Shown here: one piece after another, positions 1 to 41,112 of the stretch
How positions within the stretch are numbered: position 1 is the first letter of the stretch
Layout of the letters: every line of letters starts with the position of its first letter
The notes under the pieces: model-generated
The model's database searches: none
What the model saw: the letters and a program-made list of their open reading frames with translations, nothing else
What the model was told of the DNA's origin: nothing
Virus record (IMG/VR): IMGVR_UViG_3300020202_000143
Coordinates: 1-41,112 of that record
Length of the DNA stretch: 41,112 nucleotides
DNA from: a virus
Strand: one strand, 5' to 3'
Translations under genes and position numbers: made by a program

Positions 1-34
1 AGAGGGACAGCACGTTGACGGGACGTAGAGCCAT
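1..34 (-). CDS. DNA cytosine-C5 methyltransferase, N-terminal fragment (rest at 41112-40172)
   Basis: An ATG at 34-32 lies one base after the TGA (38-36) of the upstream gene, giving the tight spacing seen throughout this operon. It reads MALRPVNVLSL and then runs off the left edge. This is how C5 methyltransferases begin just before motif I, the SAM-binding loop (LSLFAGxGG in relatives). The remainder of such a protein, in the expected order, enters from the right edge of the window, so the two pieces are inferred to be one gene on a circular molecule. Seen: the 11 codons and the spacing. Inferred: the joining, and about 30-35 missing codons. Confidence 0.7.
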   Translation of the reverse strand, partial: MALRPVNVLSL

Positions 35-35
35 G

Positions 36-515
36 TCACCGACCAGCCCCCGCAGCATCCCGCGGCCCAAGCCGCTCGCGCATGGAGTCGATCGCCCTGC
101 CCGCCTCGTCGAGTTCGCGGCGCATCGCCACCAGCTCGGCGTCGGTGATGTTGCCATCCTCAAGCGCGACAGAGACCTGGAGAAGCAGCCGCGTCAGAGC
201 CGTGGCGGACGAGCGGCCAAGCGGCTCCCCGCAGTCCAGGGGCGTCAGCTTCATGCCGATGAGCGAGAACACCTCGTCGGCAAAGCGTCCGTTCCAGCTC
301 TGACAGCCACGGATGAAGGACACCGCGTTCATGGTGGCAAAGCCGGTCCGATAGGCGCGTCCGCTGTCCTCGCCCGCCTTACCGAGTTCACGGCCAAGGT
401 CAGCGTCGGTCAGGCCGTCCTCTTCCTTGATCAGGGAAAGGGCGCGGCCCATCGCCTCGACCAGAGAAGTATCGGAGATGCTTCTGTAAGGGCGGTGGAT
501 TGCCTTGCCGCTCAT
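36..515 (-). CDS. CII-like HTH regulatory protein (putative)
   Basis: A 159-residue soluble protein. The N-terminal half has an XRE/CII-like look: a helix with the text GLTDADLGRELGKAG, then an inserted loop, then a second helix with SFIRGCQSWNGRFADEVF. The C-terminal third is helical and rich in acidic and basic residues (ELVAMRRELDEAGRAI). Its start overlaps the stop of the preceding small gene by four bases, so it is the third gene of the leftward early transcript. That is the position of cII-type activators in lambdoid phages. The regulatory role is inferred from position and the weak HTH; no close family is recognised. Confidence 0.6.
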   Translation of the reverse strand: MSGKAIHRPYRSISDTSLVEAMGRALSLIKEEDGLTDADLGRELGKAGEDSGRAYRTGFATMNAVSFIRGCQSWNGRFADEVFSLIGMKLTPLDCGEPLGRSSATALTRLLLQVSVALEDGNITDAELVAMRRELDEAGRAIDSMRERLGPRDAAGAGR

Positions 516-715
516 CGGTCAGAACCCCTGGCATGGAAACGGGACAGATCAGCGGGAAGCGCCGGCCAATCGCCTTCGGGCCGGTGGCCAAGGGTGTCGT
601 CAGGCAGGCGGCGCGAACGATGACGAAGAAGCACCAGGCCGATCACGTCGGAGATCAGGCCGATGGCGCAGAGGACGGCGAGGACGCCGGCGAGAAAGAG
701 GACTTCCGGCATCAT
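512..715 (-). CDS. Small membrane protein in the early leftward operon
   Basis: A 67-residue protein with one long N-terminal hydrophobic segment (about residues 4-30) followed by a basic, then mixed, hydrophilic tail of about 37 residues. It probably sits in the inner membrane with the tail in the cytoplasm. It overlaps the cro-like gene and the HTH gene by four bases on each side, so translation is probably coupled. Early phage membrane peptides at this position often affect superinfection or host membrane functions, but nothing in the sequence gives a function here. Confidence 0.65.
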   Translation of the reverse strand: MMPEVLFLAGVLAVLCAIGLISDVIGLVLLRHRSRRLPDDTLGHRPEGDWPALPADLSRFHARGSDR

Positions 716-915
716 GCGGCTGCGTCCTGCGGTGCGTCGGGTCGATAAGACGCAATGAAGTGCTGCACTCTAGCGACAGTCTTCAGGCTGGGACTTCTCC
801 CGGCCCGTAGGTCCATGACGAAATTCTTGTCATTCAGCGCCAGTTCGCCGAACCTGCGTTCAGACATTTGGTGATCGGCGATGAACGCGGCGATCATGTC
901 GGACAGTGAAACCAT
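712..915 (-). CDS. Cro-like HTH repressor
   Basis: A 67-residue protein opposite the S24 repressor gene. It reads as a short HTH domain: SLSDMIAAFIADHQMSERRF, then ELALNDKNFVMDLRAGRSPS as the recognition region, then a helical tail. Its size and divergent position match Cro. The start ATG (915-913) lies six bases after the -10 element CATAAA, so the message is probably leaderless. It is the first gene of the early leftward transcript, whose promoter contains an operator. The Cro role is inferred from position, size and the HTH pattern. Confidence 0.75.
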   Translation of the reverse strand: MVSLSDMIAAFIADHQMSERRFGELALNDKNFVMDLRAGRSPSLKTVARVQHFIASYRPDAPQDAAA

Positions 916-921
916 GCCAGC

Positions 922-950
922 TTTATGGGGGATATTTCCCCCAAGCGCAA
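922..950 (-). promoter_or_regulatory. Early leftward promoter with operator O1 in its spacer
   Basis: On the minus strand a -35 TTGCGC (950-945) and a -10 CATAAA (927-922) are 17 bases apart. The spacer holds the inverted repeat GGGGGATATTTCCCCC (927-942, plus strand), with arms GGGGGA/TCCCCC. Initiation seven bases after the -10 falls on the cro ATG. A repressor bound here would block RNA polymerase directly. Confidence 0.7.
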
Positions 951-959
951 GTGGGCAGT

Positions 960-975
960 GCGGGATATTTCGTGA
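960..975. promoter_or_regulatory. Operator O2 (imperfect site)
   Basis: GCGGGATATTTCGTGA matches the left part and core (GGATATTTC) of the O1 sequence but has a degenerate right arm. Its centre lies 33 bases from O1 and about 45 bases upstream of the likely repressor-gene start. That is similar to the position from which lambda CI activates its own promoter. Function is inferred from the match and spacing. Confidence 0.55.
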
Positions 976-996
976 GTCCCGCTATGGCAGGGTGCC

Positions 997-1012
997 GTGC
1001 GATATTTCCCCC
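997..1012 (+). promoter_or_regulatory. Operator O3 overlapping the repressor-gene -10 and start
   Basis: GTGCGATATTTCCCCC matches the right part of O1 (CGATATTTCCCCC) and ends directly at the repressor ATG (1013). It contains a possible -10, GATATT (1001-1006), six bases before the ATG, which would give a leaderless message. No good -35 is visible, as expected for a promoter that needs activation. Binding here should shut off repressor synthesis. Confidence 0.55.
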
Positions 1013-1627
1013 ATGACGGATATCGCTGCAATTCGGGAAACGATCGAGCGCGAGATGAAGCTGAAAGGCTTCAGTCGGCGCAGTCTCTCGACCGCAGCCA
1101 ACCTAAGTGAGTCCGCCGTCCGCGATCTTCTGACGCGGGTAGACAATCCCGGCATCGGGACGTTGCGCAAGGTTGCAGAGGCACTAGAGCTGCCGGTCGA
1201 TGCCCTTACTGGTGCGGGCTTGCGCGTTCCAGTTCTTGGCAAGATCGGCGCTGGCGGTGAGGTCTTGTTCTCCTTGGATCCAGATGCGGAGCTTACTTCA
1301 GAGATTCCAACAGTGCCGAGGCCACCACTAGTGCAGGGCCGGCTTATGGCTCTCGAGGTTTCTGGCTCCTCGATGCTCCCAAAGTATGAGGCTGGGGAGA
1401 TTGTCTACGTCCGTGCGCCAATGAATGATGGCCACATCGATGACCGCGCGTTCGGCTCGTATTGCGCCGTTCGGACTGCTGATGGCGGGACCTACTTGAA
1501 GATCCTTACGCGGGGGACGGAGGCGGGACGCTTCACACTTCGCTCCCTAAACGCCCCCGATATGGAGAATGTGGAGGTGCTGTGGGCATCCCGCGTCCTC
1601 TTCGTCATGCCGCGTGGTGCAGAGTAG
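1013..1627 (+). CDS. CI-type lysogeny repressor (HTH plus S24 peptidase domain)
   Basis: A 204-residue two-domain repressor. Residues about 5-60 form an XRE-type HTH (MKLKGFSRRSLSTAANLSES, NPGIGTLRKVAEAL). The C-terminal half is a LexA/CI S24 peptidase fold: the Ala-Gly cleavage site lies in IGAGGEV (about residue 79), the catalytic Ser in SGSSMLP (about 120) and the Lys in YLKIL (about 162). It should keep the prophage silent and self-cleave with RecA after DNA damage, as the family does. The ATG at 1013 is chosen because an upstream extension would read through the operators. No Shine-Dalgarno is present (TTCCCCC precedes the ATG), so leaderless translation is likely. Confidence 0.9.
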   Translation: MTDIAAIRETIEREMKLKGFSRRSLSTAANLSESAVRDLLTRVDNPGIGTLRKVAEALELPVDALTGAGLRVPVLGKIGAGGEVLFSLDPDAELTSEIPTVPRPPLVQGRLMALEVSGSSMLPKYEAGEIVYVRAPMNDGHIDDRAFGSYCAVRTADGGTYLKILTRGTEAGRFTLRSLNAPDMENVEVLWASRVLFVMPRGAE

Positions 1628-1669
1628 AGGCGGCCCCCGGCTTTCCGGCGACGGCGTATTGGGATCGTA

Positions 1670-2095
1670 ATGGGGCTCCTGTACTACCCCTCAGCTGGTG
1701 AGATCGTGGTCTGTCGGTATGGGGACCAAGTCATCGAACCCGAGATGCGAAAATCACGACCGGCTGTCGTGATTGGCCCGCGTCTCCGCAATCGAGCCAA
1801 GCTGGTAACAGTTGTGCCGCTAAGTACGACAGAGCCCTCCCCATTGCTGGATTACCATTGCCGCCTGGACATGACGTCCGTACTCCCTGAACCGTTCCAC
1901 GCTGCGGTGATGTGGGCGAAGTGCGATATGGTTTCATCCGTGTCACTCGACCGTCTTGATCGATTCAAAGAGCCTTACCAGCGCGGGGGTGCTAGAAGGT
2001 GGCGTACGGGGCAGGTAAGCAAGGCTCAGTTGGCGAGTATTCGGGCCGCTGTACTCTGCGGATTGGGCTTCTCCACATTGACAAAATACTTGTAG
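1670..2095 (+). CDS. PemK/MazF-like protein
   Basis: A 141-residue protein with the PemK/MazF-type barrel pattern: an N-terminal GEIVVCRYG strand, then KSRPAVVIGPRLRNRAKLVT, then VVPLSTTEP, and later VMWAKCDMVSSVSLDRLDR. In the family these are RNA-cutting toxins or binding folds. It follows the repressor gene by 42 bases on the same strand and ends before a terminator, so it is probably expressed in the lysogen. No antitoxin gene lies beside it, which is unusual for a true toxin. It may instead be one of the antitoxin-less PemK-fold proteins found in prophages, perhaps acting in exclusion. The fold is moderately sure; the role is unknown. Confidence 0.65.
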   Translation: MGLLYYPSAGEIVVCRYGDQVIEPEMRKSRPAVVIGPRLRNRAKLVTVVPLSTTEPSPLLDYHCRLDMTSVLPEPFHAAVMWAKCDMVSSVSLDRLDRFKEPYQRGGARRWRTGQVSKAQLASIRAAVLCGLGFSTLTKYL

Positions 2096-2165
2096 TGCGG
2101 TATATGAAAGCCGTTCCCGCTCTGCTTCGGCATCGGGCTTGGAGACTACCTGTAAAAGGGTAGCC

Positions 2166-2200
2166 AGCTTCACACCGAGCGATAACAAGCTAGTGAAGCT
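2166..2200. repeat. Inverted repeat after the PemK-like gene
   Basis: AGCTTCAC (2166-2173) and GTGAAGCT (2193-2200) form an 8-base stem with a 19-base loop in the otherwise geneless stretch 2096-2320. It may be part of a structured 3' end or a protein site. No T-run follows it. Confidence 0.4.
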
Positions 2201-2209
2201 GTTGTGTTC

Positions 2210-2244
2210 AGAGAGGCCGCCTTCGGGTGGCCTCTCTTGTTTCT
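2210..2244 (+). terminator. Rho-independent terminator of the repressor transcript
   Basis: AGAGAGGCCGCC (2210-2221), a TTCG tetraloop and GGTGGCCTCTCT (2226-2237) make a strong, nearly perfect hairpin followed by TGTTTCT. It separates the lysogenic genes (1013-2095) from the next, separately controlled plus-strand operon. Confidence 0.8.
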
Positions 2245-2299
2245 GCCGACGAGTAAGCCTGAATGCCCCTGCCTGGTAAGCCGCGCCTCATAGGTGTGT

Positions 2300-2315
2300 A
2301 AAAGAAATTTCCCCC
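2300..2315. promoter_or_regulatory. Operator half-site O4
   Basis: The right half ATTTCCCCC of the O1 motif recurs as AAATTTCCCCC just upstream of the next promoter. Its centre is 31 bases from the full operator at 2331-2346, close to the 33-37 base spacing at the switch. It could support cooperative binding. It is weak on its own. Confidence 0.35.
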
Positions 2316-2322
2316 GCCCCTG

Positions 2323-2351
2323 TTGACACCGGGGGAAATATCCCCCACAAG
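2323..2351 (+). promoter_or_regulatory. Repressor-controlled promoter of the recombination operon
   Basis: A consensus -35 TTGACA (2323-2328) is followed after 17 bases by a weak -10 CACAAG (2346-2351). The spacer holds GGGGGAAATATCCCCC (2331-2346), the exact reverse complement of operator O1. The arrangement matches the cro promoter, so the operon from 2386 onwards is predicted to be repressed in the lysogen and switched on at induction. Confidence 0.65.
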
Positions 2352-2385
2352 GCATCCATCGGCACCAAGCCGGTGGAGACTTGCA

Positions 2386-2652
2386 GTGGCACACAACGGG
2401 ACCATTGATCGGGCAGGCGGGGCACTTGGCTCCCATGCCGCCAACCCCTGGACGCCAAACCCCGGCTATCGTCGCGGCACTGTCCGCCCGATTCCGCCGT
2501 CTGAGCTGTCCCGCATCACGGGTGATCGTGACGCAGCGGGGTTCGATGAACTCACGCCGGGTCAGAAGGCGCGTGCATGGGCCGTCCTGACGGTCGCTGC
2601 ATGGGCGATCCTTGGCGGATTCGCCGCTGTCGTCGTGGCGGTGCTGTCGTGA
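2386..2652 (+). CDS. Small membrane protein, first gene of the recombination operon
   Basis: The chosen start is GTG at 2386, eight bases after a GGAG (2374-2377). An upstream ATG at 2323 lies inside the promoter. This gives 88 residues: a polar N-terminal region of about 60 residues, then one strong C-terminal membrane segment (AVLTVAAWAILGGFAAVVVA). Its TGA overlaps the GTG of the next gene. Function is not recognised. Confidence 0.5.
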   Translation: MAHNGTIDRAGGALGSHAANPWTPNPGYRRGTVRPIPPSELSRITGDRDAAGFDELTPGQKARAWAVLTVAAWAILGGFAAVVVAVLS

Positions 2653-3008
2653 ACCTTCAGCAGATATTCGACGCTGGTGTGGCCGGCGTTCTCGCTCAGG
2701 GCGGTTATTCCTACAATGATGCCAATGGTGGCTGCTTCTATCGCGGCCCCCACGGCTGCAAATGCGCGCTGGGACATTCGATCAGGGATGAGGACTATGA
2801 CCCGTCGCTGGAGGGCCGACGTCCACGCCTTCGTAATCAACTAGCACCCCTGCTTGGGGCTGAGACAGCCGAGGACTGCACAATCCTCCGCGATTTCCAG
2901 TCCATCCACGACGCATGCGCCCGCCGTGGCGAGCCCCTCTCCGAGTTCAAAGCCCGCTGCCGCGACTTCGCGGAGACGCACGGCCTCAACACGGACGTGC
3001 TGGCATGA
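2649..3008 (+). CDS. Uncharacterised triplicated phage protein, copy 1
   Basis: A 119-residue soluble protein of a widespread but uncharacterised phage/bacterial family. It starts with NLQQIFDAGVAGVLAQGGYS. A central signature reads YRGPHGCKCALGHSIRDEDY followed by DPSLEG, then ECTILRDFQ-type text (here DCTILRDFQSIHDACA), ending in ETHGLNTDVLA. Two Cys and a His in GCKCALGH are conserved in all copies and could bind metal; this is inferred. The GTG start overlaps the preceding TGA and is supported by the same start in copies 2 and 3. The 3' end is almost identical in DNA to copy 3, which suggests recent duplication or gene conversion. Confidence 0.75.
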   Translation: MNLQQIFDAGVAGVLAQGGYSYNDANGGCFYRGPHGCKCALGHSIRDEDYDPSLEGRRPRLRNQLAPLLGAETAEDCTILRDFQSIHDACARRGEPLSEFKARCRDFAETHGLNTDVLA

Positions 3009-3280
3009 CCCGCACCACCACCCTGCTCGGCAAGGTCTATCCCGGCCGCCCCATGATGAACTCCTGGGCCTGGTTCCTCCTCTGCAAGGAGCAGGCAGAG
3101 GGCACGGAGGCCGCGCAGAAGTCGCTGGATGCTCTCAATCGCATGTACCGAGTGGCGCAGCATCCCGAGATCGACCTCGCCTCACAGTTCACCACCGTTC
3201 CGCTTGAAGGCCTTGTGACGGCTCCTGCCGTGCCGCTGGTCGAGGTCGAGCATCTTGCGCCTGGGCGGATCGCCGCGTGA
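3005..3280 (+). CDS. Hypothetical protein
   Basis: A 91-residue soluble protein starting at an ATG that overlaps the stop of copy 1 (ATGA). It has a helical middle (MNSWAWFLLCKEQAEGTEAA, then LDALNRMYRVAQ) and a C-terminal beta-like stretch. It is translationally coupled to its neighbours in the recombination operon. No family is recognised. Confidence 0.6.
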   Translation: MTRTTTLLGKVYPGRPMMNSWAWFLLCKEQAEGTEAAQKSLDALNRMYRVAQHPEIDLASQFTTVPLEGLVTAPAVPLVEVEHLAPGRIAA

Positions 3281-3462
3281 ACCTGCCCCCCACCAATCCG
3301 AACGCACTCCGGGCCCGCGCCATCGCTGCCCTGTGTGACGACATCCTCGGCAACGGACCTCGCTTCGGCCGCACTGACGCGCTGCGCCAGATCATTGCCG
3401 ATCCCACCATCCCCAAGGAGGGCCGGGCTGCCCAACAAGCGCCCGGCAGCAATTCACGATGA
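3277..3462 (+). CDS. Hypothetical small protein
   Basis: A 61-residue protein from a GTG that overlaps the preceding TGA. It is rich in Ala, Arg and Pro, with a helix ALRARAIAALCDDIL and a second possible helix DALRQIIADPTI. Its stop overlaps the start of the ERF gene by four bases. This unbroken chain of overlaps is the main support. Function unknown. Confidence 0.5.
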   Translation: MNLPPTNPNALRARAIAALCDDILGNGPRFGRTDALRQIIADPTIPKEGRAAQQAPGSNSR

Positions 3463-4061
3463 ATGCGGAGACCAACCCAACCGGATCGCCCCTTCACGGC
3501 GCAATGGCGACGGCCTTTGCCGAGATCGAAGCGGCCACGAAGTCCGCGAACAACCCGCACTTCAAGAGCAAGTATGCGGACCTCGGCGCGGTGATCGACG
3601 CGATCAAGCCGGCGCTCATCAAGCACCGCCTGTTCTTCACGCAGCGGTGCCAGCCAGCCCCGAACGGGGTGAGCGTCGAGACCGTGCTGCACCATGCGAG
3701 CGGCGAGAAGGAGAGCCTTGGAACGCTGTTCGTCCCTGCAAACAAGCAGGACGCGCAAGCTTTCGGATCGGCCTTAACGTACGCCAGACGCTATGGTCTA
3801 ATGACGGCCTTCGGGGTTCCGGCAGAGGATGATGACGGCAATGCCGCCGCGCGACCGACTCCCCGCGCGGATCCTCTGCCGGTTCAGCCGATCACCGACG
3901 AGCAGCGTACCCTGATCCAGACGCTCGCCCCAACGGCAGGCAAGACACTTCAGGAGATTTGCGCGGGCTACAAGGTGGCGAGCCTCAAGGACCTCAACCA
4001 GGAGCAGGCGGGCAAGTGCATCGCCCGGCTTCAGGAGCTGGGCAGGGAGGCGGTGCAGTGA
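3459..4061 (+). CDS. erf: ERF-family single-strand annealing protein
   Basis: A 200-residue protein with the ERF family pattern in its N-terminal two thirds: NNPHFKSKYADLGAVIDAIK, later ALTYARRYGLMTAFGVPAEDDDG. The latter is the typical core and acidic end of Erf domains. The last 60 residues form a short helical extension. ERF proteins anneal complementary single strands and promote phage DNA recombination and circularisation, working with a 5'-3' exonuclease. One is encoded at 4432. ATG overlaps the upstream stop. Confidence 0.9.
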   Translation: MNAETNPTGSPLHGAMATAFAEIEAATKSANNPHFKSKYADLGAVIDAIKPALIKHRLFFTQRCQPAPNGVSVETVLHHASGEKESLGTLFVPANKQDAQAFGSALTYARRYGLMTAFGVPAEDDDGNAAARPTPRADPLPVQPITDEQRTLIQTLAPTAGKTLQEICAGYKVASLKDLNQEQAGKCIARLQELGREAVQ

Positions 4062-4435
4062 ACCTCCAGCAGATATTCGACACGGGAGTCGCGGGCATTC
4101 TGGCCCAAGGCGGGTATTCCTACGATGCGGGCGGTCACGGCTGCCTCTACCGTGGCCCGAACGGCTGCAAGTGCGCGCTGGGGCACTCGATCCCTGATGA
4201 TGGCTATGACCCGTCGCTGGAGGGCGATGCTCCACGCTTCTCTGCATCGCTCGGCAACGAGGTTCTGCTGGCACGCCTGCTTGGGGCCGAATCCGAGGCG
4301 GAGTGCACAATCCTCCGCGACTTCCAGATCATCCACGACTTCTGCGCCCGCCGTGGCCTCCCCCTCTCCAAGTTCAAAGCCTACTGCCGTAGGTTTGCCA
4401 AGCGGCACGGCCTCAAAACGGACGTGCTGGCATGA
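4058..4435 (+). CDS. Uncharacterised triplicated phage protein, copy 2
   Basis: 125 residues, same family as the genes at 2649 and 6174: NLQQIFDTGVAGILAQGGYS, YRGPNGCKCALGHSIPDD, DPSLEGDAPR, ECTILRDFQIIHDFCA, HGLKTDVLA. It starts with GTG overlapping the ERF stop. Compared with copies 1 and 3, its C-terminal stretch is the most diverged (KFKAYCRRFAKRHGLKTDV), while the flanks at both ends still match in DNA. It lies exactly between the ERF and exonuclease genes, so it is made together with the recombination machinery. Confidence 0.75.
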   Translation: MNLQQIFDTGVAGILAQGGYSYDAGGHGCLYRGPNGCKCALGHSIPDDGYDPSLEGDAPRFSASLGNEVLLARLLGAESEAECTILRDFQIIHDFCARRGLPLSKFKAYCRRFAKRHGLKTDVLA

Positions 4436-5097
4436 CCAACGCCGACGCCCTCGCCAACATTGAGCAGGGTTCACCCCAGTGGAAGGCACTCCGCTGTGGC
4501 CGTGTGACCGCCTCCAAGGTGGCGGACATCATCGCCAAGACCAAGAGCGGCCCCTCTGCCTCGCGGGCATCCTACAAGGCTGATCTGGTCCTTGAGAGGA
4601 TGACCGGCGTTCCTCGGGAGATATTCCAGACGTCCGCCATGCTGTGGGGCGTTGAGAACGAAGCCGCGGCCTGTGACGCCTATGCCGAGCAAAACCTGTG
4701 CGGCCTGACACAGATCGGCTTTGTCGAGCATCCCACCATTCCCATGGCGGGTGCATCCCCTGATCGATTGGTCGGCTCGGACGGGCTCGTGGAGGCAAAG
4801 TGTCCCCAGCCCCCTGCTCATCTTGAGACCCTTCTGAGCAGGACGGTCCCGGCCAAGTACGTCACCCAGATCATGTGGCAGTTCGCCTGCATGCCGGAAC
4901 GCAAGTGGTGCGATTACATCAGCTACCACCCCGCATTCCCGGAGCCGATGCGCCTGTTCGTTCAGAGGATCGAACGGGATGACGCCCTGATCGCAGAGCT
5001 GGAGGCCGAGGTCTCCAAGTTCCTGGCGGAAGTCGATGAGACGGTGAGCAAGCTTCGTGCTGCTTACGACCCCGAACAACAAAGAGAGGCAGCATAG
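4432..5097 (+). CDS. YqaJ/lambda-exonuclease-type recombinase nuclease
   Basis: 221 residues. The N-terminal GSPQWKALRCGRVTASKVAD is the typical opening of YqaJ-domain exonucleases. The PD-(D/E)xK active site is seen as AGASPDRLV followed by GLVEAKCP, and a later YVTQIMWQFAC helix carries the conserved Gln. Family role: degrades one strand of double-stranded ends to expose single strands for the partner annealing protein, here ERF (3459). A charged C-terminal helix follows. ATG overlaps the upstream TGA by four bases. Confidence 0.88.
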   Translation: MTNADALANIEQGSPQWKALRCGRVTASKVADIIAKTKSGPSASRASYKADLVLERMTGVPREIFQTSAMLWGVENEAAACDAYAEQNLCGLTQIGFVEHPTIPMAGASPDRLVGSDGLVEAKCPQPPAHLETLLSRTVPAKYVTQIMWQFACMPERKWCDYISYHPAFPEPMRLFVQRIERDDALIAELEAEVSKFLAEVDETVSKLRAAYDPEQQREAA

Positions 5098-5453
5098 TGC
5101 AGTTCATCACCCTTACGGGCAGGGTCGGCGGTGACGCTGAGACCCGCCAGACCAACAGCAACAGCGTCACCAGCTTCAACCTCGCGGTTGATCAGGGCTG
5201 GGGCGATCGGAAGCAGACCAACTGGTTCCGGGTGTCCATCTGGGGCGCTCGAGGCGAGAAACTGGCAGGCTACATTCGCAAGGGTGACAAGCTCACGGCG
5301 ACCGGCGAGCTGCTGATTGGCGAGTATAACGGCAAGCCTCAATACGAGGTGCGCGCGGCCGACGTGGACTGTTTCATGTCCGCCAAGGGGGAGGGACAGC
5401 CGCGGCAGCAGCAAAGCCAGCCGGCCGGCATCGATGATGACATTCCGTTCTGA
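5097..5453 (+). CDS. ssb: Single-stranded DNA-binding protein
   Basis: 118 residues, one OB fold: FITLTGRVGGDAETR, SFNLAVDQGW, TNWFRVSIWGARGEKLAGYI, KLTATGELLIGEYNGKPQYE. The tail is short and ends in the acidic tip DDDIPF, the docking peptide used by SSB to recruit partner enzymes. GTG start overlaps the upstream TAG by one base. It fits as the third member of the ERF-exonuclease-SSB set. Confidence 0.92.
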   Translation: MQFITLTGRVGGDAETRQTNSNSVTSFNLAVDQGWGDRKQTNWFRVSIWGARGEKLAGYIRKGDKLTATGELLIGEYNGKPQYEVRAADVDCFMSAKGEGQPRQQQSQPAGIDDDIPF

Positions 5454-5782
5454 TGCTGCCCGCCCGCAAGCCTTCCAAGTCCAAGGCCGACAAGCAGCGT
5501 CGGTGTCCGGCCCACCGTGCGTGGATCAGGCGCCATGCATGCTCGGTCTGCGGCACGTTCACGGCGGTGGAATGCGCCCATGTTCGGTCCGGCACTGACG
5601 GGGGCATGGGTGTGAAGCCCAGTGACCGCTTCTGCATCAGCCTGTGCCGGGATCACCATGCCGAACAGCACCAGATTGGCGAGCGGGCATTCGAGGAGCG
5701 GCACGGCATCGACATGAAGCGCCTGGCGGAAGCTTTCACGAAGGAAAGCCCCCACCGGGCCAAACTGGAGGAGCGACCATGA
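5453..5782 (+). CDS. HNH-type zinc-binding nuclease-like protein (DUF968/Ref-like)
   Basis: 109 residues. Visible motifs are HACSVCG, then ECAHVRSGTDGGMGVKPSD, then CISLCRDHHAEQHQIGE. These are two Cys pairs, the AH of the HNH core, and the HH/QH pattern of DUF968/Ref-like HNH proteins, which cut DNA in recombination settings in characterised members. Basic N-terminus. ATG overlaps the ssb stop by one base; the next gene overlaps its stop. The substrate is not visible from the sequence. Confidence 0.75.
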   Translation: MLPARKPSKSKADKQRRCPAHRAWIRRHACSVCGTFTAVECAHVRSGTDGGMGVKPSDRFCISLCRDHHAEQHQIGERAFEERHGIDMKRLAEAFTKESPHRAKLEERP

Positions 5783-6177
5783 CCGGACAGACCATCCGCC
5801 TTGTCGGATTATCGCAGAGGGAATTGGCCAAGCGGCTGATCGACGCGGCTCCTCCGGGGGCGGTGGTCAACATCCGCCCCGCCACGCGGACGCTCGACCA
5901 GAACGCCCGCATGTGGGCCTTATTGAGTGATGTGAGCCGGTCGAAGCCGGAAGGGCGCGAGCTGACCCCGGAGGTGTGGAAGGCGTTGTTCCTTCACTCC
6001 CTGGATCATGCCCAGCGGTTCGAGATGGCGCTGGACGGCCGGGGAATGGTGCCCGTCGGGTTCCGGTCGTCGCGCCTCACCAAGGAGCAGATGGGCGACC
6101 TGATGCACCTGATCGAGGAGTACGGCGCTCGGCATGGCGTCGTCTGGTCCGAGCCCAGCGAAAGGCAGGCAGCATGA
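5779..6177 (+). CDS. ninB: NinB-like recombination protein
   Basis: 132 residues, the NinB family length. The order RPATRTLDQNARMWALLSDV, then LTPEVWKALFLHSL, then SSRLTKEQMGDLMHLIEEYG is characteristic. Lambda NinB (Orf) binds SSB and single-stranded DNA and loads the annealing protein, replacing host RecFOR. It completes the recombination cassette ERF, exonuclease, SSB, NinB. Start chosen at 5779, where ATGA overlaps the HNH gene stop. Confidence 0.88.
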   Translation: MTGQTIRLVGLSQRELAKRLIDAAPPGAVVNIRPATRTLDQNARMWALLSDVSRSKPEGRELTPEVWKALFLHSLDHAQRFEMALDGRGMVPVGFRSSRLTKEQMGDLMHLIEEYGARHGVVWSEPSERQAA

Positions 6178-6545
6178 ACCTCCAGCAGATCTTCGACGCT
6201 GGCGTGTCAGGTGTCCTCGCCCAGGGCGGGTATTCGGCAAACGCGTTTGGTGACTGCCTCTACCGTGGCGCAAATGGCTGCAAGTGCGCGTTGGGGCATT
6301 CGATCCCTGATGATGACTACGACACGTCGCTGGAGGGCGATGCTCCACGCCACACAGATGAAAAGGGTGGCAGCAGGCTGGCGCGCCTGCTTGGGGCCGA
6401 AACGGATGCGGAGTGCACAATCCTCCGCGACTTCCAAAGCGTCCACGACGCCTGCGCCAAGGGGAACCTCCCCCTCTCCGAGTTCAAAGCCCGCTGCCGC
6501 GACTTCGCGGAGACGCACGGCCTCAACACGGACGTGCTGGCATGA
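6174..6545 (+). CDS. Uncharacterised triplicated phage protein, copy 3
   Basis: 123 residues starting at ATG (copies 1 and 2 use GTG at the same place): NLQQIFDAGVSGVLAQGGYS, YRGANGCKCALGHSIPDD, TSLEGDAPR, ECTILRDFQSVHDACA, ETHGLNTDVLA. It follows ninB with a four-base overlap. The last roughly 65 bases are nearly identical to the end of copy 1, 3.5 kb away, whereas the middle is diverged. Function unknown. Confidence 0.75.
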   Translation: MNLQQIFDAGVSGVLAQGGYSANAFGDCLYRGANGCKCALGHSIPDDDYDTSLEGDAPRHTDEKGGSRLARLLGAETDAECTILRDFQSVHDACAKGNLPLSEFKARCRDFAETHGLNTDVLA

Positions 6546-6604
6546 CCGCGCCGACAGCAGACAAACTCCTCGCCCATGCAGCAATGATCGGAGGTGAGGG
6601 GTGA
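6542..6604 (+). CDS. Possible 20-residue peptide
   Basis: ATG at 6542 overlaps the stop of copy 3 and its TGA overlaps the next ATG by one base. It reads MTAPTADKLLAHAAMIGGEG. Only the perfect overlap at both ends, as in the rest of the operon, supports it. It may be a translational bridge rather than a functional protein. Confidence 0.3.
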   Translation: MTAPTADKLLAHAAMIGGEG

Positions 6605-6780
6605 TGACCGTGCAGAAGCTAATCGCCCTGCTCCGCAAGATGCCGCCCCGCACCATGGTTGCGGTCTGTAACCACGATCAAGACCCGGAGCAGGGCGAGT
6701 TCGACGGGACGCCGCACGGTGTTGCCGAAGCGCCCGACGCTCTCAAGGCACGCGGCTACGGCGTCGTCATCAGCCTGTGA
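6604..6780 (+). CDS. Small conserved phage protein
   Basis: 58 residues: MTVQKLIALLRKMPPRTMVA, then a DPEQGEFDGTPH stretch and a C-terminal GYGVVISL strand. The opening (VQxLI..L..MP....V) is common in small phage and bacterial proteins of unknown role. The start overlaps the upstream stop by one base. Function unknown. Confidence 0.55.
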   Translation: MTVQKLIALLRKMPPRTMVAVCNHDQDPEQGEFDGTPHGVAEAPDALKARGYGVVISL

Positions 6781-6787
6781 GGAAGCC

Positions 6788-7312
6788 ATGACCAACCAGA
6801 CAGCAGCCTCGGACAGAACGCCGGAGGAGGAAGCGGCGCGGGCGCTAGCAAACGACGACCAAGAGCTAGTGCGGGAGTTGCGGCGCGATGACAGGCGCCA
6901 ATTTGTGACGCAAGGCGTGGAGATTCTGGGTGAGGTCCTTCCTTGCAACCTCGTCGGACGCGCAGCCGAACGCCTCACAGCTTTGGCCCAGGAGAACGCC
7001 GCCCTCAAGCAGCGGGTGAAGGAGTTGGAGGGTGTAGCGCGCTTCGGGGCGCTAATGTTCGATCACCTGTTCGAAGCATTCTGTGATGGCCAGTTCGAAG
7101 TTGAGATAGGCGATCTGATAGCGCGTGACGCCCTGTCCTGCGGGCTGGTGAATAAGGTGCCCTTCGACCCCGAAGTCCATGAAGGGGAATATAGCGAGTG
7201 TTGCGAGCCGGGTGACGACTGGTTCGTCATAAGTGATGCGGGGCGCGCTGCCCGCCGCCTCGCCCGCCCCACCCCACACCCGACAGACGCTGAAGGAGGG
7301 GCGCAACCGTGA
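6788..7312 (+). CDS. Hypothetical protein with coiled-coil segment
   Basis: 174 residues from the ATG at 6788 (GGAAG lies just upstream). The N-terminal half is charged and helical, with a probable coiled coil around AERLTALAQENAALKQRVKE. The C-terminal half is acidic and Cys-containing (GEYSECCEPGDDWFVISDAG). Its stop overlaps the start of the excisionase-like gene. No family recognised. Confidence 0.65.
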   Translation: MTNQTAASDRTPEEEAARALANDDQELVRELRRDDRRQFVTQGVEILGEVLPCNLVGRAAERLTALAQENAALKQRVKELEGVARFGALMFDHLFEAFCDGQFEVEIGDLIARDALSCGLVNKVPFDPEVHEGEYSECCEPGDDWFVISDAGRAARRLARPTPHPTDAEGGAQP

Positions 7313-7602
7313 GCCCGGAGCGCGTGAACATCGCCCAGGCCAGCTTGATCGCGGGCATTCCCAAGCGCACGTTGCAGGCTCATGCGGCGGCGGGTGGCAT
7401 CCCTGGAGCAGGGAAGCCTGCCGGCCGATGGACGTTCGATGTTGCCGAACTGCGCCGATGGGTGCGAACCGTTAAGAGGACGCAATGCCGAAAAACCTCT
7501 ATCTCCGGGACGGGACGTGGCAAGCGCGCTTCAAGGTCCGAGGATGTGAGTATCGAAGAAGTCTACACACGTCTGTTCGGGCCGAAGCGGAACGCCGCCT
7601 AG
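7309..7602 (+). CDS. Excisionase-like winged-HTH protein
   Basis: 97 residues from GTG at 7309. The N-terminal 55 residues match a MerR/excisionase-type domain: VNIAQASLIAGIPKRTLQAH, then GRWTFDVAELRRWV. Such proteins bind att arms and direct integrase towards excision. It lies directly before the integrase gene and its 3' end overlaps it by 118 bases in another frame; the basic tail (residues about 58-97) lies in this overlap. The overlap is like lambda xis-int. Confidence 0.7.
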   Translation: MSPERVNIAQASLIAGIPKRTLQAHAAAGGIPGAGKPAGRWTFDVAELRRWVRTVKRTQCRKTSISGTGRGKRASRSEDVSIEEVYTRLFGPKRNAA

Positions 7603-8531
7603 AAGCCTTCAAGCGCCAGGTTGAGAATGAGGTCCGCTTCGGGATCGCCGGTCCCAGGACATTCGCCGCCGCGGCCGATAGCTGGGAGCGCCACTGCTCC
7701 GGGACGCTCTCACCCAAGACGGTCAAGCGATACCTCGTCAGCCTCAAGCAGTGCTGGCCCCTGATCGGCAGCCTCGACGTCCACCTGATCGACATGGCCA
7801 AGCTGCGAGAGCTTCAGAAAGCCCGCCGGATCCAAGGCGCGAGCATCGCCACGCTGCGCCGCGACCTCACTGCCATATCCGCCGTCCTCAAGCATGCCGC
7901 GGACGAGGATTGGATGGAGCCGATCAACCCGACGATGGCATTCCGGACTCGTAAGGGGATGGAGGAGCGCCGCGATCCGATCACCCTCCCCCGGGAAGCG
8001 GACATTAAGGCGGTCATCGCCAAGGCTCCGGCTCGGTTCGGTGATGCGATCGAGCTGGCACGCGAGACTGGCATGCGCCTCGAGGAGATATTCGGCCTCA
8101 CGCACCGACAGCTCGCAGGCGGGCAGATCACCATCACCGGCAAGCGGAACAAGCGGAGGGTCATCCCCCTCACCCGCAAGGCCAGGCAGATCATCGACCG
8201 CCAGCCCGAGCATATCAAGTCGCCTTATGTGTTCCGCCACAGCGGGAATGACCGGTGGTCTGACCCGTCCGCACGCTTCGGGGACATCCGCCGCCGGGCC
8301 GAGAAGGCGGCACAAAAAGGGGCACAGTCATTCGAGGGGTTCCGCTTCCACGACCTGCGGCATTTGTTCGCGGTCGAGTATCTCAAGGCAAAGCGCGGAA
8401 CTCTCTACGATCTTCAGATGCTCTTGGGGCACGATAGCGTGACCACGACGGAGATCTATCTGGAGCATCTGACCCCGGATCAGCGGGTCGCGGCATTGCA
8501 TGGGGTGTCACGAAAAGCGGCACGCGGCTAA
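7485..8531 (+). CDS. int: Tyrosine-recombinase integrase
   Basis: 348 residues. The N-terminal arm-binding part (NLYLRDGTWQARFKVRG) is followed by a SAM-like core-binding domain (about residues 60-150) and the catalytic domain. Active-site residues are visible: Arg in ETGMRLEEIFGL (about 198), Lys in KRNKRRVIPL, the HDLRH box (about 288-292), LLGHDSVTTTEIY with the Tyr nucleophile (about 323). It should recombine attP with the host tRNA gene. The attP candidate lies 67 bases after its stop, the usual integrase-att arrangement. Confidence 0.93.
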   Translation: MPKNLYLRDGTWQARFKVRGCEYRRSLHTSVRAEAERRLEAFKRQVENEVRFGIAGPRTFAAAADSWERHCSGTLSPKTVKRYLVSLKQCWPLIGSLDVHLIDMAKLRELQKARRIQGASIATLRRDLTAISAVLKHAADEDWMEPINPTMAFRTRKGMEERRDPITLPREADIKAVIAKAPARFGDAIELARETGMRLEEIFGLTHRQLAGGQITITGKRNKRRVIPLTRKARQIIDRQPEHIKSPYVFRHSGNDRWSDPSARFGDIRRRAEKAAQKGAQSFEGFRFHDLRHLFAVEYLKAKRGTLYDLQMLLGHDSVTTTEIYLEHLTPDQRVAALHGVSRKAARG

Positions 8532-8597
8532 CGGTCTGAAGATTGGAAAACCGCAGTTGTCTGCCAAAAACAGGCGGAACAGAAGGCCAACGCGGAA

Positions 8598-8640
8598 CGG
8601 TTTAGGAAACCGTCGCTCTATCCGGCTGAGCTACGGAGCC
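8598..8640 (-). other. attP candidate: 5' half of a tRNA-Arg(CCU) gene
   Basis: On the minus strand the sequence from 8640 downwards follows a tRNA-Arg from base 1: acceptor 5' strand GGCTCCG, D-arm GCTCAGCCGGATAGAGC, then anticodon arm ACGGT-TTCCTAA-ACCGT with anticodon CCT. After the anticodon stem the similarity stops. No variable loop, T-arm (GGTTCGAATCC) or acceptor 3' strand follows. It is thus half a tRNA, ending near the usual crossover region, beside the integrase gene. The surrounding geneless stretch 8532-8824 shows nothing else recognisable. Confidence 0.75.
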
Positions 8641-8824
8641 AGTGGCGGATTTCCTAGTTTTCTGCCGCTGGTGGGTCAATGAACAATCGCAAAACACGCG
8701 AATGGCGCCCGAACGTGGCGGCACGAAAGGTGGCACATAATGTTCGCGCTACGTTCCTTCGCATGTTGCCGTGAATGGGTTACGAGCGAGGATCACTGAT
8801 TCCCGGCGCAGGAACGGAGCCGCC

Positions 8825-9217
8825 ATGCCAGCAATGATTGTCTGTGAAGCGCCCGCCGTAATCGACGGGGACGGCATTCGCTGCCGCGGGGTGGGAGAAG
8901 TCCGCCTGCTCGGCATCGATGCGCCCGATCGGCGCAGTGCCCGGCCGTGCCGTGGCCAGTACGGCAACCACGTCTGTGATGACCGAGCCGCGGCGGCGAG
9001 CAAGGCCAGCCTTCGGGCGGGGCTCCGTTTAGGTCCGGTGCGCCTACAGCCGGTGAAGCGGGACCGCTATGGCCGGCTCATTGCCACGGCATCAGCCGGC
9101 GGCACGGATCTGAGCTGCTGGCAGCTTCGGCGGGGTGCCGCCCGCTATATCATCAGGTATGATGCCGGCCGCCGGGTCGGTCGGACGTGCCCGACACTGG
9201 CTCGCCCTTCGCACTGA
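8825..9217 (+). CDS. SNase-like (thermonuclease) domain protein
   Basis: 130 residues from the ATG at 8825. It carries the staphylococcal-nuclease pattern: AVIDGDGIRC, then VRLLGIDAPDR, then VKRDRYGRLIA. These supply the Asp, Arg and calcium/active-site loops; Asp stands where many members have Glu (GIDAPE). It is shorter than the 149-residue nuclease core of S. aureus, and no signal peptide is visible. It sits between attP and the toxin-antitoxin pair and is a cargo gene outside the phage transcription units. Its 3' end overlaps the convergent gene at 9153. Confidence 0.65.
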   Translation: MPAMIVCEAPAVIDGDGIRCRGVGEVRLLGIDAPDRRSARPCRGQYGNHVCDDRAAAASKASLRAGLRLGPVRLQPVKRDRYGRLIATASAGGTDLSCWQLRRGAARYIIRYDAGRRVGRTCPTLARPSH

Positions 9218-9524
9218 GCGACCGCGCCTCCCTTTCGAAGAGGCTGATCCGGTCCACGTCCCGCTTCACGCCCACCGCCAGGTAGATGGCGTTGAGCGAG
9301 GCGTTGACGTTGCTCCAGCGGTCATGGGAGCGAGGGCTGGCGATCGCCTGCCAGAAGCGGTCGAACGGCCAACGCGCCGACTCCGTTCGCCGGCTCGCCA
9401 GATAAGCCAAGGCGAGCGCCAGGCTCCGGCTCCGCTGCACCGGCCCATGGTGGCATGCCGCGGCGACCTCCTCCAGCGCGAGGAGCGCCATGTCGGTCAG
9501 GCGGTGCTGGTCGAGTCGGGTCAC
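9153..9524 (-). CDS. Hypothetical protein, convergent with the SNase-like gene
   Basis: About 123 residues if started at GTG 9524; ATG 9491 is an alternative. An ATG further upstream (9644) would read through the promoter of the BrnT gene. Helical, with LTDMALLALEEVAAA, then SLALALAYLASRRTESARWP, FDRFWQAIASP and NVNASLNAIYLAVGV, which look like a genuine folded protein. No family recognised. Its 3' end overlaps the SNase-like gene by 65 bases on the opposite strand. Confidence 0.5.
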   Translation of the reverse strand: MTRLDQHRLTDMALLALEEVAAACHHGPVQRSRSLALALAYLASRRTESARWPFDRFWQAIASPRSHDRWSNVNASLNAIYLAVGVKRDVDRISLFEREARSLSAKGEPVSGTSDRPGGRHHT

Positions 9525-9596
9525 ACCGCCAAGTGGAACAGATAAGGAACGCCGGGCAAGTGGCTGAGGCACGCGGGCACAGAGCGGTAATTTTGG

Positions 9597-9641
9597 TGTA
9601 TGTACAAATAATGCTTGCAGCCGCGCCTTTATGTATGTACA
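9597..9641. promoter_or_regulatory. Twin TGTATGTACA sites before brnT
   Basis: The decamer TGTATGTACA occurs at 9597-9606 and again at 9632-9641, 35 bases apart, directly before the toxin gene start (9650). Each holds the palindrome TGTACA. Ribbon-helix-helix antitoxins such as BrnA usually bind repeats in their own promoter, so these are the likely autoregulation sites. The -35/-10 elements are not clear. Confidence 0.5.
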
Positions 9642-9649
9642 CAAACTAA

Positions 9650-9898
9650 ATGGAAATCGAGTTCGACCCCGCGAAAGACGCTGCCAACATTGAGAAGCAT
9701 GGCATCTCTCTTGCGCGGGCAGCCGACCTCGAAGTTCTGGCCGTTCTGACCGATGATCGTTTCACTGAGCAGCGCCGTCGTGCCTACGGCCTTATCGACG
9801 GTAAGGCCCATTGCCTTGCCTACACCGTGCGGAACGGGCGAGTTCGGGCAATCAGCCTGCGCCGCGCACATGAGAAGGAGATGCGCCGCTATGTATGA
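9650..9898 (+). CDS. brnT: BrnT-family ribonuclease toxin
   Basis: 82 residues with the full BrnT pattern: EIEFDPAKDAANIEKHGISL, then RRRAYGLIDGKAHCLAYTVR, then RVRAISLRRAHEKEMRRY, the Arg/His-rich C-terminal end that carries catalytic residues in the family. BrnT cleaves RNA and stops growth; it is neutralised by BrnA, encoded next. There is no obvious Shine-Dalgarno. It lies in the cargo region next to attP and may stabilise the prophage or protect the host population from other phages (inferred). Confidence 0.88.
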   Translation: MEIEFDPAKDAANIEKHGISLARAADLEVLAVLTDDRFTEQRRRAYGLIDGKAHCLAYTVRNGRVRAISLRRAHEKEMRRYV

Positions 9899-10193
9899 AG
9901 ACGCCACACCTCCCCTCATTGGAGGAGAGCCTGAGGAGCAGCCCAGATTGGATGACAGCGACAATCCAGAATGGACCGCTGCCGACTTCGCGCAGGCGAA
10001 AGGCCCTGAAGACCTATCAGAGGTCGAGCTGGCCGCTTTCCCTAAAACAAAGCGCCGCGGGCGCCCTCCCGCTCAGGTGAAGAAAGAGCGCATCTCCATC
10101 CGGCTCGATAATGATGTCCTGGATAAATTCAGGGCAAGCGGCCCAGGATGGCAATCCAGGATCAACGAGGCCCTTAAGCGGGCAAAGCTTTGA
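9891..10193 (+). CDS. brnA: BrnA-family antitoxin
   Basis: 100 residues from the ATG at 9891, which overlaps the end of brnT by eight bases. Acidic N-terminal half (EQPRLDDSDNPEWTAADFAQ) that probably wraps the toxin. The C-terminal ribbon-helix-helix reads KERISIRLDNDVLDKFRASG then GWQSRINEALKRA, the BrnA DNA-binding end. Expected to bind BrnT and, as a complex, the repeats at 9597-9641. Confidence 0.88.
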   Translation: MYEDATPPLIGGEPEEQPRLDDSDNPEWTAADFAQAKGPEDLSEVELAAFPKTKRRGRPPAQVKKERISIRLDNDVLDKFRASGPGWQSRINEALKRAKL

Positions 10194-10238
10194 CGCAGGC
10201 GTTTGCAAGCGCAGAGACCAGGAAGCCAGAAACAGTTG

Positions 10239-10263
10239 GGGCCGGCACCCGAAGGTCCGGCCC
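10239..10263. repeat. GC-rich hairpin between brnA and the lysis genes
   Basis: GGGCCGG (10239-10245) and CCGGCCC (10257-10263) form a perfect 7-base stem with an 11-base loop in the gap between the convergent brnA and spanin genes. No T-run follows on either strand, so it is at best a weak terminator or transcription barrier. Confidence 0.35.
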
Positions 10264-10317
10264 AGTCCCGTCTGTGGAGGTGTGCCGAAGCAGTGACCCG
10301 ACCACAGCGCATGTTTT

Positions 10318-10489
10318 TATGAAGTCCCCTGATTGGGGCCCAACAAAGCGCCAAAGTGGATGCATCCCGTCTTGGCTCGGGCCGGCGCTGCTGCGATCAG
10401 GTGGCATGTTCGCTGATCGCGCATTCCAGTCGGGTTTCTGGGGCCTCTACCTCGTCGTGCTGATCGGGGTGCTGGCAGCGACCGCCTAA
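10318..10489 (+). CDS. Possible small membrane peptide after brnA
   Basis: From ATG 10319 this reads about 56 residues; a later ATG (10405), preceded by AGGTGG, would give only 27. The end GFWGLYLVVLIGVLAATA is a clear membrane segment. It is on the plus strand and ends converging with the spanin gene, overlapping its stop by a few bases. Support is limited to the open frame, the membrane segment and the possible ribosome site. Confidence 0.3.
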
Positions 10490-10971
10490 CGGGTCTGGCG
10501 CTCCACCCAATCAATCAGCCGGTCGTGTCGTTCTTCATTTTCGGCTGCTCGCAAAAGCTCGTCGGGCGCAAGACACACCCTGGGCGCTTCATCAGGTCCG
10601 GCCCCGGCGGTTGGAGCTTGGGCAGCACCGGCTCCGCTGGCTGAACCTGGAGCGGCTTGTGCGCGCAGCTCGCGGCGAAGGCGCTCAAGGCGAGCAGTAA
10701 GGTCGCTCTCGACTTCATGGGTGACTCTCCTCTGGTCCGCTTCGATCCGCTCCACCTCGGCCTTGTTACGCCGGGCGGCCTCTTCCTGGGCTGCGACATA
10801 GGCTGCACGTTCACCCTCTCGGGCCTGGCTGCATGCCACGATCTGCTCTTTCAGCTTGCCATTCTGACGGGTGACAATGCGGTCGTGGGCAAGAAGGGAA
10901 AGGAAGGCGAGCGCCACCAGGCCCCCGCCGACCATCCGCCATGGAAGAAGGTTAAACATGCGCCCTCGCAC
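10486..10971 (-). CDS. Inner-membrane spanin (Rz-like)
   Basis: 161 residues, type II membrane topology: a short basic start, one membrane segment (MVGGGLVALAFLSLLAHD, residues about 13-30), then a long periplasmic coiled coil (EGERAAYVAAQEEAARRNKA onward) and a Pro/Ala linker before a final helix. This is the i-spanin design. With the o-spanin nested in it (10718-10515) it spans the periplasm and fuses the inner and outer membranes at the last lysis step. It is the last gene of the late transcript. Confidence 0.85.
   Translation of the reverse strand: MRGRMFNLLPWRMVGGGLVALAFLSLLAHDRIVTRQNGKLKEQIVACSQAREGERAAYVAAQEEAARRNKAEVERIEADQRRVTHEVESDLTARLERLRRELRAQAAPGSASGAGAAQAPTAGAGPDEAPRVCLAPDELLRAAENEERHDRLIDWVERQTR
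10515..10718 (-). CDS. Outer-membrane spanin lipoprotein (Rz1-like), nested in Rz
   Basis: A frame lying wholly inside the i-spanin gene. From ATG 10718 it encodes 67 residues: MKSRATLLLALSAFAASC is a lipoprotein signal whose lipobox Cys is residue 18. The mature part is short and Pro-rich (QVQPAEPVLPKLQPPGPD), as in Rz1. The presence of a real lipobox in an overlapping frame of an Rz gene is strong evidence. Partner of the 10486-10971 product. Confidence 0.85.
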   Translation of the reverse strand: MKSRATLLLALSAFAASCAHKPLQVQPAEPVLPKLQPPGPDLMKRPGCVLRPTSFCEQPKMKNDTTG

Positions 10972-11533
10972 AAAGAGAGGTGTCGGAAAGGCTGCGGCTG
11001 AATGACAGCGGGAAGATGGGCGAGTAGGCGTTGACCGTGCCGACGACCTCGCCCCGCATGCTGAACACCGGCCCGCCGGACATGCCGGGGATGAACCGCA
11101 CCGGGGACGAAAGGGTCTGCCAGCCCCGGAACGGCACCTTGGGCAAGGGGCTCCAATGCACGACGTTCAGGACCCGCTGGCGCCTTTCCCCATGAGCATA
11201 GCCGATGGCCGAATAGGTCTCGCCGTGGCGGAATGCCTCGCAGGATAGCCGCAGGCCACCAGGACGATTGAAGCGGAACCGGATGACTGAGAAGTCTCCC
11301 ACCCGGTCATTCTCGATGACAAAAGCGGGAATGCCGTTGATCCGGCAATCGGTCATGCGGCTGACGTGATCGACGGACAGAGCGGTGTTGCCGTTGATCT
11401 GGAAGGCGGTCCCCCTCCCCTCGTCGCACACCATCTGGTGAATATATGGGTGCGTCGTGAACACGGCCTGCGGCGCGGCGGACACAAGCACCGGCAGCCC
11501 CGCAAATGCGAGGAGACAGGTTTTCGCAATCAT
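10952..11533 (-). CDS. Secreted trypsin-like serine protease
   Basis: 193 residues. Residues 1-20 (MIAKTCLLAFAGLPVLVSAA) look like a Sec signal peptide. The rest has the chymotrypsin-fold triad in order: His in ALSVDHVS, Asp in VGDFSVIRF, Ser in FIPGMSGGPVFS. The product is probably periplasmic. It sits between the holin-like gene and the spanin genes in the lysis region, and its 3' end overlaps the i-spanin start by 20 bases. It may process envelope or spanin proteins or be a lysogenic conversion factor; the sequence does not decide. Ribosome site GGGGGG lies in a small hairpin. Confidence 0.8.
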   Translation of the reverse strand: MIAKTCLLAFAGLPVLVSAAPQAVFTTHPYIHQMVCDEGRGTAFQINGNTALSVDHVSRMTDCRINGIPAFVIENDRVGDFSVIRFRFNRPGGLRLSCEAFRHGETYSAIGYAHGERRQRVLNVVHWSPLPKVPFRGWQTLSSPVRFIPGMSGGPVFSMRGEVVGTVNAYSPIFPLSFSRSLSDTSLCARAHV

Positions 11534-11537
11534 TGGA

Positions 11538-11553
11538 CTTCCCCCCGGAAGTG
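11538..11553 (-). promoter_or_regulatory. G-rich ribosome site in a short hairpin (copy 1)
   Basis: CTTCCCCCCGGAAGTG on the plus strand gives CACTTCCGGGGGGAAG on the minus strand, five bases before the protease ATG. The GGAAG/CTTCC arms can pair around the G-run, which would hide the ribosome site. The same 16 bases occur before the holin-like gene (11729-11744). Confidence 0.4.
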
Positions 11554-11559
11554 AGTTGG

Positions 11560-11727
11560 TTACAGCGCCATCTTGAGAACCAGATCACGCAGCGTTGTGG
11601 CCGTCTCTGGCGCCAGCATCCCGAAGGACGTCAGCAGCAGCAGGACGAAGATCATGGCGTTCTTGGACCGCGGATCACCCAGCTTGTTATAAACGGCCGA
11701 GGCCACGGCGATTGCTTTGGCTTTCAT
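11560..11727 (-). CDS. Small membrane protein, holin candidate
   Basis: 55 residues from ATG 11727: a basic N-terminal helix (MKAKAIAVASAVYNKLGDPR) followed by one strong membrane segment (NAMIFVLLLLTSFGML) and a short polar end. Its place right after the endolysin gene, its size and its single hydrophobic segment fit a small holin or pinholin. No family assignment is possible by eye. A second candidate lies at 13641. Confidence 0.55.
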   Translation of the reverse strand: MKAKAIAVASAVYNKLGDPRSKNAMIFVLLLLTSFGMLAPETATTLRDLVLKMAL

Positions 11728-11728
11728 G

Positions 11729-11744
11729 CTTCCCCCCGGAAGTG
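11729..11744 (-). promoter_or_regulatory. G-rich ribosome site in a short hairpin (copy 2)
   Basis: The same 16 bases as at 11538-11553 lie two bases before the ATG of the holin-like gene. Two neighbouring lysis genes thus share an identical initiation element, suggesting matched translation control or a small duplication. Confidence 0.4.
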
Positions 11745-11762
11745 GATTGTCAGAACCCGGCA

Positions 11763-12203
11763 TCAGCCGGCACGATAGAGGCGGGCCTCGGCTTCGCGGC
11801 GCCGGATCAAGCCAGGCACGACCTTCCCGCGGGCCTTGTTCCAGCGGACGAAGGCGTTGGACGCGCCGATGTGGTTGCCGAGTTTGTGGCGCTTGAGGAC
11901 GGTCGAACCAGCGAAGGCATCAAGCCCGATGTTGAACGCCAGACTGACCATTGCGGCGAACTGATTGTCGCTTGTGGAAGCGTTCCCGACCAGGCGCTCC
12001 ACACCCTCTTCGAACCGCTCCAGATCCTCCAGCAGAAGCTCGTCGGCCTCTCCCTGGCTGATCCGCATTCCCATGCGGACATGAGATCCGGTGGACCCGA
12101 ACCCGATGGTCGGAACCCCTGCCGGGCAGAGATAGGCCGCCAGCTTGCAGCCTTCGAAATCCTTGACGAGCTGAAGCCCCGCCGCATTGATGCGCCGCGC
12201 CAT
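11763..12203 (-). CDS. Endolysin, T4-type lysozyme (GH24)
   Basis: 146 residues from ATG 12203 (AGGGGG upstream). It has the GH24 pattern: LQLVKDFEGCKLAAYLCPAG, then VPTIGFGSTG, then NQFAAMVSLAFNIGLDAF and GLIRRREAEARLY. The catalytic Glu is in DFEG; the second position is Cys rather than Asp (Glu-8-Cys-5-Thr), a variant also known among phage lysozymes. No signal or SAR segment is seen, so release through a holin is expected. It cuts the glycan strands of peptidoglycan. Confidence 0.92.
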   Translation of the reverse strand: MARRINAAGLQLVKDFEGCKLAAYLCPAGVPTIGFGSTGSHVRMGMRISQGEADELLLEDLERFEEGVERLVGNASTSDNQFAAMVSLAFNIGLDAFAGSTVLKRHKLGNHIGASNAFVRWNKARGKVVPGLIRRREAEARLYRAG

Positions 12204-12232
12204 AGTATCCCCCTGGAACAAAGAGTGATTCC

Positions 12233-12248
12233 CGTCGTTCAAACGACG
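12233..12248. repeat. 16-base palindrome upstream of the endolysin gene
   Basis: CGTCGTT-CA-AACGACG lies 30 bases before the endolysin start, in a 189-base gap (12204-12392). No T-run follows. It could be a protein site or an RNA processing hairpin. Nothing else is recognised in this gap. Confidence 0.35.
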
Positions 12249-12392
12249 CCGGGCTACTGGTGAGATGGAAGCCGTCCCCGGCGGTGTCGCGCGGAATGAG
12301 AGTGAGGCGCGGCTGCTTGGATACCGGCCCTGACCAGTAAGCTCCCGCGTCCTACCCCCCGACGCTGACGAGCCGAACGTCAGGGCCTAGTT

Positions 12393-13469
12393 CTATGCGG
12401 CGAGCAGCATGTCCGGGCTGACGGTGCTGCGCCCAACTTCCCCATAGATACGATGATAGGTAACGGCCGTGGCCGATCGCAGCGCGTGCCACCCGCCTCG
12501 AGCCGCATAGGCATCGCGTGCCGCAAGCGTGGGATGCTGGAGGACGATCATCCCCGAATGCTCTTTTTCCTCGAGGTGATGCCGGTGTCCGGTGTGGCAA
12601 TAACGCTTGGTCGTGCGCCCCCATGCCTCCGCAAACTGCGTGGCGAACATCAGGGGTAACTGGTCGTTCTTCTTCAGGTGGCCGTGATGGAAAGCCAGCA
12701 GGGTCTTGCCCCATTCAATCATGTAATAGGGCAAGGGTGAATGCTCGACCGTGACCCTCGGCTCGTCCTCATAGAGAGCGGCCATCATCTGCCGAAGCCA
12801 GACCGATGAAGCGAGGTCGTGGTTGCCCTCGGCCATGACGACGTGGACCCGCTCATGTTTCTGAAGCGCAAGGGTGATGACCCGGCGCAGCACGCGGATT
12901 GCGACCTCCACAACCTTGTCGAAGCGGCCGTCGCTGTCGAGCAGGTGGCCAGAGGTCGGAGTGACGGCGGAAAGCCCGTCGAAGTGCAGGAAGTCCCCAA
13001 GCTGGTTGACGATGCCGAGCGTGGCGTTGGGCGAACTGGCGATCATCTGCTGGTAGCAGCCGATCAGCGTTTGCTCTGCGATCTGGAGGTCCCAATCCGC
13101 CCCGCCCTCACGATGCCAGGCGAGAGCGCCAACGTGGCAGTCGGTGAGGGTGTAGACCGTCGCCAGTTCACCGTTGCCGGGTCTGGGCGCCTTGGTCGGG
13201 ACTACACGGGGAAGCTTGGCGGCCATGGCGGCATACGCCACCTGTCGGGCCTCTTCCTCCTTCTGCCGATCGAGGGAGGTTTTTTCCCATTCGGCAACGA
13301 TCTCACCATCCCGGTTGCGGAGGGTGGACCGTCCAGTGACGATGAACTGCGGGTCAGCCAGCCTGTCGAGACGGCTTTTCAGCGTCGTGACCGGGATCCC
13401 CAGCTCGCGGGCAGTAGCTGCCTTGTTCCCGCCGTTCCGCTCCAGCGCGGCCTTCAGTTCCTCTGTCAT
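12393..13469 (-). CDS. HTH-metallophosphoesterase (calcineurin-like)
   Basis: 358 residues from ATG 13469 (GGGGGG upstream). Residues about 2-40 are a Fis-like HTH (MTEELKAALERNGGNKAATA, ELGIPVTTLKSRLDRL). The remainder carries the metallophosphoesterase metal-binding set: TDCHVG, GDFLHF, GNHD, HHGH and GHRHH. Proteins of this type occur in many phage late regions with unknown substrate. The HTH suggests the enzyme is brought to DNA, so a nuclease or DNA-repair role is likely, but this is inference. It lies between structural and lysis genes. Confidence 0.8.
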   Translation of the reverse strand: MTEELKAALERNGGNKAATARELGIPVTTLKSRLDRLADPQFIVTGRSTLRNRDGEIVAEWEKTSLDRQKEEEARQVAYAAMAAKLPRVVPTKAPRPGNGELATVYTLTDCHVGALAWHREGGADWDLQIAEQTLIGCYQQMIASSPNATLGIVNQLGDFLHFDGLSAVTPTSGHLLDSDGRFDKVVEVAIRVLRRVITLALQKHERVHVVMAEGNHDLASSVWLRQMMAALYEDEPRVTVEHSPLPYYMIEWGKTLLAFHHGHLKKNDQLPLMFATQFAEAWGRTTKRYCHTGHRHHLEEKEHSGMIVLQHPTLAARDAYAARGGWHALRSATAVTYHRIYGEVGRSTVSPDMLLAA

Positions 13470-13644
13470 TGACCCCCCGGCCGCCGTTGTCGATCTTGGA
13501 AAGCAGCGCCAGCATGTCCTCCGGAAGAGGAGGCAGGGCGCGCTCGGTAAGTGTCCCGTCGAGCAGTGTCGCAAAGCATGCCGCGGTAAGCCGGTTGGCT
13601 GCATCGCAGACGGCCTGGGCGCTCTCGGTTCTAATGCACATCAT
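13354..13644 (-). CDS. Hypothetical protein overlapping the phosphoesterase start
   Basis: 96 residues if read to its stop. The start overlaps the end of the next upstream gene by four bases (ATGA). The first 58 residues look like a folded helical protein (ESAQAVCDAANRLTAACFAT, LPEDMLALLSKIDN). The last part lies in a 116-base overlap with the phosphoesterase gene and is low in complexity. Without it the stretch 13470-13641 would be empty, which supports it. Function unknown. Confidence 0.45.
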   Translation of the reverse strand: MMCIRTESAQAVCDAANRLTAACFATLLDGTLTERALPPLPEDMLALLSKIDNGGRGVNDRGTEGRAGAERREQGSYCPRAGDPGHDAEKPSRQAG

Positions 13645-13832
13645 GACCGACCCTGGATCACGGCGGACAGGGTGGCGAGTGAGGCTGCAAGCGCCTTGTC
13701 ACACTCCAGTCGGGCCTGGTCATAGGTCATGCGCCGTGCGTCCATTCGCTGCTCCCTCCAGATGAGATACGCAACGAACAGGCCCATCGGTCCGAACTGG
13801 CCGGCCAGGGCCAGGATTTCCCCCCCGCTCAT
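13641..13832 (-). CDS. Small membrane protein, second holin/antiholin candidate
   Basis: 63 residues: an N-terminal membrane segment (EILALAGQFGPMGLFVAYLI) followed by WREQRMDARRMTYDQARLEC and a helical tail. N-terminal anchor plus cytoplasmic amphipathic helix is common in small phage holin-associated proteins. It is the first gene after the fibre-type genes and before the lysis genes. Role inferred from position and topology. Confidence 0.5.
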   Translation of the reverse strand: MSGGEILALAGQFGPMGLFVAYLIWREQRMDARRMTYDQARLECDKALAASLATLSAVIQGRS

Positions 13833-13834
13833 GG

Positions 13835-14272
13835 TTATGGCTCCACGCTGGCAGTGAGGGTGATGGTGGCGGTGGCCAGAACGGTCAGGCTGACGGCATG
13901 GCGGATCTGGAACGTGGCCGTCGCCGTCTTGGAGCCGTTGGTGGCCCGAGAGACCGACCAGCTCCGCGTGGTGCCGAGGTTCAGCCAGCTTCCAGTGGTG
14001 CCGGTCGAGAAAGTGCCGGACGTGAGCGTGACCAGCACATCGTAATCGGAGGCCGTTCCGCTGGTCCAGGCGTAGGAGAGATAGGAGCCTGTCGAAACGC
14101 CAGTCGCCGTTCCCGTGCTGGCAAGCTGGAAGTTGGCATTGGCGACCGTGCCGATCTCATCGTCCGAATAGGTCGAGGAGTAGAGCGTGACTGCTCCACC
14201 ACCGCCACCGCCGGAACCTCCGGAGCTGGACGATCCCAAGGCGCCGGCTCGCCCGGCCATGCCCGGAAGCAT
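13835..14272 (-). CDS. Probable virion surface protein, Gly-rich start
   Basis: 145 residues. A Gly/Ser-rich start (residues about 10-27) is followed by a Thr/Ser/Ala-rich beta-sheet sequence without charged helices, typical of fibre or decoration domains. It overlaps the stop of the fibre gene at 14272 by one base and probably belongs to the same structure. No Cys, no signal. Not assigned to a family. Confidence 0.6.
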   Translation of the reverse strand: MLPGMAGRAGALGSSSSGGSGGGGGGAVTLYSSTYSDDEIGTVANANFQLASTGTATGVSTGSYLSYAWTSGTASDYDVLVTLTSGTFSTGTTGSWLNLGTTRSWSVSRATNGSKTATATFQIRHAVSLTVLATATITLTASVEP

Positions 14273-14919
14273 CAGGCGATGGCCTTGACGAGCGTGGCAT
14301 AGACCGACGTTGAGGAGATGACCTGATAGAACAGAATATCGACCGACCCGGCTGCGGTGGACAGAACCGGGTCCGTGCCGCCGGCAAACTTCCAGTTGGC
14401 GTCATAGGACAGCGTCCGGGTGCCCGTGCCGTCCTGGGTGATGACGATAGCGCCGGTCTGGCCGTTCTTGGTGTTCGTCGGGTTGGCGAGGGTGCGATTG
14501 CCCCCGAGCGTGACGGAGAAGTTGAACCCAGCTGACATGTCCACGGCGATGGTGGACGCGTCGGTGAGTGCCACATAGTCCGCAGCCGCCCACACCTGGT
14601 CCGTGCTGAGAACCTTGTCCGCGGTGTTGGCGCGGTATTCCGCTGCCGTGGTCTCTGGAAGAGTGGCGGACGAGCCCAGCCCGAGTGCTGTGCGGGCACC
14701 GGAGGCCGTCGTGGCTCCTGTGCCGCCATTGGCAATCCCCAGGCCAGCAGTGCCGGCGAGGAAGGTCTGGAGAGTGGAGCTGAAGGTCGATCGGCACAGC
14801 GCCATGATCGCACGCAGGGCATTGTCCACGTTTGCGGGACTCATGCCGGTGTTGACGTTGTATCCGCTGACAGAGGTGTTGCTGGCCTCGGTGGAGGACC
14901 AATCGAAAATGCTGGGCAT
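14272..14919 (-). CDS. Tail-fibre-like virion protein
   Basis: 215 residues. Contains the fibre-type repeat motif ANGGTGATTASGARTALGLG (about residues 63-82) found in many tail fibres and collagen-like adhesins. The rest is beta-rich: YVALTDASTIAVDMSAGFNF, then GGNRTLANPTNTKNGQTGAI. The end (ILFYQVISSTSVYATLVKAI) resembles the C-terminal strand of capping domains. A terminator lies upstream (14932-14959). Probably part of the host-contact apparatus, separate from the big tailspike at 30295. Confidence 0.65.
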   Translation of the reverse strand: MPSIFDWSSTEASNTSVSGYNVNTGMSPANVDNALRAIMALCRSTFSSTLQTFLAGTAGLGIANGGTGATTASGARTALGLGSSATLPETTAAEYRANTADKVLSTDQVWAAADYVALTDASTIAVDMSAGFNFSVTLGGNRTLANPTNTKNGQTGAIVITQDGTGTRTLSYDANWKFAGGTDPVLSTAAGSVDILFYQVISSTSVYATLVKAIA

Positions 14920-14931
14920 GGAGCCTCCACG

Positions 14932-14959
14932 AAAAAGGGCCCCGCTTTCACAGGGCCCC
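14932..14959 (-). terminator. Terminator between ejection and fibre genes
   Basis: On the minus strand GGGCCC (14958-14953) and GGGCCC (14942-14937) pair around a 10-base loop and are followed by a TTTTT run (14936-14932). It should reduce read-through from the ejection-protein genes into the fibre and lysis genes. Confidence 0.6.
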
Positions 14960-14980
14960 GTCTTGGGTTATGGACTAGGA

Positions 14981-15133
14981 ATGGAGCGAGAGCGGCGGTT
15001 AGAAGCGGCCCAGAATGCGGCCGATCGTATTCAGAAAGAGAACCGGACGGCGGTTATCTCCCTGATCTGCATCATTGCGGTCGGCATTGTCGTGGCCGGC
15101 GCCCTGCTCAAGCTCGGTTGGAACCTGCTGTGA
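14981..15133 (+). CDS. Small membrane peptide on the opposite strand
   Basis: 50 residues: a charged start (MERERRLEAAQNAADRIQKE), then one clear membrane segment (TAVISLICIIAVGIVVAGAL) and a short end. It fills a 216-base gap of the minus-strand late region on the plus strand and ends two bases before the convergent stop of the ejection-protein gene. AGGA precedes the ATG closely. It is a candidate cargo gene expressed independently of the late transcript. Confidence 0.55.
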   Translation: MERERRLEAAQNAADRIQKENRTAVISLICIIAVGIVVAGALLKLGWNLL

Positions 15134-15135
15134 CC

Positions 15136-17169
15136 CTATTCCTGCGGTCGCTGCACGTATCCAGACACGCCGCCGATCGCGCGGGCCCCCATCAGGCCTC
15201 CGCCCTGAACTCGTCTCCGGAAGGTCATGGCATTGAGCCGGCGAATGGCGGGATCACGAAGGGCGACGCGCATGGCTTCCTGGAGGAGGTCAGGGTCCGT
15301 GTTCGAGAGGAGCGCCGCCGCCTCCTCACGCGCGCGATTGCCGGAAGCCCCGGCCCCGAATCTGTTGGCATCCCGCAGGGCGTTGAGACCCGTGGCAACA
15401 AGTCCGGTCCAGCCGTTCTGACCGCCTCGTATCGCCTCACTCGCAATATCCTCAAGTAGCGAGCTGTCCTCGACCAAGGCGTCGTCTGCAAGTCGGGAGG
15501 CCGTTTGCGAGCCGGTGTTAACCGCCCTGTAGGTTTCTGCCGCTGCCGCCTCATCGCCCATTGTACTCATGAAACGTGGCAGGTTGGCGTTCCCGCTATG
15601 GACCATGCCGAGCGAACGCCTCTTTCGTTCGGTCCCAAGCAGGCCGAGAACCTTGTCGGCTGCATCGCCCTTGCGCTCAAGGGCCTCCGTCATCGCCCAC
15701 CGATGCCCCAAGGCGAACTGCTGCCGTTCGGCATCTGAAAGCCGCGCAACCATGCGGTCGATTTCCTCTGCGGAGGCATTCAGAGACTTCCGGCCGAGGT
15801 CCAGGGCCTCCCTCTCCCTCGCAGGGCCCTGATAGGCTTGGCGGGCCTTGGCGTAGCTCTCGGGATAAAGCCGATCGACCTCCGACACATAGTTCTGCCT
15901 AAGGTTGCTGATGGCTCGCCCGGACTCGTCCAGGTTGAGCTGACGAGTGACGGGGTCTCGATACCCTTCCACGATGTCGTCGAGACCTCGCTTCACATAG
16001 TCGAGCGTCTGGACCCCGGGGGTGTTCCGAAGAACAACCTCGCCTTGGTCGTCAAGGTCGAAGCCCAACACGTTCGGGTCGCGTCCCTCGTTTGCCGCAA
16101 TCGTGCGAGCCTTTGCCATCGCCTGCCGACCCGCTGGCGTGGATAGAAGAGCCTCTAGCTCGGGACTTGTTCTTCCGGGTTCTGCATACGCCTGCTCATA
16201 GAGGGGCCGCGCCGCACTCCGGGCCTGGCTGATCAGCGACTCACTCTGCTCGGCCGGATTGACGATGGGCCCCAAGTCACGGCTGATCGCTCCACGGATG
16301 CGCTCTCCTTGGCCGGCCTGTCGGTCCAGAACCGTCTCCCTGATCAGCGTCCGGGACTGTCCCGGCTTCCGCGCCAAGGCAGACGTGAGGCCCCTGAGAT
16401 TGTCTCCAAGGTCCATCAGGGCGAGAGGCGTTCCGTTGCTCCTTGCGTTCGTTAGACGCTCACCCGCCATACGCGGCAGGATGCGGTCCTCCTGCATGGC
16501 TCGGGCGACAAGCTCGCGCCCGATGCCGTTCTGGGGGCGCAGGTAATTCCTCGCCGCCGTGAATGGCTTCTGGGCGAGCTGTAGCGCCACGGGAAGCGCG
16601 GCACCGAAAAGCCCGCCGATGCCGGAGCCGATTGCTGCCCCGACAGTGCTTCCGCCAAAGCCCTCACCATAGTTAAAGCCGCCCGCCGCACCCAGTCCGG
16701 CGCCGATCTTCCCACCCTGCTTCACGATCTCCCCCAGGGAGCTTACGCGCGAGATGGCGCCTGCCGGAATGGTGGCGAGCGAACCCACCCCCTCCGTAAG
16801 AGCGGAAAGCCAAGGGTGCTGCTCTCTGGTCGCGTCGATCTTGTCACGCTCCCGGTCCCGCCATTGCGCATAGCTGCCCAGGGGGTCGAAGTCGGTTTCG
16901 CTGCTGAATGGCGCTTTGACGGCGTTGTAGAGAACGCCTGCGGCCCCGGCCAACTCATCCGACGCACCCAACGTGACGCCTTGGTCTACCGTCGATTGCA
17001 GGTCTGCCTTGGGGCGATTAACGACGTGCGGAGACGAGTCATACTTGCCAGGTGCCGCCTTGGAGAGGTAGTCCCGCGCGAAGGAGATGATCTGGTCATC
17101 ACTCGCGTTTTCGGGGCCCTCAACCTCATATTCATGCCCGTCCGGGGTCGTGATGCGATACTTGGCCAT
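15136..17169 (-). CDS. Large DNA-ejection / internal virion protein
   Basis: 677 residues. Starts with a small beta domain (YRITTPDGHEYEVEGPENAS then DDQIISFARDYL) common at the N-terminus of podophage internal proteins. A Gly/Ala-rich membrane-active stretch follows at about residues 125-195 (IGAGLGAAGGFNYGEGFGG and on), then a long helical, Arg/Ala-rich body without enzyme motifs. Size, composition and place after the connector and tail genes fit an ejected protein that helps DNA cross the envelope. GGAGG precedes the ATG. Confidence 0.7.
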   Translation of the reverse strand: MAKYRITTPDGHEYEVEGPENASDDQIISFARDYLSKAAPGKYDSSPHVVNRPKADLQSTVDQGVTLGASDELAGAAGVLYNAVKAPFSSETDFDPLGSYAQWRDRERDKIDATREQHPWLSALTEGVGSLATIPAGAISRVSSLGEIVKQGGKIGAGLGAAGGFNYGEGFGGSTVGAAIGSGIGGLFGAALPVALQLAQKPFTAARNYLRPQNGIGRELVARAMQEDRILPRMAGERLTNARSNGTPLALMDLGDNLRGLTSALARKPGQSRTLIRETVLDRQAGQGERIRGAISRDLGPIVNPAEQSESLISQARSAARPLYEQAYAEPGRTSPELEALLSTPAGRQAMAKARTIAANEGRDPNVLGFDLDDQGEVVLRNTPGVQTLDYVKRGLDDIVEGYRDPVTRQLNLDESGRAISNLRQNYVSEVDRLYPESYAKARQAYQGPAREREALDLGRKSLNASAEEIDRMVARLSDAERQQFALGHRWAMTEALERKGDAADKVLGLLGTERKRRSLGMVHSGNANLPRFMSTMGDEAAAAETYRAVNTGSQTASRLADDALVEDSSLLEDIASEAIRGGQNGWTGLVATGLNALRDANRFGAGASGNRAREEAAALLSNTDPDLLQEAMRVALRDPAIRRLNAMTFRRRVQGGGLMGARAIGGVSGYVQRPQE

Positions 17170-17697
17170 TCACTTGATCCTCCGGATGCTCCACCCCTTT
17201 GCGGGGGCGTTGCCGCCATATTTGTTGCGCTTGTCGCGGATCAGGGCTCGGATGTTGTTGATCCGCTCCTCGGTCTCGGAGTCTTGGGCGGAACCGGTCG
17301 GGATCAGGCTATCCAGCAGAGCCTGATCGCCTTCGGTCCACGAGCCTTCACCGGGCTCTCGGATCAGGGGCTTGAGAAGTGGGCGCATGCCGTTCCCTGC
17401 TGCGTCGAAACGCTTCCGGGCAGGCGTTGGTAGATACTCCAAGAGCGAACCCGGTCCCACACCCTTGAAGTCCTTCTTGTATAGCTCATCCAGCCGGTTG
17501 ATCTGGCGCTCGACGCTAACAAGATCGGCAAGGGAGTTGCGGTTGTTGATCTGCTGCTTGACCTCTGCCGAAGTAGGCTTCGCGGCTCCTGCAACCGTGC
17601 CAGCGTTGGTCCACTGACCGTTCCTGTAGATGAGGCGCTGTCCCGTCTTGGGGTTGGTCGCGGTTTGACCCTCTCGATATTCCATTGCTTCCCCCAA
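17170..17697 (-). CDS. Internal virion / ejection-associated protein
   Basis: 175 residues (an inner ATG at 17685 would give 171). Starts with YREGQTATNPKTGQRLIYRN then GQWTNAG, a short beta hairpin found in podophage internal proteins; the rest is helical and charged (SVERQINRLDELYKKDFKGV, then ETEERINNIRALIRDKRNKY). It abuts the large ejection protein gene with no gap. Role inferred from context. Confidence 0.6.
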   Translation of the reverse strand: MGEAMEYREGQTATNPKTGQRLIYRNGQWTNAGTVAGAAKPTSAEVKQQINNRNSLADLVSVERQINRLDELYKKDFKGVGPGSLLEYLPTPARKRFDAAGNGMRPLLKPLIREPGEGSWTEGDQALLDSLIPTGSAQDSETEERINNIRALIRDKRNKYGGNAPAKGWSIRRIK

Positions 17698-18726
17698 TCA
17701 GTCCAGAATGAAGCCACTTGGCAGCCGGGCCGACTTGCCCGCTGGAGCCGGCTTCGGAGCCCAGCGAGGCGCGGACGCGATCGGTATCCGCCTGCCCTGC
17801 TCGTCCACCTGTTCCGTGATGGTCTTGTCACCCTGTTGGTAGGTGATGATCCGCGGCATCGGCGGCTGAACCAGGCGCTGGCGCACAATCTCGGCCGCGT
17901 CCTCGTCGGACAGGCCGGGCTGCAACTGGCGCAGAAACCCGATGTCTCGCTGAAGGCTGGTCGGCTCCTCACTGACCGGCGCACTCCAGATAGGCTCCAC
18001 ACCGCCGCTCTGAGGATCTAGCCGGACGATGGAGTTACCGACCTGCTCCAGCTTGGGCAGCATCTTCTCCTGCCGTCGCGCTTCAAGCTCCGCAGCCCGC
18101 TGCTCCCGATCGAACCCCTGCTCCTCCCTGAGCCGGCGATGACCCGCAAGCATCTGCATGTTATGCTGGCCTACCGGATTGCCGCCGGCCGCAAGCCAGC
18201 CGTTAAGCCCATGGACCAGCGCCTCGGCAAGCGACATGCCGCTGTTGAAGATGCCGCCCTTGGGAAGCTTCACCGGCTTAATCGACTTCAGCGCATCGTC
18301 GTTCTGGTTGATGGCGATGGGCGTGTCCGGAAACTGGAGCGGCAAGTCCTCCAATGGGGCAGGCGGGGCCGGTTGCGGGGCGCTCATCCCGCCAATGGTC
18401 TTGCGCGGCTTCAGCACAGGCGATCCTCCCCTTGGGGCTGACGTGTCCACGCCATTGACCAGACCCGCGATGCCGCGCTGCCCGAAAAAGGGCACCTTGC
18501 CATAGCCGGGCTGTTCGACGTGGAGGTGGTCGCCCTCGTTCAATATCTTGGCATCGTTGCCGTAGTAGCGGCGAAGGTCCGCCATGCTCACGCCAACATG
18601 GTCAGAGGCGTCCCCGGTGAGGTGGCGGCTGTTGGGCACTCCGCCCACCTTCCGGTTGCCCAGATAGGTACGCCGGCCGCTCGTCATTCTCCCCGGAGCG
18701 CGGCGGGGATCCTCGAATCCGAGCAT
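17698..18726 (-). CDS. Virion protein with M15-type peptidase domain
   Basis: 342 residues. The N-terminal 75 residues show the M15 D-Ala-D-Ala peptidase pattern: [14 protein letters not shown] (His and Asp zinc ligands) and [13 protein letters not shown] (His-x-His). The middle is Pro-rich, then helical with a charged coiled coil ([20 protein letters not shown]). As part of the ejection gene cluster it is probably carried in the virion and opens peptidoglycan during DNA entry, distinct from the GH24 lysin used at exit. Confidence 0.7.
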
Positions 18727-19593
18727 CTACAGCTTGTCCGGGATGATGGTCATGAAGCCACCGACCTCTGGCCCGAGAGCCCAGGGGCGAAGTGCGGCAA
18801 CGTCCTGCGCCATCGGCCCGCGGTGGCGACCCTCCGGCCCCATGCCCGGCTTGTAGCTGAACTCGTAAACGGGAAGGCCGTCGCCCTCGACCGCCACGAG
18901 GCTGATGTCCTCTTTCGCGCGGACGTCGCACATCATGTAAGCAGAGCCGATGCTTGCAGCAGCTCCAAGGGCCTGGCTTGCGAGACCCGGCCCCTTGTTC
19001 TTCTCGGTCGTCTTGCCGCCGTTGAACAGCGCCCCCAGGTTGTTGGCGAGGTTGTTGGCTCCGGTGTAGGGAATCTCCGCAGCAAGGCCGATCGGTGCCA
19101 GAGCAGCGCCCTGGTCAGCCTGCGAGGCACCTTCCGCCATGCCTGCCGCCTGACCCATGCGGTCCATCTCGGTCGCATAGTTCTGATACCGCAGACCCGA
19201 CTCCATGTCCGCCAGGCTGTCGGCCAGGACATCCGTGTGGGCGCCCGATCCGTAGCGACCCGCCAGGGAGAATTGCGAGTTAACCTGGTTCGTGATGTCC
19301 CCGCGGGAACGGGCGATCATCTGGTCCAGATAGGGGTTGCCCTGGAGATACTTGCCGCCAAGCACGTCAGCATTGAAACCCCGCGCAAGGCCGACGTTGC
19401 CGAGGCCGGACTTGAACTTGTCCATACCGAGGCCGGCCATCTCATTGGCCTTGCCGGTCAGGGCATCGAGGTTCGGCTGATACTGGTTGAACACGCCCTG
19501 GACGGAGCCCGCCGCCGCCTTGGCGTACGGCTTGGCCCACTTCTGGGCGCTGCCCGTCCTGCTCTTGCTACTCGATTTCGCTCCGCCGCCCAT
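18727..19593 (-). CDS. Ejection-cluster virion protein with S74-like C-terminus
   Basis: 288 residues. Residues 1-205 are Gly/Ala/Gln-rich and helical, with membrane-like stretches, as in phage internal proteins. The end, from residue about 219, matches the S74 intramolecular chaperone fold: CDVRAKEDISLVAVEG, LPVYEFSYKPGMG, EGRHRGPMAQDVAALRPWA. The autocleavage Ser of S74 is Cys here (CDVRAK) while the Lys is kept. Such domains normally trim trimeric fibres, so its place on an internal-type protein is notable. Confidence 0.7.
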   Translation of the reverse strand: MGGGAKSSSKSRTGSAQKWAKPYAKAAAGSVQGVFNQYQPNLDALTGKANEMAGLGMDKFKSGLGNVGLARGFNADVLGGKYLQGNPYLDQMIARSRGDITNQVNSQFSLAGRYGSGAHTDVLADSLADMESGLRYQNYATEMDRMGQAAGMAEGASQADQGAALAPIGLAAEIPYTGANNLANNLGALFNGGKTTEKNKGPGLASQALGAAASIGSAYMMCDVRAKEDISLVAVEGDGLPVYEFSYKPGMGPEGRHRGPMAQDVAALRPWALGPEVGGFMTIIPDKL

Positions 19594-19986
19594 TTACAAT
19601 TCCTTCTCGAACATCATTCGCCCTGCATCGTCAGTCCCGAGAGCGGTCCACCCAAAGCGCCGTGCAAAGCGCCCCCACCCCTTCCGCCCCCGCATGATCA
19701 GCCGATAGGCGCCGCAATCGCGCGCCCACGCACTGACCGTCCCGTCCAGCAGCCCCACCCACTCCTGCATGCGGGTGCCGCCAGCGAGCCTCAATTCTGC
19801 TTCGTCTCCTGGGAGAAGCCGGGTGATCGCCGCCGCGAACACGGTTGGCCCGTCGAACATGATCCACGCCACGTCACCGGGCTCGAACACATCAATGTCG
19901 CCAAGATCGGCCGCCGGCTGAAGCAGCGCGGCGATGCCGGGCCAGAGCGGGTGACTGTCCGCGTCCGGCAGGTAGGAGATTTGCAC
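19594..19986 (-). CDS. Phage protein with acyltransferase-like (GNAT-type) look
   Basis: 130 residues. The pattern DVAWIMFDGPTVFAAAITRL, RMQEWVGLLDG, RDCGAYRLIMRGRKGWGRFA then GWTALG resembles the small acetyltransferase-like proteins found between tail and ejection genes in many podophages; their function is not established. The GTG start at 19986 has its AGGAG almost touching it, which is unusually close. The next gene upstream stops three bases before. Confidence 0.5.
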   Translation of the reverse strand: MQISYLPDADSHPLWPGIAALLQPAADLGDIDVFEPGDVAWIMFDGPTVFAAAITRLLPGDEAELRLAGGTRMQEWVGLLDGTVSAWARDCGAYRLIMRGRKGWGRFARRFGWTALGTDDAGRMMFEKEL

Positions 19987-19989
19987 CTC

Positions 19990-20355
19990 CTAGATGCGAT
20001 ACCAGGTGGTGCCGTTGGACACGATCGTCATGCTGTCCCACTGCGCCGTGATCGAGCGGGTTGCTGCCCCGTCGATGGTCTCAGTCCCACTCCCGTCGAT
20101 CGTCACGGCATTGGCGGTGGCGTCCACCTTCTTGACCGTGAGGACGCGGTTGGTCGCCTCCAGGGCAGTGGGAAGGGTGATCGTCACCGGGCCCGACGTG
20201 GCATCCACGAGCTGGAGCTTGGTCTCGGCCGCAATGGTGATGGACGAGGTGGTCGAATTGACCGGAAACAGCCCCTGGAGCAGCGGGTTCAACGCCGCGG
20301 CCACCAGACGTTGGAACTCCAGAGGAGAAGCAACGCCTACGGGGATATAGCTCAC
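19990..20355 (-). CDS. Probable virion protein, beta-rich
   Basis: 121 residues from GTG 20355, which overlaps the TGA of the tail gene upstream; GGAGG stands nine bases before. Thr/Val-rich beta sequence (SSITIAAETKLQLVDATSGP, VTIDGSGTETIDGA, SITAQWDSMTIVSNGTTWYRI). The end resembles C-terminal strands of short fibre or decoration modules. Probably a tail-associated structural protein. Confidence 0.6.
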   Translation of the reverse strand: MSYIPVGVASPLEFQRLVAAALNPLLQGLFPVNSTTSSITIAAETKLQLVDATSGPVTITLPTALEATNRVLTVKKVDATANAVTIDGSGTETIDGAATRSITAQWDSMTIVSNGTTWYRI

Positions 20356-21755
20356 TGCCTGCCTCCAGGCGTCGTCTCCATGTCGAACCCCTGGATTGAG
20401 GTCCACACGGTCCCTGCCCCCAAGGTGATGGTGGGTTGCAGGTAGCGCCCCGAGGCCCGGATCGGCACATCACCGTTAGCCTTGAGGTCGGTGGAGGTGA
20501 CATTGACCGCCACGTCACCCATTCGGGCCTGGCAGTCGATCGCCACCGTCGCGGAGACGGGATCACCCACCAGCCGCGTGTTGTAGACGTGCGTCTCCCG
20601 CCCCGGATACTGCTCCAGCTTGGGAAGGCGGAACGTCGCCTCAAGGTTGCTGGACGATCCGAACGAATAGAGAATGTTGTCCGTCTTGGCGATGAGCAGC
20701 ATCGGCTCCCCGCCCCGCCACACCGGGTCATCAAGGCTTCCCGGCACGTCCTCGATGGAGGGATAGGTCACGGCGATGGTCTCGAGCGTCACCGAGGCCG
20801 TGGCGCCGTTGGAGATGCCAACAATCCCGGGGACGTAGACCTCGGACCAACGCTCATTGTCGAAATTGTAAATCCACAGCCGGTCAGGCATCGACCAGAT
20901 GACCAGCGACCGCTCCGGGTCCACGGTGCAGCGGATGTTGGCCTCGATTTCCGACATGCTGTAGGTTGTGCGGAACGTGCGATCCACCCGGTTGCGGCCG
21001 ATGGGAACGACCTCGCCGTCCACGAACTTGTAGAAGCCGCGGCGGGAGTAGAAGAACGTCTGCCGGCCATGCTGGCCAATCGTCCCCTGGCAGACGGCGC
21101 CGATGCCCCGGACCACCTTGCGGTAGCTGAACACAATCGGGGAGCCGACATACTCAAAGACCGAGATGGCCGTGCCCTGGAAGACCGTGAAGAAGTCCCC
21201 GCCGGCAATCCCTGTGATAGGACCGTCATCGGGAATGACCTGAATGTCAGCCTGGTTGGAGCCGACCGTCCAGCCTTCCGCATTGTTGATGGCCGACCAG
21301 TAGAATGTCGTGGTCGCGGCGCTGTTACCAGCCAGACCCACGAAGTCGCGGGCAACCGCCACCATGGAGGCAGACGGTGGAGACCCGCCAAGGGCTGCTC
21401 CGGTCCCGGCCGTGAGCGTGAACTTGACCGGGGCGCCACCGTGAGTGCCGATCACAAGGTCCCCGAACTGCGCAAAGAACCATTGCGTCGTAGTCGCTAC
21501 AGCGTGAACCAGGGTCGCGGCGGAAGAGGTCAGCGTGTAGAGACCTGCCGCGGCGGCTGCGAGGAGCGCCGTGTTGCCGCCCGTGCCCTGAAATGCGCCC
21601 CCACCCCTCCAGGTTGCCGGAAGTGCCGAGGTGATCGCTGTCGGGGCCTTGATCGGCTCATAGCCAAGCACGCCCGCATAGCAGTTGCGCGCAAGGACCA
21701 GCCCGTCATGCCCATGCTGGGGCAGGTCGGGCGACATCGGGCCGAACGGCGGCAC
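20352..21755 (-). CDS. Tail/connector stabilisation protein (P22 gp10-like position)
   Basis: 467 residues, mostly beta-strand with repeated blade-like units (FFAQFGDLVIGTHGGAP, TFYWSAINNAEGWTVG, FFTVFQGTAISVFEYVG, LWIYNFDNERWSEVYVP). This is like the propeller-type tail-hub proteins of podophages such as P22 gp10 or T7 gp12. Placed directly after the adaptor-like gene, it probably closes the portal channel and forms the tail nozzle. Family membership is inferred from layout and order, not from a sharp motif. Confidence 0.65.
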   Translation of the reverse strand: MPPFGPMSPDLPQHGHDGLVLARNCYAGVLGYEPIKAPTAITSALPATWRGGGAFQGTGGNTALLAAAAAGLYTLTSSAATLVHAVATTTQWFFAQFGDLVIGTHGGAPVKFTLTAGTGAALGGSPPSASMVAVARDFVGLAGNSAATTTFYWSAINNAEGWTVGSNQADIQVIPDDGPITGIAGGDFFTVFQGTAISVFEYVGSPIVFSYRKVVRGIGAVCQGTIGQHGRQTFFYSRRGFYKFVDGEVVPIGRNRVDRTFRTTYSMSEIEANIRCTVDPERSLVIWSMPDRLWIYNFDNERWSEVYVPGIVGISNGATASVTLETIAVTYPSIEDVPGSLDDPVWRGGEPMLLIAKTDNILYSFGSSSNLEATFRLPKLEQYPGRETHVYNTRLVGDPVSATVAIDCQARMGDVAVNVTSTDLKANGDVPIRASGRYLQPTITLGAGTVWTSIQGFDMETTPGGRQ

Positions 21756-22366
21756 TATTCGTAAACTCCAGGCCGCATGACCAGGGGAGTGGAGGGCAGC
21801 CGGGCCTTGATCCCTGCCCGCTCCAGTTCACCCAGAGCCTCGTCCCATGCACCTTTCCACACCGCCAGGCGCTCGTCATCACGCAGATAAGCCTGCGCCG
21901 TGCAGAGCGTGCCATAGAGGTAGATGTCCGGGTACTTGTCCAACAGCCAGTTCGTGGTGTTGGTCGAGGTCAGGGCCGGGATCTTCTGGAAATAGGTGAT
22001 CCCCACCTCGATCGAGGAGGACGGCGCCGGCTGAAACAGCAAGTTGGTCCCAACGATGGTGTATCCAAGAGGCGAGGAGGCGGTGCTTTCCAGGTAGAGC
22101 TGGCGAAGCGCCTGCGGGTTCATCGACGGGACCGCCTCACCGTCCACACGGACCTCCCGGATGGCGAGGAAGTCGGTGGGCAGGGCAAGCGTCTCCTCAG
22201 TCGTGGTCGAGGTGCTTTCCGCCTCCATCTCGGGAACCCGGATCAGCCGGTTCATCCGAGCCTCGAACAGGGCGATGAAGTCTGGCCACAGTGCGGTCAG
22301 GTCCGAGCGCGTGTTGGTCCATGCGCCAAGCGCCGTGACCAGCTCGGAATAAGTGGTGATGGCCAT
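21755..22366 (-). CDS. Head-tail adaptor-type protein
   Basis: 203 residues. The N-terminal helix MAITTYSELVTALGAWTNTR then FIALFEARMNRLIRVPEME, followed by LALPTDFLAIREVRVDG and a C-terminal SPLGYTIVGTNLLFQPAPSS / YLYGTLCTAQAYLRDDER region, is the typical layout of the small adaptor (P22 gp4 / T7 gp11 class) in podophages. It would form a ring beneath the portal. It overlaps the next gene by one base. Confidence 0.75.
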   Translation of the reverse strand: MAITTYSELVTALGAWTNTRSDLTALWPDFIALFEARMNRLIRVPEMEAESTSTTTEETLALPTDFLAIREVRVDGEAVPSMNPQALRQLYLESTASSPLGYTIVGTNLLFQPAPSSSIEVGITYFQKIPALTSTNTTNWLLDKYPDIYLYGTLCTAQAYLRDDERLAVWKGAWDEALGELERAGIKARLPSTPLVMRPGVYE

Positions 22367-22376
22367 GGCCCTGCTC

Positions 22377-22715
22377 CTAAAGTTGGATCGGAAGCCGCTT
22401 GAGGTACTTCCAATCCGGGTCGTTCAGCTTGCGGGCGAGATAATCGGGGTCGCAGTAGACCGCCTTGCGGCCGTCCTGCGCCACCCACTCCAAGAGGATG
22501 CTGGCGGGGATCGTCGCGGCATGGTGCAGACCATCGCCCATCGGCCCGGAATGCTCGTTCTGGGCTCGCTTGTTCGCGGCGAGGATCAGAGGGACGTCAT
22601 GCCCCTCATAACGGACGGTGACGGTGCCCTCGTCCTCATCGCTCGCCCGGAGGTACTTCTTGACCCCGTTGAAGGATCCATCGTCGATCAGTTCCCAATC
22701 AGAGGGGCTTGGCAT
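22377..22715 (-). CDS. Hypothetical virion-region protein
   Basis: 112 residues, soluble, mixed alpha/beta: FNGVKKYLRASDEDEGTVTV, RYEGHDVPLILAANKRAQNE, ARKLNDPDWKYLKRLPIQL. Lies between the capsid gene and the adaptor gene and overlaps the small gene upstream by 17 bases. Similar-sized proteins at this point are often head-completion factors, but nothing here proves it. Confidence 0.55.
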   Translation of the reverse strand: MPSPSDWELIDDGSFNGVKKYLRASDEDEGTVTVRYEGHDVPLILAANKRAQNEHSGPMGDGLHHAATIPASILLEWVAQDGRKAVYCDPDYLARKLNDPDWKYLKRLPIQL

Positions 22716-22869
22716 GGCCAGCCTCGATCAGCTTGTGAGCGATCTCCTCGGGGACATTGAGGACCGTCTCGCCCTCGTCCTTGCGCACGTCTTCGAACGG
22801 GAACACGCCATCCCGAAGGATGTGCAGGTCGATCGTGCCCTTGGGGGCATTCTGCTTGTGTCGGGGCAT
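22699..22869 (-). CDS. Small protein downstream of the capsid gene
   Basis: 56 residues, starting MPRHKQNAPKGTIDLHILRD and continuing with a hydrophilic stretch ending in EEIAHKLIEAGHAKPL. GGAGG stands before the ATG at 22869. It begins just after the terminator that follows the capsid gene and overlaps the next gene. Its coding look (acidic/basic helix, VLNVPEEIAHKLIEAGHA) resembles small FI-like or head-completion peptides, but no family is certain. Confidence 0.6.
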   Translation of the reverse strand: MPRHKQNAPKGTIDLHILRDGVFPFEDVRKDEGETVLNVPEEIAHKLIEAGHAKPL

Positions 22870-22883
22870 TGTCCCTCCATGAG

Positions 22884-22913
22884 AAAAGGGGCCAGGATTG
22901 CTCCCAGCCCCTT
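22884..22913 (-). terminator. Terminator after the major capsid gene
   Basis: On the minus strand AAGGGGC (22913-22907) pairs with GCCCCTT (22892-22886), and the T-run reads TTTT (22887-22884). It lies 22 bases after the capsid stop and should make capsid messages more abundant than the downstream tail messages. Confidence 0.6.
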
Positions 22914-22935
22914 CCCCTGTTCAGTCAGTGGCGCC

Positions 22936-23886
22936 TTACGAGAGGTCGGCCACGACTCCGCTGGCAGCCTGGTTGAGGCAGCGAAGGGCGAACTCCGTAC
23001 GGAGACCCTTGCGCTTGGCCAGACCAGTCACGGCCAGGTCGAACGGCGTGATCGGCTCACCAACGGCGAGGTCGAAATACTCCGGATCCACGATCAGGGC
23101 GTCCCGCGACGAAGCGAAGCGGTCAGCCACGAAGGCGATCTTGCCGAAGTCCGACACATAGACGTCGGCACCGGCCACGATGGTCAGAGGAGCGTCACCG
23201 GTATCACGGCGGTTCAGGGCCAGGCCCTGGAACGCCGCTTCGGCCTGCTTCTGCGTGCCGTTGGTGATGACCATCTTCGGATTGCCACCGCTGACCCAGA
23301 TGCTCTGGAGAACAGTCTTCAGCAGGGCTTCCGTGTAGGCACGCTGGGTACCATTGCCCGCCGCGCCAACGATGCCGGCCGAGAAGCCGCCGTTGGTGCC
23401 ACCCGAGCCGCGCGAGACGTTCGAGGTGAGCCACGCCAGGGCGCCGGCCGTTTGGCCCGCAACGCCAGCAGTCGCGGCAACCGAGGCATAGTTGCCAAGG
23501 CAGCGCTTCTCCATGTCGGTGCGAAGCTCGCGGCCCGCCTTCATCAGTTCGCGGACAATCTCGCTCTTGCGGCCAGCCTTGTTCGTCCACTCGAGAGTGG
23601 TGGACGCGCCCACGACCTTGGTCATGATCTGCGTGTGCGTACCGACGCGCGTGGGGTTGGCACGCGGCAGGTTCGACAGGTCATCACCCTGGATGGCGGC
23701 ATTGGTGTGGTCGGCAGCCGCCAAGGCGTCCACCTGCCACTCGGTGTAGGTGTTGCTTGCCGAAGCCCGGCCGATACCGTCAATGAACGGGGTCTCGTCG
23801 GGGAACATCTCCGCAATCTTGTCGGAGAGGTCTTCACGAACGCCAACGCGGCTGACGTTCTGGATCGTGTTGCTTGGAACAGCCAT
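22936..23886 (-). CDS. Major capsid protein (DUF5309 / SU10-type)
   Basis: 316 residues from ATG 23886 (AAGGACC upstream). The opening NTIQNVSRVGVREDLSDKIA, then PDETPFIDGIGRASASNTYT and TEWQVDALAA is the recognisable start of the DUF5309 capsid family. Later features are RELRTDMEKRCLGNYASVAA, MVITNGTQKQAEAAF and a typical C-terminal domain with AKRKGLRTEFALRCLNQAA. It forms the HK97-fold shell around the scaffold. Gly-rich loop at about residues 150-170. Confidence 0.88.
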   Translation of the reverse strand: MAVPSNTIQNVSRVGVREDLSDKIAEMFPDETPFIDGIGRASASNTYTEWQVDALAAADHTNAAIQGDDLSNLPRANPTRVGTHTQIMTKVVGASTTLEWTNKAGRKSEIVRELMKAGRELRTDMEKRCLGNYASVAATAGVAGQTAGALAWLTSNVSRGSGGTNGGFSAGIVGAAGNGTQRAYTEALLKTVLQSIWVSGGNPKMVITNGTQKQAEAAFQGLALNRRDTGDAPLTIVAGADVYVSDFGKIAFVADRFASSRDALIVDPEYFDLAVGEPITPFDLAVTGLAKRKGLRTEFALRCLNQAASGVVADLS

Positions 23887-23902
23887 GATAAAGGTCCTTC
23901 TG

Positions 23903-23916
23903 GCCCCCAAGGGGGC
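23903..23916. repeat. GCCCCCAAGGGGGC palindrome before the capsid gene
   Basis: A perfect 6-base-arm palindrome lies in the 74-base gap between scaffold and capsid genes, 17 bases before the capsid ATG. There is no T-run. It might act in message processing or stability in front of the most highly expressed gene. Confidence 0.3.
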
Positions 23917-23960
23917 GCTGGGAACGCGACGTCATCCGACGTGGCATTCGAGGGTTGTGG

Positions 23961-24971
23961 TCAGTCGAGCAGGCCCGTGGACTCTGCCCAATCGGCAAGT
24001 GCCGCCTCGCGTGCGTTTCTGGTTTTCGCACTCTTGGCGGCCTGCCATGCGTTGTCTGCCCGCGCCTTGCGGTTCTGCTCCGGTCCCCGTTGGGTTCCGG
24101 GCTTGGCGATCGGCGGCGGGTTCTTGCCGGCCCGTACCCGTTCCATCTGTCGCGCCATCAGCTTCTGATACTTGTCGGCCTGGGCTTTCCATTCCGACAC
24201 GGCTTTGAGCGCGATGATTTCCTCGGCATTGGCGGCATGAATTGCCTCGTCCGAATATCCGAGCGCCTTGGCGGTGGCCGTCAGCTCTTCCTTGAGCTGC
24301 GGTCCTTTGGCGGCATCGAAGAACTCGGGTAGCTCTGCCTCCAACCGCTGGCGAAAGGCCTCTGCCTCGTGCTGCTGGATGGCATGCTCGTGTTGCGCCC
24401 GCTCCTGCTCGAGCCTCTGAGCATCCCGCTGCGCTTGTTCGCGCTGGGCCTGGGAATACTGGTAGGCTTCAAGCTGCTGGGCATAGGCCGCAGGATCGCT
24501 GGCATAGAGCCGTGCGTCCGGCGGCGAGACCTCGAACTGCTGCGCATATTTGAGCAGACGTTCGACGGCTTCCGCCTTGATCTGCTCTGCAAATTGCAAC
24601 GCCTCGGCCTGAAGGGTCTGCTTTTCGCGGACCACTTCCTGTGCCTTGGCCTGGACGAAGCGTTCCCGTTCCGTCTCCCGCTTCTGCACAATCTCCTGCG
24701 CTTCACGGGGAAGGTTCTTGAACACCTCCTTGGCCTCGGCATCCCACGAGATGGGAGCGTCGATGGGCGGAAGGTCATCCGCTTCGATCTCCGGCTCGTC
24801 TTCGGCTTCGGAAACCTCGGGTTCGTCACCCTCAGTTCCCTCTACCGGCTGTTCTTCCTCCTCCTGCTCGTCCTCGCCAAGCATTTCGCCTGCAAGCGCG
24901 TCGAACGGGTCAACGGCGGTCTCGGCGGGCACGGGGGCCTCACCTCCGACTGCCTCTGTAGGCTGGGTCAT
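23961..24971 (-). CDS. Capsid scaffolding protein
   Basis: 336 residues from ATG 24971. The N-terminal 75 residues are very acidic (GEDEQEEEEQPVEGTEG); the middle is a long Gln/Glu/Ala/Arg coiled coil (about residues 80-230, for example AYQYSQAQREQAQRDAQRLE); the end is basic (AGKNPPPIAKPGTQRGPEQ). This composition and the place directly before the capsid gene define a phage scaffold. It would build the procapsid interior and leave before DNA packaging. Confidence 0.85.
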   Translation of the reverse strand: MTQPTEAVGGEAPVPAETAVDPFDALAGEMLGEDEQEEEEQPVEGTEGDEPEVSEAEDEPEIEADDLPPIDAPISWDAEAKEVFKNLPREAQEIVQKRETERERFVQAKAQEVVREKQTLQAEALQFAEQIKAEAVERLLKYAQQFEVSPPDARLYASDPAAYAQQLEAYQYSQAQREQAQRDAQRLEQERAQHEHAIQQHEAEAFRQRLEAELPEFFDAAKGPQLKEELTATAKALGYSDEAIHAANAEEIIALKAVSEWKAQADKYQKLMARQMERVRAGKNPPPIAKPGTQRGPEQNRKARADNAWQAAKSAKTRNAREAALADWAESTGLLD

Positions 24972-25063
24972 CGGGTCGTCCTTTTCAGGTCTTGGTATGG
25001 CGCTCGTCTGAGCGATCCTCGGCAATGCGCCGCGGATGGGTTGGCGGGGCGTGCCCGCGAAAG

Positions 25064-25092
25064 TTGTTGCGTAGCGTTTTTCGTGCTACTCA
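25064..25092 (+). promoter_or_regulatory. Possible promoter of the DUF551-like cargo gene
   Basis: TTGTTG (25064-25069) and TACTCA (25087-25092) are 17 bases apart. The ATG lies six bases after the -10, so the message would be leaderless. It overlaps a GTAGC/GCTAC inverted repeat (25071-25089). The match to consensus is only moderate. Confidence 0.35.
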
Positions 25093-25098
25093 GCGCCT

Positions 25099-25449
25099 AT
25101 GTCTGAGTGGCGATCAGTATCGACCCCACCCGCGGTGGCCAGCACCGACGCTCTGGTCTTCTCGCCCGACAGAGGCGTGATCAAAGCCGTGTGGTGGGAA
25201 CGCGAAGAAGACCTCCAGCCACTCGGTTGGTACGAATACAACACTCCAGATGAGGACCCGATCGAGGAACCGATCACTCACTGGATGCCCCTTCCTTCAC
25301 CGCCCGAGGCCGACTGCGTTGATTGCAACGGCGAGCCCTGCTGGGAGGATGCAGAAGGAAACCTCTACCTGGTCGATGGTGGAGAGGATGCGTGGGCAAT
25401 TCAGTTCCTCAACGGGACGGCACCAGCCCGAACAGGTGACGGCGGCTAG
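25099..25449 (+). CDS. DUF551-like cargo protein on the opposite strand
   Basis: 116 residues, acidic and Trp-rich. The opening MSEWRSVSTPP, then DALVFSPDRGVIKAVWWERE, then ITHWMPLPSPP fit the DUF551 pattern, a small phage and prophage family of unknown role. A C-terminal extension has Cys pairs (DCVDCNGEPCWEDAEG) not usual for the core family. It lies between the scaffold and portal-side genes but on the plus strand, with its own likely promoter. It overlaps the end of the minus-strand gene by 41 bases. Confidence 0.65.
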   Translation: MSEWRSVSTPPAVASTDALVFSPDRGVIKAVWWEREEDLQPLGWYEYNTPDEDPIEEPITHWMPLPSPPEADCVDCNGEPCWEDAEGNLYLVDGGEDAWAIQFLNGTAPARTGDGG

Positions 25450-25729
25450 GGCTCATCCGCTCTATCTCATGGGCCTGCATCACGTTGCGTTCGGCAAGTC
25501 GCCCCGCCTCAATCGCAGAGTTGAGCCCGTTGGTGACGTTGCCCAGGACCTTCAGAGCGATGGCAAGAGCAGCGATCTTGTCGGCCCGGACCTTGGAATC
25601 CAGTTCGGTTGCGGCAATCTCCGCAATGCGAGCGAGATAGCCGTCCCTGGTCTCCTTCAGGATCGGACCAATGAACTCCTCGCACAGGGCGGCACGCTGC
25701 CCGCGGGCGGCGGTGCTTTCGTTGCTCAT
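25409..25729 (-). CDS. Hypothetical late-region protein
   Basis: 106 residues, almost wholly helical: RAALCEEFIGPILKETRDGY, LARIAEIAATELDSKVRADK, IAALAIALKVLGNVTNGLNS. It lies between portal and scaffold genes. Helical proteins here are often head-assembly accessories. The start overlaps the upstream gene by four bases. Confidence 0.6.
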   Translation of the reverse strand: MSNESTAARGQRAALCEEFIGPILKETRDGYLARIAEIAATELDSKVRADKIAALAIALKVLGNVTNGLNSAIEAGRLAERNVMQAHEIERMSPSRRHLFGLVPSR

Positions 25730-25920
25730 GCCGACTCCACCAGCTCACGAATGGCGGTCAACGCCGCCTCTTCGCTGTCCTTGCCCCTGACGGTTAGAAC
25801 GCTGTCAGGATGGATGCCCCTGGGGACCGGCTTGCCGTCCTCCAGATACTCGGCTGCGGCGGACCACTTGCCCTGATGGAGCGACCATGCGGGGTAGAAA
25901 ACCCAGACGCCGTTGCTCAC
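25726..25920 (-). CDS. Hypothetical small late protein
   Basis: 64 residues with GVWVFYPAWSLHQGKWSAAA and GIHPDSVLTVRGKDSEEAAL. Its start overlaps the portal stop by four bases and its stop overlaps the next start, so translation is chained. No family recognised. Confidence 0.55.
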   Translation of the reverse strand: MSNGVWVFYPAWSLHQGKWSAAAEYLEDGKPVPRGIHPDSVLTVRGKDSEEAALTAIRELVESA

Positions 25921-27932
25921 TTGTCGAGGTCCCCACCGGGCCGGTTCTGCTGAAGCTTGGCGTCCGCTTCATAGTCGCGGCGATCGGCTTCACGGCGGTC
26001 CCGCTCTGCCTGAACGGACAGCCGGCGCTCCTCCATCTGCAATTCCGCCTCGAACTTGGCCTGGGCAAGGTCCAGTTCGGCCTGCGCCTTCTCACGCGAC
26101 AGACGGGCCTGCTCCTCCGCTTCGTCGCGGGCGAGCTGGGCACGAAGCTGCGCCTCCTCGCGCATGGCCTCGATCTTCATCTGCTGGATCTGCTGCTCGC
26201 CCTGAAGCTTGGCGGCCTGCATCTGCGCCTCGGCCTCGATCTTCATCTGTTCGGGATCAGGCTGCGGCTCCTCCTCCTCCAGGGTTGAGGGGTCGATCAC
26301 ATAGTCCGACACGGCGCCAAGGCTGGTGTCCTTCACCACGCCAGCCACTGACTTGTAGATTTGCTCGTCTCCGATCAGCCGTGAGCCGTTGAGGACAAGC
26401 TCCCGCTGGATCTGAAGCAGGGTCATGCGGTTGGCGAGGCGCTGTTCCTTCCGGCCCGAACCCAGGCCGACGCGGATCACCACGTTCATGTCCTCCGGCC
26501 ACTGGCTCGGGTCGATCTCGCGGAACTCACCGTCCACCCGGAGCGACATCGGCCCACCGTAGCGGCTCATGAGCAGCAGCTTGAGGCGCATGAGGCGGGC
26601 CACCGCCTCGGCGAAGTTGCGGGCAATGTATTCCTCGATCTGCTGACCCTGGGCCTGCATCAGCGCCGTGCCCGTGGCCGTCTTGTTCAGAGCGTCCGCG
26701 TCCAGCCCCTGGTTCAGGCGAGTGATGCCCGTCCGGCTCTCCCGCTGGCCAATCATGAACTCGATCGCCTGGAACGCCGATCCGCTGACGTCGTTCTTGG
26801 GCTCCGGCACCGGAGCAACGCCCCGGAAGCGGACCAGGCCACCCGGAATGACCGTCAGGAGGTCATCAAAGGTGTTCTCCGTCACACCCGCCACATCGAC
26901 GTAGGTGCGCGGAGCGAGATTCCGATAGAGGCCGTCCATGGCAAGGCGCTGGAGAGCGGTGTTGATCCGCTGAATGTCCGTCACCTTGTCCGCCAGGCTG
27001 TGGCCGATCAGCCGTCCCGGCATGGGGAACGGGCAATAGACCACGAACGGCTGATAGTCGCACGGCTCCAGGCGAAGGATGCTCGTTCCCACCCGGTGAA
27101 TGCACAGGCGTTCGGCAATCCCGTCACCATCAGCGTCGAAGCGGACATATTCCTCGAGCAGCAGGACCTGGCGCATGGCTCCGGTCCGCTCATGGCCCAG
27201 GTAGTTCAGGCCACCATCCCGAGCGAGCGACAGAGTATCGGGAACAACGTCACCCTGAACGCTGTCCACGTCGTCCTGATCGAAGCCCATCTCGACCAGC
27301 TCGGAGAGCGTCTTGACGCTGGCATGGGCGACATAGGCCGCCTCGTCAGGGTCCCGTGCATCAGGGGAGATGCGAAACTCCTCCAGGGGCACCAGATAAT
27401 CCTTGAACTCCGGCGGCGCCTCCTGAAGCACCACGGCGCGGAACATCTCCATGCCGGTCTCCGGGTCCACGCCAAGGCTCTCGGCCTCGAACGCCCCGTC
27501 CGCTTCGGGATCCACCGACATGATCTCGGCACGCTTGCGGCGCATCTCCACCGACGCCTTGACCACGCCGATGGTCGAGATGTTGCCTTCTTTCAGCCAG
27601 TCGTGGAGCAGCCGATAGCCATTGCGGGAGAACTGCCGATGGATCGCGTCGGTCGCGTCATCGGCAACCTCCACCTGCTCCTCATCGTCCGGCTCGAACT
27701 CCACCACCCGATCGCCCGAGACGAAGGTGCGCAGGACCGACACGTTCATGTGGTCCACAACCTCGGCAACGTCCCGGCTCACGACCTTGGAGCAGCCGTC
27801 CACCTCGTCACCGTAATAGTCGCCGTTGTAGCTCCGCAGCGCAGTCTCGGCGCGGTCCAGCAAATCCTCATTGCGGGCACGGCTCTCCTCCTGCTGGAGG
27901 AAGGCCAGCAGCTCGGGGCTTACATCGATCAT
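25917..27932 (-). CDS. Portal protein
   Basis: 671 residues from ATG 27932. Typical of the large portal proteins of short-tailed phages: AETALRSYNGDYYGDE near the start, PFVVYCPFPMPGRLIGHSLA and DIQRINTALQRLAMDGLYRN in the stem and wing region, and FMIGQRESRTGITRLNQGLD. The last 110 residues are a very charged coiled coil (AEAQMQAAKLQGEQQIQQMK, REKAQAELDLAQAKF), like the barrel helices of P22 portal. It forms the dodecameric DNA gate. Confidence 0.9.
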   Translation of the reverse strand: MIDVSPELLAFLQQEESRARNEDLLDRAETALRSYNGDYYGDEVDGCSKVVSRDVAEVVDHMNVSVLRTFVSGDRVVEFEPDDEEQVEVADDATDAIHRQFSRNGYRLLHDWLKEGNISTIGVVKASVEMRRKRAEIMSVDPEADGAFEAESLGVDPETGMEMFRAVVLQEAPPEFKDYLVPLEEFRISPDARDPDEAAYVAHASVKTLSELVEMGFDQDDVDSVQGDVVPDTLSLARDGGLNYLGHERTGAMRQVLLLEEYVRFDADGDGIAERLCIHRVGTSILRLEPCDYQPFVVYCPFPMPGRLIGHSLADKVTDIQRINTALQRLAMDGLYRNLAPRTYVDVAGVTENTFDDLLTVIPGGLVRFRGVAPVPEPKNDVSGSAFQAIEFMIGQRESRTGITRLNQGLDADALNKTATGTALMQAQGQQIEEYIARNFAEAVARLMRLKLLLMSRYGGPMSLRVDGEFREIDPSQWPEDMNVVIRVGLGSGRKEQRLANRMTLLQIQRELVLNGSRLIGDEQIYKSVAGVVKDTSLGAVSDYVIDPSTLEEEEPQPDPEQMKIEAEAQMQAAKLQGEQQIQQMKIEAMREEAQLRAQLARDEAEEQARLSREKAQAELDLAQAKFEAELQMEERRLSVQAERDRREADRRDYEADAKLQQNRPGGDLDK

Positions 27933-28177
27933 ACGGGTTCCTTGACCATCTCGTGGCCGTTGCGGCACCAGGCTACATAGTCCGAGCGGGCATCAGCCCA
28001 GGCCGGGCTGGCCCAGCCGCGGATGCGCAGCCATTGAGCGTCCCCACATCCGGCCATCGGCGACCCACAACGGCAATGCGCGGGGTAATCCTCAGTGAGG
28101 CCCGCCTGACCTGCGTATTGGGGCGCATCGGCGTAGCCCGTGCGGCTCCAAGAGGCGTCGTATGTGCGGTATTTCAC
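27929..28177 (-). CDS. Small Cys-rich late protein
   Basis: 82 residues, no long hydrophobic run. It has CRCGSPMAGCGDAQW and a later WCRNGHEM, giving five Cys and a His that might form a zinc site. It lies between large terminase and portal, overlapping both by four bases. Family not recognised. Confidence 0.6.
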   Translation of the reverse strand: MKYRTYDASWSRTGYADAPQYAGQAGLTEDYPAHCRCGSPMAGCGDAQWLRIRGWASPAWADARSDYVAWCRNGHEMVKEPV

Positions 28178-29436
28178 ACGACCCCTCGCGTGACTCTGCT
28201 GTAATCCAGCTTTTGCATGGGCAGCCGGTTCTGATGCCCCACCGCGAAGTAGCGGAAGGCGTCGGCGTAGTGGCTCGTCCAGTCGTGCAGGGGATTGACC
28301 CTGAACTCCTGGCGCTTCTCGTCATATTCCCGGCGATACATGCGCAGGGCTTCGATGCCGTCCTTGCACTTGGCCTTGTCGAACCAGCACGTCGAAAGCA
28401 GCATGCGAACAGCCTGGATGCCGTCCGCCAACTTGATGTTGGGGCAGACCGTGGCCCTGATCCCCAATCCTTCGAGGACTTCCTTGCGGCTCTTGCCGGT
28501 CCCGAGTTCGCGGACCTCGACGTCGTGGGGCAGGTAATGCTCGCCCCACAGATAATCGCGCTTCTGAAGCTCCTTGGCGTACCAGTCGAGACCGACGCCC
28601 TCGCCCTTCAGAACGTCAATGACTCTAACTTCACGACCGGCACACTGAATGAACCAGATGACGGTAGAATCAGCGACTCCCAGGTCCCAAGCAGTATGGA
28701 CCGGAAGCCGCGGATCGTACGGGACGCTGGTGATCCGCTCGCTGGCCTCTGCATCGTTCATTTCCTTGGCGTAGTAGGCACCCCGGACCGCCGCCTCGAA
28801 CGAGCATTCATACTCCTGTGCGTACTCATCCTCGCTCATCATCCGGCGGGCGTCGGACAGCTCCTTGTCGTCCAGCAGCCCGGTCTCCGATGCCTTGAGC
28901 ATCAGCCGGGTCCAGTCAGGATCCCCCTCTGCATCCACCCAGATGCGGTGGAAGGTGTTCTTGCCCTTGGGCGTGCCGATGAAGCATGCCCAGCCCTTGC
29001 GATCGGAAAGAGCGGGGCGGATAACCTGCGTCCAGATGGTCGGGTCCATGTCCCCGAACTCATCCAGAACCACGCCGTCGAGGTAGATACCTCGCAAGCG
29101 GTCAGGATTATCCGCCCCATAGATGCGGATGCGCTTTCCCCCCGGAAGCTCGACCCACAACTCGCTCTCATTGACCTTCGGACCGAGGAAGGCCGTGTAT
29201 TCCTTCAAGTACGTCCAGGCGATGTCCTTGGCCTGGTTCAACTGCGGGGCGACATAGGCAAAGCGCGGGTTGGGCAAGTCGCACTTCAGCGCGCCCATGA
29301 TCAGCTCGTTGATGTTGCCGACCGTCTTGCCTGCCCGCCTGTGGCAGACACCGACGAACCAGCGTGTCTTCCTCTTGTGGAGCGGGAAGAACTGCTGCCG
29401 GCCCTCATAGGGCGAGTGCAGTTCAACGACCGTCAT
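28174..29436 (-). CDS. terL: Terminase large subunit
   Basis: 420 residues with the ATPase and nuclease of packaging motors. Walker A is CHRRAGKTVG (residues 31-40); Walker B is GVVLDEFGDMD; GWACFIGTPKGKNTF follows as the coupling motif. The RNase-H-like nuclease has Asp in AWDLGVADSTVIWF and a C-terminal HYADAFRYF. It cuts and pumps DNA into the procapsid through the portal. It overlaps the small subunit gene by 14 bases. Confidence 0.93.
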   Translation of the reverse strand: MTVVELHSPYEGRQQFFPLHKRKTRWFVGVCHRRAGKTVGNINELIMGALKCDLPNPRFAYVAPQLNQAKDIAWTYLKEYTAFLGPKVNESELWVELPGGKRIRIYGADNPDRLRGIYLDGVVLDEFGDMDPTIWTQVIRPALSDRKGWACFIGTPKGKNTFHRIWVDAEGDPDWTRLMLKASETGLLDDKELSDARRMMSEDEYAQEYECSFEAAVRGAYYAKEMNDAEASERITSVPYDPRLPVHTAWDLGVADSTVIWFIQCAGREVRVIDVLKGEGVGLDWYAKELQKRDYLWGEHYLPHDVEVRELGTGKSRKEVLEGLGIRATVCPNIKLADGIQAVRMLLSTCWFDKAKCKDGIEALRMYRREYDEKRQEFRVNPLHDWTSHYADAFRYFAVGHQNRLPMQKLDYSRVTRGVV

Positions 29437-29701
29437 TCAAACCCTTGAACACGGCAATGCCAATGGCCTGCCCGCCTTCCCCACTCAGTTGAAGCGGGAG
29501 CAGCTTCGGATAGATGGTCCCCCAGAACACGCGCTCGTTCTGCGCGTCCTCCTGCGCCCAATGGACGAGCCGATCCACACCCCCGAGCCTTTCGGCCGCG
29601 GCGGCAATGGCATCCTTGGCGATAAGGGTGGTCTTGTTCTTCGCCCCCCTGGGCCGTCCCTTGCCAGCATTGCCCCTATTTGAGCCTATTTTAGGCGGCA
29701 T
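29423..29701 (-). CDS. terS: Terminase small subunit (putative)
   Basis: 92 residues directly before terL. Basic Gly-rich start (KIGSNRGNAGKGRPRGAKNK), then a helical domain (KDAIAAAAERLGGVDRLVHW) and EDAQNERVFWGTIYPKLLPL. This arrangement fits the small DNA-recognition subunits that precede terL. It is short for the class, so DNA-binding and oligomer regions are minimal. Confidence 0.75.
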   Translation of the reverse strand: MPPKIGSNRGNAGKGRPRGAKNKTTLIAKDAIAAAAERLGGVDRLVHWAQEDAQNERVFWGTIYPKLLPLQLSGEGGQAIGIAVFKGLNDGR

Positions 29702-29791
29702 GGTCCTCGGCCTCTCGGCCCAACCAGAAATAATAGGTCATGGGTCTATCCCCCGTTTGCCGCTCCCGTGAGGGTGGGCGGTGCCAGGACG

Positions 29792-30076
29792 TTAAGCGGT
29801 GATGCCCGCGATCTTGTAAGCCGGGAACGCCTCGAGCCAGACACGCTCACCACTGCCGATGTAGGCAGAGGTTGCGGCGGCAGTCGGGTTGGCCGAGCTA
29901 TATTCGAAGCGGGCAGCCTCGGTCGCATAGATGGAGACTGTCTGCGCATTGGCAGGGGTCGCACCGGACTGTGCGGATACTCCCGACAAGGAGCGTGACT
30001 CCGAGGAGATGACGGCGCCGGCGACATTCTCATTGTCCTTGGCGCGTCCGGTCCAATAGGTGATCTCAAGAGGCAT
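29792..30076 (-). CDS. Hypothetical virion-type protein
   Basis: 94 residues: TYWTGRAKDNENVAGAVISS, then SVSIYATEAARFEYSSANPT-like beta text and GERVWLEAFPAYKIAGITA. Ser/Ala/Thr-rich and beta-type, probably structural. It follows the tailspike group and precedes the terminase genes; the 90 bases 29702-29791 between are empty. Confidence 0.55.
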   Translation of the reverse strand: MPLEITYWTGRAKDNENVAGAVISSESRSLSGVSAQSGATPANAQTVSIYATEAARFEYSSANPTAAATSAYIGSGERVWLEAFPAYKIAGITA

Positions 30077-30079
30077 GGC

Positions 30080-30295
30080 TTAATCCCAATCTGAAAGTGA
30101 GCTGGTGCCGGAGGTCCAGACAGGTTGCGTGGCTGACGGGCGGTTCCAGCCCGAGCCGGTGTTAAGCGCGATCGTCCATGCTCCGTCGGCAAGCGCAGAG
30201 GGTGCCCAGGACGGCCGCGGAAGAACTGCGACGTCCCATCCCCCACCCCCTGGAGTGTCGAACAAGGCAGGGTCGAACACGGCCTCGTCGAACAT
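30080..30295 (-). CDS. Small virion-type protein
   Basis: 71 residues, Pro/Trp/Gly/Asp-rich: FDEAVFDPALFDTPGGGGWD then SWAPSALADGAWTIAL and GSGWNRPSATQPVWTSG. The FDxxxFDP opening is common in short phage structural peptides. It touches the tailspike stop by one base. Function not known. Confidence 0.55.
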   Translation of the reverse strand: MFDEAVFDPALFDTPGGGGWDVAVLPRPSWAPSALADGAWTIALNTGSGWNRPSATQPVWTSGTSSLSDWD

Positions 30296-33200
30296 CAGAT
30301 GTCACTCTCGACGTAGCAGCCGACAATATCGATCCCGACCGCCAGTGCCGTCGCATTGTTGCTGCGCCACATGGCCATTCCGAGCAGGGTCGTTGAAGCA
30401 GGGAGCGCCGTTCCAGCAGTGCCCGTGAGGACACCCTCGGCCACTGCTCCAGTGCTGATGTTCTCCACCCGATAGGCGACGGAGTTGTTCTGGTCCGGCC
30501 GGGCGTAGAGCATCAGCTCATAGAGAGAACCGTTGGTGACGCTGCTGGACGCCGCCGGGAAGCTGGATCCGAGGTCGATGGCAGACTGAGCAGCACTGCC
30601 GCCGTAGACGATCTGAAGGTTGGCCGAGCCGTTCACCTGTGCCACGCCAACCAGGTTCGGCAGGGTGGCTGGGCTCGTGGCTGCGACCGGAGCGCCGGTT
30701 GCTGCTCGCATCCCCACGAACATATGGGCACCCGCGACCGTTGCCGCATCGGCTGTGGCCCACCTGAAGATGCCCAGGAACCCACCAGCAGCCGGAGTGC
30801 CGGCATCCCCAATGGTCCACTGTGTCAGGGCTGCCGAGCCGTTGTAGATACCCGCAGTGCCCCCGGCCGTGGCGACACTGACGTAGCCAAGCCGCCTGGC
30901 CCGAGTTGTCCGGTTGGTCGTGGCGACTGCCCGTGCGGTGGCTGTGCCCACGTTGGTTGGAGCGCCGCCACCCATGGGAGCAAGCGAGGTCGTGGCGTTG
31001 CCGATCGCCTGGGCGTGATAGACGCTGTTGCGGGCGATACTGGCCTGCAACGTGCAGAAAGTGCCGTCCTCCATCCGCCAGCGAGGCATGAGCCGGCCAC
31101 CGCCTGCCCCCATGCGCTGGGGGATGAGGGCCGTCTGGTCTGCTCCAGGGATGGTGCTGGTGCCGCTGTGGTCGAGCCGGAGGTTGCCGCTGGCGTCGAT
31201 GTCCACGCGGTCAGCACCGGCAATGGCGGTGGAATTGTTGAACTGGACGGATCGGTCCGCACCACCCGCCGCGGCTGTAGCGGTTGGCGCTGCCCAAGAG
31301 CCATCCGCCCGGAGGAAGTTGGCCGTGCCGCCGCCGGAAGCGGGTGCAAGGCCCTTGAGGGACGAAGTGAACGTGTTCGCGCCGGCAGTGAAGGCCGCAG
31401 CATCGGCAAGGGTGAGCAGCCCCCGGCCGTAGGTGGTCGTGGTCAGTGCCGCGATGGAGGTCAGGTCCGCGTCCAGCGGCTGATAACTCGCCAGTGCGGA
31501 GGTCGAGATCGCCGTGATCCGGCCCTTGCCGTCCACCGTCACAACCGGAATAGCTGTAGCGGAGCCAAAGCTGCCGACGTCGGAATTGACCGTGGCCAGT
31601 GTGGCGGTGATGCCGGCCGTTCCCGATCCGCTCACGTCACCCGAGAGGGTGATGGTCTGGTCGCCACTGTTGGTCCCGGTAAGCCCAAGGTCCGTCTTGA
31701 GCGTGGCGAGGGTCTGGGTCTCTGCCGCGCCTGTCCCGCTCGTCTTGCGGTAGAAGACTGTCCCGGTCGGGATGCTGGTGATGTCCGCAATGCCGTGGCT
31801 GTGGCTTGCGTTGGCCGGCGTGAAGGTCAGTGCCGTGGTGACGTCGCTCGAGGAGAGTGTGATCGCTCCCGTGCGCGTGTTGAACGAGGAGACGCCCCCA
31901 CCCCCAACGACCAGGCTTTCGATCTTGTCATAGACGGCATTCTTGGTCGGGACCTCGACCGATCCGTTCCAACCGGCCCCGTAAGCCTCATCCGTGACCT
32001 TGACGAAGCCGGTGACGGTAACGCCCGTGCTGGAGACGATGGCGACGTCGGAGCCGGCGGCGCGAAGGGCGATCCTGACCGAGCCGTTGAGGTTGAGCCC
32101 GTTGTTTCGCTGGCTCTGAAAATAGCCGTCGTCCTGCGAGACGCCACCGCTCCACGACCGGAAGGTCAGGGTGTTGGTATTGTTCGTGGTGTCGAAGGTC
32201 ATCCCGTGATCGACAGCGGGACCACCCGTCGGGCCAAAGCGCGAACCGTTGGTGCCGACGATGTTGCCGGTGACATAGGCCCCGGTGATCACGGCATTCG
32301 GAGCGTTCAGGAACGAGCCCGACATTGTGAAATTGCGGCCGATCGACAGGTCCTGAACCAGGAACATGCCGTTGCCGTTGGCATTGACGACGCCGCCGTA
32401 GAGCTGGCCATTGCCGTGGATCTGCGCCCCGTGCAGCCCGCCAAGGACAAGCGTTGCCCCGTCGTCTAGCTGGGAGGGGTTCTGGTCTCCCTCGGAGTAA
32501 CATCCGAGCAGGACGTTGTAGGCAGCGCCCGTGTCGAACTTATAGGCCCCACCCTCCACATAGGTGGTGCCGGAAACCCACTCGTCGAGACCGATCCCTG
32601 TCCCGCCGGGGCCGATATAGCCCCACCACTGATTGAATGCGGTCGTGCCGGTCGGAGGATTGGTTGAGGCGCCCGCAGCCTGTCCGTTGCGGACATAGTA
32701 GCGGTTGCCGTTCATACTGACACAGGTGCGCGTGGACCAGGCGTGCCAGCCATTCAGAGAGGTGTGGCAGGCGACATAGGTGTTGCCGAGGAACGAGCTG
32801 TCCCACACGCCCCACTGCCGGTTGCCCGAGCCGTTGAACATGGTGATGACCCAGGCATTGGCGTCCGCGCTGTCCACATAGAGACCGTTGCGGCACGCCT
32901 GGGCAGTGACGTTGGTGATGACCGCGCCGTTGCTGTTGCCGACCGGGAAACCCTCGGCAGAGCAGCGGCTGAAGATGCCATCACCCTCAAAACCGAACAC
33001 GGCGCAGTCGATGACCGAGGCGGCAGCCCGAAGATTGATGCCGTGGTTATCCGCGACCACAGACCCATAAGGCCCCTCCAGGTCAAAACCCTGGATCAGA
33101 GAATTGTCAGCCCCGAAGCCGATCGCCCGGGTGTCGGTTGCTTCCGTCGTGTCGTAACGCTGGACCCGAACACCCGTAACGCCAGTGGGGAAACGAAGCC

Positions 33201-33771
33201 GAGTCCCGTTCGCCGCGGCCGTCTTGCCGGTGCCGGCCCCCTGGAACTTCCACGTCCCGTCCGTGAGGTCGATCGTGGAAGCAAAGTCGAAGGTGCCGGC
33301 GGGAAACATGATATGCCCGGCATGCTTCTGCGAGGCGTTGCCGCTATTGACCGTGTGCAGGCGAAGCGTTGCGAACATCGCCAGCATCGCCGCGCTGTTC
33401 GCCGTTCCGTTGGTGGCGTTGTACGATCCCGTTGTCCGAACCAGGCCGAACCACATCGGGTCTGCGGCGCCGATGAACTGACGAACCCACGCCCCCGAGG
33501 CTCCGGTGGGAGCAGAGGCGGGAGCGACGTAGATCCCCTGGTGGAGATCGGCCGCAACCTTGGCGGACAGGTCGGCCGTGCTGAACGCGAACATGCCCTC
33601 TCGGCCCGGCTCGGTGAGCTGGCAGAGTTGGGAGGCCACGGTGGACATCGCCGCCATGACCGACCGCGACGTGGCGCCAAGCACCCGGTGGCTCTCGTTC
33701 CACGCGTTGACCGATGCCTGGCGGTTGGGATTGTTGGTCCCGGTCAGGACAGTGCCGTGGGTGATCCTCAC
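30295..33771 (-). CDS. Large tail fibre / tailspike with beta-helix
   Basis: 1158 residues, the longest gene. The N-terminal 130 residues should attach to the virion. Residues about 150-480 have the right-handed beta-helix look of pectate-lyase-like tailspikes (HAGHIMFPAGTFDFASTIDL, GVRVQRYDTTEATDTRAIGF, NSNGAVITNVTAQACRNGLY). The middle has fibre repeats (GGGGVSSFNTRTGAITLSSS, ADLTSIAALTTTTYGRG). The end is a beta-rich receptor-type domain. It probably binds and may cleave a host surface polysaccharide; the catalytic residues are not identifiable by eye. Confidence 0.82.
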   Translation of the reverse strand: MRITHGTVLTGTNNPNRQASVNAWNESHRVLGATSRSVMAAMSTVASQLCQLTEPGREGMFAFSTADLSAKVAADLHQGIYVAPASAPTGASGAWVRQFIGAADPMWFGLVRTTGSYNATNGTANSAAMLAMFATLRLHTVNSGNASQKHAGHIMFPAGTFDFASTIDLTDGTWKFQGAGTGKTAAANGTRLRFPTGVTGVRVQRYDTTEATDTRAIGFGADNSLIQGFDLEGPYGSVVADNHGINLRAAASVIDCAVFGFEGDGIFSRCSAEGFPVGNSNGAVITNVTAQACRNGLYVDSADANAWVITMFNGSGNRQWGVWDSSFLGNTYVACHTSLNGWHAWSTRTCVSMNGNRYYVRNGQAAGASTNPPTGTTAFNQWWGYIGPGGTGIGLDEWVSGTTYVEGGAYKFDTGAAYNVLLGCYSEGDQNPSQLDDGATLVLGGLHGAQIHGNGQLYGGVVNANGNGMFLVQDLSIGRNFTMSGSFLNAPNAVITGAYVTGNIVGTNGSRFGPTGGPAVDHGMTFDTTNNTNTLTFRSWSGGVSQDDGYFQSQRNNGLNLNGSVRIALRAAGSDVAIVSSTGVTVTGFVKVTDEAYGAGWNGSVEVPTKNAVYDKIESLVVGGGGVSSFNTRTGAITLSSSDVTTALTFTPANASHSHGIADITSIPTGTVFYRKTSGTGAAETQTLATLKTDLGLTGTNSGDQTITLSGDVSGSGTAGITATLATVNSDVGSFGSATAIPVVTVDGKGRITAISTSALASYQPLDADLTSIAALTTTTYGRGLLTLADAAAFTAGANTFTSSLKGLAPASGGGTANFLRADGSWAAPTATAAAGGADRSVQFNNSTAIAGADRVDIDASGNLRLDHSGTSTIPGADQTALIPQRMGAGGGRLMPRWRMEDGTFCTLQASIARNSVYHAQAIGNATTSLAPMGGGAPTNVGTATARAVATTNRTTRARRLGYVSVATAGGTAGIYNGSAALTQWTIGDAGTPAAGGFLGIFRWATADAATVAGAHMFVGMRAATGAPVAATSPATLPNLVGVAQVNGSANLQIVYGGSAAQSAIDLGSSFPAASSSVTNGSLYELMLYARPDQNNSVAYRVENISTGAVAEGVLTGTAGTALPASTTLLGMAMWRSNNATALAVGIDIVGCYVESDI

Positions 33772-34517
33772 AGGGTGCGCCCCTGGAGTGCGGCCATGTA
33801 GTTTTGAACCTGAAGCTTCTCCGCTGCGGAGAGCGTGCCGGACCGCTGGAACGCTCCGTAGAAGCGGATATTGGCGGTCGCGTAGCAGTTGGAGACGTCG
33901 GCGTTGCGGCAGGCGAGAAGAAGCCCGCCGGCAGAGGCCGATCCACCACTTCCAGTGAGGGCTGTGAGCAGATCAATCTGGAGGCTCGAGGAGGCGCCAT
34001 CCCAGCGTTCGGAGATCACGCCGTCTGATCCCACGGCAAGGTCGCTGGTGTTGATGTTGCTGCCGAATGTGGACTGCATGTAAATGGCCGGCGATGTGCC
34101 ATCCTGCCCGAGGGCCAGGACCACGCCATTATCATAGTCCGAGAAGATGTTGTCCGGGCTGGTCCAACTGATCTGCCGGACCGAGGAGATGCGGTCCATT
34201 GGCTGGGTCATGGCGAACGCGGCGCGCATGCCATCATCGGTGCCGTCGAACTCAAGATAGTAGAGGGCGCCGGACTGCCGAAGAATAGGACGGCATGCAT
34301 CGACCGGAGAAGTCAGGTGATTGCCGTTGCCGGACTTGTCCAACATCTTGCCGACCGGGCCATTGACCACCGCCGCCGTCGTTCCCGCAATATCGGAATA
34401 GAGGGTCGAGAGATCGGAAGGCTGGTAGAAAGCCCCACCAACGCCACCTGCAAACAGGGAAGCGGGGCTGAATGACCCGCCCCTGCGGGACGATCGGAGA
34501 CCGAGGCCAAGCTTCAT
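33768..34517 (-). CDS. Fibre protein with LamG/concanavalin-like domain
   Basis: 249 residues from ATG 34517. After a Gly/Ser-rich start, DKSGNGNHLTSPVDACRPIL then YLEFDGTDDGMRAAFAM is the typical opening of phage LamG/concanavalin-like lectin domains; the end reads NIRFYGAFQRSGTLSAAEKL then QNYMAALQG. Probably a virion surface lectin. It overlaps the tailspike start by four bases, and the two are likely made together. Confidence 0.72.
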   Translation of the reverse strand: MKLGLGLRSSRRGGSFSPASLFAGGVGGAFYQPSDLSTLYSDIAGTTAAVVNGPVGKMLDKSGNGNHLTSPVDACRPILRQSGALYYLEFDGTDDGMRAAFAMTQPMDRISSVRQISWTSPDNIFSDYDNGVVLALGQDGTSPAIYMQSTFGSNINTSDLAVGSDGVISERWDGASSSLQIDLLTALTGSGGSASAGGLLLACRNADVSNCYATANIRFYGAFQRSGTLSAAEKLQVQNYMAALQGRTL

Positions 34518-34642
34518 CGCCCTGCCTCCTCTCTCATCAGGTGAATGCCGACCCACGCAAACTTGGCAGCCAGTGCAGCGACATGCGCCGCGACCACCGC
34601 CACTGCTGCCCCACCCGTGAACAGGGCGAGGCCGCGTTTCAT
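34514..34642 (-). CDS. 42-residue membrane peptide
   Basis: From ATG 34642: MKRGLALFTGGAAVAVVAAH then VAALAAKFAWVGIHLMREEA. One long hydrophobic segment with Lys/Arg start and charged end. Both ends overlap neighbours by four bases. It could be an inner-membrane or virion peptide; no function is recognised. Confidence 0.5.
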   Translation of the reverse strand: MKRGLALFTGGAAVAVVAAHVAALAAKFAWVGIHLMREEAGR

Positions 34643-35049
34643 TCGTCGAAACCCATGGAGCGGTTGAACACGTCCACCGCCTCGCTTTGGGTCACGATGT
34701 CCCGCCGGATCACTTCCGCCACCCAGGCAGGAAAGATCGACATCGGAACTGGAGACTCTTCCTCGTCGTAACGCCACCCCGTGGTGACTTTGCCGTTCGC
34801 AAACAGTCCAACCATCACATAGCCGACAAGCGGAACGTCATTGCTCCACTCGACAATCTGGCGGGCGTTGCGAAGAATATCCCCGCGCCAGTCGTCCTCA
34901 TGGAGAGGAGTAAGCCCCTCGATCACGCGGACGTCGGCACCCCCGGACTTCATCCGAACCCGGCTGATCCGGGCGGCGAACTCCGTCACTTCTTTCCGCT
35001 GAGATTGGCGGGCAGCTCGGGCAAGGTGGCGCTCAAGGGATCCAGCCAC
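34639..35049 (-). CDS. Hypothetical late protein
   Basis: 136 residues from GTG 35049: a helical basic start (SLERHLARAARQSQRKEVTE), then beta text (GADVRVIEGLTPLHEDDWRG, VPLVGYVMVGLFANGKVTTG) and a helical end. Soluble. It overlaps the gene upstream by 64 bases. No family recognised. Confidence 0.5.
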   Translation of the reverse strand: MAGSLERHLARAARQSQRKEVTEFAARISRVRMKSGGADVRVIEGLTPLHEDDWRGDILRNARQIVEWSNDVPLVGYVMVGLFANGKVTTGWRYDEEESPVPMSIFPAWVAEVIRRDIVTQSEAVDVFNRSMGFDE

Positions 35050-35216
35050 TCCAGGTAGGACGCCGCCACCCCCAGCGTGTCCTGGGCCGCATCCCCAAGC
35101 TTCACCTTGCCCTTCGCCTCCCCCGTGAGGATTGCCGCACAGGCCAGCGCCACCACGCGATAGCCGCCATCATCCCCCCAGGCGTCTGCGAGAATGTCCG
35201 ACAGGCTCTGGGGCAT
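34986..35216 (-). CDS. First late gene, hypothetical
   Basis: 76 residues from ATG 35216, chosen because GGAGG stands seven bases before it. It is helical: QSLSDILADAWGDDGGYRVV then ALACAAILTGEAKGKVKLGD. It is the first gene after the late promoter and its leader terminator (35446-35353). No family recognised. Confidence 0.55.
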   Translation of the reverse strand: MPQSLSDILADAWGDDGGYRVVALACAAILTGEAKGKVKLGDAAQDTLGVAASYLEWLDPLSATLPELPANLSGKK

Positions 35217-35352
35217 GGCGCCCTCCATGATTTCTTCCCCGGCACGCCAGAGCCAACCGCGGTGTGCAGCATAGCTTGCCTTTTGGTGCGTTCGGATGGG
35301 GCCGGGGAACCGCGCCATTCGGGCTTATGATCCGAGGGTCCGGCGCAGATAC

Positions 35353-35381
35353 AAAAAAGCCCCGCCAACGGGTGGCAGGGC
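35353..35381 (-). terminator. Leader terminator directly after the late promoter
   Basis: On the minus strand GCCCTGCCA and TGGCGGGGC (within 35381-35359) form a stem with a short loop, followed by six T (35358-35353). It ends about 58 bases after the predicted start of the late promoter. Late genes would not be reached unless the polymerase is modified to pass it. Confidence 0.75.
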
Positions 35382-35417
35382 ATTCAATGCGCTCCAGGCG
35401 CAGTAATGAGCATTGAC

Positions 35418-35446
35418 TGCATACCAAAACTCAGCGGGGTTGTCAA
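35418..35446 (-). promoter_or_regulatory. Strong late promoter
   Basis: On the minus strand TTGACA (35446-35441, perfect -35) and TATGCA (35423-35418) are separated by exactly 17 bases. No gene lies between 35475 and 35216, so this is the evident start of the late transcript. No operator motif of the 927/2331 type is present, so it is not directly repressed; control is probably by the terminator downstream. Confidence 0.75.
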
Positions 35447-35474
35447 GCCGCGATTGCTGACCGCGGCCAACGCG

Positions 35475-36161
35475 CTAGGCCGCCAAGTGGTTCCGCCTCA
35501 TCGGGAGTGTCGCGTCAACGAGCTGGCACATGCCGCGGATCGCCGCGCGGTGGAGGCTCCGATCATGTTCGTCGGGAAAGCGCATGGCGTTGGGCACCTT
35601 GCCCCGCTTCAGCATGGCCTCGTCCACCAGAGCCTGCGCCCACGGCACAACCTGCTGTCCGGCAAAGTCCCCGATCAGATTGTCCACGATGAGGGACAGG
35701 AGAGCGGCCTTCTCCATTGCTCCAAGGGACTCGTCCATGGCGTCGAACCGGCGGTCGGCGGCGGTATAGCGAACCTCCTTCACGCCCTTGTCCATGCGCT
35801 CATAGGAGCTAGTCCGGGTCGCGCAGCAGCGTAGGAGCTGGGCATAGTGATGCCCCCACTCCCTCGCCCGGTCACGCATCTCGAGGGGATCATGGCCGTG
35901 CCCGTCCAGCAGCCCGAGCGCATGGAGCTGGCCAACACCGTCGCAGATGTCCTGGTCGATCGTGCCCCCGAAGTCCTTGCGGCTCGTGTCGCTCTCGTCG
36001 GGCCGGAGCCATGCGAACAAGCGCCGCAATGACTGGACCCGCATGTTGGGCTGGCCCAGGTCGTTGGCGGCCAGACCGCGCGCCGCTGCATCCGCCTCCT
36101 TCTGGAGCCGGCGCCGTTCCGCCCGTGACCGGCGGCTGTTCTTGTCCTTCGGTCTTGCCAT
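35475..36161 (-). CDS. Basic, Arg-rich protein: candidate late antiterminator
   Basis: 228 residues. The N-terminal 30 residues are strongly basic (RPKDKNSRRSRAERRRLQKE), like the arginine-rich RNA-binding start of N-type antiterminators. The rest is helical (REWGHHYAQLLRCCATRTSS, MDESLGAMEKAALLSLIVDN) with no enzyme motif. Its place as the last early gene, directly before a promoter-plus-terminator, is the place of lambda Q. The regulatory role is inference; no family is recognised. GGGGAAG precedes the ATG. Confidence 0.5.
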   Translation of the reverse strand: MARPKDKNSRRSRAERRRLQKEADAAARGLAANDLGQPNMRVQSLRRLFAWLRPDESDTSRKDFGGTIDQDICDGVGQLHALGLLDGHGHDPLEMRDRAREWGHHYAQLLRCCATRTSSYERMDKGVKEVRYTAADRRFDAMDESLGAMEKAALLSLIVDNLIGDFAGQQVVPWAQALVDEAMLKRGKVPNAMRFPDEHDRSLHRAAIRGMCQLVDATLPMRRNHLAA

Positions 36162-36173
36162 CTTCCCCTCCCC

Positions 36174-37115
36174 TTACGCAGCGATACTCATCTGGTCCGC
36201 CCAATCGGTCCCGAGGCGCGGCGGGATCTCCACCGTCACACGCTCGACCCATGGACATGTTGTGGCGATGCGATGGGCGCAGGCATAAGCCGCCGCCTGT
36301 CCGCCGAACTTGCAATCCGCATCCCCGAACACCGTGACGTCCACCACCTCCTCGGGCGGGCGCCACTTGGCGAGCATGGCGGTGTTGATTGCCGCCCAGG
36401 TGGGGACGTTGAACCTCTCCCCGGCCGCCAGTGCCGTCTCGATCCCCTCTGCAATGCCAAGCCGAGGACCGATCGGGGCGAGGCGAACCGCGCACCCATC
36501 CACCAGGTCGCCCGGCATCAGGGCGCGTGGGTTCTCCATCGGCGCCTTCTGAGCCTGCGGAGTGAGGAACGTGCGGTGGAGGGTGACACCCCTGCCGTCC
36601 GGTCCCTTCACCGAGGCGAGCATGGCGAGTTGGAAACCAGGAGCGTTCGGGACCGGGCAGAGCTGGGAGAAGCGCAGGGCGTCACGGTTCTGCGGAAGCG
36701 GACAGCCTCGCCCCAGGAGGTACCGGTGAACCAATCCCCCGGCCTCGACCGGCTCTGCCTCATTCCACAGACGGATACAGGCCTGCAACTTCTCCTCGGG
36801 CGTCCGCTCGCGCTTGACCGGATCCCTCGACAGAGGCCGATCGCCGCCAAGCACCTGGTCCACTTCCCGGGCGGCCTCGGCAAAGGTCCATCCCTTCCAC
36901 TTCTCGAGGAGCTTCCACCCCGTCCCACCGGAGCCGCAGCCCCGGCAGATGTAGGAACCGACGCCATTCTCATTGTCGAAGCTGAAGCGGTCCTTACCGC
37001 CGCACATCGGGCAAGCGGTGTTCTTCCCCGTCAGTGCCGCAGCGGGAAAGCCCAGGTGAAGGAGAATGCCCTTCCACTTGCCCTGGGCAAGGTCGTGGGT
37101 GCGCTGGCGGATCAT
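36174..37115 (-). CDS. DNA primase (zinc finger plus Toprim)
   Basis: 313 residues. The N-terminal zinc finger is CPMCGGKDRFSFDN then YICRGCGSGGTG (residues about 35-65). The C-terminal Toprim domain shows IAEGIETALAAGE (catalytic Glu) and VFGDADCKFGGQAAAY (DxD-type). Closest in layout to P4-alpha/DUF7146-type phage primases but without a helicase domain; the helicase is encoded by the adjoining gene (37112). It makes primers for phage replication. Start overlaps the helicase stop by four bases. Confidence 0.85.
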   Translation of the reverse strand: MIRQRTHDLAQGKWKGILLHLGFPAAALTGKNTACPMCGGKDRFSFDNENGVGSYICRGCGSGGTGWKLLEKWKGWTFAEAAREVDQVLGGDRPLSRDPVKRERTPEEKLQACIRLWNEAEPVEAGGLVHRYLLGRGCPLPQNRDALRFSQLCPVPNAPGFQLAMLASVKGPDGRGVTLHRTFLTPQAQKAPMENPRALMPGDLVDGCAVRLAPIGPRLGIAEGIETALAAGERFNVPTWAAINTAMLAKWRPPEEVVDVTVFGDADCKFGGQAAAYACAHRIATTCPWVERVTVEIPPRLGTDWADQMSIAA

Positions 37116-38635
37116 GCGCGGCGCCTCCGGGCAAAAGCAATCCGGCGCGAATGCTCATACGCCATGAACGCCGAGTCCGGAGCCATTGGTTCGTCACTGA
37201 GGCCCCGAGGCCAAACCCCGAACTTGGACTTGTAAAGCGCCTTGGCGAGCCGACCGCCCTTCCCGCGTGCCTGATCGACATGGCGGGCCATCGACCAGAA
37301 GGTCTGCTTATCCACGACATTGGCTTTGGGCGCCTTGGCGGGGCTGATCTCCACCAACTCGCCCTCTTCCACCTCGACGCCGGCCTGGCGTGTCGGCTCG
37401 AACCCGCATCCGGGGCAGCGATGGACCTTGGGCGGCTTGAGGAGGCCGCAGGAGCCGCACGCCTTGGGCACCGGCTCACCGCGTTCCTTGCGGGTCTCCG
37501 GCTTCTTCTCGCGGCCTGAAAGAAGCTTGTCGTGGCGGATCTGGGTGACGAAGCCGAGCCGAGCGTGATTGTCGGCATGATCGAGGATCAGACAGTGGCT
37601 CTTGCCCGGAGCCGTCCGGAGGCCACGGCCGATCATCTGGACGAACAGCATCTCGCTCCGGGTGGGCCGAGCAAGGACCACGCAGCGGACGTCCGCATCG
37701 ACTCCGGTGGTCAGTGTCCCGACATTGACGATCCCCGCCATGTTGCCGGCGGCCATCTCGCGGAACAGATATTCCCGCTCCACGAGGTCCACATGAGCAT
37801 CGCAATAGCCCATCCGAACACCGGAGGCGGCGAACTGCTCGACCAACTGCGACGCATGCGCCCGGTTAACCGCGAACACGAGTGTGGGAAGCCCCCTGCC
37901 CTTCTCGAGCCAGGTGGACACGATGTCAGCCGTCAGCCCGCCCATCGCTTCTGCTGCACCGTCCTCGGCATAGTCGCCATTGCGGATCTTCACGCCGCTC
38001 ATGTCCGGGTGGGACGGGGCGAAGACGCGGAATGGCGAGAGCAGCCCTCGCTCGATCAGCTCGTCCATCTGCACCGGGACCAGAAGGGTCTCCCACTGGT
38101 CGGCCATGCCGCGGGCCCAGGGCGTTGCAGACAGTCCGATGAAGACCTTGCGGGGCTCGTCCTCCATCCAGGACCGAACGGCGGTGTGCTGGAGGTGGCA
38201 CTCGTCCACCACGATCACCTCCGCGTCCGGGCGAGCGCGGCGGCCCAGGGTCTGGACGGAGACGACCTGGACGGGCTGCCGATGGTCCGTGAGGATATGG
38301 TTGCCCTGCATGACCCCGATGGCGTCGATCCCCTCCGAACCGAAGGCATGGACGGTCTGGTTGACGAGGGAGATGGCAGGAACGGTGAACGCCACACGGT
38401 TGCCCTTGGTGAGGGAGCCATTGACGATCTCCGCAGCTAGGCGTGTCTTGCCGGCCCCGGTGGGCATTGCGAGGACGACGCGGCGAACGCCCGAGCGCAG
38501 CGCCTGGCGCAGCATGCCCATGGCGCGGAGCTGGTGTTCCCGCAGTGGCTTGGGTGAAGGCGGCTTGGCGAAGAGGTCGGGGTTCACTCGCATTCCCCCC
38601 GGCACCTCTCGCGTGCGCACGGTCTCAGTCACCAT
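37112..38635 (-). CDS. SF2 (DEAD/DEAH-type) DNA helicase
   Basis: 507 residues from ATG 38635 (AGGAG seven bases before). Motifs in order: REHQLRAMGM (Q-like), MPTGAGKTRLAAE (I), VIVVDECH (II), FIGLSATPWARG (III), then the second RecA-like domain with MIGRGLRTAPGKSH (VI). After it comes a zinc ribbon (CGSCGLLKPPKVHRCPGCGF). ResIII/RecG-type helicases with this layout serve as phage replicative helicases. Works with the primase encoded next. Confidence 0.88.
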   Translation of the reverse strand: MVTETVRTREVPGGMRVNPDLFAKPPSPKPLREHQLRAMGMLRQALRSGVRRVVLAMPTGAGKTRLAAEIVNGSLTKGNRVAFTVPAISLVNQTVHAFGSEGIDAIGVMQGNHILTDHRQPVQVVSVQTLGRRARPDAEVIVVDECHLQHTAVRSWMEDEPRKVFIGLSATPWARGMADQWETLLVPVQMDELIERGLLSPFRVFAPSHPDMSGVKIRNGDYAEDGAAEAMGGLTADIVSTWLEKGRGLPTLVFAVNRAHASQLVEQFAASGVRMGYCDAHVDLVEREYLFREMAAGNMAGIVNVGTLTTGVDADVRCVVLARPTRSEMLFVQMIGRGLRTAPGKSHCLILDHADNHARLGFVTQIRHDKLLSGREKKPETRKERGEPVPKACGSCGLLKPPKVHRCPGCGFEPTRQAGVEVEEGELVEISPAKAPKANVVDKQTFWSMARHVDQARGKGGRLAKALYKSKFGVWPRGLSDEPMAPDSAFMAYEHSRRIAFARRRRA

Positions 38636-38848
38636 GGTAACTCCTGAAGGTTCAACCCTTCGGACTGGCAAGACGGGGACCAAGGACAGACAATCCCCCG
38701 CCGCAGCGAGGGAAAGCCCGGCCCGGTCAGTCTCGCCACGGAGGGCTGCATCGCGGACGCTTCCAGACGGACGGTCACTGGAAACTCGGCAGTCGCTTTC
38801 GAGGGTCTCCATCCCCCCGCCGATCCCCGCTCTGCCTTTCGGACTCGG

Positions 38849-38929
38849 GTTGTTGCTGTGATCGGACCCCTTCTGGTAACAACGGGTCGTCGCTGTGCCG
38901 CCAGAGTTTCGAGCCAACCCGGCACAGCG
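38849..38929. repeat. Two hairpins in the gap before the helicase gene
   Basis: In the gap 38636-38957 no convincing gene is seen. It holds CGCTGTGCCG (38891-38900) pairing with CGGCACAGCG (38920-38929), a 10-base stem with 19-base loop. GTTGTT (38849-38854) pairs with AACAAC (38878-38883). The decamer CTCCGTGGCG also occurs twice on the minus strand. It may be a structured leader, an origin element or a protein site. Confidence 0.4.
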
Positions 38930-38957
38930 GCACTTCGCCACGGAGGCGCGCGGGCGC

Positions 38958-39167
38958 TCACCGGGCCTCTCCTGCGTAGAGAAGCGCGTTCATCGCCTCG
39001 ACCAGCGACACGCCGGCCTCATCGGCATGGCGACAGATGGCGTTCGCTAAGGCGGTCCGGAGCCGTTCGCTGCCGGCGATCGCATCCGCCACGGCGGCAG
39101 ACCGCGCAAAGCAGTCGTTAAGCGGGTCCACACCGGCCCGGCGATAGACAGGGGCGCGTGTCTTCAT
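38958..39167 (-). CDS. Hypothetical small early protein
   Basis: 69 residues, helical: DPLNDCFARSAAVADAIAGS then RLRTALANAICRHADEAGVS. Overlaps the upstream stop by four bases. Last gene before the 322-base gap that precedes the helicase gene. No family recognised. Confidence 0.55.
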   Translation of the reverse strand: MKTRAPVYRRAGVDPLNDCFARSAAVADAIAGSERLRTALANAICRHADEAGVSLVEAMNALLYAGEAR

Positions 39168-39355
39168 TCGTCCCTGACCTCCGGCGCCGGGGTCAGGCTC
39201 AAGCGGCTCATCTGCCGCTCATGCTCGGCTGCGAAGTCCAGGGGATCGAACCCCTGATAGTGGCAGACGCTTTCGACCTTGATGGTGCGGAGCGAGGTGT
39301 TGCCGTGCCCGATGAAGGTGGCGACGCAATTGCGCAGGCGATTGTCCTGGGTCAT
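39164..39355 (-). CDS. Hypothetical small early protein
   Basis: 63 residues from ATG 39355, which overlaps the nuclease stop (ATGA). Text includes RLRNCVATFIGHGNTSLRTI and VESVCHYQGFDPLDFAAEHE. Soluble; no family recognised. Confidence 0.5.
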   Translation of the reverse strand: MTQDNRLRNCVATFIGHGNTSLRTIKVESVCHYQGFDPLDFAAEHERQMSRLSLTPAPEVRDE

Positions 39356-39780
39356 TGGCCGGCCTCCGGGTGGTAGGCGTCGGCCGTGCGGATCACGCGG
39401 GGATCGACACCGTTCCACGGCGCGCCCCACTCACGAAGGCGCATGTAAGCCTCGTCCACCGAGTGAACGACGGCGTTGTTCCAGCCCAGGCGGTCATAGG
39501 TCTCGGCCATGGCGACCTGCTCGGGCGAGATACGGAAGCCCTTGGACCGCTTCACCTCGAGGCTGCCGCCCTTCCCCGGTGCCCACAGCAGGAGGAGGTC
39601 ATAAAAACCGACCTTGAGCCCATCGCCCTTGAGCGCGCCCATCTGCTTGAACCGTGCCGTCCTGTCTCCGGCGAGGTGAGCCCCGTTCGGAATGGCCGTG
39701 CAGAACACCTGCGGGAAACAGGTTCCGATCATGCGGAGAATGGCGCGCTGCTCCTGGCGCTCGGTCGGGATCGCCTTCAT
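39352..39780 (-). CDS. VRR-NUC domain nuclease
   Basis: 142 residues with the VRR-NUC pattern: EQRAILRMIG, CTAIPNGAHLAGDRTARFKQ, GALKGDGLKVGFYDLLLLWA, then GGSLEVKRSKGFRISPEQVA. The Asp (FYDLLL) and ExK (LEVKR) form the PD-(D/E)xK active site. In phages these are small structure-specific nucleases used in replication or Holliday-junction processing. Overlaps both neighbours by four bases. Confidence 0.85.
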   Translation of the reverse strand: MKAIPTERQEQRAILRMIGTCFPQVFCTAIPNGAHLAGDRTARFKQMGALKGDGLKVGFYDLLLLWAPGKGGSLEVKRSKGFRISPEQVAMAETYDRLGWNNAVVHSVDEAYMRLREWGAPWNGVDPRVIRTADAYHPEAGQ

Positions 39781-40079
39781 GCGGCACCCGTGAGGCTTGC
39801 GCGGATCTTGCCGACCTCATGGGCAAGGACGGGATCGGCACCCAGGCGCTGCTCTACCTGCCAGCACGCCCATTTGACTGTCGAGTGATCCCGCCCGCCG
39901 AAGTAATAGCCAACGTGGCTGTAGGACTTCCCGGTCAGCTCTCGGGCCAGATACATTGCGATCTGCCGCGGACGCGCCACCGACCGCGCACGGCATGTCG
40001 TGCGCATGTCCCTGGCGCGCAGCCACCACACTTCTGCGACGGCGGCCTGGATCGCGGCGATTGTGACCCCCCGGCCCAT
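39777..40079 (-). CDS. Stand-alone DnaA domain IV-like DNA-binding protein
   Basis: 100 residues. Residues 35-70 match the DnaA C-terminal DNA-binding domain: ARPRQIAMYLARELTGKSYS then HVGYYFGGRDHSTV. This is the helix-turn-helix with the DnaA signature, followed by the last helix. There is no AAA+ part. It could bind DnaA-box-like sites in a phage origin, or compete with host DnaA. It lies among replication genes. Overlaps the nuclease gene by four bases. Confidence 0.85.
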   Translation of the reverse strand: MGRGVTIAAIQAAVAEVWWLRARDMRTTCRARSVARPRQIAMYLARELTGKSYSHVGYYFGGRDHSTVKWACWQVEQRLGADPVLAHEVGKIRASLTGAA

Positions 40080-40175
40080 TTACGGTCTCGGGCTCAGCGC
40101 CAGCAGCACGCCGTCGATAATCGTCACTTCGGGTTCCGTCAGAAGCGCGATGTAGAAGACGATGGCGGGGTTCAT
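40080..40175 (-). CDS. 31-residue peptide between methyltransferase and DnaA-like genes
   Basis: ATG 40175 overlaps the methyltransferase stop by four bases, and TAA (40082-40080) is directly followed by the next ATG. It reads MNPAIVFYIALLTEPEVTII and continues for 11 residues. The exact fit in the overlapping chain is the support. Function unknown. Confidence 0.45.
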   Translation of the reverse strand: MNPAIVFYIALLTEPEVTIIDGVLLALSPRP

Positions 40176-41112
40176 GCGGCCTCACCCATCAGAACAGCTC
40201 CGCTTGCTGCGCCGGCTTCTGCGAGGCGAGCGCGGAGACGAAGGAAGGCATACGCCGCCACCACAGGGTCCACGCCGTTTCCTGTCGCTCGAAGCCGCTC
40301 AACCCGGTGGGCCATCGCATCAATGCCTCGACGAAGATGGGATTCAGCTTCCTCTTGGCTGAGTGCTGGTTGGAGTTCGGGCCATCGGTCGAGCACGTCC
40401 CGCCAGCGAGGGTCGCTGGGTTCGGGAATGACGGTGGGAGGAAGGAGTTCGCCTGCCCTTCTAAGGTCGGCCGCTCCCGCTCTGGATCGCCCTGGTCCCG
40501 CGTGTAGCAGCCCTGCACGGTTCTCGGCGCCATCCACTGATCCGCCTGCATCGACAGCGCCGTCCCGCCCTGCCCGTATCGCTTCGTCCGCGTGCCCGTG
40601 TCGTCCGCAACCGGCGCCATCCACTCGCTCACCTCGTGATGAAGGCTGATCCCCTTGCGTGAGCCCCGCGCTCCAGCGTCGATCGTCATCTGCCGTAGGT
40701 GCGAGCCATCCCGATGGTTCTGCGTGTCCGGCGCAGGCCATGATGAACAGTCGCTCGCGCCGCATGGTGTTTCCGGTCTCGGCCGAGCTGAATATTCCTG
40801 CCGCAACGCGGTAGCCCAGTCGCTCCAGTGCCGGGACGATGGCGGCAAGCTGCCCATCGGCGTTCCCCGGCACGTTCTCGCGGAAGACAAGATGAGGCCG
40901 GCACTCTGCGGCGACCCGAACGACTTCGGGAGCGAGGAACCGCTCTCCGCTTGCTCCGGCGCGCTGCCCGGCAACGCTGTTGTCCTGGCAGGGGTCTCCC
41001 GAAGCGAGGATATGAACGACGCCACGCCACGGTCGAGCGTCGAAGGTGAGCATGTCACTCCAGACAGGAGCCGGATGAAACCACCCTGCTTCCATCGACG
41101 CGACCAGGCTCG
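40172..41112 (-). CDS. DNA cytosine-C5 methyltransferase, main part (N-terminus at 34-1)
   Basis: 312 residues are visible, open through the right edge (SLVASMEAGWFHPAPVW). C5-methyltransferase motifs in order: ASGDPCQDNSVAG (motif IV, catalytic Cys), FRENVPG (VI), RRERLFIM (VIII), and at the end ERLRATGNGVDPVVAAYAF (X). Motif I is missing only because the window ends. It probably protects phage DNA from host restriction. The region after motif VIII is also open in the +1 frame (to 40189), where it carries text typical of other C5-methyltransferase ends; see findings. Confidence 0.8.
   Translation of the reverse strand, partial: SLVASMEAGWFHPAPVWSDMLTFDARPWRGVVHILASGDPCQDNSVAGQRAGASGERFLAPEVVRVAAECRPHLVFRENVPGNADGQLAAIVPALERLGYRVAAGIFSSAETGNTMRRERLFIMACAGHAEPSGWLAPTADDDRRWSAGLTQGDQPSSRGERVDGAGCGRHGHADEAIRAGRDGAVDAGGSVDGAENRAGLLHAGPGRSRAGAADLRRAGELLPPTVIPEPSDPRWRDVLDRWPELQPALSQEEAESHLRRGIDAMAHRVERLRATGNGVDPVVAAYAFLRLRARLAEAGAASGAVLMGEAA

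Follow-up and report, generated by a model that had tools for sequence, protein, structure and literature searches.

The window, i.e. the whole stretch of 41,112 nucleotides of viral DNA analysed here, carries an early operon on the minus strand that holds a DnaA-domain protein, a helicase and a primase, and ends with gene 36161–35475. Downstream, and likewise on the minus strand, come the late genes, among them that for terminase. The DnaA-domain protein (39777–40079, minus strand) is a stand-alone DnaA domain IV protein (PF08299), which is also present in several relatives and, by eye, in locus L077. Additionally, an HTH repressor-like gene (881–1627) and recombination-like genes were read from the sequences, and these point to a temperate phage with a lambda-like layout. 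The features found from gene 36161–35475 to the first late gene are collected in Table 1.

Table 1. Features of the late-gene control region of the window
Feature	Position	Strand	Basis
Candidate late antiterminator (228 aa), encoded at the end of the early minus-strand operon	35475–36161	−	Homologs; position
Inverted repeat GCCGCG-N9-CGCGGC, candidate protein-binding site	35447–35467	−	Sequence; just upstream of −35
Late promoter TTGACA-17-TATGCA with extended −10 TG	35418–35446	−	Sequence; conserved in 36 loci
−10-like element AATGCT at predicted start site	35409–35414	−	xAxxxT-N5..7-TGYG conservation in leaders
TGCG, match to the T-3 G-2 Y-1 G+1 pause motif	35399–35402	−	Leader comparison and composite scan
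Leader hairpin 1, TGCGC-CTGGA-GCGCA	35388–35402	−	Leader pairing comparison; fold
Leader intrinsic terminator, 9-bp stem and T6	35353–35381	−	Terminator scan; comparison of leaders
Leader hairpin 3, CTGCGCC...GGCGCGG	35310–35348	−	Minimum-energy fold
RNA domain of 75 nt with closing stem TTCCCCGGC/GCCGGGGAA, immediately before first late gene	35235–35309	−	Predicted stem
First late gene, ATG 35216 with GGAGG upstream	34986–35216	−	Sequence; RNA-domain position

A preliminary description of this DNA had proposed a TTGACA-17-TATGCA promoter beyond the last early gene, and we could read both boxes, with a spacer of exactly 17 nt, on the minus strand (−35 at 35446–35441, −10 at 35423–35418). The gene stops 28 nt upstream of the −35, and a TG one base upstream of TATGCA provides an extended −10; as the −10 is without its last T, a standard promoter scanner misses this promoter. 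With a predicted start at ∼35411, the free transcript would be ∼59 nt long, agreeing with the ∼58 bases originally suggested.

In order to compare this arrangement with others, relatives were required. Searches of annotated phages and genome contigs with the 36161–35475 protein yielded no homolog, and a single-sequence scan of viral contigs gave no confirmed one. Relatives of the terminase were therefore found first (80 loci), and homologs were then sought upstream of it. Thirteen terminase-neighbour loci (window excluded) encode homologs of 25–48 % identity upstream of the terminase, whilst a profile scan gave 35 loci with homologs and an iterated HMM over the fetched loci 52 matches, redundant copies included. 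The late-switch arrangement as such occurs in about forty related phage sequences, whose regulator proteins differ in look.

In these relatives the promoters have a TTGAC-type −35, 17 nt and a TA-type −10, usually with TG before the −10, and in each locus the promoter comes after the gene, in some cases with small extra ORFs in between. Most of the −35 anchors were picked by eye; independent of these is a scan, on both strands, with a composite pattern (TTGAC-type −35, 17, −10, −10-like, TGYG). This pattern has a single match in the whole 41-kb window, at 35446, compared with an average of 0.05 in 60 shuffled windows. Across 1.23 Mb of loci nearly all matches, that in L046 left aside, are at the late promoter, with one clear exception (L077:2071).

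The last two parts of this pattern describe an element that the preliminary description had missed, namely a −10-like xAxxxT at the start site followed by N5–7-TGYG, as in sigma-dependent pauses, for which the consensus is T-3 G-2 Y-1 G+1. It is present in 27 of 39 non-redundant leaders, against a mean of 1.1 (maximum 6) in dinucleotide shuffles. Published work holds that no Q protein acts without both a promoter site and a −10-like sequence in the initially transcribed region, and that AlpA needs CACGAT at −1 to +5, its A and T included (PMC6606751, PMC9371919). Judged by its sequence, the initially transcribed region of the window holds a −10-like element typical of a predicted sigma-dependent pause, and this start-site element argues for a mechanism of the Q type.

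Following the promoter is the strong hairpin with six T that had been noticed earlier, which we located as a GC hairpin (35381–35359) and TTTTTT (35358–35353) on the minus strand. Its stem has nine pairs, seven of them GC, with a loop of 5, making it the strongest of 15 terminator-like sites in positions 22000–41112. Amongst the relatives, 20 of 36 leaders show a terminator no more than 130 nt past the start, where shuffles and random segments each give 0.7. Counts across the loci are not independent, the loci being related by descent. At the same threshold the interval from gene to promoter, which reaches 575 nt, contains a terminator in only one of 36 cases, and this difference indicates that the terminator belongs to the late promoter rather than to the early operon. 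With a putative intrinsic terminator in the leader that follows its late promoter, the window shows a second feature of Q-type systems.

Several leaders carry further elements. A tRNA-Thr gene (anticodon CGT) was found in three of them (L002:2573–2646, L082:2363–2436 and L106:1210–1283), where it stands shortly after the pause element, at the position of the terminator in other phages. The leaders of L086, L087 and L098 contain an insertion starting GGCAATTATAT, which in L098 lies within the terminator stem-loop. In L003 and L104 an HNH-type endonuclease-like ORF begins at the leader ATG; a lambda-like boxB (GAAGA loop) considered in L003 was dropped, as it falls within the HNH endonuclease reading frame.

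Beyond promoter, pause element and terminator, the leader RNA appears to be structured on both sides of the terminator. The short hairpin TGCGC-N5-GCGCA is fully paired in 11 leaders, with two pairs covarying through changes on both sides, and in others TGCGCC opens the terminator stem. For hairpin 3, a counterpart GCGCC...GGCGC is visible by eye in relatives. The RNA domain beyond the terminator measures 62–88 nt in relatives, with a closing stem of 8–11 bp, and lies right before the first late gene; a stem of at least 8 bp at a span of 60–92 is present in 32 of 44 leaders, where shuffles give 4.4 and other segments 2.7. The sequence of the closing stem differs between phages with the pairing kept, and neither the leader nor this domain has a match in Rfam; the domain is a candidate new structured 5′ UTR. 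Furthermore, the listed ORF start of the first late gene, 35318, falls inside the structured leader and, because the RNA domain spans 35309–35235, the true start is probably the ATG at 35216.

Of 34 loci, 20 have inverted repeats close to the −35 with arms of at least 6 bp, against 3.75 in shuffles. Their position varies among loci, and the copy in the window is upstream of the −35 rather than between −35 and −10.

The protein encoded by 36161–35475 does have the arginine-rich N-terminus ascribed to it, reading MARPKDKNSRRSRAERRRLQKE. In most relatives the basic segment is KRGRPRK, which is AT-hook-like in look, and Pfam AT_hook gives a best E-value of 0.24, in one of 13 members. The family (alignments A1/A3) combines this basic N-terminus with a conserved helical core, and the better of its AlphaFold models is helical (pLDDT 78, pTM 0.68). 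The protein had been said to match no Q or N family by eye, and this holds for database searches also: in Pfam and PHROG no family was found at a meaningful E-value for any member of the alignment, no sequence homology to Q or N emerged, and a fold search of the PDB with the predicted structure returned no match. Within the literature collection searched, neither this protein family nor the leader had been described before.

In related-terminase loci that encode no homolog of 36161–35475 the leader is retained, and other small proteins are encoded immediately before it. Five of these proteins (L012, L016, L019, L022 and L023; termed group B) make up a second family (alignment A5), small and basic, that precedes the same leader, whilst those of L017, L018 and L020 are singletons. 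No Pfam match was obtained among the three group B members scanned (L012, L016 and L023), and the profile–profile comparison of this group with the 36161–35475 family was not significant. In L077, the slot is occupied by a DUF6456 protein (PF20057; E-value 6.6 × 10−8, passing the cut-off), downstream of which there is a consensus-like promoter and then a hairpin, TGCGCCCAGAGCGCA. GafZ, from the gene transfer agent (GTA) of Caulobacter, acts as an antiterminator and loads between −35 and −10, where it needs a palindrome (PMC11150451), and its homolog GafA of Rhodobacter is annotated as DUF6456 (PMC9638019). Moreover, Roseobacter phage RDJL Phi 1 encodes a DUF6456 protein with a weak match to PHROG 79, 'anti-termination protein Q-like' (E-value 0.0012).

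We make no claim that the 36161–35475 family is homologous to DUF6456, as hmmscan gave no match and profile–profile comparison by hhalign was not significant. With Foldseek, the RDJL Phi 1 protein ranked second for the first model (E-value 0.16, probability 0.80) and sixth for the better model (E-value 0.67, probability 0.72), neither being significant. As a result of these comparisons, the family is best described as presumably working like DUF6456 proteins, at the same place, rather than as a member of them. The likeness to GafZ and to the C-terminal part of GafA (DUF6456), an antiterminator of alphaproteobacterial GTAs, is twofold: a relative, L077, carries such a protein in the slot in front of a leader of this kind, and GafZ, which loads at a promoter palindrome, reads through terminators of a virion operon. 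The differences are that the 36161–35475 protein matches DUF6456 neither by HMM nor by profile–profile comparison, and that the known terminator of GafZ comes after the first gene and not in a short leader. The N-domain of the GTA activator GafA is DnaA-like, as is the 39777–40079 protein, and the DnaA-domain protein and the slot protein could parallel the GafY/GafZ pair. The earlier suggestion of a new antiterminator thus gains plausibility from the position in the slot and from the DUF6456 parallel in L077, but finds no backing in sequence homology to any antiterminator; position and weak fold similarity make the role plausible.

The preliminary description had compared the locus to lambda pR′, and this logic is well supported, since relatives repeat the set of promoter, pause element and leader terminator after the same gene. 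The cis architecture of the late switch is strongly supported by these sequence comparisons, and we consider it likely that the locus is a Q-type (lambda pR′-like) late-gene switch with a new antiterminator family. RNA polymerase would start constitutively at ∼35411, the sigma subunit would rebind AATGCT, the −10-like element of the start site, and near 35400 polymerase would pause; without the regulator, it would escape and stop at the leader terminator (35353). For the 36161–35475 protein we infer DNA binding, loading and read-through: once supplied by the early operon it would bind promoter DNA, possibly at the inverted repeat or the −35/−10 spacer, and load on the paused polymerase, which would read through the leader terminator into a late operon of roughly 23 kb (terminase, portal, capsid and tail). 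In lambda Q/pR′/tR′, 21Q, 82Q and AlpA of Pseudomonas aeruginosa the last early gene likewise adjoins the late promoter, and these systems share with the window the −10-like element at the start site, the leader terminator and the whole late operon downstream. In contrast to the Q and AlpA families, the protein has no sequence similarity to them and matched no solved structure and, unlike the lambda pR′ leader, that of the window continues past the terminator with one more hairpin and a structured 5′ UTR. Counted against the Q-type reading are the weak −10 of the window (TATGCA), the 16 of 36 leaders in which no terminator or a weak one was recognised, the leaders that carry a tRNA-Thr, an insertion or an endonuclease ORF, and the leader of L077, which has no obvious terminator.

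The main competitor, which we regard as unlikely, accepts the leader as a real pause/terminator switch and makes the 36161–35475 protein an ordinary promoter activator or a replication or packaging protein whose place at the end of the early operon is fortuitous, with another phage or host factor responsible for read-through. The protein is indeed assigned by position only, a palindrome CCGCG-N8..10-CGCGG lies at or upstream of the −35, as expected of an activator site, and the separate DnaA-domain gene 39777–40079 could itself be an activator (cf. the DnaA-like domain of GafA/GafY). Phages that have the same leader and no homolog, however, hold another small protein in exactly this slot, as one would expect of the place where the leader's regulator is encoded; an activator is also less needed, as most −35s are near consensus.

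Antitermination of the N type, in which the Arg-rich segment would bind TGCGC-N5-GCGCA as boxB with an upstream GCTC as boxA, is improbable. The basic N-terminus and the covarying hairpin of 5 bp with a 5-nt loop do recall lambda N/nut; yet a search across leaders for a nut site (boxA, then GNRA-like boxB) found the hairpin present with loops of CYANM, and no boxA core in many. GCTC occurs in only part of the leaders, whereas A2 and T6 of the −10-like element are kept, and in one subgroup (L035, L043, L112 and L113) the terminator stem itself replaces the short hairpin. Position is tied to the start site, and the protein is much larger than N. The resemblance to N-type antiterminators drawn in the preliminary description was therefore not upheld, as the leader has no nut site in the lambda sense, its hairpins have no GNRA-like loop, and the start site is where the conserved element lies, as Q-type systems require.

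It is more doubtful still that the short transcript is itself the product, as a small regulatory RNA or an attenuator (leader peptide or riboswitch) for the late genes. A terminated RNA of ∼59 nt is predicted and some leaders carry an in-frame ATG (e.g. MLITAPGAH in the window), but the features conserved at the −35 and the start site are at the DNA level and Rfam gave no match; the leader-peptide version was dropped, since by inspection the ATG is missing from most leaders. It is hardly credible that the promoter is a chance match and that the hairpin, ∼95 nt past the last early gene, does no more than end the early operon: in relatives up to 575 nt and extra ORFs part gene from promoter with terminators still after the promoter, and chance would not be expected to produce the composite promoter motif.

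Detailed knowledge of Q-type antitermination comes mostly from lambdoid phages and AlpA. The same cis logic appears to operate in a large group of uncultured phages, with regulator proteins that are unnamed in any library. The leader offers a way to find the late regulators of such phages, and its short templates suit direct in vitro tests. Moreover, the regulator slot of one relative holds the protein family that controls GTAs in alphaproteobacteria. We tentatively suggest, as a possibility somewhat short of even, that several antiterminator families, interchangeable and either unrelated or extremely diverged, DUF6456 included, act on one conserved phage late leader (sigma pause, terminator and structured 5′ UTR), with GafZ-dependent GTA antitermination being a domesticated copy; if true, this would mean a phage origin for antitermination in GTAs.
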